Shown here: positions 1 through 64,000 of the stretch, one piece after another
Numbering within the stretch: the stretch's first letter is position 1
How the letters are laid out: the number at the start of each line of letters is the position of its first letter
From: Deltaproteobacteria bacterium IMCC39524
Lineage (GTDB): Bacteria > Desulfobacterota > Desulfuromonadia > Desulfuromonadales > BM103
DNA: 64,000 bases
NCBI GenBank assembly: GCA_029667085.1
Contig: JARUHJ010000010.1
Location: forward strand, 1 to 64,000
Reading direction: 5' to 3'
Program-made: the position numbers and the translations under genes
The notes under the pieces: generated by a model
Told to the model about the DNA's origin: nothing
Databases searched by the model: none
The model's input: only the letters and a program-made list of their open reading frames with translations

Positions 1-263
1 CTTGATGTAAGTGATTTTCACCATGTTCGTATCAATCACTCTAACCTGTTTGCAAAGGGTCGAAACCACATAAACGGTATTGAGAATTTCTGGAATCAGG
101 CCAAGCGTCATTTGCGCAGATTCAACGACATTCCCAGAGAGCATTTTGGGCTCTTTTTGAAGGAATGTGAGTGGCGTTTCAACATCCCTGACCCAAAAAC
201 TCAATTGTTACTGTTAAAACAACTAGTTAAAGAGAATATGGGCTAGTAATCTAGGACAGCCCC
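1..263 (+). mobile_element. 3' end of an IS1595-type insertion sequence (transposase C-terminus and terminal repeat)
   Basis: The window opens inside a reading frame that runs to a TAG at 244-246. Its 81 codons include the phrases NHINGIENFWNQAKRH and FLKECEWRFN, which I recognise as the C-terminal end of the ISXO2-like DDE transposase domain of the IS1595 family. Just behind the stop, GGACAGCCCC (254-263) looks like the terminal inverted repeat. The left end lies outside the window, so intactness cannot be judged. It sits directly upstream of the exporter ATPase gene and may have separated it from its permease partner. Confidence 0.75.
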
Positions 264-321
264 AAAAGTAAAAGTTTTTTGCTTCTACGTTTTTCAACAT
301 TTTACATCTAACTTCAACCTT

Positions 322-1725
322 TTGCGAAAAACCTTTTTAACGAAAAGACTAATGAATAAACCCAGCAATAAAACCATAGTAGACTCATTGAGTAATGTCA
401 CGTCGCCAACAGCGACAGATATCCGGCCCGTAGATTTTTCAACAGGTTCCGATGTCGTCATCCGCATTGAAGACCTCTGGAAAGAATACCGCCTCGGCAT
501 CATAAATCACGGCACCTTGTCCAAGGATCTTAATTCCTGGTGGGCCAAAGTTCGTGGCAAAGAAGACCCGAACCGGAAAATCGATTCAACGATTCAACAA
601 ATCAATGATTCAACAATTGAAACGCTCGACAGGTTTTGGGCACTGAAGGACATTTCCTTCGATGTAAAACAAGGAGAAGTCCTTGGTGTCATAGGAAAAA
701 ATGGTGCTGGTAAATCAACTCTGCTGAAAATCCTTTCTCAAGTGACTACGCCGACAAAAGGATTGATTAACATCAAGGGGCGTGTAGCCAGTTTGCTAGA
801 AGTTGGTACCGGTTTTCATCCTGAGTTGACAGGTCGCGAGAATGTGTTTCTCAATGGTGCGATCCTTGGTATGAGTAAGCAGGAGATTCGTAGAAAGTTC
901 CATGCGATCGTTGATTTTGCCGAGATTGAAAAGTTTATTGACACGCCGGTCAAACGTTATTCATCTGGAATGTATGTTCGCCTGGCCTTTGCCGTTGCAG
1001 CGTATTTAGAGCCTGAGATTTTAATCGTAGATGAAGTCTTGGCCGTGGGGGATACGGTTTTTCAAAAAAAGTGTATCGACAAAATGCTAGAGGTTAGCGC
1101 ACAAGGGAGAACGATTCTGTTTGTTTCCCACAACTTTTCAGCAATCAAGTCTCTGTGTAGCAGAGCTGTGTTGTTGAATAAGGGCCAGTGTGTATTTTCT
1201 GGAAAGGTGGAAGAAACTATTGATGTTTATGCTGGCGAAAAGAGGCTTTCAGGTAGAGAAATTGATTTGAGCAATGTTGAACGTAAAAACACGGCTCAGG
1301 AACTGGTTTTTGAGAAAATAACATTCTTGAATTATCCGGTTCGATTTGGAGTGCCGATAAAATTCAAAGTAAAATTAAAGTCGATGGGGATGAAGAGGGT
1401 GTTCCCTGAACTTGATTTCGGTTTTGCCATACACGACAAAAACCAGAACACTATAATTCATTGCAGCAACAGGTATAAAAATCTTCATTTTGAGCATGTA
1501 TCAGATGCAGATGAATATCTTTTTGAAATAGAGAATATCCTAAAGCCTGACGTGTACTCTCTTGTGTTTTTCTTGCGAAGTAACGAAGTCATTCAAGACT
1601 GGATTAGTGGCGTTGTTAAACTCGAGATTGAAGATGGGAACCCGTATGAATTCCATGATACCAAGCAGATTCAAGGAGCGCTCCTGCCAGAATTTAATAT
1701 TAGCTTTGTGAGGGCTTCGCAATGA
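322..1725 (+). CDS. wzt: ABC transporter ATP-binding protein of O-antigen/polysaccharide export (Wzt type)
   Basis: Cytoplasmic ATPase that would energise export of a lipid-linked polysaccharide across the inner membrane with a Wzm-type permease. Numbered from the TTG at 322 (467 aa), the Walker A motif GKNGAGKST is at 125-133, the signature SSGM at 214-217, Walker B ILIVDE at 233-238 and the switch histidine at 270. Residues about 310-465 form the extra C-terminal domain that in Wzt proteins recognises the finished glycan end. An ATG at 352 is an equally plausible start. No permease gene is in the window; it probably lies upstream of the insertion sequence. Residues 87-99 contain a repeated stretch encoded by three ATTCAAC repeats. 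The gene overlaps the next one by ATGA. Confidence 0.9.
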   Translation: MRKTFLTKRLMNKPSNKTIVDSLSNVTSPTATDIRPVDFSTGSDVVIRIEDLWKEYRLGIINHGTLSKDLNSWWAKVRGKEDPNRKIDSTIQQINDSTIETLDRFWALKDISFDVKQGEVLGVIGKNGAGKSTLLKILSQVTTPTKGLINIKGRVASLLEVGTGFHPELTGRENVFLNGAILGMSKQEIRRKFHAIVDFAEIEKFIDTPVKRYSSGMYVRLAFAVAAYLEPEILIVDEVLAVGDTVFQKKCIDKMLEVSAQGRTILFVSHNFSAIKSLCSRAVLLNKGQCVFSGKVEETIDVYAGEKRLSGREIDLSNVERKNTAQELVFEKITFLNYPVRFGVPIKFKVKLKSMGMKRVFPELDFGFAIHDKNQNTIIHCSNRYKNLHFEHVSDADEYLFEIENILKPDVYSLVFFLRSNEVIQDWISGVVKLEIEDGNPYEFHDTKQIQGALLPEFNISFVRASQ

Positions 1726-2573
1726 ATTTTCTTCTAAAATTTATCGTTCGTGTAATTGTAAAGACGATAGGCTCGGATGCTGCTAAGAAATTAATACTAG
1801 AAATCGCCAAGTACGCTCGTTTAGATCTGCTTCACGTTGCGTACAATAATTTAGGTATCCTGAAATGTGAAAACAACATAGTCAGTGGTGAACATTTTTT
1901 GGCAACCAAAGTGCTTAAAAAAAACCTTTGCAATATTGAAACGCCTGTCATGTTCGATGTAGGCGCCAATGTTGGCAAATACTCACGGATGTTAGCGAAA
2001 GAATTTCCATCCGCGCGGATCTATGCCTTTGAGCCTAATATCAATACATATAAGCAGTTGGTGGATAATGTTGGTGACGTGGGCAAGTGTTATAATGTGG
2101 GCATGGGAGAGGAGCAAAAGGCTGAGAAAATTTTTACCTACTCGGACAGTCTTGCTAGCTCGCATGCCAGTATTTATGGTGATGTGTTCCGCACGTTTCA
2201 CAAGCGTGATGATATAGTCGGGATTGATTTTCAGTTGACGTCACTTGATCTTTTCTGTGAGATGGAAAAGATAACCAAAATTGACTTTCTTAAAATAGAT
2301 ACCGAAGGGAACGAACTCAATGTTCTGAAAGGTGCAGAACAAATTCTTGCTGACGGCAAGATCAAAATTATCCAGTTTGAATTTGGCGAGTGTGACGTCT
2401 TTTCGCGAGTGTTTTTACGCGACTTCTATGAAATCCTCTCTGCTTACAAGATGTACAGACTTGATTCTAATCGGCTTATCCCCCTTTTTGCATACGAGTC
2501 GACAAATGAAATTTTTCGTTTTCAAAACTTCATTGCGGTTAGAAATGATTTTGCTTTCCATGAGGGGCTGTAA
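1722..2573 (+). CDS. FkbM-family SAM-dependent methyltransferase
   Basis: A 283-residue methyltransferase, probably O-methylating a sugar of the surface glycan. The SAM-binding glycine motif FDVGANVG is at about 78-85, followed by the acidic end of strand 2 in YAFEPN and by DFLKIDTEGNE, which is typical of the FkbM family. The start ATG overlaps the stop of the exporter ATPase gene (ATGA), so the two are translationally coupled. Coupling to a Wzt-type ATPase fits a terminal modification that the ATPase recognises; that link is inference. Confidence 0.85.
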   Translation: MNFLLKFIVRVIVKTIGSDAAKKLILEIAKYARLDLLHVAYNNLGILKCENNIVSGEHFLATKVLKKNLCNIETPVMFDVGANVGKYSRMLAKEFPSARIYAFEPNINTYKQLVDNVGDVGKCYNVGMGEEQKAEKIFTYSDSLASSHASIYGDVFRTFHKRDDIVGIDFQLTSLDLFCEMEKITKIDFLKIDTEGNELNVLKGAEQILADGKIKIIQFEFGECDVFSRVFLRDFYEILSAYKMYRLDSNRLIPLFAYESTNEIFRFQNFIAVRNDFAFHEGL

Positions 2574-2581
2574 AGATAACC

Positions 2582-3262
2582 ATGCTAATAGTTAAAAAAG
2601 TTATAAAAAAGATGCTTCCTGTGAAGTTAAGAGAAATTCTAGGAACTCTTTCTGAACAACAAAGTAAGACTACAAAAAACAAGCAGATTGCAGTGAAAAA
2701 TCATCATAAGGTCACTTCGCTTTTGAGAAGTGATCTGCCAATAAAGCTGGAACTTGGCGCAGGAGAAAGGCGAGGTGTAACCGGATGGACCTATGCTGAT
2801 ATTAACGAAAATTGCGATCTGGTATTGGATTTAACCCAGCCATTTCCTTTTCCGGATAACAGCGTAAGTATGATCTATTCGTCTCATATGTTGGAGCATT
2901 TCGAATATCATGAATTGATGACATTGCTCTCTGAATGCCTACGGGTTTTGAAGCCTGGTGGTATATTCAGAGCGTCTGTTCCGAATGCGCGTATTTATCT
3001 GGAAGCATATTGTGCCCCAGATGGTTTTCGTCCCGAAATATTCTGCCGATACGAACCTGCTTATAATGCTAATTCTAAAATTGATTATGTGAATTATATG
3101 GCGTATATGGCTGGACATCATAGGTATATGTTTGATGAGGAAAACCTCGTTGCGGTCTTAAACTTGGCCGGGTTTAATAATGTGAGGTTGAGAGGTTTTG
3201 ACAAAACACTTGATTTGGAAGTCAGAGATTTTCAGTCAATTTATGTGCAGGCCGAAAAGTAG
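2582..3262 (+). CDS. Class I SAM-dependent methyltransferase (type 11-like)
   Basis: 226 residues with a class I Rossmann methyltransferase core: LELGAGE (56-62) is motif I, MLEHFE (103-108) and LKPGG (123-127) are the usual later motifs of the Methyltransf_11 group. The N-terminal 45 residues are lysine-rich and not conserved. It lies 8 bp behind the FkbM gene in the same direction, so it belongs to the same operon. The acceptor is not deducible; a sugar in the exported polysaccharide is the natural guess. Confidence 0.8.
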   Translation: MLIVKKVIKKMLPVKLREILGTLSEQQSKTTKNKQIAVKNHHKVTSLLRSDLPIKLELGAGERRGVTGWTYADINENCDLVLDLTQPFPFPDNSVSMIYSSHMLEHFEYHELMTLLSECLRVLKPGGIFRASVPNARIYLEAYCAPDGFRPEIFCRYEPAYNANSKIDYVNYMAYMAGHHRYMFDEENLVAVLNLAGFNNVRLRGFDKTLDLEVRDFQSIYVQAEK

Positions 3263-3283
3263 TTATGGGGAGTCACAACTTTA

Positions 3284-4195
3284 GTGAGCGATTTACATCT
3301 AAAAACTCCGGTTTTATTCCTTGTCTTTAATCGACCGGATACGACCAAAAAGGTTTTTGAGGCTATTAAACAAGCCAAGCCGAAACAACTCTTTGTGGCT
3401 GCGGATGGTCCACGTGAGAACAAGTTAGGTGATGCTGAAAAATGCGCACAGGTCCGCCGCATAATTGAGTCGGTTGATTGGGAGTGTGACGTAGTAACTC
3501 TGTTCCGGGAAAAGAACCTTGGCTGTAAAATAGCCGTTAGTTCCGCCATCGATTGGTTTTTCGAGAACGTGGAGGGGGGTATCGTTCTTGAGGATGATTG
3601 CCTCCCCTCCTATTCATTCTTCTCGTTCTGCGAAGAACTCCTTCAGAAGTATCAAAATGATACTCGTGTGATGCAGATTTGTGGATCTAATTTAGTGAAA
3701 GAGCGGAGTGGGAATGTCTACAGTTATATGTTCTCTAACTATGGCCCTGTCTGGGGGTGGGCGACTTGGAGAAGAGCCTGGAACTATTATGATGTAGATA
3801 TGAAATTGTGGCCAGAGGTTAGAGACGCTAAGTTATATGAACACTTTTGTCAGAGTTACGAAGAGTCAATGTATCGGTCAGCATTATATAATAAGGTGTT
3901 CGCTGGAGAAATTGATACTTGGGACTATCAATGGGGGTTCGCGAAGATGATTAACCATGGTTTGAGTATAATCCCTGCTTTTAATTTAGTCTCAAACGTT
4001 GGTTTTGGGTTCGATTCAACCCACACATCATCAGAGTGCTCCTTTTCAAATTTGGAGTTATGTGAATTAAGTGACCCTATAAGTCATCCACCGTACGTTA
4101 TTAGGGATAAATCATTTGATGCTAAATTCAATGATCTTTATGTCCCCCCAAAAAAATCCGTATTAGAAAGAATATTTAACATCCACAAAATGTAA
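3284..4195 (+). CDS. GT-A-like glycosyltransferase (HlpA/sugar-transferase type)
   Basis: 303 residues from a GTG start. The N-terminal PVLFLVFNRPDTTKKVFEAI, the acidic VLEDDC (101-106) and the later WGWATW signature define a group of GT-A-fold proteins annotated as hemolytic-protein-HlpA-like or sugar transferases. The gene at 14194-15147 is a paralogue with the same order of motifs (FVYNRPEHTRR, VVLEDD, WGWGTW). The presence of the acidic metal-binding motif supports a nucleotide-sugar transferase; donor and acceptor are unknown. Spacing to the upstream methyltransferase is 21 bp, consistent with one operon. Confidence 0.75.
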   Translation: MSDLHLKTPVLFLVFNRPDTTKKVFEAIKQAKPKQLFVAADGPRENKLGDAEKCAQVRRIIESVDWECDVVTLFREKNLGCKIAVSSAIDWFFENVEGGIVLEDDCLPSYSFFSFCEELLQKYQNDTRVMQICGSNLVKERSGNVYSYMFSNYGPVWGWATWRRAWNYYDVDMKLWPEVRDAKLYEHFCQSYEESMYRSALYNKVFAGEIDTWDYQWGFAKMINHGLSIIPAFNLVSNVGFGFDSTHTSSECSFSNLELCELSDPISHPPYVIRDKSFDAKFNDLYVPPKKSVLERIFNIHKM

Positions 4196-4211
4196 AAAGG
4201 TTGTATCTGTC

Positions 4212-4859
4212 ATGTTTTGTAAAATATATAAGAAGTTAAAAAGGTATCTAATTTCTGAAAAAGATATTCAAACCAAAGATGGGACCTATTTGAATGAATA
4301 TGAATCTCAAGAAAGTTTGAATATAAATATTATCGGGAGCAAAAAACCAACATTAAATATTGGCAAAGGGTCTTACGTAAACGGAATCGATTTATACTGC
4401 TGGGATGATCGTATTGAGGTAAGTATTGGGAGGTATTGCTCCATTGCTGACAAGGTGACGATAATTGCTGGGGGTGAACATGATATGGATTGGGTTACAA
4501 CATACCCGTTCATTCCAAAATGGAAAGTTGAGGACCTTTATCATCTGCAAAAGCCTAGATTTAAAGGCGATATAAAAATTGGAAACGATGTGTGGATAAG
4601 TAATAATGTAGTCATTCTTTCCGGTGTGACCATATCTGATGGTGCTGTAGTCGGTGCGGGAAGTATCGTTACTAAAGATGTAAATCCATACAGTATTGTT
4701 GCTGGTAATCCAGCGAGAGTTGTCAAGAAACGCTTCTCTGACGATATTATTGAACAATTGCTAGATATAAAATGGTGGGATTGGGATGAGGAGAAAATAC
4801 ATGAAAATTTAATCTTGTTGAGTAGAGTTAATGATTTTATTCAACAACATAAGTGTTAA
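4212..4859 (+). CDS. CatB-related left-handed beta-helix O-acetyltransferase
   Basis: 215 residues with hexapeptide repeats in the middle (about 50-175), including IGNDVWISNNVVILSGVTI and the C-terminal SIVAGNPARVVKKRF, characteristic of xenobiotic/chloramphenicol-type acetyltransferases (LbH_XAT). Such enzymes work as trimers and use acetyl-CoA; in polysaccharide loci they O-acetylate sugars. It is 16 bp behind the sugar transferase and lower in GC than the flanking core genes, as is most of this locus, which suggests transfer. It is followed by a decayed gene. Confidence 0.85.
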   Translation: MFCKIYKKLKRYLISEKDIQTKDGTYLNEYESQESLNINIIGSKKPTLNIGKGSYVNGIDLYCWDDRIEVSIGRYCSIADKVTIIAGGEHDMDWVTTYPFIPKWKVEDLYHLQKPRFKGDIKIGNDVWISNNVVILSGVTISDGAVVGAGSIVTKDVNPYSIVAGNPARVVKKRFSDDIIEQLLDIKWWDWDEEKIHENLILLSRVNDFIQQHKC

Positions 4860-4950
4860 TTATTTTTTGGCGTACGAATCGGTTTATGTTTGCCAACTCA
4901 GGTGTTGCTTTTATAAGCGCTTTTTCTTGATTTTGAAGAGTTATCTCCCA

Positions 4951-5484
4951 ATGAGTGTGAATTCTTACAAGGTTGTCCGCAGTGCCGCAAGTCGGCTGAC
5001 GTTTAAAAAATTTAGTAAGTTTATTTTCGGCTATCGTGCACTCTTCAGATATCTCAAGGCGGGCGTTTGAAATTTTCTGGTGCCGATAGATTATACGAGG
5101 ACAAAAGAACTCCCTGCACTACTTAGATTGTTCCGAAATTCTAGAAAGAAAGAATGATGCACTCAGAATACTGGATGTGGGATCCCCACAGATTTTATCT
5201 CTTTCTCTGAGTCTGTACTCAGATTTGTGGGATATCGTTTATATCAATCCTTTCGAGCCAGAATTAAATGATTTGAGATCAAAAGTACAAACTCTAAATT
5301 TAGAGAATGTCATGAAGAAGACATCCATAAACGAATGTCATTGAAGGTCGGGTTCGGATGGCGTTCTTCCGTGCTTGGGCGGTTGTTTAATGTTCTTTCA
5401 ACTATTTTTATGACATCTGAAAAGAGTTTTTCTTCACTGAAGAAGCCTTATCTCGCTATCTTCGCACTGAAAAAAGAAGAGTGA
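4951..5484 (+). pseudogene. Decayed SAM-dependent methyltransferase
   Basis: No intact gene spans this stretch, but coding remnants are readable. An ATG at 4951 opens 39 codons to a TGA at 5068-5070; the same frame continues as FLVPIDYTRTKELPALLR until about 5129. The message then moves to another frame and reads LRILDVGSPQILSLSLS and on to a TGA at 5342-5344. From 5347 the first frame resumes and gives a C-terminus ending PYLAIFALKKEE with a TGA at 5482-5484. ILDVGSPQ resembles SAM motif I. The damage is therefore one nonsense codon, at least one frameshift and an internal deletion. The end lies one base from the start of the next gene. Confidence 0.75.
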
Positions 5485-5485
5485 A

Positions 5486-6613
5486 ATGAAAATAGGTTTG
5501 ATAACAACATTAAAGACCAATATCGGGGATGATTTTATCCGTGAGGGGATATGCTCGGTTTTGAGAAGAGTCTTCCCGTCACGTAGTGTTGAATTTGTCC
5601 CTATAAATAAACATAAACCTTATACCGCTTACCCCACATGGCATCCTGCCCGACTCGCGAGTTGGTCAGAGAGACTCCCGGCTGTTCCTGGTCGCGGAAT
5701 AGTGAGGCGTTTAGGAGTTAACCTTGCTCCAAAATTGGGAAATAGCTTTTTTGATAGTTGCGACTTGATCGTGCAATGTGGTGCTCCAGTTTTCTGGCCA
5801 AATTGTCATGCCAACGAATGGGCCAAACCACTTTGGAGTGACGTGGTCGGGCGGCTGTACAAGAAGATCCCGGTGCTCAACTTGGCCGCCGGATCATGTT
5901 ATCCGTGGGAAAATCAAAAACTTTACCGTGAGAGCCCGGATGACAGGCCATACATTGAAGAGATTCTAAGTTACTGCCGATTGACTACCGTGAGAGATGG
6001 ACTTGCCAAGGATGTCTGCAACTGGGCCGGCTTTGATGTGCCGGCTATTCCTTGTAGCGCTTTTCTTGCAGCGAAGGGGCAAACAGCACCATTAGATGAT
6101 TCGGGCCTTGTGTTGATCAATTTCATGGAAGGCGGAGGGCATTTTTCCTGGGGGCAGGGAACGGATTCTGCCTTGTGGAGAAAAACCGTTTTGGGTTTGA
6201 TCGAACGCCTGCGCAAGCGACATTCTTTAGCGCTATTGTGCCACGACGAAAACGAGTATCAGCTTGCGCACAGCTTGGCACCTGACCTGCCCAGGATCTT
6301 CCCGAAGACCCCTGTCGAATATTTTGCAATGGCAAAAAGTGCGAAGTTCGCACTGTGTAATCGCATGCACGCATCCGTTGGCATGGCCGGTCTTGGCATC
6401 CCCTCTATTGCTGTGTGTACCGATACTCGGCTTCTGATGGTTAAGGAGCTTGGCTTGTCTACCCATTATGTTAAGGATGTGACCTTGGATGCGCTTGAAT
6501 CTGAGACTGAAGCTGCGGTGAAGACTAGGGATTCAGAGAAAGAGCGTTTACTCTGCCTTCAACATTCAACGCTTGACCAATATGTCGGAGCAGTTGAGGC
6601 GATTGTCTCCTGA
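5486..6613 (+). CDS. Polysaccharide pyruvyl transferase family protein
   Basis: 375 residues. The N-terminal ITTLKTNIGDDFIREG and the C-terminal block around NRMHASVGMAGLGIPSIAV are hallmarks of the polysaccharide pyruvyl transferase family (WcaK/CsaB), which puts ketal-linked pyruvate onto sugars from phosphoenolpyruvate. The short spacing to the GT9 gene behind it suggests co-transcription. Some members of the family have lost pyruvyl transfer, so the exact reaction is not certain. Confidence 0.8.
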   Translation: MKIGLITTLKTNIGDDFIREGICSVLRRVFPSRSVEFVPINKHKPYTAYPTWHPARLASWSERLPAVPGRGIVRRLGVNLAPKLGNSFFDSCDLIVQCGAPVFWPNCHANEWAKPLWSDVVGRLYKKIPVLNLAAGSCYPWENQKLYRESPDDRPYIEEILSYCRLTTVRDGLAKDVCNWAGFDVPAIPCSAFLAAKGQTAPLDDSGLVLINFMEGGGHFSWGQGTDSALWRKTVLGLIERLRKRHSLALLCHDENEYQLAHSLAPDLPRIFPKTPVEYFAMAKSAKFALCNRMHASVGMAGLGIPSIAVCTDTRLLMVKELGLSTHYVKDVTLDALESETEAAVKTRDSEKERLLCLQHSTLDQYVGAVEAIVS

Positions 6614-6624
6614 GAGGGCGAGTG

Positions 6625-7728
6625 ATGAAAATTCTCATTTATCGCCCTGATAACATCGGGGATGTAGTCCTTTTCAGCGGAGCGTTGAAGCATATACGAA
6701 GGCACTATCCCGGAGCCTTTATTACCATTGCAGTGAAAACTCATGTCCGGGATGTCTTGGAATTATGTCCTCATGTCGATAAGTGTATATCTCTCGACCA
6801 GTTAAGTTGGACTCGCGTAACAAGGTGGTTTACCTCTAAAAGCCAAATTTTGTTCGGGTGTGTGATGCGACTCCAAGGCCTGTTTAATAACTGTTTTTCT
6901 CCATACGATTTGGTGATTTATCCAGTTAAGTCGCCTCAAGTCGTTCACTTAAGACAACTACACAAGTTAGGATATCGCAGTATTGTTGGAATGACTGGAT
7001 CTGACAGTTGTCAACCAAAGGGTGGCTACCCAGCCGAGCTGGAGCCCATAAATTTGTTTACAGAAAGCTTCGACACCTCCGTGGAGGATCCGTGGAGGCA
7101 TGAGATTCTGACAACGATTGATTTTCTGAATTATCTAGGTTGCTCAATTAAAGATGTTAATGATGTTACTCCAGAATTCTGGTTTTCTCCTTCTGATAAA
7201 AACCTTCTGGAAAATTATAGTGTTAAGGGAAAGAAAGTTGTAGGAGTTTTTCCCGGCGCGGCTGATGTATACAGATGCTGGGATGTGGCAAATTATCAAG
7301 CTCTCGCTAAAGACATAAAAGGAGATATCATTTATGTCTTATTGGGGAGTGAGAGCGATAAAAGAATCGGTTCTGAAGTTGAAAAAGCGTTATATCGCGG
7401 TTGTGATAAGTGTTGTGTTGTGAATTTGATCGGGAAAACTACACTTAGAGAACTTTCCCTTGTGATCAAAGAATGTGACTTGTTTATTGGAATGGAAACG
7501 TCTGGGTTGCATATCGCAATTGCTCTCGACATATCTTCAGTTGGAATTGTTGGAGGGGGGCATTTTGGTCGCTTTGTCCCTTGGGGTAATCCCAAAAAAC
7601 ATAAAATTCTCACCAAAAGAATGGAATGTTTCCACTGTAACTGGATTTGTATCAAGAGTTATGTCGAATGTATTCAGGATGTTTCATCCTCAGACGTGGC
7701 TGCCAGTGCAAATCGGTTTCTACACTAA
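6625..7728 (+). CDS. Glycosyltransferase family 9 (heptosyltransferase-like)
   Basis: 367 residues. IYRPDNIGDVVLFSGALKHI near the N-terminus is the GT9 opening (compare the second family member at 16631). The C-terminal half carries LIGKTTLRELSLVIKECD and MECFHCNWICIKSY, the cysteine-containing tail common in GT9. GT9 enzymes transfer ADP-heptose or related sugars onto LPS core. I prefer the ATG at 6625 to the GTG at 6622 because of the upstream GAGAGGG. The gene ends before a 183-bp stretch leading into an IS30 element. Confidence 0.85.
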   Translation: MKILIYRPDNIGDVVLFSGALKHIRRHYPGAFITIAVKTHVRDVLELCPHVDKCISLDQLSWTRVTRWFTSKSQILFGCVMRLQGLFNNCFSPYDLVIYPVKSPQVVHLRQLHKLGYRSIVGMTGSDSCQPKGGYPAELEPINLFTESFDTSVEDPWRHEILTTIDFLNYLGCSIKDVNDVTPEFWFSPSDKNLLENYSVKGKKVVGVFPGAADVYRCWDVANYQALAKDIKGDIIYVLLGSESDKRIGSEVEKALYRGCDKCCVVNLIGKTTLRELSLVIKECDLFIGMETSGLHIAIALDISSVGIVGGGHFGRFVPWGNPKKHKILTKRMECFHCNWICIKSYVECIQDVSSSDVAASANRFLH

Positions 7729-7911
7729 ATTACTTAAAGAATCTTTTCGATCTAAGTCTGATGCGTAGAATGTTTAACGAATGACAATAAACCTGTTATT
7801 GGTTTTTTTATCCTCAGTAGAAAAACATTCTTTTTGGCTATGCATCAAGTATTAAGGACTATCCTCTTAAGGCTTTTTTGTGATGTTTTCAAGGTTCTTG
7901 AAGAAAGGCCG

Positions 7912-8974
7912 ATTCAACTCGCAAGTGCAACAAGTGACTTGTCGAAGACTACCTCGTTAGGGGTTCGATAACCAAGGCACTTTCTTGGCCGGTTGTTCAG
8001 TCTGTTCATAGCGAACTGAATCTCCTCTTCAGTGACAGTTCTGAAATCACGATGTTTAGGAAAATACTGTCGAATCAAGCCGTTCATGTTTTCGTTGGTG
8101 CCACGTTCCCATGATGCATAGGGGTGTGCAAAATAAAAGTCAGCATCCAGGCTTTTGGCAATACTTTTGTGCTGAGCAAATTCCTTGCCGTTGTCTGAGG
8201 TCAGGGTGTGAACCTTCTTCGCGTGAGGCCTTAACAAACGGACGATGGTTGCAGCGACCTGGTCGGCTGTCTTGCGTTCAACCTTGGCAATGAGTGCCAA
8301 TCGCGCTTTACGTTCAGTGAGCGAAACGATGGCTTGCTTGTGGCCTTTGCCAATAATGGTGTCGAGTTCCCAGTCGCCGATCCGTCTCCGCTCGGCGACA
8401 ATTGCAGGACGGTCTTCAATGCTTGTGCGGTCTAACAGTTGGCCTCGACGCTCTTTAGCTCCATAACGTTTCTTGCGTTTCTTTTTACAACGCAGGTGCT
8501 GGTACAGGTCGCCGCCGGTGTTTTTGTCCGCCAGGATGTATTGGTAAATCCGTTCATGACTGACTGTAGGTTAGCCGGTTCGTTGTAGCCAGTCGGTGAT
8601 CTGTTCGGGACTCCAGTCCAGTCTGATTTGTTTCTCAATCCGTTGCCAAGTTTTCGGCTGTATCACTGCTCGTGGCTTCTCACGATGCCTTTGTTCTGCC
8701 AGCATTTGTGCTTGTCTCGGACGATAGCCACGTTGGCCGCTGTTACGTCTCAGTTCACGGCTGATGGTTGACTTATGGACTTCGAGCAAAGCGGCAATAC
8801 AGGTTTGTGAATGTCCTGCTTTCTTGAGAGCGTAAATCTGATATCTTTGTTCTCGGGCAAGCTGCGTGTAGTGTTTCATCTGTGCTCCTTTGACCGGCTA
8901 GTCTAGGTGACACAGATGCTACCGCAGCTTGCTCACTTAAACCAACCGCGCAAAGTTGCACTTACGAATTGAAT
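7912..8974 (-). mobile_element. IS30-family insertion sequence
   Basis: Terminal inverted repeats of 20 bp lie at 7912-7931 and 8955-8974 and match in 18 of 20 positions (ATTCAACTCGCAAGTGCAAC against ATTCAATTCGTAAGTGCAAC). They enclose one transposase gene on the minus strand whose stop codon lies within the left repeat. The length of about 1.06 kb fits the IS30 family. I see no clear target-site duplication. The transposase carries a nonsense codon, so this copy is probably immobile unless helped in trans. Confidence 0.85.
7914..8879 (-). pseudogene. IS30-family transposase with one in-frame stop codon
   Basis: Reading on the minus strand from the ATG at 8879, the frame gives the IS30 N-terminal HTH (QIYALKKAGHSQTCIAALL, then STISRELRRNSG), meets TAA at 8571-8573, and continues in the same frame with TVSHERIYQYI, the DDE region (ELDTIIGKGHKQA, LTSDNGKEFA, ERGTNENMNGLIRQYFP) and a normal C-terminus at 7914. 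No other lesion is visible, so a single CAA-to-TAA change would explain the loss. A TTG-started product from 8300 would contain only the C-terminal part of the catalytic domain. Confidence 0.85.
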
Positions 8975-9204
8975 TCAGGAAATCTAAAGATAGTCAGAAA
9001 CCTAATAATGATCCATGGGTTCCACTTGGCCACTTCTATTCTCCCTTCCTGCTCTTGATGAAGTCAGGAAGAAAGAAGGGTACATATTTGATAGAAACCT
9101 AAGATGTTTTGCTGAGTTGATTGAATTCGGGTGATTAACTTTTTCCTGGAGTGTTGTTCCGATTGACTGAAGCTTACATGGTTGAGTTCATATAGAGGCC
9201 GTTT

Positions 9205-9545
9205 CTGGCCATGGTAGGCTGTTTAATGAAAAAGGCCGATTCAATTATGAACAGAACGTAAAGATGCAACCTTATGAGTTCTTGTACGACTGGTGTCATT
9301 GTAGTGCTTTTATGCAACAGCTATGTCTTTTTGCCAAGGAAGTCTTGTAACAGCGTGGTCCACTGGATGAAAGTTTGTGGTTTTCGCTAGAGTTGGATTT
9401 GTTTCTCACGCTTGCCAATGTTGTTATAAGTGGCAAACCATGACCGAAGATAAAAATTGTCCTTCACGATAATCGCAGGATGGTAACCGGAAGGAGTGTT
9501 GCTGCACAGGTTTCCCTCATTAGACGCTGTTGAGTTGGAGAAACA
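9205..9545 (+). pseudogene. Decayed GT2 glycosyltransferase C-terminal fragment
   Basis: The + strand reads LFNEKGRFNYEQNVKMQPYE, then CHCSAFMQQLCLFAKEVL, a TAA at about 9348, and then PLDESLWFSLELDLFLTLANV. The last phrase matches the LDESL....D.DL...L signature in the C-terminal half of many GT2 enzymes, and the first is like the segment that precedes it (C.QS.FFR..L). Further stops follow before the intact GT2 gene at 9552. No start or catalytic N-terminus is present. I read it as the remains of a deleted glycosyltransferase. Confidence 0.55.
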
Positions 9546-9551
9546 TAATAA

Positions 9552-10358
9552 ATGAACAGTCAGCTTTCGATCATAACCCCGGTCTACAATGGAGCTCGTT
9601 TTATCGAGTTCTGCATAAAGAACGTTATTGAACAGGATTGTCCTGTTGCCGAACACATAATCGTGGACGGTGGTTCGACAGATGGTACCGTGGAAATCAT
9701 CAAGAGATATGTAGCCGAATTTCCACACATTCGTTGGGTTTCTGACAAGGATCGGGGTCAGTCAGATGCCATGAATAAAGGAATTGCAATGTCCAAAGGT
9801 TCAATCATTAGCTTTTTGAATGTTGATGATTTTTATGAGCCTGGAGTACTTGTTGTAATTCCTGAATTGTTCAAAAATCTTCCTGTACCGTCGTTGTTAG
9901 TTGGGGATTGCAATGTGTTGAATGATTCTGGTGTAGTAGAAGAAGTCAACAAACCCAAAAAATTAAAAATAACGGATCTGTTGATGGGTTGGGATATAAA
10001 CCCATTTCCGACCAATCCCTCCCAATATTTTTATCATAAATCGTTACACGAAATAATTGGCCCATACGATATTAATGAGCATTATTCTCTTGATATTGAT
10101 TTTGTCGCACGGGCAGTTCAGTCAGCTAATGTTCACTATGTGGATAAGGTTTTTGGTAATTATCGTAAGATAGCTGGGACTAAAACCACTAATGATATAA
10201 TCAGTGGAGAAAATTACCCGAGATTTTTGTCGGTTCTTGAAAAATACCGGAAGGGACTCACTTTGTCTCAGAAATTACAGGTCGCGGTGATGAGACGAGT
10301 TATTAAATTACATGATCTTAAAAGGCGTTTTTTTTTAATAGGATGCCACATAGTATGA
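9552..10358 (+). CDS. GT2 family glycosyltransferase
   Basis: 268 residues with the GT-A fold: N-terminal LSIITPVYNGARFIEFCI, nucleotide-binding VDGGSTDGT (38-46) and metal-binding VDD (91-93). The C-terminal part is short and basic with no membrane helix, so this is a soluble or peripheral enzyme adding one sugar. The stop overlaps the ATG of the next GT2 gene (ATGA at 10355-10358). Donor sugar is not predictable from sequence. Confidence 0.9.
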   Translation: MNSQLSIITPVYNGARFIEFCIKNVIEQDCPVAEHIIVDGGSTDGTVEIIKRYVAEFPHIRWVSDKDRGQSDAMNKGIAMSKGSIISFLNVDDFYEPGVLVVIPELFKNLPVPSLLVGDCNVLNDSGVVEEVNKPKKLKITDLLMGWDINPFPTNPSQYFYHKSLHEIIGPYDINEHYSLDIDFVARAVQSANVHYVDKVFGNYRKIAGTKTTNDIISGENYPRFLSVLEKYRKGLTLSQKLQVAVMRRVIKLHDLKRRFFLIGCHIV

Positions 10359-11239
10359 ATGAATCTATAACGGTAAGTATCGTAATCCCCACCTATAATG
10401 ATTTAGATAATTTGATGAGGGCTATAAGGTCAATTGAGCTGATGCAGTATCCCTGTAGTCATTATGAGGTCATTGTTGTTGATGATGGCTCCGTAGATGG
10501 AACAGGTGTATTTGTTAAAGACTTGATGGCCAGAGTAAAAATTAACCTAAATTATATTTACCAGGAAAACAAAGGACCCGCAGCGGCAAGGAACACAGGG
10601 ATTAAGAAATCTCAGGGTAAGTATCTGCTTGTCATTGATTCAGATTGTTTTGTTGATAAGAATATTCTGAACCAATACCTTAGGCATTTTCCGAATGAGA
10701 CTTTGGCTGGCGTCGGAGGGAATGTTCTGCCTGATAAAGAAAATACAGTAGCCAGATATCTCGATCATCTTGAAGTTTGGAGACCTGGTTATAGGGGTGA
10801 GAGGGTTACTTATCTCGTTACGGCAAATGCGTTTTTCCTTCGAGAAGCTATAGTTGGGGCCGGATACTTCGATGAAGATTTTCGTGTCCCAGGCGGAGAG
10901 GAACCAGAATTATGCCATCGGATCATAAAGAATGGTTACCATTTCAAATATGATGAGAATGCCAAGGTGACGCATTCTCATAGAACGACAATTAAGAGCA
11001 TGATGAAGATGTTTTGCAATCATGGAAAAGGCTATGCAATATTTGTTAGTAAATGGCCAGAGGTTGGCCGTGGGAAAACCTTCTGTAGAACAATCTTTGG
11101 GATCGATGCCATTAGAAGATTTACTTCTATCTATATGAGAAACCTAAATATAGGTGAGGCCGTATTATATTTTATCTTGGATTACTTGAGAGTGGTTGCA
11201 ACCTATTATGGCTATCGCTCGATCATGAAGGTGCGATAG
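10355..11239 (+). CDS. GT2 family glycosyltransferase
   Basis: 294 residues from the ATG at 10355, chosen because it overlaps the preceding stop as ATGA and has AGGA 11 bp upstream; an in-frame ATG at 10343 would add four residues. Motifs: VSIVIPTYNDLDNL, VVDDGSVDGT (41-50), IDSDC (94-98) and a later GGEEPELCHRI that supplies the usual acidic catalytic residue. It resembles GT2 enzymes of exopolysaccharide assembly with a galactosyltransferase-type C-terminal region. Second gene in a run of four closely packed GT2 genes. Confidence 0.9.
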   Translation: MNESITVSIVIPTYNDLDNLMRAIRSIELMQYPCSHYEVIVVDDGSVDGTGVFVKDLMARVKINLNYIYQENKGPAAARNTGIKKSQGKYLLVIDSDCFVDKNILNQYLRHFPNETLAGVGGNVLPDKENTVARYLDHLEVWRPGYRGERVTYLVTANAFFLREAIVGAGYFDEDFRVPGGEEPELCHRIIKNGYHFKYDENAKVTHSHRTTIKSMMKMFCNHGKGYAIFVSKWPEVGRGKTFCRTIFGIDAIRRFTSIYMRNLNIGEAVLYFILDYLRVVATYYGYRSIMKVR

Positions 11240-11248
11240 GCTAGAATT

Positions 11249-12256
11249 ATGCGGAAGGTTAGTATTGTCATGCCCGTTTACAACGGGTCTCGCTATATTG
11301 GTCAAGCTATAGAGAGTATCCTCAACCAATCTTTTCGAGATTTTGAACTTATAATTATTAATGATGGCTCAACTGATGACAGCGTGTTTAAAGCAAGGGC
11401 TTACTCTGATGCAAGGATAAAAATCATAGACCGTATAGAAAACTTTGGCCTGGCGGTCACGCGCAATGAAGGGGTTGCTGCTGCGTGTGGAACATATGTC
11501 GCCATGCTTGATTGTGATGACATTGCATGCTCGACGAGGCTTGAGGAGCAGGTTAGGTTTCTTGATCAAAACCCGGATTTCGGACTGGTTGGTTCATGGG
11601 TAGAACTCATTGATGTGGATGGCTGCTCTGATGGTGATGTCTGGCGATATGAAACATCAAGTTTGAAAATTCCCTGTGCCTTACTGTTCAATAACCGTTT
11701 TGCTCAGTCTGCTGTAATGATACGAAAAGATATACTGCCTGAAGGCCCCTATCGGCTGGAATTTCCCCCAGCTGAGGATTATGACCTGTGGGTACGTTTG
11801 TTGCCGCAGACTCGGGTAGCGAATATTCCCAAACCATTAGTTAGGTATCGAGTCCATCCTGGTGGAACGAGTCGCAAGCAGGCAATGGTCGCCGAGGCGA
11901 ATACGCGGAAGATAGTTATTGCGCAAATCAACCGACTTGGCATCAACCCTGATGAAGGACAGGTTGAGATCCATCGCCTCATTGGCAGGGGAGAAGGGGC
12001 CATCGACGTCGAGACCTTGGGTCGAGCGGTAAAGTGGATTGATAGTCTTTTCGCTGCTAACATGACGGCCGGGGTTTATAGCCAAGAGGCGTTCTGTTCA
12101 ATCCTTGGCGAGAAGTGGGCAGCCTTCTGCCAAGCTTCCAGCCATATCGGCTGGGACTCCTTCATGGCGTTTCACAGAAGCCCTTTTCGAAAATATGCGC
12201 AGATCTCTGCCGGAACTCTCTGCAGATTTATGCTTCGGAGTCTTTTCAAGATATGA
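11249..12256 (+). CDS. GT2 family glycosyltransferase
   Basis: 335 residues. N-terminal VSIVMPVYNGSRYIGQAI, NDGSTDD (38-44), LDCDD (87-91) and PPAEDYDLWVRL are the standard GT2 set. The last 60 residues are not conserved in general GT2 proteins. The stop overlaps the ATG of the next gene (ATGA at 12253-12256), so four GT2 enzymes here are probably made from one message. Specificity unknown. Confidence 0.9.
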   Translation: MRKVSIVMPVYNGSRYIGQAIESILNQSFRDFELIIINDGSTDDSVFKARAYSDARIKIIDRIENFGLAVTRNEGVAAACGTYVAMLDCDDIACSTRLEEQVRFLDQNPDFGLVGSWVELIDVDGCSDGDVWRYETSSLKIPCALLFNNRFAQSAVMIRKDILPEGPYRLEFPPAEDYDLWVRLLPQTRVANIPKPLVRYRVHPGGTSRKQAMVAEANTRKIVIAQINRLGINPDEGQVEIHRLIGRGEGAIDVETLGRAVKWIDSLFAANMTAGVYSQEAFCSILGEKWAAFCQASSHIGWDSFMAFHRSPFRKYAQISAGTLCRFMLRSLFKI

Positions 12257-13167
12257 CACTCTCCGTTCGGCTATCAATAGTCGTCTGTACCTATAATCGT
12301 TACGAACTCCTGCGATGCTGCCTTGAATCACTTGTCGACCAGTCGTTGTCAACTGGACTGTATGAGGTAGTCATCGTCGACAACAATTCCACGGATGACA
12401 CACAATTGATCGCTGCTGATTTTGCTGGGCGGTACAACAACTTCAGGGTCGTTTCGGAAGAGAAGCAGGGCCTCAGCCATGCCCGCAACTGTGGTTGGCG
12501 TACATCCTCAGGCAGATTCGTAGCTTTTATCGATGATGATGCAAAAGCTGAACCTGAATGGTGTGAACGAATCTTGCATGCCTTTGAGACTGTTCAACCA
12601 CAACCTACTGCGGTCGGAGGAGAGATCCGACCATGGTATCAGTGCACCCCACCGGCTTGGTTTGTTGATGATTTTGAAATAAGGACGTGGGGTGATGAGG
12701 CGGGTTTCATGGCGAAGACCTCAGGAGGTTTTTCGGGATCAAACATGGCTTTTCTGAGGGATGTTCTTGAAAAGCTCAATGGCTTTTCTCCTGAATTCGG
12801 TATGGTGGGTAAGTCTCTCGGGATGGGGGAAGAGGCTGATCTTTTTTTGCGTCTTAAACGGGATAATCACTTGCTCTGGTATGACCCACGCATACGGGTT
12901 GAACACTGGACTCCAAAGAGGAATATGCGTGTGAGTTATCGACTGAAGCGTTTGTATGCGGCAGGTTCAGCGCGGTACCTAAGGCAGGGAGATAGCTTAT
13001 CTTCATGGTATTACTGGAGGGTGGTGTGTGACTGTGTTAAGAAGGTTTTGGGGCTGCCTCTCAGAGTTTTTTTGTCTAGACGACACTGGAAAACAGAAAT
13101 GGTCTTTTGCCTACAAGAGCTTTTTTGGAATATTGGGTTTTTAATAAAAGGTTTGCGTAATTGTTAG
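12253..13167 (+). CDS. GT2 family glycosyltransferase
   Basis: 304 residues from the ATG at 12253. An upstream TTG at 12115 would give a 46-residue extension overlapping the preceding gene by 142 bp; I reject it because the conserved domain begins right after the ATG (LSIVVCTYNRYELL) and the ATGA overlap is typical here. Motifs: VDNNSTDDT (42-50), IDDDA (93-97), and MGEEADLFLRL as the C-terminal acidic motif. The family resemblance is to GT2 enzymes with a KQGLSHARN block. Confidence 0.9.
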   Translation: MTLSVRLSIVVCTYNRYELLRCCLESLVDQSLSTGLYEVVIVDNNSTDDTQLIAADFAGRYNNFRVVSEEKQGLSHARNCGWRTSSGRFVAFIDDDAKAEPEWCERILHAFETVQPQPTAVGGEIRPWYQCTPPAWFVDDFEIRTWGDEAGFMAKTSGGFSGSNMAFLRDVLEKLNGFSPEFGMVGKSLGMGEEADLFLRLKRDNHLLWYDPRIRVEHWTPKRNMRVSYRLKRLYAAGSARYLRQGDSLSSWYYWRVVCDCVKKVLGLPLRVFLSRRHWKTEMVFCLQELFWNIGFLIKGLRNC

Positions 13168-13240
13168 GTCCTCCGGTTTATGCTCTTGCTATTCTCCTCG
13201 CCGCCAAGGTTGATATCGGGTGTGATTGGAGCGACTCAGG

Positions 13241-14194
13241 ATGGTAATAAGCAGCGACAATAAGGAAAGGTGGGTGAATCTCTCTATGGATGTCTCTGTT
13301 GTTGTTCCTGTTCTTGATGATGCTTTGGGGCTTCGGGTGACCCTTGAATCACTTCTTAGTCAGGATTTTGAAAAAAGTAGGTATGAAATAATTGTCGTTG
13401 ATAACGGTTCGGAAGATGACACTCTTTCCGTTGCTCGTTCATTTGAGGAAAAGAATAAATCTGTTGTGAAAGTTTATTCTGAGACAGAGGTTAAGAGCTC
13501 TTATGCGTCAAGAAATAAGGGTATTTCATCTGCTTCTGGCGACATTCTGATGTTTATTGATGCAGACATGAAAGTGTCGCCTAGCTATGTTACAGATGTT
13601 TACGGTTATTATGTCAAGACTGGTTGCGAATACATAGGTGCACGAGTAAAGATTACTGGAAATGCACGGACTTTCACTGAAAAATATGAGCAGGTACATG
13701 CTTTCCCTGTAGACGAATACCTGGAAACATTCGGTTTTGCTCCTACTTGCTGTCTTTCTGTTGACAGACGCCTGATCGAGAAAATTGGTTTTTTCGATGC
13801 TCGTCTTGAGTCTGGTGGGGATGTTGAATTCGGACGTCGAGCGAAGGCGGTAGGCGCCACTTTTGGTTTCATCCGTCGTGAGTTGTTGTCTCACCCCGCC
13901 CGCATTGAGTTCTCCGCACTTAAGAAGAAGTGTGAAAGGGTTAACAGGGGGATTGCCCAATTGTATTACTATTACCCGAAGCGCTTTAAGATGCACTACA
14001 GGGGGGCTCTTAATCCAGGGAGATATTTGCCTTCATCCCCATTAAGATTAAAGGGTAAAGCCTCAGAAAGAGGTCTCTCTCTGAACTTGTGCGACTTGTT
14101 TGTCCTGTCGTTTTACCCCACATTGTTTTCGTTGTTTGCGCAGAGAAGCTTGTTGAGAGAGATGAAACGTCTTAAACTTGGTGAAAGAGGATAG
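13241..14194 (+). CDS. GT2 family glycosyltransferase
   Basis: 317 residues if it starts at the ATG at 13241 (GGAG nine bases upstream); an ATG at 13286 directly before the conserved VSVVVPVLDDALGL is also possible. Motifs: VVDNGSEDDT and FIDADMK (metal binding), then SGGDVEFGRRAKA as the distal acidic site. The C-terminus contains a hydrophobic stretch (DLFVLSFYPTLFSLF) that could anchor the protein to the membrane. Its stop overlaps the GTG of the next gene by one base. Confidence 0.88.
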   Translation: MVISSDNKERWVNLSMDVSVVVPVLDDALGLRVTLESLLSQDFEKSRYEIIVVDNGSEDDTLSVARSFEEKNKSVVKVYSETEVKSSYASRNKGISSASGDILMFIDADMKVSPSYVTDVYGYYVKTGCEYIGARVKITGNARTFTEKYEQVHAFPVDEYLETFGFAPTCCLSVDRRLIEKIGFFDARLESGGDVEFGRRAKAVGATFGFIRRELLSHPARIEFSALKKKCERVNRGIAQLYYYYPKRFKMHYRGALNPGRYLPSSPLRLKGKASERGLSLNLCDLFVLSFYPTLFSLFAQRSLLREMKRLKLGERG

Positions 14195-15147
14195 TGCGAA
14201 AAGTTATGAAATCGGACCTGTCTCCCATTATCCTCTTCGTCTACAACCGTCCCGAACACACGCGCCGGACGCTTGAGGCTCTGTTGGAGAACGAACTCGC
14301 CGAACAGAGCGATTTGTTTGTCTATTGTGACGGACCTGGGTCAGTGAGTGATCGGGAGGCGGTTGAGCAGGTTCGCGATTACGTGCGAGGGATAGCCGGT
14401 TTTCGCAGTGTCGAGATAGTTGAACGCGCCGAGAATATAGGCTTGGCTTGCTCCATCATCTCCGGCATCACAGAGGTTTTGAACCATGCTGATCGAGTCG
14501 TTGTGCTGGAGGATGATATCGTGACCTCAAGATACTTCCTGCGCTATATGAACGATGCGCTGGAACACTATAAGGCTGTTGATAGGGTGATGCATGTTTC
14601 AGGGTACATGTTTCCCATTGATTCGACTGAACTGCCACAGACATTTTTCTATAGGTCAACGTCATGCTGGGGATGGGGAACCTGGGCCAGCGCGTGGCAG
14701 TTTTTCAAGAAAGAGCCTGATCAACTTCTCAGGCAATTCTCAACAGATGAGATCGAACGTTTCAGCTTGGGTGGTGTTACTGATCACTGGGCCCAGGCTG
14801 TCCAGAACGTTAAGGGCCGTTCCAATACTTGGGCAGTATTTTGGTATGCATCTGTATTTAAGAGGGGAGGGTTGTGTCTTCACCCCGCGGTTTCCATGAC
14901 CATGAATATCGGTCACGATGGTTCAGGTGTGCATTCTCGGCGAGAGCAGGATTTTAATGTGGTTCTGGCTTCATCTCCGGTTAAAGTGTTCACCGACGAT
15001 TTTTTTGAAAGCTCAGAAGTCGTGAGACGGTTAGTAGAATGGTATACCCGTAGAAGGGGAAACCTTCTAAAAAGGGCTACTCGCATAATTCAGAAGATCT
15101 TGGATGCTGTTGATATTTTTCTGCGCAAGTTATGGAGTTCTCGTTAA
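14194..15147 (+). CDS. GT-A-like glycosyltransferase, paralogue of the gene at 3284
   Basis: 317 residues from GTG, with ATG at 14206 as an alternative. LSPIILFVYNRPEHTRRTLE at the N-terminus, VVLEDDIV in the middle and CWGWGTWASAW match the protein at 3284-4195 motif for motif, so the locus holds two diverged copies of this transferase class. GC content is higher here than at the first copy, which points to separate acquisition rather than a recent duplication. Acceptor unknown. Confidence 0.78.
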   Translation: MRKVMKSDLSPIILFVYNRPEHTRRTLEALLENELAEQSDLFVYCDGPGSVSDREAVEQVRDYVRGIAGFRSVEIVERAENIGLACSIISGITEVLNHADRVVVLEDDIVTSRYFLRYMNDALEHYKAVDRVMHVSGYMFPIDSTELPQTFFYRSTSCWGWGTWASAWQFFKKEPDQLLRQFSTDEIERFSLGGVTDHWAQAVQNVKGRSNTWAVFWYASVFKRGGLCLHPAVSMTMNIGHDGSGVHSRREQDFNVVLASSPVKVFTDDFFESSEVVRRLVEWYTRRRGNLLKRATRIIQKILDAVDIFLRKLWSSR

Positions 15148-16404
15148 TTGCAGATAGCTCATATTAGTACTCATGACATGAACGGCGGTGCTGCTCGAGC
15201 CGCTCATCGTCTCCATGCTGGACTGAACTCCTCCGGCATGGACTCCTGCATGCTTGTGCAGGAGAAAGCTGGCGACTCGTCCCATATTGTCGGGCCGAAG
15301 GGCGGTTTTGCTAAAGGAGTAGGCTTGACCAGGTCCTTTCTGGATAGGTTCCCCGCCTGTTTTTATCCGCGGCGAACAGAAAAATTCTGGGGAGTTAACT
15401 GGCTACCCTTTCCCGGCCTTGATCAAGCTGTTTTGTCGAACGCAGATATTGTACACCTGCATTGGTTCTGCGCAGGGTATCTGCCGATCCATTTTTTGAG
15501 CAAGATAAGTGCCCCGATGGTTTGGACCTTGCATGATATGTGGGCTTTCACCGGAGGGTGCCACTATACGGGTGAATGTACCAGATACGTTGAACAGTGT
15601 GGGGCCTGCCCCCAACTCGGGTCGAAAAAGGTTCAGGACCTGAGCCACAAAGTCTGGCGACGTAAACAGCGACATTGGTCTGCTCTGGATCTTACAATAG
15701 TAACTCCGAGCCAGTGGTTGGCAAAATGTGCCAGACAGAGTAGTTTGCTTGGTGAATATCCAGTAGAAGTAATCCCTTATAACATCGATACGGATCTCTA
15801 TAAGCCTCTGAACCGACGCTTTTGCAGGGAGGCACTTGGCCTTCCTGTTGATAAAAAGCTGATACTTTTTGGTGCAGTTAATGCGGCAGATGATCAACGT
15901 AAAGGTTTTCAGTTTCTTTGTCCTGCTATGCTGTCTTTGGCGTTGATTTCTGGACCCGATCAGTTTGAGGTTTTGATTTATGGGGCATCTCAACCAGCTA
16001 ATCCGCCGGATTTTGGCTTCCCCGCACATTACTTTGGGAAAATTCAGGATGATTACAGACTTGTAGAATTATTCTCTGCTGCCGATGTTGTCGTTGCACC
16101 TTCTACAGAGGACAACTTGCCACTGGTTGTCATGGAAGCACTTGCCTGTGGTACTCCCTGTGTCGCTTTCGATGTTGGAGGTATGCAAGACATGATTGAT
16201 CATGGCAACAATGGGTACCTTGCAAAAGCATATGATACTGACGATCTAGCCAAAGGGATAAGCTGGGTTCTTGAAGATGAGAATCGCTTACATGGCCTCT
16301 CAAAAAGTGCCCGTATCAAGGTCATTGAGGAGTTTACGACTGAGACAGTAGCAAAGTCGTATGTCCAGCTCTATGAACGACTGCTGGGAAGGACTTTGAT
16401 TTAA
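15148..16404 (+). CDS. GT4 family glycosyltransferase
   Basis: 418 residues starting with TTG placed immediately after the TAA of the previous gene. N-terminal IAHISTHDMNGGAARAAHRL is typical of the WcaC-like branch of GT4 (GT-B fold); the donor-binding region carries STEDNLPLVVMEALACG, the conserved E-x7-E motif. It retains the HWFCAGY and CHYTGECTRY....CGACPQLG segments of this branch. Likely a cytoplasmic retaining transferase in assembly of the same glycan. Confidence 0.88.
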   Translation: MQIAHISTHDMNGGAARAAHRLHAGLNSSGMDSCMLVQEKAGDSSHIVGPKGGFAKGVGLTRSFLDRFPACFYPRRTEKFWGVNWLPFPGLDQAVLSNADIVHLHWFCAGYLPIHFLSKISAPMVWTLHDMWAFTGGCHYTGECTRYVEQCGACPQLGSKKVQDLSHKVWRRKQRHWSALDLTIVTPSQWLAKCARQSSLLGEYPVEVIPYNIDTDLYKPLNRRFCREALGLPVDKKLILFGAVNAADDQRKGFQFLCPAMLSLALISGPDQFEVLIYGASQPANPPDFGFPAHYFGKIQDDYRLVELFSAADVVVAPSTEDNLPLVVMEALACGTPCVAFDVGGMQDMIDHGNNGYLAKAYDTDDLAKGISWVLEDENRLHGLSKSARIKVIEEFTTETVAKSYVQLYERLLGRTLI

Positions 16405-16630
16405 AAGACAAACACTTTTCTGCTCGTAGCCCGTTGTGGTGTCTTGATCAATCAGAGGAGGATGTCCCTGATGTTGTTATTGGTACTCTGGACGAATAGC
16501 GCCACATGGCGGATTTTGAAATGAGCCCTGAAATTGTCCGAGTCTATTGCTACGATAATCCAAGTGATCTGCTCGGCTCGTTGATGCTTGGGGCAGGCCA
16601 TGCCAATTAGTTTATATTTGTGAGTAATAG
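16405..16630 (+). other. Spacer with possible coding remnants
   Basis: The 226 bp between the GT4 and GT9 genes hold no intact gene. One frame stays open from 16407 (DKHFSARSPLWCLDQSEEDV) to a TAG near 16489, and a second piece reads MSPEIVRVYCYDNPSDLLG before a stop. These look like worn coding fragments but I cannot name a family. Confidence 0.3.
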
Positions 16631-16639
16631 TTGACTGTT

Positions 16640-17722
16640 ATGTTTCTGAAAAAGGTTGATGGGCTCATTGGCTCATTGTTGACTCGGTTTTGGCCGCGGC
16701 CGACACAACCGGAATCGCCCCCTTCTCCTGTTTCCAGCTTACTGCTGATTCGTCCTGGTGGTATCGGCGACGCGGTGTTGTTGGTCCCGGTGATATTACG
16801 GCTGCGGGAGGCCTTCCCCACGGCCTGCATTGATGTTCTCGCCGAAAAGCGAAACAGTAGAGTTTTCTCCCTCTGCCCCGGTGTCAATCAGGTCCTGTGC
16901 TATGACAGACCACTAGAGCTGCTTGCAGTGCTTAGAAGTGACTATGAAGTGGTTATTGACAGCGAACAGTGGTATCACCTCTCCTCTATTGTTGCTCGCG
17001 TGGTCTGTTCCCAAATAAAGGTCGGTTATGGGACGAATGAACGGAAAAGATTGTTTACGCACACGATTGATTATAGCCCTGCGAAATATGAGTTGAACAA
17101 TTTCCTTGAGTTGCTTAAGCCTCTGGGGTTAGAGTCGCCCTCGCTAAATCTTTATCCTTTTCTGACAGTTCCAGAAATTGATCAGGAATCTGCCGACAAT
17201 ATGCTTGGGAGCCTCTTGGAAGAACCTTTTATCATTTTATTTCCCGGTGCCAGTGTTGCTGAAAAGCGCTGGAGCTGTGCAAAATTTCACGAGTTAGCAG
17301 TCTGGTGTGAAAAGCAGAATACACGCGTTGTTATTGTTGGGGGTGAACAAGACCGCGAGGCCGGTGCTCAGATTGCTTCTGGCCTTTCGGCTCTTGACCT
17401 GACCGGAAAGACGAGTCTTGAGCAGACGGCTGCTGTTCTGGCGCGGGGCACTGTCGTAGTTAGTACTGATTCTGGAATTCTTCATCTGGCCTCAGCCTTG
17501 GGGCGGCCGACTGTCTCCCTGTTCGGCGCCAGTTCACAAGCACAATGGGCTCCCCGTGGGCCACACCATGTTGTGATTGATAAGAGCCTAGATTGTTCGC
17601 CATGCTCCAGTTTTGGCAATGTGCCCAAGTGCCAGATCGATGTATGTTGTATGAATGAAATCTCTGTAGATGATGTGTCCACAGTCGTTAACTGCTTGCT
17701 GACGTCCCTCAAAAACGAGTAA
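16640..17722 (+). CDS. Glycosyltransferase family 9 (ADP-heptose:LPS heptosyltransferase-like)
   Basis: About 360 residues; the ATG at 16640 is preferred over the TTG at 16631. LLLIRPGGIGDAVLLVPVIL is the GT9 opening, FPGASVAEKRW and STDSGILHLASALGRPTVSLF are the ADP-heptose-binding C-terminal motifs, and LDCSPCSSFGNVPKCQ is the cysteine-containing end seen in many of these enzymes. The intact SDSG-type motif makes true heptosyl transfer more likely here than for the family member at 6625. Probable role: LPS core assembly in the cytoplasm. Confidence 0.88.
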   Translation: MFLKKVDGLIGSLLTRFWPRPTQPESPPSPVSSLLLIRPGGIGDAVLLVPVILRLREAFPTACIDVLAEKRNSRVFSLCPGVNQVLCYDRPLELLAVLRSDYEVVIDSEQWYHLSSIVARVVCSQIKVGYGTNERKRLFTHTIDYSPAKYELNNFLELLKPLGLESPSLNLYPFLTVPEIDQESADNMLGSLLEEPFIILFPGASVAEKRWSCAKFHELAVWCEKQNTRVVIVGGEQDREAGAQIASGLSALDLTGKTSLEQTAAVLARGTVVVSTDSGILHLASALGRPTVSLFGASSQAQWAPRGPHHVVIDKSLDCSPCSSFGNVPKCQIDVCCMNEISVDDVSTVVNCLLTSLKNE

Positions 17723-17730
17723 AACACCCA

Positions 17731-18540
17731 ATGCATGCTTACCAATATTCACTCTTGCTTCTGTTCACTTTTATTCTTGGGTCGGTCATAGGGTCATTTC
17801 TCAATGTCTGCATCTACCGCATCCCAGCCGGCCTTTCAATCGTCACTCCTCGCTCGCGTTGTCCGCATTGTGAGACACCGATCCGCTGGTATCACAATAT
17901 CCCGATCCTGAGTTGGGTGTTACTGAAAGGCAAGTGTGCCTACTGCAGCGCTGAAGTTCCAGTGCGTTATCTCCTGGTCGAAGCCCTCACCGGAGTTCTC
18001 TTTGTACTGTTCTTTTATCGGTTTGCATTTCACCCAGTAACCCCAGTCATTCTGCTTCTGGTTGCGACTCTAGTGGTGATCACATTCATCGATCTGGATC
18101 ATCAGATTATTCCAGACGTCATCAGTCTGCCAGGGATACCGATCGGTTTCCTGTGCTCATTCCTGATGCCCTGGGTGACGTGGCCGGAGTCGTTGGTTGG
18201 GATCCTGTTGGGAGGAGGGTCTCTTCTCACTATAGCTTTGGGTTATGAACTCCTGACCGGCAAAGAAGGGATGGGCTTTGGTGATGTCAAGCTCCTTGCA
18301 ATGCTCGGCGCTTTCCTTGGGTGGACTGCTATCTTCCCGATCATCTTTATTGGCTCAACCTTGGGCACTCTGGTTGGCGTTCCCCTTATGTTGTTCAAAA
18401 AGGCTGACAGCAAGTTGGCGATCCCTTTTGGCCCCTTCCTTGCTGCCGGCGCATTGATCCATATCTTTTTTGTTGATCGATTTGATCCAATCATGCGCTG
18501 GTATGCTAGTATGCTAAAGCAATTATGGTTGTCTTTCTGA
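17731..18540 (+). CDS. pilD: Type IV prepilin peptidase/N-methyltransferase PilD
   Basis: 269-residue inner-membrane protein with about eight hydrophobic segments. The N-terminal methylase-type domain has the SVIGSFLNVCIYRIP signature and the zinc tetracysteine set C44, C47, C69, C72. The peptidase domain keeps both catalytic aspartate regions, FIDLDHQIIPD (119-129) and GMGFGDVKLLAMLG (D185). It cleaves and N-methylates type IV pilins and pseudopilins. Only 8 bp separate it from the GT9 gene. A divergent copy of its last 30 codons lies 1.3 kb downstream, beyond the decarboxylase gene. Confidence 0.95.
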   Translation: MHAYQYSLLLLFTFILGSVIGSFLNVCIYRIPAGLSIVTPRSRCPHCETPIRWYHNIPILSWVLLKGKCAYCSAEVPVRYLLVEALTGVLFVLFFYRFAFHPVTPVILLLVATLVVITFIDLDHQIIPDVISLPGIPIGFLCSFLMPWVTWPESLVGILLGGGSLLTIALGYELLTGKEGMGFGDVKLLAMLGAFLGWTAIFPIIFIGSTLGTLVGVPLMLFKKADSKLAIPFGPFLAAGALIHIFFVDRFDPIMRWYASMLKQLWLSF

Positions 18541-18691
18541 CGCCTATATCGTTTTTATATGACCCGAACCGTAACTTGCCCTTGGTATAGCAGGGACCTT
18601 CGGCGAATAACGATTTTCTCTTCAGGTTTTTTGGGCTGCGGGGGCTTCTCGGAGAGTGGCCTTATTTCCATGTCTGTCATTTTAAGCAGGG

Positions 18692-19657
18692 GTGCACGTG
18701 AGACATTACGATACGATTAAACGCATACTCGTAACGGGAGGGGCCGGTTTCCTTGGTTCGCACCTGTGTGAAAGGTTGTTAAATGACGGCCATGATGTCC
18801 TGTGTGTCGATAACTTCTATACTGGTCGTAGAGCGAACATCTCCAATCTCCTCGATCATCATAACTTTGAAATCCTGCGGCACGATATCACGTTCCCTCT
18901 CTATGTAGAGGTAGACGAGATATATAACCTTGCTTGCCCCGCTGCGCCTATTCATTACCAGTTTGATCCTGTCGCGACCACAAAGGTAAGTGTCCACGGC
19001 TCGATCAATATGCTTGGCTTGGCCAAGCGCACTAAAGCGAAGATCTTTCAGGCTTCGACGAGTGAGGTTTACGGCGATCCGCAAATTCATCCACAGAATG
19101 AAAAGTACTGGGGGCATGTGAACCCGATTGGGTTGCGTTCTTGTTACGATGAGGGGAAGCGTTGCGCAGAAACACTTTTTTTTGATTATCATCGTCAACA
19201 CAGGACCCGTGTCAAGGTGGCCCGAATTTTTAATACATATGGCCCAAATATGCACATCAACGATGGGCGGGTGGTTTCCAACTTCATTGTGCAAGCTCTG
19301 CGAGGAGAAGATATAACGATTTATGGTGATGGTTACCAAACGCGATCTTTCTGTTATTGCGATGACTTGATCGAGGGTTTCGTCCGCTTAATGGATACTC
19401 CTGACGCCTTTACTGGACCTGTGAACTTAGGTAATCCCCATGAGTTCACTATTCGTGAACTCGCAGAGATTGTTGTTGAGATGGTCAACTCTAAATCAGA
19501 TATAGTTTTTAACCCTTTGCCTTCAGATGACCCGAAACAGCGTCAGCCTGACATTACTCTGGCGCAACAAGAACTGAGTTGGGAGCCGACAGTACAGTTG
19601 AGTGAGGGGCTTGCCGAAACAATTTCGTATTTTGAAAGCTTGATCAGCAATGGCTGA
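18692..19657 (+). CDS. UDP-glucuronic acid decarboxylase (UDP-xylose synthase)
   Basis: 321-residue short-chain dehydrogenase/epimerase-type enzyme converting UDP-glucuronate to UDP-xylose with bound NAD. GGAGFLG (16-22) binds NAD; Y152 and K156 in CYDEGK are the catalytic pair; the segment [12 protein letters not shown] and the long conserved [11 protein letters not shown] and [10 protein letters not shown]-like region distinguish UXS from other epimerases. It starts with GTG (18692 or 18698). The product would feed one of the glycosyltransferases upstream. It sits between pilD and the pilM cluster and is flanked by two pilD 3' ends. Confidence 0.92.
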
Positions 19658-19798
19658 GGTGTTTGGTTTGCTGCCTTTGAATTAACTAAGGTAACGCCAC
19701 CAGAAGTTTTCGGTTTCAAAATCTTATATACCCACTAATGATAACTTATAACCTTGGCTCTTTCTGACCCCTCTCCTTGATGGGGGGCCTTGCCCTAA

Positions 19799-19900
19799 CT
19801 CTTCTTCATCCAACACACTGATCCTCTTATGCGCTGGTATGCCTCAATGTTGAAACAATTTAAGGCTCTCTTTTTGGTGAAATACCGTAGTTTTCGCTGA
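19799..19900 (+). pseudogene. Remnant of a second, divergent pilD 3' end
   Basis: The frame from 19799 to the TGA at 19898-19900 reads LFFIQHTDPLMRWYASMLKQ and a short tail. The intact PilD ends with FFVDRFDPIMRWYASMLKQL: MRWYASMLKQ is identical, yet many synonymous bases differ (GCTAGTATGCTAAAG against GCCTCAATGTTGAAA). It is therefore an older or foreign homologue rather than a recent duplication. No other part of pilD is recognisable here. It lies 141 bp behind the decarboxylase gene. Confidence 0.8.
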
Positions 19901-20045
19901 GAACCTTCAGTAATTCCAAATATTTTCAGAAATAATTCACACTTTATCTTGTGGCTTGCCGGTCTACCGCCCCTTGATCTTGTGTTTCTTGAAGTCGTAT
20001 GTGATAAATGTAACCATTTTATGGTATTCACCTAGATATAACTTG

Positions 20046-20073
20046 TTGACAATTGTTTTAATTTACCTATAAT
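20046..20073 (+). promoter_or_regulatory. Sigma-70 type promoter for the Xre-pilMNOPQ cluster
   Basis: TTGACA at 20046-20051 and TATAAT at 20068-20073 are both perfect consensus hexamers with a 16-bp AT-rich spacer. It lies 48 bp upstream of the Xre gene start. It could drive the small regulator and, by read-through, pilM to pilQ; another promoter in the 94-bp gap before pilM is not excluded. Confidence 0.75.
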
Positions 20074-20121
20074 TAGCCCTAATTTCGTATAATTTACGTT
20101 CACTATAACTAATGGTTGCCT

Positions 20122-20322
20122 ATGAAAAACCAAGTCAAAGAAATCCGTGAAGCCCAATTGATGAGCAAGGCAGAACTCGCTCGCAAGGCCGGTGTTTCGC
20201 CTGTGACTATTGATCGCATCGAGCGTGGCGAAGAATGCCGGATGTCGACAAGGCGCAAGATAATCTTGGCGCTTGGACTCAAGCTTACAGATCGCAATGA
20301 TGTTTTTCCTGGCGAGGTGTGA
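20122..20322 (+). CDS. Small Xre-family HTH regulator
   Basis: 66 residues from the ATG at 20122 (a TTG at 20116 adds two). Almost the whole protein is one helix-turn-helix: MSKAELARKAGVSPVTIDRI is the DNA-binding unit. No sensor domain. From memory, similar small regulators precede pilM in related Desulfuromonadales, so it probably controls pilus assembly genes or itself. A strong promoter lies just upstream and pilM follows 94 bp downstream in the same direction. Confidence 0.85.
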   Translation: MKNQVKEIREAQLMSKAELARKAGVSPVTIDRIERGEECRMSTRRKIILALGLKLTDRNDVFPGEV

Positions 20323-20416
20323 TGGTTGGTACGTTGTTTGCTGAGGAAAGCCATAGTTCTGTCTGTAGATTCATTTTGAGCTGCTTTAGTTAGTGGCGGT
20401 TTAACCAGGGGCACGC

Positions 20417-21475
20417 ATGTTATTCCAAAAGAAAAAAGACGTGATAGGCATCGATATCGGCTCCAGTTCGGTAAAGATGGTCCACCTAAAGGAGGCTAAG
20501 GGGAGTTACCAGTTAGCCGGCCTTGGTTTGGCCACTCTGCCCGCTGAGGCCATAGTCGATAATGCGATTATGGACTCAAGCTCCATTGTTGATGTTGTCA
20601 AGGGTTTGGTGGAAAGCCAGAAGCTCAAGACAAAAAATGTCGCTACTTCGATCTCCGGGCACTCGGTCATCATTCGCAAGATTCAGTTGCCGATTATGAC
20701 CGAAGAGGAGATGGAGGCTTCGATACAGTGGGAAGCAGAACAGTACATCCCTTTCGAGATCTCAGAAGTTAACCTGGATTTTCAAATTCTTGGGCCTGAT
20801 GCAAATGACGCCTCTCTTATGAACGTCATATTGGTCGCGGCCAAGAAAGATTTCGTCAGTGACTATGTCGCACTTTTCAAGGAGTGTGGCTTGAACCCGC
20901 AAGTTATGGATATCGACTGCTTCGCCGTCGAGAACGTCTACGAAGTCAATTATGGATCGAATGAAGATGAAATCGTTGCCCTGATCGATATGGGTGCCAG
21001 CTCAATGAACGTAAATGTTCTGCGTGGCGGCATGTCGGTCTTTACCCGCGATATCCAGGTGGGTGGGAGCGCATACAACGAAGAGATCCAGAAACGTCTT
21101 GGTTTAAACAATGAAGATGCCGAAATCGTCAAGCTGGGCGGCGAGGTCGCTGACGTAACCGCTGAGTCAGTTGCTGAAGTTATGGAAGATGCAACTGAGA
21201 GCCTGACACAGGAAGTACAGCGTTCGATAGATTTCTTCTCGGCGACCTCTTCTGATGAGAAGGTACAGAAAGTTTTTATTACGGGCGGCGTTTCGAAGAT
21301 CCCGGCGGTCAAGACTTCTTTGGAGAGCCGGCTTGGTGTCAGCGTCCACGTTGTTGACCCTTGGCGACAGATTTCTTTCAGTGAAAAAGATTTTGATCCT
21401 GAGTACCTGCAGGCAATGGGCCCTGTTTATACCGTCGCCGCAGGTTTGGCTATGAGGAGGATGGGAGACAAATGA
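20417..21475 (+). CDS. pilM: Type IV pilus assembly protein PilM
   Basis: 352-residue cytoplasmic actin-like ATP-binding protein. VIGIDIGSSSVKMVHL is the phosphate-1 motif, ALIDMGASSMNVNV phosphate-2 and VFITGGVSKIPAV the adenosine motif, as in FtsA-like folds. PilM binds the cytoplasmic N-terminus of PilN and links the alignment complex to the inner-membrane motor. The stop overlaps the start of pilN by 4 bp. Confidence 0.96.
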   Translation: MLFQKKKDVIGIDIGSSSVKMVHLKEAKGSYQLAGLGLATLPAEAIVDNAIMDSSSIVDVVKGLVESQKLKTKNVATSISGHSVIIRKIQLPIMTEEEMEASIQWEAEQYIPFEISEVNLDFQILGPDANDASLMNVILVAAKKDFVSDYVALFKECGLNPQVMDIDCFAVENVYEVNYGSNEDEIVALIDMGASSMNVNVLRGGMSVFTRDIQVGGSAYNEEIQKRLGLNNEDAEIVKLGGEVADVTAESVAEVMEDATESLTQEVQRSIDFFSATSSDEKVQKVFITGGVSKIPAVKTSLESRLGVSVHVVDPWRQISFSEKDFDPEYLQAMGPVYTVAAGLAMRRMGDK

Positions 21476-22032
21476 TCCGCATAAACCTTCTGCCAGTAAA
21501 GGCTGCTCAGAAAAAGGAAATGCTTCAGGGCCAGATGATTGTTGTTGCCTTGGCGATGATTGTGACTCTGGGCATATGTGCTGCGGCTTACATGTATGTT
21601 GCCGGAGAAGTTGAAGAGCGCCAGGCGAGGATTGATCAGAAACAAGCCGAAATTTCTCAGTTGATGAAGAAGATCGGTGAGGTCAACCAATTCAAAAAAC
21701 GCCAGCAAGCCTTGCGCGCCAAGCTTGATGTTCTCGATCAGTTGAAGGCCTCCAGGGGTGGCCCTTTGTATCTTTTGGACGCGCTCTATGAGGCCCTTCC
21801 GGAAAAATTGTGGTTGATCAAGTTCCAGGAAGGCTCTGGTCGCGCCAGCATGAGTGGTATCGGAGTCAATGAAGAGACTGTTGCTCAGTTCATGAGAAAT
21901 CTCGAAGCATCCGATTTCTTTGAAGGTGTAGAGCTTAAAGTGACCAAGCAGATTGTCCAGGACCAGATCAAGTTTCAGCAGTTTGACTTGTCCTGTAAAA
22001 CAATCAACGCCAAGCTCGAAAAGAAAAAATAA
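21472..22032 (+). CDS. pilN: Type IV pilus assembly protein PilN
   Basis: 186 residues. The N-terminal IRINLLPVKAAQKKE is the conserved PilM-binding INLLP motif in the cytoplasm; one transmembrane helix follows (about 20-42), then a coiled coil (about 45-85) and a periplasmic ferredoxin-like domain. Forms the alignment complex with PilO. Coupled by overlap to pilM. Confidence 0.95.
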   Translation: MIRINLLPVKAAQKKEMLQGQMIVVALAMIVTLGICAAAYMYVAGEVEERQARIDQKQAEISQLMKKIGEVNQFKKRQQALRAKLDVLDQLKASRGGPLYLLDALYEALPEKLWLIKFQEGSGRASMSGIGVNEETVAQFMRNLEASDFFEGVELKVTKQIVQDQIKFQQFDLSCKTINAKLEKKK

Positions 22033-22079
22033 TCGAGGTTGGGCCACTGAGGGCTACCCCTAAGGGAGAAAGTTAGTCG

Positions 22080-22649
22080 ATGAATCCAAAGGTTGAAAAA
22101 CTTCTTAAGTTGCCTCTTTACCAGAGATTGATTGCTCTTGCCGTTGTTTGCATCCTGGTTTTGGGTGTGTTTGGCTGGTTTGTCTGGTTACCTGAGTACG
22201 ATAGGCTTGAAGGCATGGACCAGGAGATCGCCCGTTTGGAAGCAGATTATATCCAGAAGAAGCGGATCGCCGATAACCTGCCGAAATTTAAGGAAGAGTT
22301 CGCGAAGCTAGAGCAACTTCTGCAAGAAGCTTTGACACAACTCCCCAATAAAAAAGAAATTCCTACTCTGTTGACGAATTTGTCGACACTTGCAAAAGAT
22401 AGCGGCCTTGAAGTGGCTTCATTTACTCCCAGGGGAGAGGTTAATAAAGGTTTCTACGCTGAAGTGCCGGCTTCTCTTGATTTGGTCGGTACCTATCATC
22501 AGATCGCTAAGTTTGCTGAGGCTGTCGGCAAGTTGTCAAGGATTGTAAATCTCGGCAACCTGAATCTGTCCTCCCCTAGTGTAGCAGGCAGCATGGCTAC
22601 CCTGAGGATCAAGTGTAACGTGACCACGTTCCGTTTTGTTGAACAATAA
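22080..22649 (+). CDS. pilO: Type IV pilus assembly protein PilO
   Basis: 189 residues: short cytoplasmic N-terminus, transmembrane helix at about 17-38, coiled coil (LEGMDQEIARLEADYIQKKR region) and a periplasmic ferredoxin-like domain. Partner of PilN in the inner-membrane alignment complex. Position between pilN and pilP, 47 bp after pilN, confirms the assignment more than sequence similarity alone. Confidence 0.94.
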   Translation: MNPKVEKLLKLPLYQRLIALAVVCILVLGVFGWFVWLPEYDRLEGMDQEIARLEADYIQKKRIADNLPKFKEEFAKLEQLLQEALTQLPNKKEIPTLLTNLSTLAKDSGLEVASFTPRGEVNKGFYAEVPASLDLVGTYHQIAKFAEAVGKLSRIVNLGNLNLSSPSVAGSMATLRIKCNVTTFRFVEQ

Positions 22650-22661
22650 GGATGGTTTGAG

Positions 22662-23183
22662 ATGACACGTTGGTATGTATGTCTGATCTGTGGTGTTTTT
22701 ATCTTCGCCGGACTGGTGGGTTGCTCTGAGGAAACGGCAACCACATCACAGCCACAGGTGGCGAAAGTAAGTAAGCCTCCTGCGAAACAGGTTCCTGCTC
22801 CTGAAGTTAAAGAGGAAGAAGAGAAGGAGGTTGAGTTTGTTTATGTCACAGACGGCCGCCGTGATCCTTTTGTTCCTTTGTCAAGAATCAGAAGGCCAAT
22901 GGAGCCCTCCGATGAGCCGGCAACACCTTTGCAAAGCTACGACTTGAGCCAATTCCGGTTGGCGGGTGTCATTGTTGGTAAAGGTGAATCCAAGGCGATG
23001 GTCATAGCACCTGATGGTAAGTCTTATATCCTCTCTGAAGGTGTCAAAATAGGCAAAAATAGTGGTGTCGTTATCACAATCAATAGTGAATCTGTTCTTG
23101 TTGAAGAGAAATATTACGATTTTTCCGGAAATGTTATAGAGAATATTCAGGAAATTGTAGTTCCGAAGCGGGAAGGAGTTTAA
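22662..23183 (+). CDS. pilP: Type IV pilus lipoprotein PilP
   Basis: 173 residues with a lipoprotein signal: lipobox LVGC with the acylated cysteine at 21. A charged proline-rich linker (about 30-60) leads to the beta-sandwich PilP domain that begins at TDGRRDPFVPL. It connects PilN/PilO with the secretin PilQ. The next gene begins 4 bp after its stop. Confidence 0.93.
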   Translation: MTRWYVCLICGVFIFAGLVGCSEETATTSQPQVAKVSKPPAKQVPAPEVKEEEEKEVEFVYVTDGRRDPFVPLSRIRRPMEPSDEPATPLQSYDLSQFRLAGVIVGKGESKAMVIAPDGKSYILSEGVKIGKNSGVVITINSESVLVEEKYYDFSGNVIENIQEIVVPKREGV

Positions 23184-23187
23184 TCAA

Positions 23188-25839
23188 ATGCGTGGGGTGA
23201 ATATCATGTTGAATCAACTTAGGGTTAGCCGTACCTCCCGATTTATGCAGGTTCTTTTCTGCTGTGTCGTAACATTCCTGATGTTAAGCATTCCTGCCTG
23301 GAGTGCTGATAACAACAAACTTCTTGCCGTGTCCGTAGACTCCGGTGCTGCTACGCCGACGATTCTCGTCAAGACTGCTGAGCCTGTTGGCTATCGATAC
23401 ACCGTGTACGATTCGTTCGATCCGGTACGCGTCGTCGTTGATTTCCCCGGTATGGACATGGCCGATATGCCTGAGACAGTGTCTGTCAATAAGTCTGCTG
23501 TGCAGGAAGTCAGGATTGCTGGATTTGATCTGTCCTCAGGAAAGTTGACACGTGTTGAGATTCTTCTTGCCAAGAGTACTGAGTACCAAGTGAACCTCAA
23601 TGGTAAAGAGTTCCGTATTGCTTTTGTTGCTGACCCTGACGTGGCCAAGGTTGCCGAAGTTGCTAAAGCTCAAGAGGTTAAACCAACACCCTCTGTAGCC
23701 GTTGATGCCTCGCAAGAAGCTAACACACTGAATAATATAAACCTTTCTCCTGGTCAGGCCATATTGGAAGCGAATGGCAAAGTAGGCAAATTCCAGTATT
23801 TTGCGTTAGGCAATCCTCCTCGTTTGGTTGTTGACCTGTATGGTTTGAAGCCAGGCTTCAAGGCACGTTCTTTCCCAGCGTTGACAGGTTTCAAGGGCGT
23901 ACGCGTCGGGACTTACAACGACAAAACTCGCTTGGTTTTCGATGCTTCTGAAAGCATGCTTCCTGAGCATACAGTTGAAGGTCGTAGCACCGATATTATC
24001 GTCTCCTGGGGTAATGACACTGCAAAAACCGTTGCAGCGGCACCTGTCGCAATGCAGGAACAGACTTCTGATCCTGCCCCTGCACCCGTTGCAACTCCTG
24101 AAGTCGTAGCAGAAAAACCTCTTAAGCCAGCACCTGTCATGTCGGGGCCTGTTGCCGTAGAGGCAATAGACTTTCTCAATGAAGAAGGCCGCAGCGTCAT
24201 TGCTGTTACGCTTTCGGGACCAGTCAAGGTTTCCGACCCTGTTGAAGAAGGCAACCTGATTCGTTTTGAACTTGTCAATACCTCGATCAGTCGCGCTCTG
24301 CGCAGAACCATAGACGCTTCGGCTTTCCCAAGTGCTGTCAATTCCGTAACACCTTATACCGTTGCCGACGGTGATCATCAGAATGTCCGCATCGCAGTTG
24401 ATATGAAAGGCCCAGTAGCCTACGCGCTTGAAAAAGAGGGTTCTACAGTTCGTCTGGTTGTTGATGATGGTGCTTACGCAGAGCCGGTCCCCGCAGCTGT
24501 CAGTCAGGTCGAAGTTGTGGCTCCTGAGGCAACCCAAACTGCCCCAGCTGCCCCAGCTGAAATGGCCCAACAAGGTTCCGCTGCTGTAAGTACGCCTGTG
24601 ACTGCAGATGAGATGGCCGTAGAAGCCGCTCGCTATACAGGTGAGAAAATCACATTGGTCTTTGATTCAGCTAATGTTCGCAGCATCCTGCAACTTATTG
24701 GTGATGTCAGTGATCTGAATATCCTAGCGAGCAGCGATGTCGGTGGTAATGTCACTCTCCGTCTGATCGATGTCCCTTGGGACCAGGCCTTGGACTTGGT
24801 TTTGGAAACGGCCGGTCTTGGCAAGATTCAACAAGGCAACGTCCTTCGTATCATGCCAAAAGACAAGCTCAGAGAAATCGAGCAATCGGTTATGAAAGAG
24901 CAAACGATTGCTATCGAAGAGGGTGTCCTGGAAACGAAAGCCTTCCTTATCAGCTATGCTTCAGTTGATGATATGAAGGGCTATCTCACAGATATAAAAT
25001 CAGATCGCGGCTCAATTATCGCGGATTCTCGCAATAAACAGCTTATTGTTCGTGATGTTGCCGATATCCTTGACCAGATGCTGGACATGATAACTCAAAT
25101 CGATAAGCCTGAGCGGCAGGTCATGATAGAAGCGCGTATTGTCGAGGCAAACACCAACTTCTCACGTAACCTGGGTGTGAAGTGGAATTTTGATTATGAT
25201 CAGAATGTCGATCCCACGACAAAGAGTCTTACAGTTCCAAGTGCCGCTCTAGGTTTGGGAGGTGCCGTTGCACTCGCACCGACTGTAGGCGCCGGCTTGG
25301 GAAGTACCGTTGCCATAGCTGCACTAGACGATCAACTTAATATTGATTTGCGTCTCCAGGCTTTGGAGAATTCAGGTGAAGGTAAAATCGTTTCAACACC
25401 GCGTATTACCACTCTGAATGGTGAAAAAGCTGTTATCTCACAAGGTACAAAGATACCATTCTCTACGGTCAGCGATTCCGGTACGGATGTTAAGTTTGAA
25501 AATGCCGAATTGAAGTTGGAAGTCACCCCCGAGATTAACCCGGACGGTAGTATCCTGCTTGATATCAATGTCTCCAATAGTGCTGTTGGCACGGTTGTTC
25601 CTACTGCAACAGGTGATGCCGTCTCAATTGACGAAAAGAAGGCGCAGACCAAGGCGCTCGTTAGAGATGGCCAGACCACTGTTATTGGCGGAATATTTAT
25701 TGAGGATGAAAGAGAGAGCGCAACAGGCGTTCCAATCCTGAAAGACATTCCTCTTCTTGGCAACCTCTTCCGCTCGAAATCGAAATCGCGTGATCGTCGT
25801 GAGTTGTTGATCTTCATTACCCCGAGAATTGTCGAGTAG
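23188..25839 (+). CDS. pilQ: Type IV pilus secretin PilQ
   Basis: 883 residues (an ATG at 23206 is an alternative start). Signal peptide ending near AWSA/DNN (about residue 40). Three AMIN peptidoglycan-binding domains lie at about 45-150, 180-275 and 325-430, separated by alanine/proline-rich linkers; the STN/N0 domain starts near ITLVFDSANVRSILQLI, an N1 domain follows, and the secretin pore domain occupies about 690-883 (EGKIVSTPRI, then GQTTVIGGIFIEDE). It forms the outer-membrane channel for the pilus. Three AMIN domains is more than in many PilQ proteins. A strong terminator follows. Confidence 0.95.
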   Translation: MRGVNIMLNQLRVSRTSRFMQVLFCCVVTFLMLSIPAWSADNNKLLAVSVDSGAATPTILVKTAEPVGYRYTVYDSFDPVRVVVDFPGMDMADMPETVSVNKSAVQEVRIAGFDLSSGKLTRVEILLAKSTEYQVNLNGKEFRIAFVADPDVAKVAEVAKAQEVKPTPSVAVDASQEANTLNNINLSPGQAILEANGKVGKFQYFALGNPPRLVVDLYGLKPGFKARSFPALTGFKGVRVGTYNDKTRLVFDASESMLPEHTVEGRSTDIIVSWGNDTAKTVAAAPVAMQEQTSDPAPAPVATPEVVAEKPLKPAPVMSGPVAVEAIDFLNEEGRSVIAVTLSGPVKVSDPVEEGNLIRFELVNTSISRALRRTIDASAFPSAVNSVTPYTVADGDHQNVRIAVDMKGPVAYALEKEGSTVRLVVDDGAYAEPVPAAVSQVEVVAPEATQTAPAAPAEMAQQGSAAVSTPVTADEMAVEAARYTGEKITLVFDSANVRSILQLIGDVSDLNILASSDVGGNVTLRLIDVPWDQALDLVLETAGLGKIQQGNVLRIMPKDKLREIEQSVMKEQTIAIEEGVLETKAFLISYASVDDMKGYLTDIKSDRGSIIADSRNKQLIVRDVADILDQMLDMITQIDKPERQVMIEARIVEANTNFSRNLGVKWNFDYDQNVDPTTKSLTVPSAALGLGGAVALAPTVGAGLGSTVAIAALDDQLNIDLRLQALENSGEGKIVSTPRITTLNGEKAVISQGTKIPFSTVSDSGTDVKFENAELKLEVTPEINPDGSILLDINVSNSAVGTVVPTATGDAVSIDEKKAQTKALVRDGQTTVIGGIFIEDERESATGVPILKDIPLLGNLFRSKSKSRDRRELLIFITPRIVE

Positions 25840-25864
25840 CTCACAAGCAAGACAAATAAGTTTG

Positions 25865-25892
25865 AAAAGGACAGGTTTCCCCTGTCCTTTTC
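25865..25892 (+). terminator. Rho-independent terminator after pilQ
   Basis: AAAGGACAGG (25866-25875), loop TTTCC, CCTGTCCTTT (25881-25890) form a perfect 10-bp stem with a T run at its 3' side, 26 bp behind the pilQ stop. It separates the pilus cluster from aroK. Confidence 0.88.
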
Positions 25893-25915
25893 TGTATCGG
25901 CCATAGGTTGTTACT

Positions 25916-26440
25916 CTGTCGAAAGAATATTTAAAATCAGTTTTTCTGACGGGATTTATGGGGGCAGGCAAGTCAACGGTAGGACAGTTGACGGCAGATC
26001 TGTTGAATATGCCCTTTGTTGATCTGGATGAAAGAATTGTGCAACGCGAGAAGCGTTCAATTGCAGCGATCTTCGCTACAGATGGTGAAGAATATTTTCG
26101 TACTTGTGAAACTGATTTACTTGGTGAGCTTAAAGAACAACCTGCTGCTGTCTATGCAACAGGTGGGGGGATCGTTGTTCGTAAGGTCAACCGGCAAGCT
26201 ATGACAAGCATGGGGGAAATTGTTTACTTGAATGCGTCATGGCCGACCTTAGAGAAACGTCTGAAGAACAGTGTTGATCGACCCCTTGTTACAACTGAAA
26301 AAAACTGGCATGAACTGAAGAATCTTTGGACTTATAGACAAACATTTTATTCCGAGGCTGATATCATAGTAAGCGTAGATGGTCTTACTCCGATGGAAGT
26401 TGCACAAAAGATTCTTGATGATCTGAATATTAAGGAATGA
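25916..26440 (+). CDS. aroK: Shikimate kinase, with a non-standard start codon
   Basis: Phosphorylates shikimate in the chorismate pathway. The P-loop GFMGAGKST, the FVDLDE motif that binds substrate, and ATGGGIVVR are all present. The only standard start in frame is the ATG at 25958, inside the P-loop; it would remove the first beta strand (SVFLTG) that every P-loop kinase needs. The frame is open back to a TAG at 25904-25906, with CTG at 25916 as the best upstream initiation codon (AGG eight bases before it). I therefore place the start there, giving about 174 residues, the usual length. It is coupled to aroB 3 bp downstream. Confidence 0.85.
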   Translation: MSKEYLKSVFLTGFMGAGKSTVGQLTADLLNMPFVDLDERIVQREKRSIAAIFATDGEEYFRTCETDLLGELKEQPAAVYATGGGIVVRKVNRQAMTSMGEIVYLNASWPTLEKRLKNSVDRPLVTTEKNWHELKNLWTYRQTFYSEADIIVSVDGLTPMEVAQKILDDLNIKE

Positions 26441-26443
26441 TCG

Positions 26444-27520
26444 ATGGCTGAGATTGTTGTTGGGCTTGGAGAAAACAGTTACCCGATTGTTATCGGGGAA
26501 CGGGTGTTGCCAAATTTGGGATCAGCGCTCAACGACGTTGGTTTCCCAGAGAAGGTTGCCATCGTAACGAATCCAACCGTCGGGGATCTCTACTGTGAAC
26601 AGGTCATTGATACTCTTGCGGCTTCAGGACGCAGCGTTAGTGTCATCAGAGTCCCTGATGGAGAAGAGTACAAAACCTTGGAGACTCTTGAAAATATTTA
26701 TGATGTACTGATTGAACGCCGCTTTGATCGCTATTGCGGATTGATTGCTCTTGGCGGCGGCGTTATTGGGGATATGGCCGGATTCGCAGCCGCAACTTTT
26801 TTGCGTGGCATCCCTTTTGTGCAGATTCCGACGACTTTGCTTTCACAGGTAGACAGTTCTGTTGGCGGCAAAACAGGTGTAAACCTTCCGCAGGGTAAGA
26901 ACCTGATCGGTGCTTTTTATCAGCCTAAACATGTTCATATTGATGTAGTCGCGCTGGAGACCTTGCCGAAAAGAGAATATGTCTCCGGTCTTGCCGAGGT
27001 GATAAAGTACGGAATTATCCGTGATTCAGAGTTCTTTAAGTGGCTGGAAGATCATCGAGAATTGTTGGCTGATCGATCTGCTGCTGCGCTGACTCATGCC
27101 ATAATGATATCTTGCCAAATTAAAGCGGATGTTGTAGAAAATGACGAAAAAGAGCATGGTGTAAGGGCTTTGCTTAATCTGGGTCATACCTTCGGTCATG
27201 CAGTAGAAACACTCGCAGGCTACGGCGTTGTCAAGCATGGTGAGGCCGTCTCCATCGGCATGGTCATGGCGGCACGCACCGCACATAAATTAGGTTATTG
27301 TTCTGCAGATGACATCACAAGGATTGTTGCCCTGCTCAGTTACTTTGATTTGCCTGTGATCCCTCCTGACTACTCTGTTGCGGACTATCTCTCCGTCATG
27401 CAACGTGATAAAAAGGTCAAGGACGGTAAGGTCCGGGTCGTTTTGAATCATGGCATAGGTTCTGCCGAATTGCACCAGATCGATCACCTGGATAAGCATT
27501 TGGACGAATTGTTAACCTGA
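26444..27520 (+). CDS. aroB: 3-dehydroquinate synthase
   Basis: 358 residues, the family's normal length. Forms 3-dehydroquinate from DAHP with NAD and a divalent metal. PDGEEYKTLETL, the glycine-rich ALGGGVIGDMAGFAA (NAD binding) and QVDSSVGGKTGVN are diagnostic; the metal-binding histidines lie in LLNLGHTFGHAVE and the VVKHGEAV segment. Follows aroK by 3 bp. Confidence 0.97.
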   Translation: MAEIVVGLGENSYPIVIGERVLPNLGSALNDVGFPEKVAIVTNPTVGDLYCEQVIDTLAASGRSVSVIRVPDGEEYKTLETLENIYDVLIERRFDRYCGLIALGGGVIGDMAGFAAATFLRGIPFVQIPTTLLSQVDSSVGGKTGVNLPQGKNLIGAFYQPKHVHIDVVALETLPKREYVSGLAEVIKYGIIRDSEFFKWLEDHRELLADRSAAALTHAIMISCQIKADVVENDEKEHGVRALLNLGHTFGHAVETLAGYGVVKHGEAVSIGMVMAARTAHKLGYCSADDITRIVALLSYFDLPVIPPDYSVADYLSVMQRDKKVKDGKVRVVLNHGIGSAELHQIDHLDKHLDELLT

Positions 27521-27536
27521 AATTAAAAGAGGGAAC

Positions 27537-28412
27537 ATGACAACGGCTAGTACAGGAGGAAGTTTGGTTGGTAAAATCGGCAGTTATCTGCAGATTATTA
27601 CCAAAGACCCCAGCTCTACCGCTTTTGTCCCTCTGGCTGAAGCTTATCGCCAGATTGGATTGCTTGACGATGCTCTGGAGGCAGCACGCTTTGGGACTGA
27701 AATGCTGCCGCATTTCAGCCCTGGTTTCTCCACCATGGGGCGCATCCTTGGCCAGATGGGACGTCTTGAAGAGTCGATGAGCGCTTATGCAAGGGCTCTC
27801 AGTATCGATCGTCAAAGCCAGGCCGCTCTGGTCGGTTTGTCGCGCCTTCATCTGGTTCGCGGCGAGCGTGATCAGGCTCGTAAAATTCTACAGCAGGCAC
27901 AAGAATTTCATCCCGATGATGAAAAAATCTCCGATATGCTTACTGCTCTTGATTTGCCACGCCCCTGGGCAGAAATCAAGCAAGCATCCCAAGCTAAGGA
28001 GCAAGTGTCGGCGCAAGAGTTCAAAGCTGGAGGGTCCTCAGAACCTATTGCAACGGCAACCCTTGCAGAAATTTATGTCAAACAGGGCTTGTTGGACAAA
28101 GCGATTGAAATCTATGAGGGTATCCTTAACCAGAACCCCGAGAATACATCTGCTCGTGAGCGTATCAAGCAGCTTCAGCAGATGTCAGGGAGTGAGATTG
28201 CTCCGGTTGCTGAAGAAGTGCCGCCTTTTGAAGAAGTACCAGCTGTTGAAGAACCTTTGCCAGAAACTGCTGCGGTTGTCACTGAGGCTGAATCCGTTTC
28301 TGTCTCAAGGGAAGAAGCGTCTGAGCCTCAGGGTGAAGCCAAAGATCAATCACCACTGGGCGTACTGCAACGCTGGTTGTCTGTGATTAAAAACGGGAGG
28401 ACCAATGTTTAA
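27537..28412 (+). CDS. TPR-repeat protein
   Basis: 291 residues. Tetratricopeptide repeats cover about 20-140 (for example FVPLAEAYRQIGLLDDALEA and MGRLEESMSAYARALSID) and again about 155-210 (LAEIYVKQGLLDKAIEIYEG). An acidic, glutamate/valine-rich linker (about 215-265) leads to a basic C-terminus. No signal peptide, so cytoplasmic. Its last 8 bp overlap the roadblock-domain gene, so the two products are probably partners; a role in protein assembly is all that can be inferred. Confidence 0.85.
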   Translation: MTTASTGGSLVGKIGSYLQIITKDPSSTAFVPLAEAYRQIGLLDDALEAARFGTEMLPHFSPGFSTMGRILGQMGRLEESMSAYARALSIDRQSQAALVGLSRLHLVRGERDQARKILQQAQEFHPDDEKISDMLTALDLPRPWAEIKQASQAKEQVSAQEFKAGGSSEPIATATLAEIYVKQGLLDKAIEIYEGILNQNPENTSARERIKQLQQMSGSEIAPVAEEVPPFEEVPAVEEPLPETAAVVTEAESVSVSREEASEPQGEAKDQSPLGVLQRWLSVIKNGRTNV

Positions 28413-28764
28413 CGAAATTCTGCAACGAATTGTTGAAGAAACCGGCGGTGGGATCGGGGCTGTCCTGATGGGATACGATGGTATCTCAATTGATCAGTAT
28501 TTTGCTCCAGAAGAGGAACTTGACTTACAGATGGTTGTTGTTGAATATTCCAATGTCCTCAAGGAAATTCGCAAAACGGCAGAGATCCTGAGCCTTGGCG
28601 ATATGGAAGAAATTTCCATTCGCACCGACCGTTTCATTATTATCATCCGTATGCTCAATGATGAATATTTTGTTGCCCTGGTTATAAATCGCGATGGTAA
28701 CTTCGGTAAGGGCCGCTACCTGATGACACGTGAAGGCTTTAACCTGATTGAGGCTTTGAACTAA
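28405..28764 (+). CDS. Roadblock/LC7-domain protein
   Basis: 119 residues, almost exactly one Roadblock/LC7 domain: N-terminal [20 protein letters not shown], central beta strands around [15 protein letters not shown] and a C-terminal helix. In bacteria this fold often regulates small Ras-like GTPases (MglB) or scaffolds. No GTPase gene is adjacent. The gene overlaps the TPR gene before it and touches aroQ after it, so it is embedded in the shikimate operon without an obvious link to that pathway. Confidence 0.75.
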
Positions 28765-29204
28765 TGTCAGTTCGCATTCTGGTCTTGCATGGCCCCAACC
28801 TTAACCTTCTGGGGAAACGTGAACCTGAAGTCTATGGTCGGCAGACTCTTGAAGACATCAACACGTCTCTGGATACTCTTGCCACTGAACTCGGCGTCGA
28901 AGTCGAAACCATGCAGTCCAACCATGAAGGCGCACTTATCGACCGCATTCATGCTGCCGAAAGTGACGGTTTTTCGGGCGTCATCATTAATCCTGGGGGC
29001 TTAACGCACACGAGTGTCGCCCTGCGAGATGCTATCTCTTCTGTCGCGCTTCCCGTAATCGAGGCGCATCTGTCAAACATCCATGCACGCGAATCATTCC
29101 GCCATCACTCCTATGTCGCCGGCGTGGTTATTGCTCAGGTGGCTGGCTTTGGCGCAATGAGCTATCATTTGGCACTGCGTGGCCTGATTGATCATCTTTC
29201 ATAA
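28764..29204 (+). CDS. aroQ: 3-dehydroquinate dehydratase, type II
   Basis: 146 residues, standard length for the dodecameric type II enzyme. [18 protein letters not shown] carries the catalytic tyrosine and arginine loop; [15 protein letters not shown] and [17 protein letters not shown] carry the substrate-binding asparagine and histidine residues. Converts 3-dehydroquinate to 3-dehydroshikimate. Start overlaps the preceding stop by one base. Confidence 0.97.
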
Positions 29205-29218
29205 CTGTTAACTTAATT

Positions 29219-30298
29219 ATGGTTTATTCCCACCGCAGGCAGAAGGCCACTGATCTCCTTGCAAAGCTTGAGCTTGATGCCCTGGTTTTCTGCCAGCCTG
29301 AAAATATTCGCTACCTGTGCGGTTTTACCGGAAGTGATGCTGCCCTGATCGTCTTTTCTGACCAGCTTGTTTTTCTGACCGATTCGCGTTATACAACACA
29401 GTCCAACGCAGAGGTGACTGCCGACCAGATTTGTGAGTACAAACTCAAAATCGAGGGCCTTGCTTCCCTGTTGACTTCGCATGATGTCAGCCGCGTTGGC
29501 TTTGAATCCACGCTCCCTTTTGGTTTTGCCAAAGAATTACAGGAACAGGTCAATGCTGATTGCCAGTGGATGCACCTGAAGGATGAATTGCAAAGCCTTC
29601 GTTTGCATAAAACTTTGGACGAAATTAAGTTTCTGGCCAGTGCTGCAGATTTAAACGCGGCAGCTTTTGCCGAAGTCATTCATATGATCAGGCCCGGCGC
29701 TAAAGAGAGCGAAGTTGCACTCGCCCTTGAATTTGCCATGAGAAGGCTGGGCGCTGAAGAAAAGGCTTTTGATGTTATCGTGGCCTCAGGAGCCCGTGGT
29801 GCCATGCCTCACGGTGTTGCCAGTGACAAATTGATAGGCACCAGTGAATTGGTGACAATTGACTTTGGTTGTCGTCTTTCTGGTTATCACTCGGATGAAA
29901 CCGTGACATTGGCAATGGGTGATGTCTCCGGGGAGCTGCAAAGCATTTTTGATACGGTTCTCGAAGCTCATGATCGTGCTCTTGCCGAGGTTGCCCCGGG
30001 AATCGCATTGACTGAGTTGGACCGAATTGCCCGAGAGCATATTAAGAACTGCGGTTTCGGAGATTACTTCGGCCATGGTTTAGGCCATGGCGTCGGCTTG
30101 GAGGTTCACGAGGCTCCAACTGTTTCACCGCGCAGTACGATGAATGCAGAAGCGGGTATGGTTTTCACTATTGAACCTGGCGTCTATGTCCCGGGAGTCG
30201 GTGGTGTAAGGATAGAGGATACTGTTCTGGTAACAGACGATGGTTGCCGATTATTGACAAAAATCCCCAAGACGTTTAGCAACATTCTGTTAAACTGA
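29219..30298 (+). CDS. M24-family Xaa-Pro aminopeptidase
   Basis: 359 residues. An N-terminal creatinase-type domain (about 1-125) precedes the pita-bread catalytic domain. The metal ligands are visible: two aspartates in VTIDFGCRLSGYHSDET, the histidine in GHGLGHGVGLEVHE and glutamates in FTIEPGVY and VRIEDTVLV. Removes N-terminal residues before proline. The order aroQ-M24 peptidase-(efp)-accB is common in bacteria; here no efp gene lies between the peptidase and accB. Confidence 0.92.
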   Translation: MVYSHRRQKATDLLAKLELDALVFCQPENIRYLCGFTGSDAALIVFSDQLVFLTDSRYTTQSNAEVTADQICEYKLKIEGLASLLTSHDVSRVGFESTLPFGFAKELQEQVNADCQWMHLKDELQSLRLHKTLDEIKFLASAADLNAAAFAEVIHMIRPGAKESEVALALEFAMRRLGAEEKAFDVIVASGARGAMPHGVASDKLIGTSELVTIDFGCRLSGYHSDETVTLAMGDVSGELQSIFDTVLEAHDRALAEVAPGIALTELDRIAREHIKNCGFGDYFGHGLGHGVGLEVHEAPTVSPRSTMNAEAGMVFTIEPGVYVPGVGGVRIEDTVLVTDDGCRLLTKIPKTFSNILLN

Positions 30299-30356
30299 CT
30301 CAACATTCTGCCGACGGTTTATAAAGGGTGTCGGTGAACTTTAAGGAGGCATATCG

Positions 30357-30821
30357 ATGAAGATTAAAGATTTGAGGTCGCTGGTCAAAATAATTACCGA
30401 CACTGATATCACAGAATTTGAGATTGAAAATGCAGAAGAGAAAATCCTGATCAAGCGTGGCCCGGACAAAGAATATGTCCAGTTTGCTGCTCCTATGGGC
30501 TCAGCAGTCCCCGCTACTCCAGCGCCTGTCGCTGCCCCTGTGGCTGCTGCCGTCGCTGCAGAACCGGTCGTTGAAGATAATTACGAGACGATCAATTCGC
30601 CGATCGTTGGAAGCTTCTATCGTAAACCAAGCCCTGAGGCTGATGCTTTTGCCGAGGTGGGTGCGATCGTAGAGGCAGGCCAGACTGTCTGTCTTGTGGA
30701 AGCCATGAAGCTCTTTAACGAGATCGAAGCGGAATTTAAGTGCAAGATCATTGAGATCCTCAAGGATGATGCCGCTCCGGTTGAATTCGGTGAGCCGCTC
30801 TTCAAGGTAGAACGCTGCTAG
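30357..30821 (+). CDS. accB: Biotin carboxyl carrier protein of acetyl-CoA carboxylase
   Basis: 154 residues: N-terminal helical domain (1-40), Ala/Pro-rich linker (45-72) and biotinyl domain (75-154). The biotin attachment site is EAMK with the lysine at 118. It carries CO2 for malonyl-CoA formation with AccC and AccAD. Good ribosome-binding site (AAGGAGG) before the ATG, and 16 bp to accC. Confidence 0.97.
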   Translation: MKIKDLRSLVKIITDTDITEFEIENAEEKILIKRGPDKEYVQFAAPMGSAVPATPAPVAAPVAAAVAAEPVVEDNYETINSPIVGSFYRKPSPEADAFAEVGAIVEAGQTVCLVEAMKLFNEIEAEFKCKIIEILKDDAAPVEFGEPLFKVERC

Positions 30822-30837
30822 GTAAAAGGGAGACACC

Positions 30838-32175
30838 ATGTTTCGCAAAATCCTGATCGCCAATCGTGGCGAAATTGCTCTGCGCATTATCCGCGCTTGT
30901 AAGGAACTTGGCATCCTGACCGTTGCTGTACATTCCGATGCGGATGCCGATGCTTTACACACCAAGATTGCAGATGAGAGTATCTGTATCGGCAGGGCAC
31001 CGAGTAGCGAAAGCTATCTCAATATGAAGGCTATTATCAGCGCTGCAGAAGTCACTGATGCCGAGGCGATTCATCCCGGTTACGGTTTTCTGGCCGAGAA
31101 TGCCGAATTCGCTGAAATCTGTCAGAACTGTGGCATTACTTTTATCGGCCCGACTCCTGATAATATCCGTGTTATGGGTGACAAAATAGCCGGCCGCCAG
31201 TCAGTAATCAAGGCCGGTGTACCGATCCTGCCAGGCACCAAGGATAATGTGGAGACGGCAGAAGAAGCCCAACACATCGCCGAAGGTATCGGTTTTCCTG
31301 TGATCATCAAGGCGACAGCAGGTGGCGGCGGCAAAGGTATGAGGGTCGTTCATTCGCCTGCATCCCTGCCGAATTTGTACGCTATGACTCGTGCTGAAGC
31401 GCAATCTTCGTTCGGTAACTCCGATGTCTATATCGAGAAATTCTGTGAGAATCCACGTCATGTCGAAGTTCAGATCCTGGCGGATAACCACGGTAACGTT
31501 ATTCACCTCGGGGAGCGCGATTGTTCTATCCAGAGACGTCACCAGAAGTTGATCGAAGAGGCTCCTTGCCCGGTCATTACAGCCGCTCAGCGCAAGGAAC
31601 TTTGCGAATGTGCCGTTAATGCGGCAAAGTCGATCGGCTATACCAGCGCCGGCACCATGGAGTTTTTGCTCGACAAGCAGGGTAACTTCTATTTCATGGA
31701 GATGAACACCCGTGTACAGGTAGAACATCCTGTCACTGAGATGATCACAGGCGTTGATATTATCAAGGAACAGATTCGTGTCGCCTACGGTGAACCTTTG
31801 CGTTATAAACAAAAGGACATCAAGATCAACGGTCACTCAATCGAGTGCCGCATCAATGCAGAAGACCCTTTCAAATTCACTCCCTGCCCCGGTAAGATTG
31901 ATGGTTATCATCCTCCCGGAGGTCTGGGTGTGCGCATCGACAGCGCGGTGTACGACCAGTACGTTGTTCTTCCTCATTACGATTCAATGATTGCCAAGTT
32001 GATTGTCCATGCCGATACCCGCGAAGAAGCGATTAAGCGCATGGCCAGGTCTCTTGATGAATTCATTATCGGCGGTATCAAGACGACGATTAAATTTCAT
32101 CAGCGCATCATGAACAACAAGGAATTTATCGAGGGGGATATCGATACCGGTTTCATTGAACGTTTAAAACTCTAA
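30838..32175 (+). CDS. accC: Biotin carboxylase of acetyl-CoA carboxylase
   Basis: 445 residues, normal length. Pre-ATP-grasp domain [19 protein letters not shown], glycine-rich ATP-grasp loop [14 protein letters not shown], metal/bicarbonate region [15 protein letters not shown] and a C-terminal biotin-carboxylase domain. ATP-dependent carboxylation of biotinyl-AccB. Last gene of the accBC pair; a terminator follows its stop. Confidence 0.98.
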
Positions 32176-32179
32176 TAGC

Positions 32180-32209
32180 AAAAAAGGCCGGGTTCTCCTG
32201 GCCTTTTTT
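32180..32209 (+). terminator. Rho-independent terminator after accC
   Basis: AAAAAAGGCC, a ten-base loop region that can pair further (GGG with CCT), and GGCCTTTTTT make a strong stem with a T run, starting about 5 bp after the accC stop. Confidence 0.9.
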
Positions 32210-32217
32210 GTTGGTGG

Positions 32218-33039
32218 ATGATGTTAAACATGCATAAGTGGCGTTTGATAAACTCTGGCGATCAGACCGGGGCCATGAATATGGCTCTCGATGAAGCCTT
32301 GTTGAACTCGGTTGCCAATGGCCGTTCCTTACCGGTGCTACGTTTTTATCGCTGGCACCCTGCTACGGTGAGCCTTGGTTATGCCCAGTCGGTTCACACG
32401 GATCTGGACCTTGATGTTTGTGCAAGTGCCGGGCTTGACGTTGTGCGCAGGTCAACCGGTGGTCGAGCCGTCCTTCATGATAATGAAGTCACTTATTCCG
32501 TGATTGCTCCTCTCAACACTGGTCTGTTTGGTGGCTCTGTGTTGGAATGTTATCGCGTTATTTCAGAGGTTCTGCAAAAAACCTTGTTACAGCTGAGCCT
32601 CCCTGCTGAATTGGTTCCCGGTAAATCGCGTGGCGGACAGCAGAACGCAATGAAGGCGGTTTGTTTTTCAGCACCTTCTCAATATGAGCTGGTGATCGAG
32701 GGCCGCAAGGTTGCCGGAAGTGCACAGAAACGTCACGGGCAGTCCTTTCTTCAGCATGGTTCAATTCCTTTAGAGATGGACCTTGAGTTGCTTGGCAAGG
32801 CCCTCAAGATTGACGAGAATATAGAGATCTCAGGCTCTCTGGAGAGTGTCGGCTGGTTAAATCAGTGGAGCAAGAAAAAGCTGACCATTGATGAAGTCGA
32901 AGAGGTTCTTGCAGAGGCGTTTTCAACCCATCTTCAGGTCGAATGGGATCCTTCTGAGCCAAGCCTCAGCGAACTTCAGGAAGCTCAAAGTCTGTGTGAC
33001 GAAAAGTTTTCCTGCCCTGAATGGAACCTTAAACGATAG
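32218..33039 (+). CDS. lipM: Octanoyltransferase LipM-type (biotin/lipoate A/B protein ligase family)
   Basis: 273 residues. RRSTGGRAVLH (77-87) and EGRKVAGSAQKR (lysine 164) are the lipoyl-ligase fold motifs; C149 in AVCFSAPSQYEL matches the catalytic cysteine of LipM, which transfers octanoyl groups from acyl-carrier protein onto lipoyl domains, rather than the ATP-using LplA. Two near starts exist (ATG 32218, 32221, 32230). It is a single-gene unit between terminators, followed by the small exported protein. Confidence 0.85.
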   Translation: MMLNMHKWRLINSGDQTGAMNMALDEALLNSVANGRSLPVLRFYRWHPATVSLGYAQSVHTDLDLDVCASAGLDVVRRSTGGRAVLHDNEVTYSVIAPLNTGLFGGSVLECYRVISEVLQKTLLQLSLPAELVPGKSRGGQQNAMKAVCFSAPSQYELVIEGRKVAGSAQKRHGQSFLQHGSIPLEMDLELLGKALKIDENIEISGSLESVGWLNQWSKKKLTIDEVEEVLAEAFSTHLQVEWDPSEPSLSELQEAQSLCDEKFSCPEWNLKR

Positions 33040-33115
33040 CTGTTGTTTGGCCATTGAACCCGCTGATGGAGCGTGCTAACATGCGACATCGATTAAGGCA
33101 TATATGGAGGTTGTT

Positions 33116-33526
33116 ATGAAACGCGGATTGATTCTACTTTTGTTGATGTTGATTGCACTGCCTTGTATGGGAATGGGGGGGCTGGGTGGTTCTCCTGAAG
33201 GAACCGTCCCGGAGACCGATGTTCGTATCCAGGCAGATCTTAAAGATCGCGATGGAATTTCGACCAGCCTCAATCAGTTCTCCATGAATGGCAAAACCTT
33301 CCTGGATACTTTACGCGGTCAGGGACAGCTGACAATACCTTTCCAACAGATCGATACGGTGACTTTCTCTGAGGTCAGAGATGAAGAGCTCAAGGTTGAT
33401 GTTAAGCTTAAATCAGGCAATGTGATGACTTTAGCGATCGTTTCTGATGCTGAGTTTTACGGTTCCACCGGTTACGGGGCTTTTCAAATTAAAGCAAAAG
33501 ATGTTTACTCGATTGATTTTCATTGA
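33116..33526 (+). CDS. Small exported protein of unknown function
   Basis: 136 residues from the ATG at 33116, which has GGAGG five bases upstream; an ATG at 33104 overlaps that site and is less likely. A signal peptide is clear (KRGLILLLLMLIALPCMG); the cysteine is preceded by proline, so it is not a standard lipobox. The mature part, about 110 residues, is predicted to be mostly beta strands. The segment TIPFQQIDTVTF resembles surface-exposed periplasmic folds but I recognise no named domain. Followed by a terminator. Confidence 0.75.
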   Translation: MKRGLILLLLMLIALPCMGMGGLGGSPEGTVPETDVRIQADLKDRDGISTSLNQFSMNGKTFLDTLRGQGQLTIPFQQIDTVTFSEVRDEELKVDVKLKSGNVMTLAIVSDAEFYGSTGYGAFQIKAKDVYSIDFH

Positions 33527-33552
33527 TCGAATATAACTCAACATGGTTTTCT

Positions 33553-33579
33553 GATGCGGGGATTTCTCCCCGCATTTTC
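33553..33579 (+). terminator. Rho-independent terminator after the exported protein gene
   Basis: ATGCGGGG (33554-33561), loop ATTTCT, CCCCGCAT (33568-33575), then TTTTC. The stem is perfect and GC-rich and lies 27 bp after the stop codon. Confidence 0.85.
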
Positions 33580-33612
33580 TTTGTTTCCAGTTTTTAAAGT
33601 TAGTAAGAGATT

Positions 33613-34440
33613 ATGACCTTGCGAATCGGACGCATCGCTTACCTGAATGTAGCACCCTATTTTCAATACCTGCAACAAGAAGGTTTTGCTGGAGAAGTTT
33701 TTGCCGGAGTCCCTTCCGAACTGAACGCCATGCTCGCTGATGGGTCGATAGATGCTTGCCCTTCGTCATCTTTCGAATATGGCCTGAACGCCGATGACTA
33801 TCTCCTCTTGCCTGGGCATTCTATCAGCAGTATCGGCCCTGTTCATAGTGTTCTGCTTTTTACCCCGGGACCCTTGGCGACTCTTGCTGGTCGCGAAGTC
33901 GCCATTACCGGTGAGTCCGCAACTTCAATCAACCTTCTGAAAATTCTCCTCAATGAATTCTGCAGGATCAACGATGTTACGTATCTTGTTCCGCCGGGAG
34001 ATGTTGAAGCTGTTTTGAACGAGGGACAGAGTGCTCTGCTGATCGGTGACCGGGCGCTGGCTGCGGCAAAGTCTTGTCCCGATGGCTTTCAGGTAACTGA
34101 CCTCGGTGCTCTCTGGTATCACTTTACAGGTCTGCCTTTTGTTTTTGCTCTCTGGATATTAAGGAGAGAAGCTGCCAAAAAATATCCCGAGGAGCTCCGG
34201 GCATTGTCTGCACAACTTCAATCAGCACGGAAACATGCATTCCATCATTTGCCCGAAATGGCGCTGTGTTTTTCGGAAAAAACTGTTTTCACTGCTGGCC
34301 AGCTGGAGGACTACTGGAGAGGCATGTCTTACGATTTAACAGACGGTCATCTTGAAGGCTTACGGCTCTATTTTACCCTCTGTCACAAACATGGACTGCT
34401 CGAAAAAGTTCCTGAATTTCATTTTCTCGCTGAAATATAG
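33613..34440 (+). CDS. mqnA: Chorismate dehydratase MqnA (futalosine menaquinone pathway)
   Basis: 275 residues. The N-terminal [15 protein letters not shown], followed by [13 protein letters not shown] and [15 protein letters not shown], identifies MqnA, a periplasmic-binding-protein-like fold that dehydrates chorismate to 3-enolpyruvylbenzoate. It draws on the shikimate pathway encoded just upstream and implies that this organism makes menaquinone by the futalosine route. The 3' end overlaps the convergent Nudix gene by 22 bp. Confidence 0.93.
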
Positions 34441-34856
34441 TCCTGTAAAATAGTCGCATGATCAAAGCAGAGTTTCGTTGGTAGCTCGTCTATTGAGAAG
34501 AGTCGGGCGTGTTTGGCATCGTCTCCAGCTTTCGGTTCTTCCTGGGCCTCTGCGGTAAAAACCATGGAAATGTTGTGCTGTCGTGGGTCGCGCTTCGGTT
34601 CAGAATAAGCTTTGAACTGCTGGAGGTTCTCAAGGTTAAGTCCAGTCTCTTCTCGTGCCTCACGAATCGCAGCCTCTTCCAGTGACTCTCCGTAGTCTAC
34701 AAACCCGCCCGGAAGGGCCCAGCCGAAGGGTTCATTGAGCCTCTCAATGAGTAGAATCCTGTCCTCTATTTCAATAATGATATCAACTGTTGGAAAGGGA
34801 TTTCGGTATCGCTGGCTCTCTTTCCCGCAGTGCGGGCAAACAAAAGTGTCCTGCAT
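34419..34856 (-). CDS. Nudix hydrolase with N-terminal zinc-ribbon-like segment
   Basis: 145 residues. The Nudix box runs from [13 protein letters not shown] to REAREETGL (about 50-73), all catalytic glutamates present. CPHC at 7-10 hints at a zinc-binding start, though a second cysteine pair is absent. Such enzymes hydrolyse nucleoside diphosphates linked to other groups; the substrate here is unknown. Encoded against mqnA with a 22-bp 3' overlap, so the two messages are complementary at their ends. Confidence 0.88.
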
Positions 34857-34918
34857 GAAAACCTCCGGTTGACACGTAGCTCAATATTGCATTAATAATA
34901 GCGAACTTTTTACACTTT

Positions 34919-35005
34919 GCCCGGGTGGCGGAACTGGTAGACGCAAGGGACTTAAAATCCCTCGGGAGTAATCCTGTACGAGTTCGATTCTCGTCCCGGG
35001 TACCA
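34919..35005 (+). tRNA. tRNA-Leu (anticodon UAA)
   Basis: Acceptor GCCCGGG (34919-34925) pairs with CCCGGGT (34995-35001), the first pair being G-U; the discriminator A and an encoded CCA follow. The anticodon loop CTTAAAA within AGGGA/TCCCT gives UAA, there is a long variable arm as expected for leucine, and the T arm contains GTTCGATTC. The integrase gene facing it 120 bp downstream makes it the likely integration target of the island. Confidence 0.95.
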
Positions 35006-35023
35006 TCTTAAGTAGCATAAAAT

Positions 35024-35055
35024 CAAGGGGTTAGCCAGTAATGGCTAACCCCTTG
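35024..35055 (+). terminator. Strong hairpin behind tRNA-Leu
   Basis: CAAGGGGTTAGCC (35024-35036), loop AGTAAT, GGCTAACCCCTTG (35043-35055): a perfect 13-bp stem. It lacks a long T run, so it may be a tRNA processing/termination structure or part of the island's attachment region. Confidence 0.6.
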
Positions 35056-35124
35056 GTGCGTTTGGTGATGAATTCAATCCCGAATTGTGGCAAATCTGTG
35101 ACAATGCGCTACAACAAACTACAA

Positions 35125-36300
35125 CTATTTCACTCGGCGCAGGTGTGGCTTGTTGCTCGTTTCAACGGCGCCTGCAACATTTATTGCATGCGAAACAGCA
35201 GGATGTTCAAGCCCGGGAATGTGGGCAACGCTGATAGCCGCGCCAGAAATAAACTCGTTGTGCATCTTTCCAGGTATTTTTTTGCGATACTCATCAGCAA
35301 CATGAGAATATCGCTTAGCCATCTCCAGCGTTTTATGATTCAGTAGCTCGGCGATGTCGGTCAGTGAATAACCTGCCATTGCAAGGTAGCTACCGCAGGT
35401 ATGGCGGTTATCATGAAATCGGTAGTTTTCGATTCCAGCAAGCTTAAGTGCTTCATCCCAATTATCACGGTAATCCATGCATTTGAACGGGTCAGTGAAA
35501 GCGGGAAACAATAGACCTGACTCCGGGTGGCAATTTTCGACGAGGTACTTGATGTGTGGATAGTGTTCGTCGGTGATGCCTAACGTGAAAGCCCTACCAT
35601 TTTTACTGCGCTCAACCGGGATTCGTATAGACCGGTCATCCAGGTCAATCTCATCGCGATGAAGCCATAGGATTGCTCCTGCGCGTAGACCGATACAGAT
35701 AGCAGTCATGAAGAGTGGTAGCAATCTTAGGTTATTACTCATGGCACATGCTTCCATCAATTTCGGAAGCTCCGTATTCTTATCAAGAAAACGTACGGGA
35801 GGAGGGTTTTCCGTAAGTCTTTTGACCTGACGGACAGGGTTCATCTTAAGACAATGCAGTTCTTCTACAGCATATGTAAAAGCAGCACTCAACGTCGACA
35901 TGTAACGATTCACAGTCGCAGGTGAACGACTGTCCCCCCTGTTTGTTGTTACAAATCGAATCTGACGGCGTATTTTACATAGCAGGGCAGGTGTAATCTT
36001 GCTCAACTTTAATTTCCCAATTTTGCTCCGCCAAACTTTAAGATGGGAAATGCGTTTTTCGTAGCCTTTATGGGTTTTGTCAAGACTCGCTTCATATTCA
36101 TCAAATATGTCATTGACAGTTGTTTTGGTGGACTCCGGCGTCATCGCAGTGCCATCGTCAATGGCTCTCTCCATCTCCTTAGCCCATTTTGCGGCTTTTG
36201 TTTTGGACTTGAAGGTTTCAGAGTATTCTTCGCCCTTGTAACGAACTCGGGCGGCAAAGGTTTTTTCTTTTTTCCCAATCCGTTCATCAATTGTAGCCAT
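35125..36300 (-). CDS. Tyrosine recombinase (phage/island integrase)
   Basis: 391 residues. Arm-binding N-terminal domain (1-55), SAM-like core-binding domain (about 60-165) and catalytic domain. Catalytic residues visible: R206 in IGLRAGAI, H296 and R299 in FHDNRHT, H322 in LLNHKTLE and the nucleophile Y331. HDNRH replaces the usual HDLRH. The gene reads towards tRNA-Leu and has a strong GGAGG site. This layout is standard for an island integrated at the tRNA 3' end. No lesion is visible. Confidence 0.93.
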   Translation of the reverse strand: MATIDERIGKKEKTFAARVRYKGEEYSETFKSKTKAAKWAKEMERAIDDGTAMTPESTKTTVNDIFDEYEASLDKTHKGYEKRISHLKVWRSKIGKLKLSKITPALLCKIRRQIRFVTTNRGDSRSPATVNRYMSTLSAAFTYAVEELHCLKMNPVRQVKRLTENPPPVRFLDKNTELPKLMEACAMSNNLRLLPLFMTAICIGLRAGAILWLHRDEIDLDDRSIRIPVERSKNGRAFTLGITDEHYPHIKYLVENCHPESGLLFPAFTDPFKCMDYRDNWDEALKLAGIENYRFHDNRHTCGSYLAMAGYSLTDIAELLNHKTLEMAKRYSHVADEYRKKIPGKMHNEFISGAAISVAHIPGLEHPAVSHAINVAGAVETSNKPHLRRVK

Positions 36301-36323
36301 GTAACCTCCTTATTGTTAAGAAA

Positions 36324-36352
36324 GAGCCCGGTAACGTTTTGTTGCCGGGCTC
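36324..36352 (-). terminator. Hairpin between excisionase-like gene and integrase
   Basis: GAGCCCGGTAAC (36324-36335) and GTTGCCGGGCTC (36341-36352) form a long stem with one mismatch around a TTTT-type loop. On the minus strand a T-rich tract (TTTCTT) follows, so it probably ends the message from the upstream genes before the integrase. Confidence 0.7.
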
Positions 36353-36372
36353 GCTTTTGAGGCTGCTCTATT

Positions 36373-36648
36373 TTACGAAGCGTCGGTGGTTGAAGCCCAT
36401 TCCAGAAACTTGCGCTCACGAACCAGCACCCGACCCCCTTTTTTGACGAAACATTCTGTCGCACCTTTATCTTTTGCCCAGAACCTGATGTGACGAAGTC
36501 CGCCGACTGGTGGCCATGGGTGAAAATCTGGCCATTTTTCAATGGTAATAAGGCGGTCAGGCTGGTCGTTGTTTGTTTGCACCTCTGAGGCAATTTTGTC
36601 CTTTGAGGCCTTGGCGGTAGCATGTTTTTCACTTTTTTTCTTAAACAT
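36373..36648 (-). CDS. Small excisionase/AlpA-like DNA-binding protein
   Basis: 91 residues. After a basic start, the segment PPVGGLRHIRFWAKDKG and CFVKKGGRVLVRERKFLEW has the layout of winged-helix excisionase/AlpA-like proteins, where the GGRVLV turn is the wing. Good ribosome-binding site (AAGGAGA). Position directly upstream of the integrase supports a role in directing recombination, but the assignment is by pattern and context only. Confidence 0.6.
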   Translation of the reverse strand: MFKKKSEKHATAKASKDKIASEVQTNNDQPDRLITIEKWPDFHPWPPVGGLRHIRFWAKDKGATECFVKKGGRVLVRERKFLEWASTTDAS

Positions 36649-36716
36649 CTCGTTCTCCTTCTGTTACGCGAGTACAGGGTAAAACCCTTAAGCTCTATGG
36701 CTCCGCGATTTTGTTG

Positions 36717-37541
36717 TTATTTCGCAGTCGTCTTCGTTTTTGTTTTCTTGACGACTTTAAGTTGCGCTTCAGCGTTGGCTGAACGCTCAATTGCTAATTC
36801 CAGCTTCTTCTCTAGTTTTTTGTTTTCGTCCATGAACTGATTATTCTTCCATGTCAGAAGTTCGGCGTGCTGCTCGGCCTTCTGGTTTGAGTTGTGCGCA
36901 GTTTCGTGCTCTCGCTTAAGACGTTTTAGTTCCTCCTGGAGCTCCTTCATTACCGCATCCTTTTCAGCACATTGTGCTTTGAATTGAGATGCCTGAGACT
37001 TTAGAGCTCTAAGCTCAATCTGAGTATCGCCAAGAATTTGTTCCGTCTTTTCTTTTGATTCCAAAACGTCAGTATGGCGTGCCTCAAGCGCATTCTTCTC
37101 CATTTGAGCCGTATTGAGTTCCGACTCAAGCCGATGGGCTTTCTCATTATTAGCGTGCTGTTGCTCTGTCAGTTGCTGTTTCTCCGAGGCCAAAGCCGCT
37201 TCTAGTTCGGTGTTGCGCTCACATATCTCGTCGAACATTTGCTGCGTCACTGCCGCTTCGGAAAGCGCCACCTTTCGCGAATTGCCGGTATACCTCTTCA
37301 ATTCGTCATAGATGGCAGCCATCAGTTGCTGAGAAATCTGTTTTTCGCAGAAGAGCTGAGCATGGGCCGCTTCAAGTTTGACCGTCTGCAAGTGCGCGCC
37401 AATGTATCCGTCAGAGCCTCGTTTTAATAAATCCCTTACGATTCGTACTGTCACATCGAAGATTGATATTTGGTTGTCACGGGCATATTGCTCTGCTACT
37501 GCCCTGACCTGGTCGACTGTGACGTCGTTGTCTTTCGCCAT
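36717..37541 (-). CDS. KfrA-like coiled-coil DNA-binding protein
   Basis: 274 residues from the ATG at 37541 (GGAGGT upstream; a TTG at 37577 is rejected). The N-terminal 110 residues (VTVDQVRAVAEQYARDN...) match the DNA-binding domain of plasmid KfrA proteins, and residues about 115-265 form an almost unbroken coiled coil rich in E, K, Q and L. KfrA on plasmids represses its own gene and supports segregation. Here it belongs to a chromosomal island. Inverted repeats in its leader fit autorepression. Confidence 0.75.
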   Translation of the reverse strand: MAKDNDVTVDQVRAVAEQYARDNQISIFDVTVRIVRDLLKRGSDGYIGAHLQTVKLEAAHAQLFCEKQISQQLMAAIYDELKRYTGNSRKVALSEAAVTQQMFDEICERNTELEAALASEKQQLTEQQHANNEKAHRLESELNTAQMEKNALEARHTDVLESKEKTEQILGDTQIELRALKSQASQFKAQCAEKDAVMKELQEELKRLKREHETAHNSNQKAEQHAELLTWKNNQFMDENKKLEKKLELAIERSANAEAQLKVVKKTKTKTTAK

Positions 37542-37548
37542 TTGACCT

Positions 37549-37606
37549 CCGTTACGTTTGTCACGGTTCTGTAACAACTTATTCTGTTACAGGTATCCGT
37601 AACATT
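37549..37606 (-). promoter_or_regulatory. Inverted-repeat operators upstream of the KfrA-like gene
   Basis: A perfect 8-bp inverted repeat, CTGTAACA (37569-37576) and TGTTACAG (37585-37592), stands 28 bp upstream of the start. A second, imperfect one, CCGTTAC (37549-37555) and GTCACGG (37560-37566), lies closer, and a lone GTAAC half-site follows at about 37600. The shared unit is GTTAC/GTAAC. Arrangement and position fit autorepressor binding sites. Confidence 0.65.
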
Positions 37607-38170
37607 GCCTTTTCCACTCAATTTGCAGCCTGCTTAAACTGTAAGCCCTGTGTGTGAATATCAGAGTGATGTCTCTCATCGATTTGCTCTTGTAAATCGA
37701 TTGAATCCTGCTTGCGTCAAAAAACACGCCATCACTATTGTCTCGTCCTGCATTACCTCCTTCTTTTTTTTTCGTCACGGCCAGTGTCGTGAGTCAATTG
37801 AACCATATTTAATGTTAAGTTTGTTACCCTATAAACTGTTGACGAATTGATACAAGTGTGTGTAATGTCAAAGAAAATATGAAGAAAAGTTATGCAAGTA
37901 ATTAAACTTTGGATGTTGTCTTTTGGTTTGGCTCTATTTTTGCCTTGTCTCGATTTTATTGAAATTGGGCTATATCGGAGCACCCCTTAATGTGGTTTCG
38001 GATGACCCCTACTTCATAAAAGGCTTTAAATTTATTTTTTTATGAAGCCAGGGGGGGCTATTTGATATTCACTGAAGTGTTTGCATGAAACGTTTCAATC
38101 CCTTCGACATGACCACGGATGACCTCGCTTGAACACACATTGTCTCTTTCACCGATAATGTTGGCTGATA
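37607..38170. other. Gene-free AT-rich stretch with small palindromes
   Basis: No gene is supported in these 560 bp. Two structures stand out: a 10-bp inverted repeat CTTCATAAAA/TTTTATGAAG (38012-38021 and 38037-38046) and a perfect 12-bp palindrome TGAAACGTTTCA (38086-38097). The first could be a weak terminator, the second a regulator site. A run of nine T and TTGACG elsewhere might be promoter parts, but nothing is convincing. Confidence 0.4.
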
Positions 38171-38755
38171 TCAAAGTCGGTTAAATTGACATATGCCACA
38201 ACCATCCGATGGACCAGATAAGAACTGTGAGAACGTCATGATGAAGTAATGTTGATGTATAGAGCATGAAAATGAATATTCATCATCTATTCCTCGCAGT
38301 TCATTATCGGCAGAAAATTCGACCAAACCGGAACTCATACCAAGCACATGCTCTTGGATGGCACCTACGCTTCCATAGTGGTCCATGTCGATAGGCTGGT
38401 TAATGAATGGGTTAATCCCCTCTGCCCCTATGAGTGCAACCTCTTTCAGGCTTGCCCGGAATATGTGCTCAGTTTTACTGTCTTGTAGCCAATGCCTAAT
38501 ATGGTGCCCGTAATACATCTGACTGAATCGTATGTCAGTGACGAGTTGTATCTTTCCGTTACTGAGAGCCCTCAAACGTTGCTTAGCTCTTTTTTTCAGT
38601 TGGTACCAGTTTGTTGGATTGCTCTGGAATGGGTGGCAGGTGTGGTTGGCCTGATGCCTTTGAATAAGTTGCCGACTTTTCATTGCATGGCTATGCAAAC
38701 TTGATTTCGACCTTTGGCCTTTAATGGTGACACTTCTTTGTTGGCGCTTTTTCAT
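38171..38755 (-). CDS. Hypothetical island protein
   Basis: 194 residues with GAGGAG nine bases before the ATG. The first 60 residues are very basic and glutamine-rich (KKRQQRSVTIKGQRSKSS); the remainder is mixed with several histidines. I recognise no domain. It is transcribed away from the Xre repressor gene, with 112 bp between them, as in phage or island control regions. Absence of a competing frame and the good ribosome-binding site support it; coding potential is otherwise uncertain. Confidence 0.45.
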   Translation of the reverse strand: MKKRQQRSVTIKGQRSKSSLHSHAMKSRQLIQRHQANHTCHPFQSNPTNWYQLKKRAKQRLRALSNGKIQLVTDIRFSQMYYGHHIRHWLQDSKTEHIFRASLKEVALIGAEGINPFINQPIDMDHYGSVGAIQEHVLGMSSGLVEFSADNELRGIDDEYSFSCSIHQHYFIMTFSQFLSGPSDGCGICQFNRL

Positions 38756-38867
38756 AGTAATCGGCTCCTCGTGGTGATATTCTGAATTCCGTTCAGCATT
38801 TATGTTGTATGGAATATACCCCGAATGGCATAATATGTCAAATGGAATTTGTGCGAGGTAGGGTGCA

Positions 38868-39119
38868 ATGAAGAAAATTAAGGAAGAAAAGGCAAGATAT
38901 CAGAAGCAATTCGGTGCTCGCCTAAAAATTGTGAGAAAACATTTTGGTGAAAAACAGGAAGTGTTCGCAAAAAGAGTGAATGCTTCGCAGTCGACAATCG
39001 CTCGTCTTGAATCTGGGGAGAGGATGCCTGAGGGTTACATCATTAAGATGGTTTCTGAACAATTCGGATGTGATATTGACTGGCTGGTAACAGGTGAGGG
39101 TGAGTCAGGGTTGAATTGA
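38868..39119 (+). CDS. Xre-family HTH regulator (repressor-like)
   Basis: 83 residues. A basic lead-in is followed by a Cro/CI-type helix-turn-helix (QEVFAKRVNASQSTIARLES) and a short C-terminus ending in the ACD-type WLVTGEGES, common in phage and island regulators. No cleavage or sensor domain. Its divergent neighbour and the repeated GGAAT/ATTCC boxes in the shared 112-bp gap suggest it controls both. An insertion sequence follows 20 bp behind the stop. Confidence 0.8.
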   Translation: MKKIKEEKARYQKQFGARLKIVRKHFGEKQEVFAKRVNASQSTIARLESGERMPEGYIIKMVSEQFGCDIDWLVTGEGESGLN

Positions 39120-39175
39120 AATTGTTACTAGAAAATGTATGTCGTCAGACCCTTTGGGACTCTATGGCGTGAAAG

Positions 39176-40207
39176 CTAAGAGACTCTTTCCCGAAGCATC
39201 TGTGGCCTGATCAATTCCTTTTTCAGGGGCGGCAGCCCCAAGTTCTCTCTTCTTCTCCGACGCAAAGTCTGTTCCTTAACTTTATCCCTCAGCGTCAGCA
39301 TTTCTTTCGCTCTTCCGTGATATATATCAGCCGGGGTCAGGTTGTCCAATGACTCATGGACGCGTTGATGGTTGTAGTGATTGACGAAGGCGGCAATCTC
39401 AGCCTCCAAAGCTCCCGGCATATAGTAATTCTGAAGCTTAATGATGTTTTTCATAGTTCGGTGCCAGCGCTCGATCTTACCCTGAGTCATCGGATGATAT
39501 GGCTGGCCTCGTGTGTGATCGATGTTTTTATCGTAAAGGTAGTCCTTCAAGTCTCCAGCGATGTAACAAGGACCGTTGTCAGATAGCAATCTGGGCCGAT
39601 GCCTAACCTTAGGCGTATTAATACCACTGGCCTCAATCGCTAAGTCCAGAGTCTGCGTAACGTCATCAACGGACATGCTGGTGAACAGCTTCCAAGCAAC
39701 GATGTAGCGGCTGTAATCGTCCAGTACCGTTGAGAGATAGTACCATCCCCAACCGACCACCTTCAGATATGTAAAATCGGTCTGCCACAGCTCGTGCACA
39801 TGTCTGGTCTTGTGCTGAAACTCATCGGCTGCGGCCATGACGATATAGGCCGGACTGGTGACCAAGTCATAGCTCTTCAAGATCTGATAAACACTGGACT
39901 CGCTGATGAATGTGCCCTCGTTGTCCGTGATCTTCCAAGCGAGTTCGCGTGGGCTTAATTCTGGATAGTCCAGGGCGACCTCGACCACCTTTTCCTTCTC
40001 ATGGTCCGGTATCCGATTCCAGAACCGGTTGGCGTTGGGCGGACGGCTGGCCAGTCCATCGTAGCCATACTCGTTGTACCGGCGATACCAGCGATAGAAG
40101 GTGCTCTTGGGAACATCCAGTTCATCTAGTGTTCGCTTGATCGGCAACTCGGATTCTTCCACCAGACGGATGATCTCCATCTTCTCCGATTGGCTGTAAC
40201 GCATCAC
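39176..40207 (-). CDS. IS3-family transposase OrfB (DDE integrase domain)
   Basis: 343 residues. An N-terminal HTH_21-type region is followed by an rve catalytic core with the acidic triad in WQTDFTYL, LLSDNGPCY and QGKIERWHRTMKN. In IS3 elements OrfB is made mostly as an OrfA-OrfB fusion by -1 ribosomal slippage; a run of seven A just upstream in orfA (about 40237) fits. Its own GTG/ATG start overlaps the orfA stop. Confidence 0.9.
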   Translation of the reverse strand: MMRYSQSEKMEIIRLVEESELPIKRTLDELDVPKSTFYRWYRRYNEYGYDGLASRPPNANRFWNRIPDHEKEKVVEVALDYPELSPRELAWKITDNEGTFISESSVYQILKSYDLVTSPAYIVMAAADEFQHKTRHVHELWQTDFTYLKVVGWGWYYLSTVLDDYSRYIVAWKLFTSMSVDDVTQTLDLAIEASGINTPKVRHRPRLLSDNGPCYIAGDLKDYLYDKNIDHTRGQPYHPMTQGKIERWHRTMKNIIKLQNYYMPGALEAEIAAFVNHYNHQRVHESLDNLTPADIYHGRAKEMLTLRDKVKEQTLRRRRRENLGLPPLKKELIRPQMLRERVS

Positions 40208-40560
40208 TCGTCCAGATCCGAACCAACCAAGCTTTTTTTAAGCACGACATTCTTCAGTGACAGGTCAGCCACCAACTCCTTGAGCTGTGCATTCTCCTGC
40301 CTCAGATTTGAAACTTCGGGAGTCGAGGCCTGGCGCTTGGTGTCACCAAGAAGACGCTGCTTTCCTGCCTCCAGGAACTCCTTGCTCCACTTGTAATAGA
40401 GGTTGGCATGAATCCCTTCTCTGCGGCACAGCTCGGCAATGCTGTCTTCACCACGTAGACCTTCTAGAACGATACGGATCTTATCTTCTGCGGAATACTT
40501 CTTACGAGTTTTACGGCGAATCTCCCGGACAGTCGATTCTGTAGTGCTGTTCTTTTTCAT
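40204..40560 (-). CDS. IS3-family transposase OrfA (HTH_8/IS3 orfA)
   Basis: About 118 residues from the ATG at 40558-40560 (MKKNSTTEST). KYSAEDKIRIVLEGLRGEDS opens the helix-turn-helix, and a leucine zipper (LRQENAQLKELVADLSLKNV) follows. It binds the IS ends and supplies the N-terminal part of the fusion transposase. A further in-frame start at 40611 would extend it by 17 residues; the shorter form matches IS3 relatives. Confidence 0.88.
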   Translation of the reverse strand: MKKNSTTESTVREIRRKTRKKYSAEDKIRIVLEGLRGEDSIAELCRREGIHANLYYKWSKEFLEAGKQRLLGDTKRQASTPEVSNLRQENAQLKELVADLSLKNVVLKKSLVGSDLDE

Positions 40561-40641
40561 GACACACTCCTTTGGGTTGAATTTTACCCCGGAGTGTCTC
40601 TTAGTTTTCAACCCTTTTTTGTCCCATAAGGTCTGACGTCA

Positions 40642-40925
40642 AACATGTTGTTTATGAGGGACGTCTGTTCCCCATAAAAGGGTATGACGTATCGAAAAAG
40701 CATGTAGCGAAGGTCTCTGCTGGAGAGGCTATCCCGATGTATCAGACCAAAGTTACTGAAATCTGGCATCCTGAGGACTATGCCTACCCTTTGGGGCAAT
40801 TCAACGGCAAAGTCAAAAATGACGATTGGCAAAAACTGTTGAAATATTTTGATACACGTGAAGAACGCGCCCTGTTGAAAGGTTTCTCTGGTGAAGAGAA
40901 AACCTTTTTAGAAGAGGGCGCTTAA
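40642..40925 (+). pseudogene. 3' part of a gene truncated by IS3 copy 1
   Basis: Directly at the IS end the + strand is open in one frame without a start: HVVYEGRLFPIKGYDV, then MYQTKVTEIWHPEDYAYPLG and a glutamate-rich end ...EEGA with TAA at 40923-40925. An ATG at 40737 could restart 62 residues. The intact N-terminus must have been lost or displaced by the insertion. I do not recognise the family. A tiny nine-codon frame (MTEKKRIVR) follows at 40928 and may be another cut end. Confidence 0.6.
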
Positions 40926-41019
40926 TCATGACAGAGAAAAAGAGAATCGTGCGCTAATAGTTCCAGAAGCTTCTGGGTCCTTCTATTATCATACGGTCCT
41001 GCTAAAAACTCAGTCATCG

Positions 41020-41721
41020 TTAGGAATATTCAGTAAACACATAGGTGTCCTTAAATAACTCAAATTCAGATTCTGGCAAACTTCTAGCTTTTAAAACTGA
41101 ACGTTCTGTGGCTCTACCCTGGCCGACCTTTTTGCGGTCGTTGTTGGCCATTTGTCTGATTTTAAGAATATGGTCACGAGTGTTCTTGCAATTCGGCACT
41201 CTATATATGCTCTCAATATCTTCAGCTATTTCATTGATTAGAATTCGCCGTTCAGGATTTATCATTCGGCCACCATGTCCATATTCTATTTTGTTGAAGA
41301 AGTATTTGCTATAAATCCAACGTTCCCATTTGCTGCTCAGTTCTGGACGTTTGATGAGTTCCTCTCTTTGCTTCTGAGACAACTTGCTTATTTGGCATCT
41401 GAGAAAAAAATGGTTGCCCCAAATCTTCGCGAAAAACTTTAGGTTTTCAAAGTCGTTACATGTGATTGGACGTCCGATTTCACCAATGTTCTGGAGTCGG
41501 CCAACAACTTTGACGGGTAAGTCAAGTTTGAAGGCAATCTCGCTCATTGTTAGAGCGACAGCGTCATGACCTGGAGGGCCATCTGAACCTTTAGGCTCAA
41601 GCTCATAATCGTCAAGCAATGCGTTCAGCGCTCGCTCTTCCATTCCATAACGTCTAGACGCCACCTTCTTGAACGCTTTGTTGTTGGTCTGTCGAAGTTC
41701 TTCTAATTCATTAAAATTCAT
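41020..41721 (-). CDS. Hypothetical protein, island cargo
   Basis: 233 residues from the ATG at 41721, which has GGAGG six bases upstream (an ATG at 41733 lies before that site). Charged and helical; a segment VALTMSEIAFKLDLPVKVVG looks like a helix-turn-helix, so it may bind DNA, and the C-terminus is basic with many arginines. No family recognised. The 100 bp upstream contain several AATATCGAT-type palindromes, suggesting regulation, perhaps by this protein itself. Confidence 0.6.
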   Translation of the reverse strand: MNFNELEELRQTNNKAFKKVASRRYGMEERALNALLDDYELEPKGSDGPPGHDAVALTMSEIAFKLDLPVKVVGRLQNIGEIGRPITCNDFENLKFFAKIWGNHFFLRCQISKLSQKQREELIKRPELSSKWERWIYSKYFFNKIEYGHGGRMINPERRILINEIAEDIESIYRVPNCKNTRDHILKIRQMANNDRKKVGQGRATERSVLKARSLPESEFELFKDTYVFTEYS

Positions 41722-41775
41722 CACAGCCTCCATATCTGGTTTTGATATGAAATTCCTAGGGCTGTGAACAAAATC

Positions 41776-41815
41776 ATCAATATTGATTGATATTTGTCGA
41801 TATCTATCAATATCG
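41776..41815 (-). promoter_or_regulatory. Cluster of palindromic ATCAATAT/GATAT repeats
   Basis: ATCAATATTGAT (41776-41787) is a perfect 12-bp palindrome. It is followed by overlapping inverted repeats GATAT-TTGTCG-ATATC and CGATAT-CTATCA-ATATCG up to about 41815. Three related sites in 40 bp, 55 to 95 bp upstream of the hypothetical gene, look like a cooperative operator for a dimeric regulator. Confidence 0.6.
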
Positions 41816-42148
41816 AGTTACATCGCTATTTTGTCGTTGGTTTACCCACGACGTTATTTCTTTTGTTAACTGTTTGGCGATTACTAAGTAAAAAACGCAA
41901 CCCTATTAACGAAATCACAAGCAGATGAGGGAAGGGCGAGTAAGGCTCTCTTTTAATAATTTAAATTATCATCGTTGAAAATGGCCCGTCTCAAAATATG
42001 AGTCTTTTTTTGTCTTATAAATATGGCGTCAAAAATAAAACTAAATGGCCCTAAAAAAATAAAGATGGCTGCCGATAAGTTTACTAATTGATGATCATTG
42101 GGATCATTCTCTAATAATTGGATAGCTAACGAAAAAAAGGATTATCGT
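41816..42148. other. Gene-free stretch before the Sel1-repeat gene
   Basis: About 330 bp of AT-rich sequence with many stops in all frames. I see no RNA gene or insertion-sequence end. It must hold the promoter of the Sel1-repeat gene, but no consensus hexamers are convincing. Confidence 0.4.
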
Positions 42149-42592
42149 ATGAAGAAAAAAATCAGTTCACGTAATGCAATTGAACAACTCAGGCGTGCCG
42201 CTAGGAAAGGCAATCCTGAATCAATGTACGAAGTAGGCTCTGCGTTATTACAAGGTAAAATTGTCAATCGTAATCCCGTTGAGGCTACACAATGGCTTGA
42301 GAAATCGGCCTCTCATGGGTATCCATTAGCGCTTTTGACTCTCGGGATGTTTTATCTCGAAGGCTCCGATTGCTGTGAAAAGGATGCGGGTAAGGGTTTG
42401 TCGATGCTTAAAGAGGCTCAGCATAAAGGTTCTGTTGAGGCCTCATTTTCACTTGGAATCATGTACCTTGGCGGGTTCAATGTTGCCCAGGATATTCATC
42501 TGGCTATTAAGTATTTGAGAGCCGCGGCTGAACATGGAGACTCTAAAGCGCATTCTTATTTAGAGATGTTGGGGGTGGCAGACTACAAATAG
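42149..42592 (+). CDS. Sel1-repeat protein
   Basis: 147 residues from the ATG at 42149 (AGGAT upstream); a TTG at 42098 is rejected. Three to four Sel1/TPR-like repeats of about 36 residues are visible: NPESMYEVGSALLQGKIVN, YPLALLTLGMFYLEGSD, SVEASFSLGIMYLGGFN, and DSKAHSYLEML. No signal peptide, so a cytoplasmic protein-interaction scaffold. Partner unknown. A strong terminator follows within 10 bp, and an insertion sequence lies 140 bp further on. Confidence 0.85.
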   Translation: MKKKISSRNAIEQLRRAARKGNPESMYEVGSALLQGKIVNRNPVEATQWLEKSASHGYPLALLTLGMFYLEGSDCCEKDAGKGLSMLKEAQHKGSVEASFSLGIMYLGGFNVAQDIHLAIKYLRAAAEHGDSKAHSYLEMLGVADYK

Positions 42593-42599
42593 AGTCTCT

Positions 42600-42632
42600 A
42601 AAGAAGCCCTCGATCAATTCGAGGGCTTCTTT
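42600..42632 (+). terminator. Rho-independent terminator after the Sel1 gene
   Basis: AAGAAGCCCTCGA (42601-42613), loop TCAAT, TCGAGGGCTTCTT (42619-42631): a perfect 13-bp stem ending in T residues, 8 bp behind the stop codon. Confidence 0.9.
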
Positions 42633-42788
42633 AGGCTGTTTTGTATAGCTCTATCGTCATGGCAGGTATTAAGCTTCTCTTTTTTATGTTCAAGGAAAAT
42701 GAGAACTGAGTGTAACCATCCCTTAAAATAGTACCAGCAATAATGAGACTCCTTGGCATAATGTAACGGTACATGGAGGACTCATCGC

Positions 42789-43055
42789 ATGCGCAAATCG
42801 AAGTTCAGCGAAGCACAGACCATCAGGATACTAAAGGAAGCCGAGACCGGTAAATCTATCCGTGAGATCTGTCGTGAACATGGGATTTCCATCGCAACGT
42901 TTTATCGCTGGCAATCTCTCTACGGTGGGATGGAAGTGTCGGAATTGGCCCGATTGAAAGAACTCGAACAAGAGAATCGACGTCTCAAGCAAATGTTTGC
43001 CGACACAAGTCTTGAGAATAAGATTCTGAAGGAAGTTATCGAAAAAAAGCTCTGA
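42789..43055 (+). CDS. IS3-family transposase OrfA
   Basis: 88 residues: KFSEAQTIRILKEAETGKSI and IREICREHGISIATFYRW form the HTH, then a leucine-zipper stretch (LKELEQENRRLKQMFAD). The 3' end contains a run of seven A (GAAAAAAAGC near 43046) where -1 slippage into orfB would occur. First frame of the element; starts 40 bp inside the left repeat. Confidence 0.88.
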   Translation: MRKSKFSEAQTIRILKEAETGKSIREICREHGISIATFYRWQSLYGGMEVSELARLKELEQENRRLKQMFADTSLENKILKEVIEKKL

Positions 43056-43060
43056 CGCCG

Positions 43061-43870
43061 ATGGAGAAGCGGGAGCTGGTCGATTATGCCAAAGAGTCGT
43101 TGGGTGCAAGCATACGGATCGCCTGTCGGGCACTGTGCCTGAGTCGTACAGTCTATCGCTACCATCCCGACTCATCCAAAGACGACCCAGTGATAGAGGT
43201 TCTGCTGGAGTTAGCTACTCAGTATCCCCGATATGGGTTTGGCAAGATGTTCCCGATTATTCGTCGGCGCGGTTACAACTGGAACCATAAGCGTGTTCAT
43301 CGCATTTATTGCGATCTCAATCTGAATATGCGCCGTAAAGGCAAGAAACGATTGCCAAGCCGCAACCCTGACCCACTGAGCGTTCCAGCGAGTATCAACC
43401 AGTGCTGGAGCGCAGACTTCATGAGCGACGGTCTCTGGTGTGGGAGGCGATTCCGGACGTTTAACCTGGTCGATGATTTCAACCGAGAAGTTTTGACCAT
43501 TGAAGTGGCCCGGAGTCTGACCGCTGATCGAGTGGTGATCGCTTTGGATCGTGTTGCCGCCTGGCGTGGCTATCCTCAAAAGTTGAGACTAGACAACGGC
43601 CCTGAGTTAACAAGTATTCGTTTGGCTGACTGGGCAGAGCAGCATGGCGTCAGGTTGGAGTTTATCAAGCCCGGCCGTCCAATGCAGAATGGATTCATTG
43701 AGCGATTCAACCGAACCTATCGAACAGAAGTTTTGGATATGTTTGTGTTCAAACGATTGAAAGAGGTGCAGGAGATCACGGAGAGTTGGGTCAGAGAATA
43801 TAACGAGGAACGGCATCACGAGTCACTTGGCAACCTAACCCCGAAAGAGTATCTAGCGGTCAACCAATAG
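43061..43870 (+). CDS. IS3-family transposase OrfB (DDE integrase domain)
   Basis: 269 residues. HTH_21-type region, then the catalytic triad in CWSADFMSDG, LRLDNGPELTS and NGFIERFNRTYRTE. The sequence is of the IS407/ISL-like branch (RYGFGKMFPIIRRRG, VDDFNREVL). It lies in the -1 frame relative to orfA and is expected as a fusion product. Intact to its TAG 10 bp before the right repeat. Confidence 0.9.
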   Translation: MEKRELVDYAKESLGASIRIACRALCLSRTVYRYHPDSSKDDPVIEVLLELATQYPRYGFGKMFPIIRRRGYNWNHKRVHRIYCDLNLNMRRKGKKRLPSRNPDPLSVPASINQCWSADFMSDGLWCGRRFRTFNLVDDFNREVLTIEVARSLTADRVVIALDRVAAWRGYPQKLRLDNGPELTSIRLADWAEQHGVRLEFIKPGRPMQNGFIERFNRTYRTEVLDMFVFKRLKEVQEITESWVREYNEERHHESLGNLTPKEYLAVNQ

Positions 43871-43972
43871 CTAGATTTGTCTCATAATGGTTGGTACTAA
43901 AGCAGGGAGGTTTACAAAACCAGCTTCTTATTGATAGAGGTATTCAGTAAGCTGTTTAATACACAAAACTGT

Positions 43973-44004
43973 GGCCACCAGGGTTCGACCCTTGGTGGCC
44001 TTTT
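43973..44004 (+). terminator. Hairpin terminator upstream of the thioredoxin-like gene
   Basis: GGCCACCAGGGT (43973-43984) pairs with ACCCTTGGTGGCC (43988-44000) with one bulged T, followed by TTTTC. The sequence GGTTCGACCC in the tip imitates a tRNA T arm, but no other tRNA part is present. Confidence 0.7.
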
Positions 44005-44171
44005 CTATAATGCAGGCGTAGTAAGAAGTAGTTATTCATTTCTCTAAGCTGAACTATCTCAAGAAAGAGGGGAGCATAAACAAAAAACTCTCTTCTTTGA
44101 TCTCCACTCGTGAACGCGTATAATTAGCAACATCTTATTTGTGCAGTTTCTCAAGAATTTAGGGGGCAATT

Positions 44172-44522
44172 TTGAAGGTTCTATTTTTAGGCGTATGTTT
44201 ATTGCTGATTGTCAGTATATGTTCGGCTGAACAACTACCTCGGCTGGTCGATGTCGGTGCTCATAAATGTATCCCGTGCATCAAGATGGCGCCAATACTT
44301 GATCAACTCCGGGAAGACTTTTCCGATAAGTTGGAAGTCAAATTCGTTGATGCTTGGGAAAACCGGGAAGAAGCGGCCAGCTACAATGTGCAGATGATTC
44401 CAACCCAGATCTTTTACGCCATAGATGGTAAGGAGCTCTACCGCCATACTGGTTTCTACGGTCGGGAGGATATCCTCGGAAAATGGCGCGAACTCGGTTA
44501 TGAATTTGTAACGAATAAATGA
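44172..44522 (+). CDS. Exported thioredoxin-fold protein
   Basis: 116 residues from a TTG start with AGGGGG six bases upstream. Signal peptide MKVLFLGVCLLLIVSICSA, then a thioredoxin fold with C33-I-P-C36 as the redox pair and the cis-proline in VQMIPTQIF. Periplasmic disulfide exchange is likely. The gene overlaps the CcdA-like gene by 4 bp; the pair would form a complete membrane-to-periplasm electron route. Confidence 0.88.
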   Translation: MKVLFLGVCLLLIVSICSAEQLPRLVDVGAHKCIPCIKMAPILDQLREDFSDKLEVKFVDAWENREEAASYNVQMIPTQIFYAIDGKELYRHTGFYGREDILGKWRELGYEFVTNK

Positions 44523-45223
44523 TGCTTGAGCAACTACTGACAACCCTGAGCCATGCGGTTTCGGGAACACCCATAATTGCTTTCATTGCAGCGGCATCTT
44601 GGGGTGTTCTAAGCATAGTCCTCTCCCCATGTCACTTAGCCAGTATTCCACTGGTCGTCGGGTTTATCGAGGGACAAAGTCAAATGAGCACCCGCCGGGC
44701 GTTTCTGATCTCCAACCTGTTTGCGGTGGGCATTCTGATCTCTATTGGTTTGATCGGGGTTGCCACGGCTCTGGCCGGTCGGATGCTCGGAGACCTGGGC
44801 TCCTATGGCAACTGGTTGGTAGCAGGAATTTTTTTCCTGTTCGGCCTGCATCTCTGGGGCCTGATCCCGATGCCTTGGTCTGGGCCTCCTCAGGTCGGGA
44901 TCAAACGCAGAGGCTTACTGGCTGCATTGATGCTCGGCGTGATCTTTGGCATTGCCTTGGGACCATGCACTTTCGCCTTTATGGGGCCGGTGCTGGGTGT
45001 TGCCTTTGCAGAAGCAGACAGCAACACTCTTTACGCGGTTTTGTTACTTCTTGCTTATGGTTTTGGTCATTGCGCCGTGATCGTTTTCGCCGGAACATTT
45101 ACAGAGAAGGTGCAACAATATCTCAACTGGAATGAACGCTCGCGGGGCACGCTTTGGGTTAAACGTGTCTGTGGCCTGTTGGTTATAGCTGGTGGTTTCT
45201 GGCTGATCTATACGGCACGGTAA
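44519..45223 (+). CDS. CcdA/DsbD-type membrane thiol transporter
   Basis: 234 residues with six hydrophobic segments. The two membrane cysteines of the family are C38 in VLSPCHLASIP and C150 in ALGPCTFAFMGPV, each in the conserved PC context. CcdA moves reducing equivalents from cytoplasmic thioredoxin to periplasmic partners, here most likely the thioredoxin-fold protein encoded just before it. Cytochrome c maturation or another thiol substrate cannot be told apart. Confidence 0.9.
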   Translation: MMLEQLLTTLSHAVSGTPIIAFIAAASWGVLSIVLSPCHLASIPLVVGFIEGQSQMSTRRAFLISNLFAVGILISIGLIGVATALAGRMLGDLGSYGNWLVAGIFFLFGLHLWGLIPMPWSGPPQVGIKRRGLLAALMLGVIFGIALGPCTFAFMGPVLGVAFAEADSNTLYAVLLLLAYGFGHCAVIVFAGTFTEKVQQYLNWNERSRGTLWVKRVCGLLVIAGGFWLIYTAR

Positions 45224-45299
45224 CTCTCGCAATTTACCACTTATCAGACATGGAAATGGCCCACCCCGAAAACCGGCCAGATCCGGCTCCGTAAAATGT

Positions 45300-45785
45300 T
45301 CAGTCTTGCAGATGGGCCAGATTGTAATCTTCGGTGAGCATCTCCAGGTGACCATGGGTCATGCGGGCGTTGCTCAGATAAACTTCGCGCACCGCTACAT
45401 CTTCAATTCGCTCGGCAATCGCCCGTAATTCTTCTTCCAGAGCTTGTTCAAGCTGCATCGCCAGAGCCAGTGCTTGTTTTTCGTCAAAATCTCCGAGCAT
45501 AGCTTCCTTCAGCTCTTTCAACCAGATTGAGTCGGCGTCGGGAGGGGCGGCCATCATGGTGTCAAACGGGGGCAGACCGTCCCGGCTGTAAGCCTCGTAG
45601 AAGGAGCGGGCGTGCTCACGTTCTTCATGTGCCAGCAGCTTAAAGGTCAGGCGCGGGCGCTCGTTGTACATCTTCTCGCCTGCCAGACGATAAAAATCCA
45701 TGGCATCCTTTTCAGTCTGGATGGAATCATTAATCGCCTGCTTGAGCTGCTCTTCACGCAGGATAGTTACTTTTCGTTGCCACAT
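45300..45785 (-). CDS. Ferritin-like/rubrerythrin-type diiron protein
   Basis: 161 residues, all helical. Carboxylate and histidine ligands appear as TEKDAMDFYR, HEEREHARSFY and in the second half as LEQALEEELRA and MTHGHLEML, the four-helix-bundle pattern of the ferritin-like superfamily. There is no rubredoxin domain. Probable function: iron handling or peroxide reduction in the cytoplasm. Strong GGAGG before the ATG. It faces away from the sORF region to its right. Confidence 0.82.
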   Translation of the reverse strand: MWQRKVTILREEQLKQAINDSIQTEKDAMDFYRLAGEKMYNERPRLTFKLLAHEEREHARSFYEAYSRDGLPPFDTMMAAPPDADSIWLKELKEAMLGDFDEKQALALAMQLEQALEEELRAIAERIEDVAVREVYLSNARMTHGHLEMLTEDYNLAHLQD

Positions 45786-46004
45786 GACACCTCCTTCGTA
45801 ACATTTGTCCCCCGGTCTGGCTCAGTTTATAAAAACGTGTACTAAAGCCTCAGTCAACAAGACAAAAATCGCTCTGAATTAGTCAATTTTACCACTCGCA
45901 TATCAGGGCGCTAATTTTTTCAAATACAAGCAGTTGTGTCAGTAGGCATATATAGCCGGCAAGCCCCTTCGTTTCGCAACTATCCTGACAGAAGGGGGAG
46001 TCAT
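45786..46004 (+). promoter_or_regulatory. Leader with hairpin masking the ribosome-binding site of a 27-codon ORF
   Basis: CCCCTTC (45964-45970) can pair with GAAGGGG (45991-45997), placing the GGGGGAG ribosome-binding site inside the stem. Opening of the hairpin would be needed for translation. The remaining 180 bp upstream hold no gene; possible promoter hexamers are weak. Confidence 0.5.
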
Positions 46005-46088
46005 ATGTCCAAGGGAGTTTTGGCAGGTGACAGACTGCCCGATAAGTCACGCATTCCAATAACGATGAAAGCTTCCTGGCAATCGTGA
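46005..46088 (+). CDS. Candidate small ORF (27 aa)
   Basis: ATG at 46005 has AGGGGGAG ending 5 bases upstream, the frame runs 27 codons to TGA at 46086-46088, and a terminator follows 8 bp later. The peptide begins MSKGVLAGD and ends KASWQS; it is basic and has no hydrophobic helix or cysteine. A well-formed start and terminator make a real small gene plausible. It converges on the amidotransferase gene, 128 bp away. No family recognised. Confidence 0.5.
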   Translation: MSKGVLAGDRLPDKSRIPITMKASWQS

Positions 46089-46095
46089 TAAGTAG

Positions 46096-46130
46096 GAAAA
46101 GCCTCTATTAAGGAGATCGAGGGCTTTTTC
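46096..46130 (+). terminator. Terminator after the 27-codon ORF
   Basis: AAAAGCCTC (46097-46105) pairs with GAGGGCTTTT (46119-46128) with a bulge, followed by a T run. It could act in either direction but the T tract favours the + strand. Confidence 0.7.
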
Positions 46131-46215
46131 ATATTATGGCTAGTGAAATATAAAAATGATTCATATTACTTGTCTGCTCCCAGAAATGAAGAGGTAAAAA
46201 GTGGCAAATATCCAC

Positions 46216-46881
46216 TCATGAGTCACTCCGCAGCAACCAGCGAAACAATTTCCATTGTGAAGGGAGATAGAAGAGATATTCTGGATGCCACTGCACTCCG
46301 ATAATTCGATGTTTGTCACGACTTTCTATGGCCTGAATAATCTGGTCGAGATCCCAGCCGACAGCTTTTATGTTGTCGGCTGGCACCTTAATTGCCTGAT
46401 GATGGAGGCTGTTGACACGCAAGTGAACCCTTTTGCAAATGCGGCTCAATCGCGATTTTTCCTCCAGATAAACCTGTTTGGTCGGCAATAGCCCGGGGCG
46501 ATTGTAAGTGAGTTTTCGTAGAGAGCGGATGTCCTGATGAAGGCTGCCGCCAAGAACGACATTGATCAACTGAGCACCACGACAAATTCCCAACAGGGGT
46601 ATCTGCTTCTTCAGGGCATATTTAATCCAGCCTATTTCCAGCTGGTCGCGTTCTGGATCCAATTTGACTTTTTCCCGGATATCTCCGCCATAGTGCTCCG
46701 GACCTATATCATTGCCTCCGCCAATCACCAATGCTACCAGTGTGTTTTCGTTCGCAGAATGCTTCAGGCTGATTCGGATAGCTTTGGCTCCAGCTAGCCA
46801 AAGCGCAAGGTGCGTACACCACCAGGCGGGTGCCCAGCGGCGTGCGGAGCCTGTTACTCCGACATAAGGTCGTGATGCCAT
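46216..46881 (-). CDS. Class I glutamine amidotransferase-like hydrolase (peptidase C26 family)
   Basis: 221 residues from the ATG at 46881; a TTG at 46902 would lengthen the overlap with the amidoligase gene from 28 to 49 bp. IGGGNDIGPEHYGG, the nucleophile elbow GICRGAQ with C100, and VQWHPEYL supply the Cys-His-Glu triad of gamma-glutamyl hydrolases such as PuuD. Alone it would cleave gamma-glutamyl amides. Its overlap with an amidoligase gene suggests that it supplies or removes the amide made by that enzyme. This pairing is known from comparative genomics of amidoligases. Confidence 0.85.
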   Translation of the reverse strand: MASRPYVGVTGSARRWAPAWWCTHLALWLAGAKAIRISLKHSANENTLVALVIGGGNDIGPEHYGGDIREKVKLDPERDQLEIGWIKYALKKQIPLLGICRGAQLINVVLGGSLHQDIRSLRKLTYNRPGLLPTKQVYLEEKSRLSRICKRVHLRVNSLHHQAIKVPADNIKAVGWDLDQIIQAIESRDKHRIIGVQWHPEYLFYLPSQWKLFRWLLRSDS

Positions 46882-47837
46882 TGATCTATCACATCTGTCC
46901 AATCGCTTCGACTCACACCGAGCAGCGGTCTGGACATAGTTAGAAATTGATCTGTAAGTTGCTGGAGAGATTCTTTGTGCGCGGCCAAACGTTCCACAAT
47001 CAGCCAGCTATCCCAGGCGCTGACCAGTGACCACTCGGGCTTTTCGATGTGGCAATCTGGCAGACGATAGTGAAAGGCTGGTCGAGCCTGTATGCGATCA
47101 TCTCCCACAGCGTTATGAACCCGCTCCGCATCAATCTCTGCGAGCAGTGGCAACATGTCCAGAGCGCGGTTGCGACTAGCGTTATGCTCCAGGTAATTGT
47201 CAAACAAACTGTCCAGAGAAGGGTCTTTGCTGGCGAATAGCTGCTCAAGATAAGCTTCTGGATAAAGGTCGATGTAGGGGCTAAGCTTCCTGGTTAAATT
47301 GATATCGTATCTATCGACCAACCACCACTGCAGCAATGCAAAAGCCCGTAAATACGAATAGAGATGTGTTGCGTCAATTCGAGGGATCTCAGCGTTAATG
47401 TGGACGCCGAACGCCGCGATGACCGAACTTTCAGTGCCTGTCGCACCGGCTTCGCGTAGGGCAGATGTCATCGGGGTCAGGACCCCCAGTTTGTCCAGAG
47501 ACACTGGTGGACAAACGATTTCGACAGGAACCAGCAAGGCTGCAGATTGGCTCAACAGTTCAAGCCATTGGCTGGGGTTTTTCCCTTCCTCTGCAGCCTC
47601 TGCTTTGATGTAGCTCCAATCCAGTTCGACACTGAATTCTCCTAAGGAATCAACCTGAAGAACGGATTTAGCTAGAGATATTTCGCGTAAAGCCCCTCCA
47701 AGGACCTTCTGCAGAATTTGTCCGGTTTCTGAAATCGTTAAACCAGTAAATTCAAGCTCAAAACCGACGCGTCTCAATTGGCCATCACTGTTGTAGTGCG
47801 CGGTAGGTAATGTAAATCTCCTGGGGGCATTTTTCAT
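46854..47837 (-). CDS. Amidoligase (glutamine-synthetase/COOH-NH2 ligase fold)
   Basis: 327 residues. The N-terminal RVGFELEFTGL carries the E-x-E metal-binding motif of the amidoligase family, and FGVHINAEIP is the second conserved block; the rest fits Pfam Amidoligase_2. Such enzymes join carboxyl and amino groups with ATP, and are predicted to make small peptides or tag proteins. The gene overlaps the downstream hydrolase gene and follows a YqaE-type gene by 33 bp. Substrate unknown. Confidence 0.82.
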   Translation of the reverse strand: MKNAPRRFTLPTAHYNSDGQLRRVGFELEFTGLTISETGQILQKVLGGALREISLAKSVLQVDSLGEFSVELDWSYIKAEAAEEGKNPSQWLELLSQSAALLVPVEIVCPPVSLDKLGVLTPMTSALREAGATGTESSVIAAFGVHINAEIPRIDATHLYSYLRAFALLQWWLVDRYDINLTRKLSPYIDLYPEAYLEQLFASKDPSLDSLFDNYLEHNASRNRALDMLPLLAEIDAERVHNAVGDDRIQARPAFHYRLPDCHIEKPEWSLVSAWDSWLIVERLAAHKESLQQLTDQFLTMSRPLLGVSRSDWTDVIDQWHHDLMSE

Positions 47838-47870
47838 GTCGACTTCCTCGATTCGTTTTGGCGATTAAAG

Positions 47871-48029
47871 CTACTTTTTTGCAATAACCCAGACCGCGTG
47901 CACAATGCCAGGAATGTATCCTAACAGGGTGAGGATGATGTTGATCCAGAAGTGTTTGCCGATGCCAACCTGCAAGAAGACACCGAGAGGAGGGAGCAGA
48001 ATGGCAATGAGAATACGTAACAGATCCAT
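47871..48029 (-). CDS. YqaE/Pmp3-family small membrane protein
   Basis: 52 residues, not in the usual length range of gene callers. Two hydrophobic helices are separated by VGIGKHFWIN; LLPPLGVFLQVG and the ending YIPGIVHAVWVIAKK are the signature of the Pmp3/YqaE family. These proteins respond to salt and membrane stress. Here it heads a minus-strand group with the amidoligase and amidotransferase genes, so membrane stress may be the shared theme; that is inference. Confidence 0.9.
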   Translation of the reverse strand: MDLLRILIAILLPPLGVFLQVGIGKHFWINIILTLLGYIPGIVHAVWVIAKK

Positions 48030-48271
48030 GGAAAGCCCTTTCGTGGTTATTAAGCAGAGTAGCCTGAAAATGTTCTGTTTTTATTTTCCTTCGTGGGGGT
48101 TCTCTTCACAACCATCAAACACAAAGAATTCTGTCTTTATACCTTCGCTTTAGCTGTTCCGATTTTCCCTAGAGGAATCGTAGAAATTATGTGCAAGACT
48201 ATTAATTGAAAAGCTCATTGTGGTTTTCTTGATGTCAATCAGCAACAGTTAGGAAGTGTCCTTAAAGAAAT

Positions 48272-48604
48272 TCAGTCCTGATCCATTGCTTTCCCATAAT
48301 GTTTGAAAAGTTCTATTTGATAGTCACGACTGATAACTTTGTCTGGGTCGTACGGAGGCGCGGTCTGTATCAGTGACAGTTCAAGATCTGTCACGACAAT
48401 GCGATTCGTAAAATCAACCTCTTGCGCCCAGTTTGGAGGCAGTAAAACTTTCCGGCCTGGCAGCCAGGCGCTTGTCGCTACAACCAAATAACGGATTCTC
48501 CAAGTCCCTTCATCAAAGATAAAATCTGTGATTTTCCCTATTTCGCCATCAACAGCTTGTATCTGGCAGCCGCCAAGTTCACTTAATTTACTTAATTGTC
48601 TCAC
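48272..48604 (-). CDS. PRC-barrel domain protein
   Basis: 110 residues from the GTG at 48604, chosen because AAGGAG lies six bases before it; a TTG at 48622 precedes that site. ELGGCQIQAVDGEIGKITDF and WRIRYLVVATSAWLPGRKVLL give the PRC-barrel fold. Related proteins bind RNA or membranes and are often stress-induced in soil and sediment bacteria. Stands alone with 93 bp to the next gene. Confidence 0.8.
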   Translation of the reverse strand: MRQLSKLSELGGCQIQAVDGEIGKITDFIFDEGTWRIRYLVVATSAWLPGRKVLLPPNWAQEVDFTNRIVVTDLELSLIQTAPPYDPDKVISRDYQIELFKHYGKAMDQD

Positions 48605-48697
48605 TATCTTCTCCTTGTTCAACGCATTTAACCACTGGCCGGTACGAATAGTTTAAAGATATAGAATTGTGCACGTCTGCATCACCATTGCTGACGT

Positions 48698-48925
48698 CTA
48701 TGGCAAACCTTTTTCGATCCCTACCTTAATATATTTGACGACCTTTGCCACTTCTTCGTCATGTTCGTCTTCATCGAAAATGGAGCCGATCATTCCACCC
48801 AGGACCAGGCCGAGGAATTGCATGGTCTCATGTATTTTGTCTTGATCAAACTGGTGAGCAATCAGGGTCTTTTGAACGGATTTAGCAAGCTCAATATTGA
48901 GCCGATTCTCGGTCTTTTTTTTCAT
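48698..48925 (-). CDS. Small hypothetical protein
   Basis: 75 residues with AAGGAG seven bases before the ATG. Basic start, a central amphipathic/hydrophobic helix (METMQFLGLVLGGMIGSIF-like) and a very acidic DEDEHDEE stretch. No family recognised. The good ribosome-binding site supports it as a real gene. Lies between the PRC-barrel and glutamate dehydrogenase genes, same strand. Confidence 0.65.
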   Translation of the reverse strand: MKKKTENRLNIELAKSVQKTLIAHQFDQDKIHETMQFLGLVLGGMIGSIFDEDEHDEEVAKVVKYIKVGIEKGLP

Positions 48926-49004
48926 AGATATTCTCCTTGATTAGCCAGCCTCAGCAAAAGCACAGTGTCAGAAACGCAAAAGTCCATTTTCAATTCTATT
49001 TGAC

Positions 49005-50258
49005 TTAAAAACCCCTCATGTTAATTGCTTTTATGATACGTTCAACGGCAATCACATAAGCGGCCTGGCGATAGTTCAGTTTGTCCTGGTCAGCCTTGGC
49101 TCTGACCTCTTCCCACGCCTGTCTTAAGCGCCTGTCGAGTTCACCATTCACCTTCACTTCGTCCCATTGGTAACGTTGACGATTTTGCACCCATTCCAGA
49201 TAGGACACGACTACTCCCCCGGCATTTGCCAAGATGTCAGGGATCACAACGACCCCCTTGTCATTGAGCTTGCTATCCGCGTCACATGTGATCGGCATAT
49301 TGGCTGCTTCAACAATCATCTTGGCCTTCACGCTTTCGACGTTGTCTCTATTGATGACACCACCGACCGCTGCCGGAATGAGAACCTCGGTATCAAGTTG
49401 CAGTAATTCATCAATGGTTATCTTCTTGAAATCACCAGTACATTCCGAAAACTGTCCGCCTCCTTGCTTATGGTTGGCCATATCAACTAACATCTCAAGA
49501 TCAAGACCGTCTTTATTGTATAGTCCACAACTGGAATCTGAGATCGCAATTATTTGTGCTCCCCGCTCATGCAAAAATCGGGCAGCATTCGAGCCAACAT
49601 TACCGAACCCTTGAATAGCGACTTTCGTCGCACCTATATCAATCCCCAGTTTGTCAACAGCTATTGAAGTTATTAAAGCAGCTCCATAGCCCGTGGCTTC
49701 GAGCCGGCCTTTTGAACCGCCTAGTTCAATAGGTTTGCCAGTAGCAACGGCAGGGTTGAAACCTTCGCTAAGTGAAAATGCATCCACGATCCAGGCCATC
49801 TCTCGCGGGCCCGTTCCCATATCTGGAGCAGTAATGTCCCGATCAGGGCCAATGAGCATGGAAATCCTTTGAACGTAACGTTTGGTCAAGGTTTCCAGCT
49901 CATTGGATGAAAGTTGTGTGGGATCACAGTCAATTCCCCCCTTGCCACCACCGAAAGGCAAATCAAGTAGACTGGTTTTCCAGGTCATGATTTCTGCCAA
50001 AGCGACAAAATGTTCCAAATCGACGTCTTTATGGTAACGCAAGCCTCCTTTGAATGGCCCGCGGCTCTGGTTATGCTGAACCCGGTAACCATAAAACAGG
50101 CTGATTGAACCGTCATCACGCTTCAATGGCAGTTCGAATCGAACTTCGCGATAGGGACTGCGCAGCAACTGTTGCATCTCCGGGTCAATCTCCAGATGTT
50201 CAAAAGCATCATTGAGAAAGCTTTCACAACTTTTTCTAGGAGTATTATTGTTGTTCAA
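49005..50258 (-). CDS. gdhA: Glutamate dehydrogenase (Glu/Leu/Phe/Val family)
   Basis: 417 residues. The catalytic region LPFGGGKGGIDCDP, KGGLRYH (substrate lysine) and PDMGTGPREMAWI are followed by a Rossmann domain with GFGNVGSNAARFL. Interconverts glutamate and 2-oxoglutarate plus ammonium. The 417-residue length is typical of the hexameric short class (GDH-2). Near an antiporter and the sucrose operon it may supply glutamate as counter-ion osmolyte. Confidence 0.93.
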   Translation of the reverse strand: MNNNNTPRKSCESFLNDAFEHLEIDPEMQQLLRSPYREVRFELPLKRDDGSISLFYGYRVQHNQSRGPFKGGLRYHKDVDLEHFVALAEIMTWKTSLLDLPFGGGKGGIDCDPTQLSSNELETLTKRYVQRISMLIGPDRDITAPDMGTGPREMAWIVDAFSLSEGFNPAVATGKPIELGGSKGRLEATGYGAALITSIAVDKLGIDIGATKVAIQGFGNVGSNAARFLHERGAQIIAISDSSCGLYNKDGLDLEMLVDMANHKQGGGQFSECTGDFKKITIDELLQLDTEVLIPAAVGGVINRDNVESVKAKMIVEAANMPITCDADSKLNDKGVVVIPDILANAGGVVVSYLEWVQNRQRYQWDEVKVNGELDRRLRQAWEEVRAKADQDKLNYRQAAYVIAVERIIKAINMRGF

Positions 50259-50277
50259 TGGTATCTCCGTTCATCTC

Positions 50278-51513
50278 TTAATCGATCTGGTCATTTTTTT
50301 TCAAAGCCATCTTCAGCACCGGAGGTGTCATCAAAGTCGTAACGATTGCCATTATGACAACGGCCGAAAACAGGTAACGAATCACTGGCGGAGTTGGCTC
50401 CGGCAGGTTAAATATCCCGGCCCGCAAAGCGATATCCGCAATGATCAGTTCGACCGCTCCACGGGCGTTCATCCCCGCCCCTATTGCAAATGATTCCTTG
50501 TTCGACATACCCATTGCGCGGGCAGTCAAGCCAGCCCCTGCTACTTTACCGATCGTAGCTATAGCAAGTAGTGTCAATACGAAAAAAGGTATGGCTTGCA
50601 ACGCGCCAAGGTCAAGGTGAAGCCCGATCGAGGCGAAAAAAACCGGCGCAAGAAAACCAGTCGTTAAGCCTTTTGTTTTGGCGAGGATGTCATCATAGAC
50701 CTCCGGCGTGATAGTGCGACGACGGAAGAACAGGCCGGCCAGAAATGCGCCGAGGATAAAATGCATCCCCAGAGCCTCGGCCAGCAGTGCGTAGGCCAAA
50801 GCCGCAATCAGTAGCATACTGAATTCAAATTCTTCAGCTCGGCTCTTGACCAGACATCTACCGATTGCCGGAAACAGGTAGTGACCCATGACACTGGCCA
50901 AAAGGAAGAACAGGATAACTTTACCGAAGAGCAGCGCCAGAAATGACATTTCCGGGAGGCTGCCACTTTGCATAAAACTGGTCAGCACGGCAAGCATGAC
51001 CAGGCTAAATGTGTCGTCAATCACGGCTGCCGAAATAATGGTCTGTCCAACCTTGGTCTCCATCTTGCCGAGGTCCATAAGGGTTTTGATGCTCACGGGG
51101 ACGGCAGTCACTGCCATCACAGTGCCGAGGAAGAGCGCTTGGGCAAAGCGGAGTTCCGAAACGGGAAGGACCAGGAAACCGAAGGAGATTCCGAGGGCGA
51201 ACGGGATAACCATGCCGCCTGTTGCAACAACGGTGGCAACTTTGGAAGCTTTGAAGAGTTTGACCGGGTTCAACTCGATGCCGCCGAGCAACATCAGGAA
51301 GAAGATGCCAAGGTCTGTGATTGCGGTAAAGACCTCGTTGTCGGAGAGCCCCGCCAGAATCGGGAATGTCTCATGATAATTGTTGACCAACATTCCGAGA
51401 CAGACCCCCGAGACCAGTTCACCCAACAGCGCAGGTTGGCCAAAGCGTTCGGAGATCTCACCGAAGATCCGGGTTACGACCAGCAGAACCAAAAGGATGT
51501 AAATGATCGACAT
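50278..51513 (-). CDS. CPA2-family cation:proton antiporter
   Basis: 411 residues with about twelve transmembrane helices. ERFGQPALLGELVSGVCLGM opens the fold, and the central AAVIDDTFSLVMLA carries the paired aspartates expected in electrogenic Na+(K+)/H+ antiporters of the CPA2 group; GMNARGAVELIIADIAL is the conserved last part. No cytoplasmic NAD-binding (RCK) domain follows. Lies 20 bp upstream of gdhA on the same strand, probably an operon of antiporter-gdhA. Confidence 0.9.
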   Translation of the reverse strand: MSIIYILLVLLVVTRIFGEISERFGQPALLGELVSGVCLGMLVNNYHETFPILAGLSDNEVFTAITDLGIFFLMLLGGIELNPVKLFKASKVATVVATGGMVIPFALGISFGFLVLPVSELRFAQALFLGTVMAVTAVPVSIKTLMDLGKMETKVGQTIISAAVIDDTFSLVMLAVLTSFMQSGSLPEMSFLALLFGKVILFFLLASVMGHYLFPAIGRCLVKSRAEEFEFSMLLIAALAYALLAEALGMHFILGAFLAGLFFRRRTITPEVYDDILAKTKGLTTGFLAPVFFASIGLHLDLGALQAIPFFVLTLLAIATIGKVAGAGLTARAMGMSNKESFAIGAGMNARGAVELIIADIALRAGIFNLPEPTPPVIRYLFSAVVIMAIVTTLMTPPVLKMALKKNDQID

Positions 51514-51734
51514 GATTTTGTCAGCCTGCTTTATAGCTTTGAGTTATTATTGAATAAAATTAGCTTCTTAAGCTGTCCTTGCCTATAAGCTTAACGAACT
51601 TGATCAATCCCTCAAGTCAAATTTTTCCCCTGTGGCCCTTTATCTTCTGTTGTTGTGAACAATCAAAACTTTCGGCCTAAGGATCTTTCCTTGACTTCCA
51701 GACCACCTTGATAAAGGGCCCTACACCTGATAGG

Positions 51735-51762
51735 TTGATAGCAAGAATCTTGAAAATATATT
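51735..51762 (+). promoter_or_regulatory. Putative promoter of the sucrose operon
   Basis: TTGATA (51735-51740), 16-bp spacer, TATATT (51757-51762), ending 28 bp before the start codon of the synthase gene. The leader is AT-rich and lacks a Shine-Dalgarno-like sequence close to the ATG, which is unusual beside the good sites elsewhere in the window. Confidence 0.55.
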
Positions 51763-51790
51763 TTTATTAACTCGATAACTTATCTAAAAT

Positions 51791-53944
51791 ATGGAACAAA
51801 AGACTGAAGGCTTCTATATCGTCCTCCTGAGTATTCACGGTCTGATTCGTGGCCACAATCTCGAACTGGGGCGGGATGCTGACACCGGTGGGCAAACCCT
51901 CTATGTCGTTGAACTGGCGCGTGCGCTAGCTCGAAACAGTGCAGTGCGCCAGGTGGATTTAGTTACGCGACGGGTTATTGACGACGAAGTCTCAAAAGAT
52001 TATGCCGAACCGGTCGAGCAACTGGAAGAAAATCTGCGCATTGTGCGAATCGAGGCGGGTTCACCGGAATACATCCCGAAAGAGCAGCTCTGGGATCATC
52101 TCGACAGCTTTGCCGATAATCTTGCCGAATTCTTCCGCAGTAACGAATTGCAGCCTGACATTCTTCACAGCCATTATGCGGATGCCGGCTACGTCGGCTC
52201 ACATCTGGCCAATTTACTTGCTGTTCCGCTCTTGCACACCGGGCATTCACTTGGTCGCGTCAAGCGGAGTCGTTTTCTCGCCAGCGGTTTGAGTAAGGAA
52301 GAGATCGAGAAGACGTTTAATATGAGCCGACGCATTACTGCGGAAGAGATGACGCTGGCAACGGCAGAAAGAGTTATTACCAGCACCCAGCAGGAGATTA
52401 AAGAGCAGTACGAACTTTACAACCATTACCAACCTGATCAGATGCGGGTCATTCCACCAGGCACGGACCTCGAGCAATTCAAGCCACCGGAAGGCACCGA
52501 AATCCCGTCCCCGCTCCACACGACATTAACACAACACCTGATTTGTCCGGACAAACCGATCATTCTCGCTCTCTCCCGCCCGGACAAACGTAAGAACATC
52601 ACGGCTTTGGTTGAAGCCTTTGGCCAATCTGAAGAGCTACAGAAATTAGCAAATCTGGTGATTGTTGCAGGAACTCGTGATGATATCGATGACCTGGAAG
52701 AGGGGGCTCAAGAAGTCTTCCACGACGTGCTGGTTACGATCGATCGTTATGATCTCTACGGGAAAGTCTCCCTGCCGAAGCAGCATGAACGCAGTCAGGT
52801 TTCGCTAATTTACCGTATTGCCGCAGCCTCTGGTGGCGTCTTCGTCAATCCGGCGTTGACCGAGCCTTTCGGCCTCACCTTGATTGAAGCTGCGGCGTCA
52901 GGATTGCCACTGGTCGCAACAGAAGATGGTGGCCCATGCGATATTATCAATAATTGCAAAAATGGTATTTTAATCGATCCGTTGGAGCCGGCATCCATCA
53001 CGCAGGCGCTATTGAGCTTGTTGCAAGGCAAAGAGATCTGGTCACGATACAGCAAAAGCGGCATCAAACAGGTACGCATACACTATTCATGGACCGCCCA
53101 TGCACAGCACTATATGAAGCTGGTTAAGGCGATCGCAGATCGCACCGAACTTCTGGTTCGTCATCCGGTCCGTGAACGTAGCGCGATTTACCGGGACCGG
53201 GCAATCGTCAGTGACCTGGATCAAAACCTGGTTGGCGATGATCATGCTCTACGTGAACTCAGTGAAGTTTTGCGTCAGCACCGGACTAGCACCTATTTCA
53301 TCATCGCGACAGGACGCAGGCTAGATTCTGCATTGAAGTTGATAAAAAAACATAAAATCCCGGCTCCTGATGTCCTGATCACCAGCAGCGGTACCGAAAT
53401 CTACTATGCACCGGAGCATGTTGCCGATGTCGCCTGGGGGCGACACATCGATCACCAGTGGGCCCCCCGTAGGGTCAAGAAAATCCTTGCAGATATTACA
53501 GGCCTGAAGCCACAGTTGAAACAGGAGCAGAGCAGCTTCAAAATCAGCTATTATATTGATCCGGAGCAGGTTGACCTGGAAGAGGTCATCACACTTCTGC
53601 ATCAGGAAGAACAATCGGTTCACGTGCAGATGGCCTTCGGACAATACTTGGATATTTTACCTTTGCGCGCCTCCAAAGGGCAGGCCCTGCGCTATGTCGT
53701 TGACCGGAAGGGAATCAATCTCGAAGCTGTTTTTGTGGCGGGAGGGTCAGGGGCAGACGAGGACATGATGCGTGGCAATACCTTGGCGGCTGTGGTTGCC
53801 AACCGTCATCACGAAGAATTGTCGCAATTGATCGATATTGACCGTATTTACTTCTCCGAGAAGTCACACGCTAGAGGCATTCTCGATGCCCTGCAACATT
53901 ACGATTTTTTTGACGCCTGCAAAGACCCTCTGGAAGTGAACTGA
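51791..53944 (+). CDS. sps: Sucrose-phosphate synthase with C-terminal HAD domain
   Basis: 717 residues. An N-terminal GT4 synthase domain (about 1-460) starts with LLSIHGLIRGHNLELGRDAD and includes the donor region NPALTEPFGLTLIEAAASG (E-x7-E). A C-terminal phosphatase-like HAD domain (about 475-710) starts with the acidic AIVSDLDQNL. Makes sucrose-6-phosphate from UDP-glucose and fructose-6-phosphate; the HAD part may act as a regulatory domain because a separate phosphatase gene follows. First gene of a four-gene operon. Confidence 0.93.
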   Translation: MEQKTEGFYIVLLSIHGLIRGHNLELGRDADTGGQTLYVVELARALARNSAVRQVDLVTRRVIDDEVSKDYAEPVEQLEENLRIVRIEAGSPEYIPKEQLWDHLDSFADNLAEFFRSNELQPDILHSHYADAGYVGSHLANLLAVPLLHTGHSLGRVKRSRFLASGLSKEEIEKTFNMSRRITAEEMTLATAERVITSTQQEIKEQYELYNHYQPDQMRVIPPGTDLEQFKPPEGTEIPSPLHTTLTQHLICPDKPIILALSRPDKRKNITALVEAFGQSEELQKLANLVIVAGTRDDIDDLEEGAQEVFHDVLVTIDRYDLYGKVSLPKQHERSQVSLIYRIAAASGGVFVNPALTEPFGLTLIEAAASGLPLVATEDGGPCDIINNCKNGILIDPLEPASITQALLSLLQGKEIWSRYSKSGIKQVRIHYSWTAHAQHYMKLVKAIADRTELLVRHPVRERSAIYRDRAIVSDLDQNLVGDDHALRELSEVLRQHRTSTYFIIATGRRLDSALKLIKKHKIPAPDVLITSSGTEIYYAPEHVADVAWGRHIDHQWAPRRVKKILADITGLKPQLKQEQSSFKISYYIDPEQVDLEEVITLLHQEEQSVHVQMAFGQYLDILPLRASKGQALRYVVDRKGINLEAVFVAGGSGADEDMMRGNTLAAVVANRHHEELSQLIDIDRIYFSEKSHARGILDALQHYDFFDACKDPLEVN

Positions 53945-53956
53945 GGATTCTGGGCT

Positions 53957-54823
53957 ATGAATCTAAAGCGTTTGCTTCTTTGCACAGACATGGATCGCAC
54001 CATTATTCCCAATGGCAACCAACCAGAGCATCCTGAGGCTCGTCGCTGCTTCCATGAGTTTTGCCAGCAGCCTGAGGTCTGTCTGGTCTATGTGACTGGC
54101 CGACACCAGGCCCTGGTGGAACAAGCTATCATCGACTATGCGCTGCCACTCCCCGATTACGCCATTACCGATGTCGGCAGTAAAATTTACTATTATATCG
54201 ATGACCAGGTGCAGGAAATGTCCGCCTGGGAGGACCAAATTTCTGCCGACTGGTGCGGCCAGAGTCATGCTCAACTCAAACGAGCGTTTCGTCACATTCG
54301 TGAGTTAACGTTGCAGGAAGAGGAAAAGCAGAATCGTTTTAAATTGAGCTACTACCTCGACCTGTATATCGACAAAGATGAGATTATTGCACAAATGGCA
54401 GCCATACTACATGACCTGGGCGTCCACGCCAGCTTGATCTGGAGCGTCGACGAGCCCATGCAGGTCGGCCTTCTGGATGTTCTGCCGCAAAACGCCACCA
54501 AGCTTCACGGTCTTCGGTTTCTTCAACAACATCTCGAATATGAAACCAAAGAAGTGGTCTTTGCCGGTGACAGTGGCAACGACCTTCCCGTGCTCGGCAG
54601 CGGTATCAATGCGGTTCTGGTAGCCAACGCCAGTGAAGAAGTCAGGGCTCTGGCTCAGAAAATGGCGTCCGACGGCGGTCACACGACGGCCCTTTATCTG
54701 GCCCGCGACGACACGTTTTCGTTGGGTGGCAATTATGCGGCTGGCGTGCTGCAGGGTATTTGGCATTTTCAACCTGAATTTCGAACCAGCTTGACCTCCA
54801 TCGGTTTTCAACATGATCTCTAA
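53957..54823 (+). CDS. spp: Sucrose-6-phosphate phosphatase (HAD IIB)
   Basis: 288 residues. The nucleophile aspartate pair D11/D13 in LLLCTDMDRT, ITDVGSKIYY, and the late GDSGNDLPVLGSG motif define a type IIB HAD phosphatase of the sucrose-phosphatase group. Removes phosphate from the synthase product. Starts 12 bp behind the synthase gene and overlaps the kinase gene by 11 bp. Confidence 0.92.
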   Translation: MNLKRLLLCTDMDRTIIPNGNQPEHPEARRCFHEFCQQPEVCLVYVTGRHQALVEQAIIDYALPLPDYAITDVGSKIYYYIDDQVQEMSAWEDQISADWCGQSHAQLKRAFRHIRELTLQEEEKQNRFKLSYYLDLYIDKDEIIAQMAAILHDLGVHASLIWSVDEPMQVGLLDVLPQNATKLHGLRFLQQHLEYETKEVVFAGDSGNDLPVLGSGINAVLVANASEEVRALAQKMASDGGHTTALYLARDDTFSLGGNYAAGVLQGIWHFQPEFRTSLTSIGFQHDL

Positions 54824-55697
54824 CCAACAGATAGCCCTCTTTGGCGAGGTTCTTTTTGATCTCTTTCCAACAGGTGAAAAAATCCTGGGCGGAGCGCCCT
54901 TCAATGTTGCCTGGAATCTGCAGGCCCTGGGTGACGCCCCACTTTTCATTTCACGCGTTGGCAAGGACAGCTATGGTACTGACATCCTGCAGGCAATGCG
55001 TACCTGGGGAATGAGCACGGAAGGGGTACAGTGTGACCCGGACCATGCCACGGGACAGGTCCAGGTTGAGCTGATTGACAATGAGCCGCGTTACCACATT
55101 GTTGCGGACAGTGCCTATGATTTCATTCATGAAGGCCAGCTACCGGTGCTTGGTAATGGTGTGCTGCTGTACCATGGCACCCTTGGCTTGCGTCACAGTG
55201 CATCGCGCAGCGCCTTGGAGCAACTGCGTCACTCTACCAGGATGTCGATCTTTCTCGATGTCAACCTGCGAGAGCCCTGGTGGGATCTGCAGACTGTGGA
55301 GAGCTGGCTCTCCACAGCCCGCTGGGTGAAGTTGAATAAAGATGAATTGCGCGCGCTCGGTTTTCAGGCAAAGAGTCTTGCCGACGCCCTGGAAAAACTA
55401 CAGCACAAATTTCAGATGGAACAGGTCATTTTAACCTGTGGCGAAGAAGGTGCGATCGTCAGGGAACAGAGCGGAGAGATACATCATCTTGCGGCCCCTC
55501 CGGTGGAAAATTTCATCGATACGGTTGGCGCCGGCGATGCGTTCACTGCTGTCTATCTGCATGGTCTTCTGGCAGGATGGAGCATTCCGGAAACACTTGA
55601 CGCGGCCCAGCGGTTTGCCGGAAAGGTCATCAGTTTGCGCGGTGCAACATCAACAGATGCATCTTTTTATCACCATTTTCTAGAGTCTTGTCGCTAA
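54813..55697 (+). CDS. Fructokinase (PfkB/ribokinase family)
   Basis: 294 residues. Substrate-binding GEVLFDLFPTGEKILGGAPFN near the start and the catalytic DTVGAGDAFTAV towards the C-terminus mark the PfkB family; the GGAPFNVAWNL signature is usual for fructokinases. In this operon it would recycle fructose released by amylosucrase into fructose-6-phosphate. Overlaps both neighbours. Confidence 0.92.
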   Translation: MISNQQIALFGEVLFDLFPTGEKILGGAPFNVAWNLQALGDAPLFISRVGKDSYGTDILQAMRTWGMSTEGVQCDPDHATGQVQVELIDNEPRYHIVADSAYDFIHEGQLPVLGNGVLLYHGTLGLRHSASRSALEQLRHSTRMSIFLDVNLREPWWDLQTVESWLSTARWVKLNKDELRALGFQAKSLADALEKLQHKFQMEQVILTCGEEGAIVREQSGEIHHLAAPPVENFIDTVGAGDAFTAVYLHGLLAGWSIPETLDAAQRFAGKVISLRGATSTDASFYHHFLESCR

Positions 55698-55720
55698 AGC
55701 TGGATAACCAAAGGCAACCT

Positions 55721-57676
55721 ATGTACGAACAGGTCTCACACTCTCTTCTGAATGACATCCTCAACCGGATCAAACCGGAGATCTCTAACCAGGATCTGCG
55801 GCATTTCTACACCCGCTTGGGGGCCAACTTTTACGCTATTCATTCCCTGTTCGAAACCCTCTACGGAGACCGTGAAGATTTTCATAAACATGCACAGTGC
55901 CTTGTCGAGACAATGGCACAGCATTATATCAAACGACCTGACCATCTGCGCCAAATTGACCTCGACAGGGAAAAAGACTTCAACTGGTTCCTTCATCAAA
56001 AATGGGTCGGAATGGCGCTTTACTGCAACGGCTTCGCCGGAACCTTGCGCGGATTGCAAGACCGCCTCGGCTACTTCGAGGAGCTGGGGGTCAACTTGGT
56101 TCATGTGATGCCGATTCTACGCTGCCCGGAAGGCAGTAGTGACGGCGGTTATGCTGTCAGCGACTTTCGCGAAATCGATCCGCATATCGGGACGTTAGAA
56201 GAGCTCTCTGAGTTGGCGGCCGAGATGCGAAAAAGAGAGATCCTGCTGGTTCTTGACGTGGTCGTCAACCACACCTCCGACCAACACTACTGGGCAGAGC
56301 AGGCGCGTGCCGGCGACCCTGTCTACCAGGACTATTACTACACCTTTGAGAGCCGTGAGATTCCTGACCTGTATGAGCAGGGCATGCCGGAGATTTTCCC
56401 GGAATCCTCGCCGGGGAATTTCACCTGGGACGAGACGATGGAACGCTGGGTCATGACCGTTTTCAACGATTACCAGTGGGACCTCAACTATAGCAATCCA
56501 GCTGTGTTCATAGAAATGCTCAACATTATCCTCTTCTGGGCCAATCAAGGTGCCGACATTCTGCGACTCGACGCGGTAGCTTTCTTGTGGAAGAAAATCG
56601 GTCGCGTCTGCCAGAATGAGCGGGAAGCCCACCTGATTTTGCAGTTGTTGAAAGATTGCTGTCAAGTCACGGCGCCAGGGGTTTTGTTTATCGCTGAGGC
56701 CATTGTGGCCCCGTTGGAAGTGATTAAGTACTTTGGGGAGGATGCGGTCATCGCTAAGGAATGTGAGATTGCCTACAATGCGACCTTCATGGCCCTGATG
56801 TGGGATGCTGCCGCGACCAAAAACGCCCGTCTATTGAATCAGGGGATCAAAAGTCTGCCGGTCAAACTGGAGCGGGCCACCTGGCTTAATTACATCCGCT
56901 GTCATGATGATATCGGTCTCGGTTTTGACGATCAGGACATTGTAGCCTGTGGATATGATCCAGTGCCTCATCGTAAGTTTCTGATTGATTATTTTACCGG
57001 CCAGTTTGACGAGTCCCATGCCAGAGGGTTGCCGTTCGGACAAAACAGCAAAACCGGAGACGCGCGCATCTCCGGTTCGCTTGCCTCTCTGGTCGGGTTA
57101 CAGCATGCTCTGGAGACAGGCGACGAACAGGCCATCGATGACTCGATCAAATTGATCCTTTTGCTGCACAATCTGATCCTCTCGTTCGGCGGCCTGCCGC
57201 TTCTCTATTATGGTGATGCTCTTGGTACGCTGAATGACGATTCCTACCTTGGAGATCCTCATAAAAAAGGTGACAACCGCTGGGTCCACAGGCCGACCAT
57301 TGATTGGCAAAAAGCAGACTTACGCTCAGTCCCCGGGACGCTGGAATACAAGATCTTCAACCCTCTCAAAAAAATGATTGCTGTTCGCAAGGAACTCCAG
57401 GTGTTTGCCGATTTTAACAACCGCGAGTTGTACGATTTGGACAACCCTCATCTGTTTGTGTTCGAACGCTATAGCCTGACTTCGCCGGCAGAGCGTGTTC
57501 TTGTGGTTGCCAACTTCAGTAATCAAACGCAGTTGATGACTTTTGAAGATATCGGCACCTGGGGTGCAGGTTATGGTGGCCTTGTTGATCAGATCTCTGG
57601 TGAATGCTTCGAAAAAACAGGGGCTTCTTTAGAGATCCAGGGTTATGGCTATTACTGGTTCAAGGAGCAACGTTGA
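55721..57676 (+). CDS. ams: Amylosucrase-type GH13 alpha-glucan-forming enzyme
   Basis: 651 residues from the ATG at 55721 (AAGG upstream; a TTG at 55688 adds eleven). The N-terminal all-helical domain (about 1-90) is specific to amylosucrase. Then comes the (beta/alpha)8 barrel: VVNHTSDQHYW, the nucleophile in ILRLDAVAF, the acid glutamate in LFIAEAIV and the HDD in YIRCHDDIG. It transfers glucose from sucrose to glucan and releases fructose, linking sucrose to glycogen. Last gene of the operon. Confidence 0.92.
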   Translation: MYEQVSHSLLNDILNRIKPEISNQDLRHFYTRLGANFYAIHSLFETLYGDREDFHKHAQCLVETMAQHYIKRPDHLRQIDLDREKDFNWFLHQKWVGMALYCNGFAGTLRGLQDRLGYFEELGVNLVHVMPILRCPEGSSDGGYAVSDFREIDPHIGTLEELSELAAEMRKREILLVLDVVVNHTSDQHYWAEQARAGDPVYQDYYYTFESREIPDLYEQGMPEIFPESSPGNFTWDETMERWVMTVFNDYQWDLNYSNPAVFIEMLNIILFWANQGADILRLDAVAFLWKKIGRVCQNEREAHLILQLLKDCCQVTAPGVLFIAEAIVAPLEVIKYFGEDAVIAKECEIAYNATFMALMWDAAATKNARLLNQGIKSLPVKLERATWLNYIRCHDDIGLGFDDQDIVACGYDPVPHRKFLIDYFTGQFDESHARGLPFGQNSKTGDARISGSLASLVGLQHALETGDEQAIDDSIKLILLLHNLILSFGGLPLLYYGDALGTLNDDSYLGDPHKKGDNRWVHRPTIDWQKADLRSVPGTLEYKIFNPLKKMIAVRKELQVFADFNNRELYDLDNPHLFVFERYSLTSPAERVLVVANFSNQTQLMTFEDIGTWGAGYGGLVDQISGECFEKTGASLEIQGYGYYWFKEQR

Positions 57677-57737
57677 CAGGTCTTATTTACTCGACTCTTA
57701 ACGCTCTATAGCCTGATAAGTTTGTCGGGGGGACCGG

Positions 57738-58229
57738 GTCAGCAATAATTTCGACTTTTGGCTAAGAGGAACTCTCGACAGCAACATTGCTGGCAACTTC
57801 TAGGGAGCCTTGGTCAGCGCCGGATTCCTGGTAACTGCAGACAGTGTGATTGGCGCTCAATCAGGATACATTGTGATCGCCAAACACCTTGTGCATTTTG
57901 CAGGCTGGCCGTTGTTTATCAGTGCGCTTCTTGCAGGATGGCTGATGGCCTTGGGCGCCTGGTTGGTGATGGCAACCCAGCCGACCATGAGTCAGATCAT
58001 TTCGGTTTACATTGTCACGTTCATCATCGGAATCGGTGGTTTGCACCATTCGATTGCCGGTTCGGTTGAGATCTTTACTGCCAATTTTATCAGCGACTCT
58101 TTTACTTTACCTCAGATCCTGAAGTTCATCGCCTTGGCTATCGTTGGCAACCTAGTGGGTGGAAGCATTTTCGTCGCCCTTCTGAATTACGCTCACATTC
58201 GAGAGACGCAAAGGACGGTCAACGATTAA
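57738..58229 (+). pseudogene. Truncated formate/nitrite transporter with an in-frame stop
   Basis: The frame reads WLRGTLDSNIAGNF, meets TAG at 57801-57803, and continues with GALVSAGFLVTADSVIGAQ and four hydrophobic segments to ...GGLHHSIAGSVEIF and LLNYAHIRETQ. This is the C-terminal half of a FNT-family channel; the TAG replaces the expected W. No N-terminal half exists upstream. A TTG restart at 57810 would give 139 residues, too short for a working channel. The 3' end overlaps the convergent flavoprotein gene by 4 bp. Confidence 0.7.
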
Positions 58230-59578
58230 AGTTGCTTGATAAGCTGACGTGCGGCAATCTGCACCGGATCCCAGACCGGAGAAAAGGGTGGTGCGTAGCT
58301 CAGGTCGAGGTCGATCAGGTCTTGCGCTGTCATCCCAGCAGTTAGCGCCGTAGCGATTACGTCGATGCGTTTGGCAGCCCCTTCCATGCCAACGATCTGA
58401 GCTCCGAGTAAACGACCACTTGCGACTTCACCGAGCAGTTTGACTGAAATTGACCCGGAGCCGGGGTAATAACCTGCCCGGGTCTTGGTCTTGATGATTG
58501 CGGTGGCATATTCGCTGCCGATTTCTTGTAGCTCTTTTTCTTGCAGACCGGTTCGTGCGACTTCAACCTGACAAATTTTACTCACCGCTGTCCCCATGAC
58601 CCCAGGGAATCGCAAATCACCTCCGGCGAGGTTGGTCCCTGCGACCAGACCCTGTTTGTTGGCTACTGTTCCCAACGCAATATAGATCGGTTGCCCGGTC
58701 AATCTGTGGACCGAGGCAGCGCAGTCGCCAGCAGCCCAGATATTCGTGGTGCTGGTCCGCATCTGATCATCGACCTTAATTGCATTTTTTGCAGCCAATT
58801 CAATACCTGCCCCAGCGGCCAACTCAGAATTTGGCGTTACACCTATCCCTAGGATCACGATATCAGCCGGAAGACTCCTTTGATCAGTTCTTACTTCAGA
58901 GACTTTGCCATCTTTAGTCTCAAAGGCAGTAAACTCCTCGGACAAATATAGGGTCACACCGATATCCCGCAAGGCTTTAGAAACAAGTTGTCCCATGTCT
59001 GAATCAAGGGTTCCCATGACCTCTTGTCCACGCTGTACCAAGGACACATCGAGACCTCTGCGGACAAGGGCCTCAGCCATCTCCAAGCCGATATAGCCAC
59101 CGCCAACAACAACAGCCCGGCGCGGCTTATTTCGTTCGATGAATTCCTGTACGCGCAAGCCGCTAGCCAAGGTCGACAGCCCGAAGATCCCTTCTGCATC
59201 TGCATTCGGTACTTTGGGGCAGATCGGACGTGCACCGGTAGCAATCAACAAATGGTCATAGGGTTCGCTGAGTTCGCGGCCTTCATCTGTTTTGATCGAT
59301 ACCCTTTGGTTGACAGCATCGATACCTGTAACTTCGTGATGAATACGAACATCAATGGCATATTCGCCTCGGAAAGTCTCGGGAGATCGCGCGACGAGAT
59401 CTTCATAGTTATCAACCAAGCCGCCGATGTAATAAGGAATGCCACACGCAGAGTAAGATGTGTAACTGGTGCGTTCAAGAACCAGAATATCGCGCTCAGG
59501 TTGTTCTCGACGGATTTTTGCTGCAGCACTCATTCCTGCAGCGTCCCCGCCTATGATGACAACGCGATCTCTATGCAT
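58226..59578 (-). CDS. FAD-dependent pyridine nucleotide-disulfide oxidoreductase (CoA-disulfide reductase/NADH oxidase type)
   Basis: 450 residues. VVIIGGDAAGMSAAAKIRR binds FAD and VVVGGGYIGLEMAEALVRRG binds NAD(P)H. A single active-site cysteine lies at 45 in YSACGIPYY, the mark of CoA-disulfide reductases and related Nox/Npsr enzymes. It would reduce CoA disulfide, polysulfide or oxygen; the choice cannot be made from sequence. Polysulfide reduction would suit a sulfur-reducing organism. Confidence 0.9.
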   Translation of the reverse strand: MHRDRVVIIGGDAAGMSAAAKIRREQPERDILVLERTSYTSYSACGIPYYIGGLVDNYEDLVARSPETFRGEYAIDVRIHHEVTGIDAVNQRVSIKTDEGRELSEPYDHLLIATGARPICPKVPNADAEGIFGLSTLASGLRVQEFIERNKPRRAVVVGGGYIGLEMAEALVRRGLDVSLVQRGQEVMGTLDSDMGQLVSKALRDIGVTLYLSEEFTAFETKDGKVSEVRTDQRSLPADIVILGIGVTPNSELAAGAGIELAAKNAIKVDDQMRTSTTNIWAAGDCAASVHRLTGQPIYIALGTVANKQGLVAGTNLAGGDLRFPGVMGTAVSKICQVEVARTGLQEKELQEIGSEYATAIIKTKTRAGYYPGSGSISVKLLGEVASGRLLGAQIVGMEGAAKRIDVIATALTAGMTAQDLIDLDLSYAPPFSPVWDPVQIAARQLIKQL

Positions 59579-59677
59579 AATGTCAACCTCCTGATAAGCT
59601 TTCTGCGAAATGTCATTATATCATTCAGAAGGCTGACTGCACTTATAGAGACGGCTTAGGGGTGATTAAGGGAACGC

Positions 59678-60073
59678 TTACTCTTTATCAAATCCATCGA
59701 CGATGATCGCCCCCATTGACGCCGGCATGGTGACCACGATCAAACGCTTGAGTGCAAGAACAGGTTCAGAAAGCAAAGGGAATTTGTCCAATGAGAACAA
59801 GATCAGGGCCACGACAATGCCTGCAATCGTGTAGGCAAAGAAGATGCGCGCAATGAAAACAGGAACCCTGTATTTGATGTTTGCCTGAAAAACACTTTCG
59901 TAAGCAAAAAAAGATAGAAAAGCCATTGAGAGGAAGAATACAAGTAACAGTTTAAAAAAGGGCAGTGTCGCGCCGATATTCCACGCCTCCTCAGAAAAAG
60001 AGATTGGGATCGCCAACGCCGCCGAGCCTACAACGATCTGGCTGACATCCTCCATGTTAAAGCTTAACTTCAT
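59678..60073 (-). CDS. Small integral membrane protein (DUF2391-like)
   Basis: 131 residues with four hydrophobic segments (about 10-28, 37-58, 70-90, 105-125). The text SAALAIPISFSEEAWNIG matches what I remember of the DUF2391/TIGR02587 family. No function known. It stands alone between the flavoprotein gene and a long gene-free stretch. Confidence 0.6.
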   Translation of the reverse strand: MKLSFNMEDVSQIVVGSAALAIPISFSEEAWNIGATLPFFKLLLVFFLSMAFLSFFAYESVFQANIKYRVPVFIARIFFAYTIAGIVVALILFSLDKFPLLSEPVLALKRLIVVTMPASMGAIIVDGFDKE

Positions 60074-60657
60074 GATGTTTTTAACTTACAACAGCCATAA
60101 ATCTAGGTCAACGAGGGGTCATCAACGGGAGAGAATCGTCCAATTTGACTCAACGCCGCAGAGATGTTAGCGTTGTGACCTCTTAAGTCTTGGCGGCGTT
60201 ATCTTTCCGAACGAACCGACCAAAGACCCGCAAATGAGGTGGACCGTAATGACCCTCGGTGATTTCGGGACGAACCCTCTCTCAATAGGGCAGCACTGGC
60301 TTGAAGCGTTCCGCTTTAAGATCGGGTGCGGGTGGCCCTGTCCTTATCAAAAAATCATACAGCAAGTTAACTAAAGGCACGTTTTTGCCTAACATCTCTA
60401 ATCCCCACCGCAGACTATCATCTGCTTCCAATGACTTTTTCCATTTTTGACGTACGTGCCTTCGCTGAAAACGAGGCCAATCCTATTGGCTTCTCTGTCT
60501 CAGCACAACCTTACTTGCAAAGCATAGATGGTGTCAGGCGATTGAAAAATGATATCCACCTGACTCTATAAGATGCTTTTTTTGGAATCCATTTAAACAA
60601 CAATACAACCGTCTGGGACTAGAGGTATTGATTACCCAAAGACATTAAGGAGGAGAT
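60074..60657. other. Gene-free stretch before rpsU
   Basis: About 580 bp with no supported gene. On the minus strand a frame near 60350-60180 reads PDLKAERFKPVLPY, a stop, then EITEGHYGPPHLRVFGRFVR, which may be a worn coding fragment of unknown family. The last 15 bp contain the AGGAGG site of rpsU. No terminator or riboswitch seen. Confidence 0.35.
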
Positions 60658-60861
60658 GTGGAAATTAAAGTTATCAATAACGACATAAACAAGGCAATGC
60701 GTGTGATGAAGCGCAAACTGCAACAGGAAGGAGTTTTTCGTGAACTGAGAAGAAGACGGTTTCATGAAAAACCGAGCGCTAAACGGAACAGAAAGCAGGA
60801 TGAAGCGATAAGACGGGAACGCAAGCGGTTGAGCAAGCTAAAACGCTTTGCCAGGACATAA
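60658..60861 (+). CDS. rpsU: 30S ribosomal protein S21
   Basis: 67 residues from GTG with AAGGAGGAG eight bases upstream. The very basic, helical sequence with RELRRRRFHEKPSAKRNRK is typical of bS21. It stands alone here rather than in the usual rpsU-dnaG-rpoD set, and may be one of several rpsU copies, as found in Desulfuromonadales. It precedes ablA by about 160 bp. Confidence 0.93.
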   Translation: MEIKVINNDINKAMRVMKRKLQQEGVFRELRRRRFHEKPSAKRNRKQDEAIRRERKRLSKLKRFART

Positions 60862-61018
60862 AGACATCAAGGAGAGTGAAAAGGGTTGCAACGAATACAG
60901 TGGAAAGCCGGAGATTGACGAGCTCGATAATTCTCGAGGATTAGTCTTTGACACAAAAGCTGGGAAGACTGACAACTAATTTGATTTGAATTGAAAGCAA
61001 TGTCTGAGGAAATAACCA

Positions 61019-62335
61019 ATGCCCATATACAGTAGTAGACAACAGAATATCGCCGAACAAATGTCAGAAGAGCCAGTCTCAATGTCTAACTGGAAAGATT
61101 GGCGCTGGCAACTTAAAAACTCGATTCAACAAGTAGAGACCTTTGAGAACCTTCTTGGCATTAGGTTTCAGGATAAAGAGCGCAGAAAAATTGATTTGAC
61201 TCTGAAGAGGTTTCCGCTCTCCATCACTCCTTATTATCTTTCGCTGATTGATGCGTCTGATTACAAAAACGACCCGGTTTATTTACAAGCCTTTCCATCT
61301 CCGGCCGAATTAGAGATTGGTAAAAATGACATGATTGACCCGCTGGCTGAGGACAAAGACAGCCCAGCCAAGGGAATTACGCATCGTTATCCTGATCGGG
61401 TTCTTTTTCATGTCAGCAATGTTTGCTCAATGTATTGTCGTCACTGTACTCGAAAGCGAAAAGTTGGAGATGTCGATTTCATCCCTGATCAGAATCAAAT
61501 CAGAGAAGGCCTCGATTACATTCGAAACACTCCGGCCATTCGCGATGTCCTCCTCTCAGGCGGCGACCCGTTGATGCTTCCGGACCACTACCTTGATTGG
61601 ATCCTGACTGAATTGCGACAGATTGAGCACGTTCAGGTGATTCGTATCGGTAGCCGCATGCCAGTTGTTCTGCCCTACCGTATTAACGAAGACTTTGTAA
61701 AGATGCTACAAAAGCATCAGCCTGTCTGGCTCAATACACACTTCAACCATCCGCGTGAGATTACGGCTTCTTCGCGTCAGGCGCTACGCCTGTTGGCAGA
61801 TGGCGGCATCCCTCTTGGCAACCAGTCAGTCCTGCTTGCAGGTGTCAATGACTGCCCACGTATCATGAAATCATTGGTTCATAAATTGGTAGAGAATCGT
61901 GTCCGGCCCTATTATCTCTATCAATGCGACCTTTCTGAGGGTTTGTCACATTTCCGTACTCCGGTTGGCAAGGGGGTTGAAATCATGGAAAGCCTGATTG
62001 GACACACCAGTGGTTTTTCGGTCCCGACCTATGTCATAGACGCACCGGGGGGAGGAGGAAAGATTCCACTCACGCCTAACTATCTCATCTCGTTAAGCAC
62101 AAACAAGGTGGTTCTGCGTAATTATGAAGGTGTGATTACCACCTACCAAGAGCCAGAAAAGTACGAATCTAATTTTTGCGACCGAAAATGCGATGAATGT
62201 CATCTGCAACTCAAACTTGAGGATGCTGATGAGTATTGCTCGACAGGCATCGAAAGGTTGTTAGCTGACTATGACAAAACGATATCTCTCACACCGATTG
62301 ACAACGACAGGTTCGAAAGGCGTAACAATGACTGA
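61019..62335 (+). CDS. ablA: Lysine 2,3-aminomutase
   Basis: 438 residues. Radical-SAM motif CSMYCRHC (CxxxCxxC) binds the iron-sulfur cluster, and [14 protein letters not shown] holds the conserved PLP-region lysine; a cysteine-containing C-terminal zinc region ([11 protein letters not shown]) follows. Converts L-lysine to beta-lysine. Overlap of 8 bp with ablB shows that the product goes into N-epsilon-acetyl-beta-lysine, a compatible solute. Confidence 0.96.
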
Positions 62336-63176
62336 TACTGTTGAGAAAGTTGGCAACTCGATCATTCAGCATGGACGTAACAATCAGCGAATATATCTGA
62401 TGAAATCTTCCGCTGACGATTTGCCAGGTCTGGCAATTAAACTTGATAACTTGGCCGCGACAAATAACTATTCAAAAATCTTTGCGAAAATACCAGAAAA
62501 GCAAAGGGATTTATTCTTGCACAACGGCTATCAGGTAGAAGCCTCGGTGCCCGGGTTGTTTAATGGCAAAGAGCAAGGGCTTTTCGTCAGCAAGTACCCA
62601 ATTGGTGACAGAGGGAGAGAGACACAACCCGACCTCGTTAACGAAATCCTGGAAACTGCCAAGGCAAAGCAGGGTCTGGTCTCGGGGTTAGGTCTGTCTG
62701 ATTGCGTCTGCCGTCCGCTTTTTGCGGAAGATATGGATAAGGCAGCCAGCCTCTACCGCCTTGTCTTCGACAGCTATCCCTTCCCAATTGATGACCCTGA
62801 TTACCTTAGAAGTACAATGGATCACATCGCCTACTACGGCGTATGGTCTGCTGATCAATTAGTTGCTCTCTCTTCTGCTGAAATCGACTACGAGAACGCC
62901 AACGCAGAAATGACTGATTTTGCAACCCACCCAGATCACCAAGGTCAAGGTTTCGCCAGTTTCCTTCTGGCTCGGATGGAGATAGACATGAAAGACCGGC
63001 AAATAGCAACGTTATATACCATCGCCCGGGCGTACTCGTACGGTATGAATGTCACCTTTGCCAAAAATGGTTATTTCTTTAGTGGAACGTTAACGAATAA
63101 CACTCAAATTTCAGGCAGCCTCGAAAGCATGAACGTCTGGTACAAGCTTTTACCTGTTGCAATAGAGCCAATATGA
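62328..63176 (+). CDS. ablB: Beta-lysine N6-acetyltransferase
   Basis: 282 residues from the ATG at 62328 (GAAAGG seven bases upstream); the ATG at 62271 would overlap ablA by 65 bp. A GNAT fold occupies the C-terminal half: acetyl-CoA binding at [16 protein letters not shown]. Together with AblA makes N-epsilon-acetyl-beta-lysine. The stop overlaps the next ATG (ATGA), tying a small membrane protein gene to the operon. Confidence 0.94.
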
Positions 63177-63544
63177 AAGGATCTGTATTAATGTCAGGAG
63201 CTTCAACTGCCATTGCAATATCAGAAATGTACCGTTTTGCCAGGGAAGCAGCCTTGCGAGTTCGTGCTCAACTTTTCCGTCTTCACTGCTCAAGAGTGAT
63301 CTTTGTCGAGCAAGAGAAGACTTGGCTGAAGCTGACATATGGTGATCAGTGTTACGTTACAGCGCCTTTAGTGTTACTGGCAAAACTGAGGAAGATTCAA
63401 GAAGTAAAGCAAGCAGATGATTTGTGGGAATTAATAACACAAGAGCCCGCCAAGAAACATGAAAGTACCGTATCAATGGTGTTTGTAGTTATTTTCTTTT
63501 TAATTTTCATATTGATTGCCATCTTGACAATATATGTTGTTTAG
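63173..63544 (+). CDS. Hypothetical protein with C-terminal membrane anchor
   Basis: 123 residues. A soluble N-terminal part (about 1-95) with no recognised domain is followed by one strong transmembrane helix (101-122). ATGA overlap with ablB indicates co-translation, so a role with the acetyl-beta-lysine system or in salt stress is possible. Confidence 0.65.
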   Translation: MKGSVLMSGASTAIAISEMYRFAREAALRVRAQLFRLHCSRVIFVEQEKTWLKLTYGDQCYVTAPLVLLAKLRKIQEVKQADDLWELITQEPAKKHESTVSMVFVVIFFLIFILIAILTIYVV

Positions 63545-63568
63545 CTGGTTCGTTTTAGGAGACAGGAT

Positions 63569-63778
63569 ATGTGTAAGTACATTGATATGTGTAGTTTTTA
63601 TATCAAATTCAAGAACCGGGAGAGCTTAATTTGGAAGGCAATGATTAAAAATTACTGTATAGACGGTGCTGAGTGTACACGTTTCCATACTTATAAAAAA
63701 CAAGGCTTTAAAGAGTTGCCGGCAGAGATCATGCCGACAGGAAACCGTGTTTCGAAAGTTTTTTTGTCCTTACGGTAA
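63569..63778 (+). CDS. Small cysteine-containing hypothetical protein
   Basis: 69 residues with AGGAGACAGG before the ATG. C2, C8, C30 and C36 could bind a metal; the sequence between is basic and aromatic. No named family recognised. It stands 25 bp behind the membrane-anchored protein gene and shares its direction, so it likely belongs to the abl operon. Confidence 0.6.
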   Translation: MCKYIDMCSFYIKFKNRESLIWKAMIKNYCIDGAECTRFHTYKKQGFKELPAEIMPTGNRVSKVFLSLR

Positions 63779-63877
63779 ACCTTATTAAGCAGAGCTAACG
63801 TAACTCCAGAGCACATCCAATATAGGGCTAATAGTATTTAGCACCAATCAACCAAGATCAGAAAAGGGAAAAGAGAA

Positions 63878-64000
63878 ATGCTTTCTGCCGGTAAAATGTC
63901 TAAAGCTCTCCAGCACTTCGGAATAAAAGTTATTCGTTACGAAGAACCTTCAAAGCCAAAATATATGGACGGAGAGGTAATCCTTGGAAATTCGCTTAGC
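63878..64000 (+). CDS. Partial gene at window edge, unknown
   Basis: ATG at 63878 with AGGGAAAAGAG upstream opens 41 codons that run off the window. The peptide starts MLSAGKMSKALQHFG and shows no clear domain yet. A real gene is likely from the ribosome-binding site and open frame. Confidence 0.5.
   Translation, partial: MLSAGKMSKALQHFGIKVIRYEEPSKPKYMDGEVILGNSLS

Follow-up and report, generated by a model that had tools for sequence, protein, structure and literature searches.

An amidoligase and an overlapping Peptidase_C26 gene as a candidate gamma-glutamyl amide cycle in an osmotic-stress neighbourhood

In the 64,000 nucleotides of DNA from Deltaproteobacteria bacterium IMCC39524 analysed here (the window, contig C10 of a 3.78 Mb genome that belongs to the same genus as the relative G016), an amidoligase gene overlaps a gene for a Peptidase_C26 protein, and the pair is best explained by a two-enzyme cycle that makes and cleaves a gamma-glutamyl amide, a candidate activity that we consider equally likely to be right or wrong. 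In such a cycle, the amidoligase would activate a gamma-carboxylate, that of glutamate or that of a glutamyl group, at the expense of ATP and link it to an amine, and the co-translated C26 cysteine hydrolase would split the resulting amide by means of its putative Cys100-His199-Glu201 triad and return glutamate, whereby both enzymes would jointly set the level of the gamma-glutamylated amine. As the pair is located on an osmotic-stress island that was exchanged horizontally, the amide made under salt stress may serve as an osmolyte, or may represent an amine in stored or detoxified form. Features read from the sequence are the protein families, the catalytic residues, the joint conservation of the pair, the replacement of one partner, the gene neighbourhood and the block exchange; we infer the direction of the reactions, glutamate as the acyl donor and the osmotic role, the last of which appears plausible. 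In the following, G, L and C followed by a number denote genomes, ligase loci and contigs, respectively.

Properties of the enzyme pair

46216..46881, minus strand: Peptidase_C26 / gamma-glutamyl hydrolase-like protein, 221 aa (PF07722, E 5.7e-44)
46854..47837, minus strand: GS-like amidoligase, Amidoligase_2, 327 aa (PF12224, E 4.5e-65)
47871..48029, minus strand: Pmp3/YqaE small membrane protein, 52 aa (PF01679, E 7.3e-24)

The three minus-strand genes named in a preliminary description of this DNA are all real, as illustrated by their Pfam matches, and the 28-bp overlap noted there between the last two is found if translation of the C26 protein, whose open frame covers 46216-46902(-), starts at the likely ATG at 46881. 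The genes conclude a minus-strand run consisting of an antiporter, glutamate dehydrogenase, a 75-residue protein, a PRC-barrel protein, Pmp3, the amidoligase and the C26 protein. The ligase greatly exceeds the curated Pfam score of PF12224 (220 vs 22 bits), which is the only Pfam profile that it matches, and 20 of its positions are identical in all 47 aligned homologues. These include E27, E29, D73, E106, N148, R222, D227, R252, H256, R258 and E282, as would be expected for metal- and ATP-binding sites.

A sequence search of solved structures with the amidoligase gave one chance-level match (E 0.57), and with a profile there was no match up to E 1. The best AlphaFold model of the ligase (8 sequences) had a pLDDT of 75 and a pTM of 0.75, with the other four at pLDDT 67-70, and Foldseek found no solved match to it at E <= 0.001. 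The best Foldseek match, which is not significant, was a plant glutamate-cysteine ligase (GCL, E 0.047), followed by YbdK and Dop, and the TM-scores of these ligases do not exceed 0.33. Thirteen of the first 20 matches, none of them at E <= 0.001, are GCL, YbdK, Dop or GS, which we take to form one GS/GCL superfamily. With four Dop structures among the first 12 of these non-significant matches, the pair could be viewed as a tagging system, where a protein would receive glutamate or a peptide from the ligase and lose it again through the hydrolase, in the manner of PafA and Dop with Pup, and a 2009 survey by Iyer and colleagues reportedly predicted tagging by such amidoligases. Tagging nevertheless appears very doubtful, as the one small-peptide candidate examined, a 27-codon open frame, is an artefact, and as the known members of the three families met beside these ligases, C26, GGACT-type proteins and gamma-glutamyltransferases, work on small gamma-glutamyl molecules.

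The C26 protein is likewise well above the curated score of its family (151 vs 20.5 bits for PF07722), and it also matches the GATase profile PF00117 at 52.5 bits. Its catalytic triad of C100, H199 and E201 is retained in all 35 aligned C26 partners. Among PDB sequences it has five matches, of which Lin1909 is the best and PuuD the third. In the gamma-glutamyl-putrescine pathway, a gamma-glutamyl ligase of the GS fold, PuuA, operates with the C26 hydrolase PuuD, and the window pair shares this combination. It differs from it in a ligase that matches PF12224 only, in a hydrolase far under the PuuD equivalog cut-off (71 vs 266 bits, NF008471), which, judged by its sequence, is not PuuD, and in the oxidase and dehydrogenase steps, none of which was found with the window pair. 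Although a role in amine utilisation, where gamma-glutamylation opens the breakdown of an amine as for putrescine, would share the logic of a GS-like ligase with a PuuD-like hydrolase, and an aldehyde dehydrogenase gene is located directly upstream in L068, we regard it as distinctly unlikely since no such dehydrogenase is found among the scanned neighbours in the window or at six other annotated plasmid loci.

The small open frame and the Pmp3 gene

46005..46088, plus strand: 27-codon open frame, chimeric, judged no gene (DNA search, relatives' frames)
46051..46088, plus strand: interspersed repeat of 38 bp, marking the left border of the shared block (DNA search)
46095..46130, no strand assigned: terminator-like hairpin between convergent frames, within the shared block (shuffle test)

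A convergent 27-codon open frame, 128 bp from the C26 gene and equipped with a ribosome-binding site in a hairpin and its own terminator, had been proposed as a substrate or regulator of the enzymes. The frame of 27 residues exists, with 127 bp between its end and the C26 stop, but, on the evidence of DNA comparisons, it is an artefact of a recombination joint between the upstream region of a ferritin-like gene and the interspersed repeat, and it is chimeric because this joint falls within it. In a DNA search of 22 family genomes, the query 45940-46140 split into two separate matches. The left part is 93% identical to G016:C77 (45940-46055) and to G015:C139 (45940-46051), with the longer stretch 45269-46055, ferritin-like gene included, being 94% identical, and the right part (46051-46140) is 99% identical to G016:C81 next to the G016 amidoligase. 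In G016:C77 and G015:C139, the first half of the frame reads MSKGVLAGD before a stop at codon 10, and at the G016 amidoligase locus two stop codons directly precede its shared part, the frame being broken at all three examined relatives' places that hold one of its halves. Related genomes contain a dozen further copies of the 38-base repeat, with 82-92% identity. A phmmer search with the 27 residues found the intact frame in none of the 47 other loci, all frames considered, the single match being the tail that the repeat encodes in G016 (E 0.002), with the next best at E 2.6, and with respect to these loci the frame does not qualify as a conserved RiPP precursor peptide gene.

The described hairpin around the ribosome-binding site folds no better than shuffled sequences (z 0.50, with 134 of 200 folding as well). 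The downstream hairpin at 46095-46130 folds better than shuffled sequences on the plus strand (z -2.51; 3 of 200 as good) but not on the minus strand (z -0.85; 41 of 200); it is not listed in the consensus scan, and it would most simply be the terminator of the minus-strand genes. While the ATG with its plausible ribosome-binding site and the hairpin downstream would fit a real peptide gene, the broken frames, the joint, the repeat and the shuffle test led us to rule out a peptide, regulator or substrate, whose remaining probability we consider vanishingly small. No Rfam match to a structured RNA was found in 44000-50000 up to E 1.

The Pmp3 gene, which had been regarded as an unusual partner within the operon, ends 33 bp ahead of the amidoligase gene. 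Only the window and its 98%-identical counterpart in G016 have this gene next to the ligase, and it is found at a distance of about 3.7 kb in L127 and about 5.4 kb on the Dinoroseobacter shibae plasmid pDSHI02, with the search at other ligase loci covering the locus stretch and employing a one-sequence model. Searches with PF01679 located Pmp3 anywhere in 9 of 19 ligase-bearing genomes or records and in one of four ligase-free congeners, and its rare adjacency and its presence in 9 of 19 rule it out as an obligate partner. With respect to co-conservation of all four parts, the small frame is thus intact in none of the 47 other loci and Pmp3 adjacency is confined to the window and G016, and by the criterion of the preliminary description itself what remains is the known two-gene module of amidoligase and GATase.

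Conservation of the pair and exchange of the hydrolase

The ligase was detected in 2 of the 22 genomes of the family, in 9 of 136 of the order (protein search) and in 6 of 395 of the phylum, with PF12224 matches in 14 of 277 genomes of the class, including two weak matches and three that belong to a more distant type. It is also present in 23 of 398 genomes of the phylum of Limnobacter and in 11 plasmid records, eight of which were analysed, the remaining three being repeats of the same species. A scan with HMMs, each derived from 1 to 13 sequences, comprised 47 loci, all of which except L139 (from G013) hold the ligase. The sample is non-random, as it includes the 98% copy of G016, several near-copies and plasmid matches, and some stretches are short (4.9 kb for L060, 6.7 kb for L062). 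Left out of the 46 were L044 and L045 (from G238 and G247; E 1e-12 and 1e-7 in frames of 691 and 940 residues) and a partial match in G851 (E 9.5e-4). The strong PF12224 matches L055-L057, for which there was no tblastn match to the window ligase, were kept apart and judged by eye to be prophage-like from a neighbouring 1182-residue frame.

In 35 of the 46 loci, the ligase gene is adjoined or overlapped by a C26 gene of the same strand, and these loci, together with the window, share the arrangement of a ligase next to an amidotransferase-fold gene. This supports the earlier proposal of an amidoligase/amidotransferase pair and its likely amide chemistry. Neither a C26 nor a GGACT-type partner is found in seven loci, which all belong to one clade. 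In the remaining four, from a single genus, a GGACT/AIG2-type gamma-glutamyl cyclotransferase-like gene takes the place of C26 in an overlapping position. The protein in L058 matches PF06094 (E 7.3e-12), with no match in NCBIfam up to E 1e-10 or among PDB sequences up to E 0.01. In a midpoint-rooted tree of 47 ligases, the four loci form one clade (100/98) inside a larger one (100/99) that contains the C26-bearing L064 and L116, and this nesting makes a single replacement of C26 by the GGACT-type gene the simplest account. In L137 and L138, the C26 neighbour is accompanied by a GGACT-type gene on the opposite strand at a distance of 3-4 kb. The only gamma-glutamyltransferase gene within the 46 stretches (TIGR00066, above cut-off; PF01019) is found in L063, where it ends 6 bases upstream of the amidoligase frame.

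As far as their families indicate, the common denominator of the C26, GGACT-type and gamma-glutamyltransferase partners is gamma-glutamyl amide chemistry, and the exchange of a hydrolase for a cyclotransferase-like protein makes sense if both act on a gamma-glutamyl amide made by the ligase. This swap narrows the likely product and so makes a targeted assay possible, for which the stress-gene context suggests a growth condition in which to look for it.

The C26/GATase protein might alternatively be a glutaminase that feeds ammonia to the ligase, the two forming one amidating synthetase. This would agree with its match to PF00117 and with the GATase_6 gene found, in place of C26, near the more distant ligases, where the linkage was seen in L056 and by homology in L055 and L057. 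We assign it a low probability, as PF07722 is by far the better match and as one clade employs a GGACT-type protein instead. Members of the GGACT type are not known to release ammonia from glutamine.

Relationship to described systems

Pairs of amidoligase and GATase trace, by way of citing papers, to Iyer, Abhiman, Burroughs and Aravind (2009). With the module as it is outlined in these papers, the window shares the PF12224 ligase and the amidotransferase-fold gene, and it differs in the identity of the partner, a Peptidase_C26 protein whose gene overlaps that of the ligase, in the GGACT-type protein of one clade and in the chromosomal stress-gene context. A cellular clade in which a cyclotransferase-like gene takes over, the linkage to a transferase gene and the osmotic-stress setting appear as additions here, though the 2009 survey may already note them. 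According to excerpts of PMC10580990, PMC11318856 and PMC10945688, phage amidoligases occur with GATase or gamma-glutamyl cyclotransferase and may act in cell-wall modification or nitrogen metabolism. The sets with a cyclotransferase (PMC10945688, PMC11318856) combine, as far as excerpted, the same two enzyme classes, but they are phage or prophage genes, whereas a tblastn search of 50,697 phage records with the window ligase gave nothing at E <= 1e-5. A related reading, in which the ligase amidates a component of the cell wall, has been suggested for the amidoligase of phage phiEco32, and the excerpts of PMC10580990 and PMC11318856, both citing Iyer et al. 2009, propose such a role. For the window pair we consider it highly improbable, since there is no cell-wall gene among the scanned genes of its block and since elsewhere only isolated cases are found, a lytic transglycosylase a few kb upstream in L063 and a CsiV-type gene in L005. 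In the portions of the amidoligase literature and the listings examined, no assayed PF12224 ligase was met and the family is annotated by name only.

The exchanged block and its osmotic-stress neighbourhood

48272..48622, minus strand: PRC-barrel protein (PF05239, E 2.5e-10)
48698..48925, minus strand: 75-aa protein, no Pfam match, found beside antiporter and glutamate dehydrogenase in G013 (85% identity)
49005..50258, minus strand: glutamate dehydrogenase (PF00208, E 1.4e-74), cut short in G016
50278..51513, minus strand: CPA2-type cation:proton antiporter (PF00999, E 7.3e-59), mostly absent in the G016 block
51791..57676, plus strand: sucrose genes (sucrose-phosphate synthase/phosphatase, second phosphatase-like protein, PfkB kinase, amylase-family enzyme)
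61019..63176, plus strand: lysine 2,3-aminomutase AblA and beta-lysine N-acetyltransferase AblB (TIGR03820, TIGR03827)

The window matches G016:C81 from 46051 to 60126 at 98%, apart from 49601-51331, which is absent from the G016 copy. The left edge of this block is located at the 38-bp repeat, and on the right side the G016 contig ends at 60126. Since the same two genomes are only 78, 87 and 92% identical in three long segments at 22.0-35.0 kb of the window, the comparison argues for a recent horizontal exchange of the block between them. As a consequence of the absent part, the glutamate dehydrogenase of G016 is cut short (residues 221-417 remain) and its antiporter is mostly gone. The amidoligase/C26 pair is kept despite these broken genes, neither of which is thus needed for its persistence.

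Several assignments in the block are supported by equivalog models. The sucrose-phosphate synthase exceeds the cut-off of TIGR02472 (658 vs 576 bits), the other three proteins of the sucrose cluster are below NCBIfam equivalog cut-offs, and the antiporter is under that of TIGR00932 (156 vs 238 bits). AblA and AblB are above theirs (768 vs 525 bits for TIGR03820, 318 vs 205 bits for TIGR03827), and both genes lie outside the part matched in G016. The region 45-64 kb also holds the C-terminal half of a formate/nitrite transporter.

Related surroundings are found elsewhere. In G047, whose ligase is 63% identical to that of the window, ligase, C26 and a formate/nitrite transporter follow each other on the same strand, and within 9 kb there are a glutamate dehydrogenase, a gene that is near the pair in the window as well, two lysine-aminomutase-like genes and, where the contig breaks off, the last part of an antiporter frame. 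The pair on pDSHI02 is accompanied by a formate/nitrite transporter, a PRC-barrel protein, a baeRF12 protein and Pmp3. Among the 46 stretches, a formate/nitrite transporter is found in four (L031, L061, L069 and L130) and a glutamate dehydrogenase in two (L031, where it is cut short, and L061).

In at least 6 of the 39 genomes searched with PF00924, a mechanosensitive channel gene (MscS) is located no more than about 4 kb from the ligase, and the 39 genomes together hold 191 MscS matches, or about five each. By simple arithmetic for genomes of about 4 Mb, a chance occurrence no further than 5 kb to either side would be expected in around 0.5 of the 39. The gene is divergent from the ligase in L119, L120, L123, L124 and L132, and L005 contains two MscS genes near the ligase. 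Because five of the six cases belong to one clade, they reflect at most two independent events, and for the same reason we rejected the linkage as proof of function. None of the seven listed of the eight MscS matches in the window genome (G000) is near the pair.

The proposed cycle could be extended to a pair that makes and recycles a previously undescribed gamma-glutamyl compatible solute, on an island with three osmolyte routes and, elsewhere, wired to MscS, a combination that we regard as unlikely though worth consideration. If true, the block would be a mobile osmoadaptation island joining routes to sucrose, N-acetyl-beta-lysine and a gamma-glutamyl amide with ion transport, and a different lineage would have connected the pair to the MscS release channel via a shared divergent promoter region. 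NAGGN is a glutamine-derived amide osmolyte made under salt stress, and its likeness to the proposed product concerns the proposed role only, as the enzymes differ. Among the top literature matches listed for amidoligase with osmotic, Pmp3, compatible-solute or mechanosensitive topics, there was no mention of an amidoligase. The neighbours vary between loci. Of 96 neighbour proteins listed for 24 other loci, 62 were chosen and scanned, and MscS was the commonest with five, ahead of LexA-type proteins and a second C26/GATase with three each; no osmotic family besides MscS was found among the 25 listed of 74 neighbour families. The neighbours in Limnobacter include OsmC, MarR, an ABC transporter and a tannase-like protein.

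Probable exchange of the stress block and the features at its edges

A comparison with contig C81 of G016, a relative from the same genus, revealed 98% identity across window positions 46051-60126, compared with 78-92% between the same genomes at 22.0-35.0 kb, and this difference in sequence conservation argues for a stress island that would have been exchanged recently. The left edge of this block is formed by an interspersed repeat. Features within the block or in its vicinity include:

42789-43870, two consecutive transposase-like frames near the exchanged block
48698-48925, a 75-residue protein matching no Pfam family
57810-58229, a formate/nitrite transporter gene whose match to the family profile is confined to the C-terminal half (117-239 of 240)

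The transposase-like frames resemble those of IS3-type elements. Shortly before them, a 52-base stretch (42711-42762) recurs in the amidoligase locus of G016 (L031, 6620-6671), where the copy is 94% identical and located 13 bases to the left of the block edge. The 38-base interspersed repeat, found at 46051-46088 of the window and in loci L013-L019, is scattered across genomes of the same family. The region upstream of the ferritin/rubrerythrin-like gene (45940-46055), which contains short inverted repeats and is conserved at 93% in the relatives G015 and G016, is a possible regulatory element.

Positions 49601-51331 are missing from the G016 copy of the block, as a consequence of which its glutamate dehydrogenase is truncated and its antiporter mostly lost. 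In the relative G013, a homologue of the 75-residue protein with 85% identity adjoins both an antiporter and a glutamate dehydrogenase. The formate/nitrite transporter of G047, a genome encoding a 63% identical ligase, is of full length, unlike the half found in the window.

Neighbours of the amidoligase in other loci

In L058-L060 and L062, the amidoligase is followed by a GGACT/AIG2-type (gamma-glutamyl cyclotransferase-like) gene in place of the Peptidase_C26 gene. In L119, L120, L123, L124 and L132 the amidoligase is transcribed divergently from a gene that encodes an MscS channel roughly 800 residues long. A second putative amidoligase, consisting of DUF2126 fused to a transglutaminase domain, is found near the pair in L004 (3754-7134).
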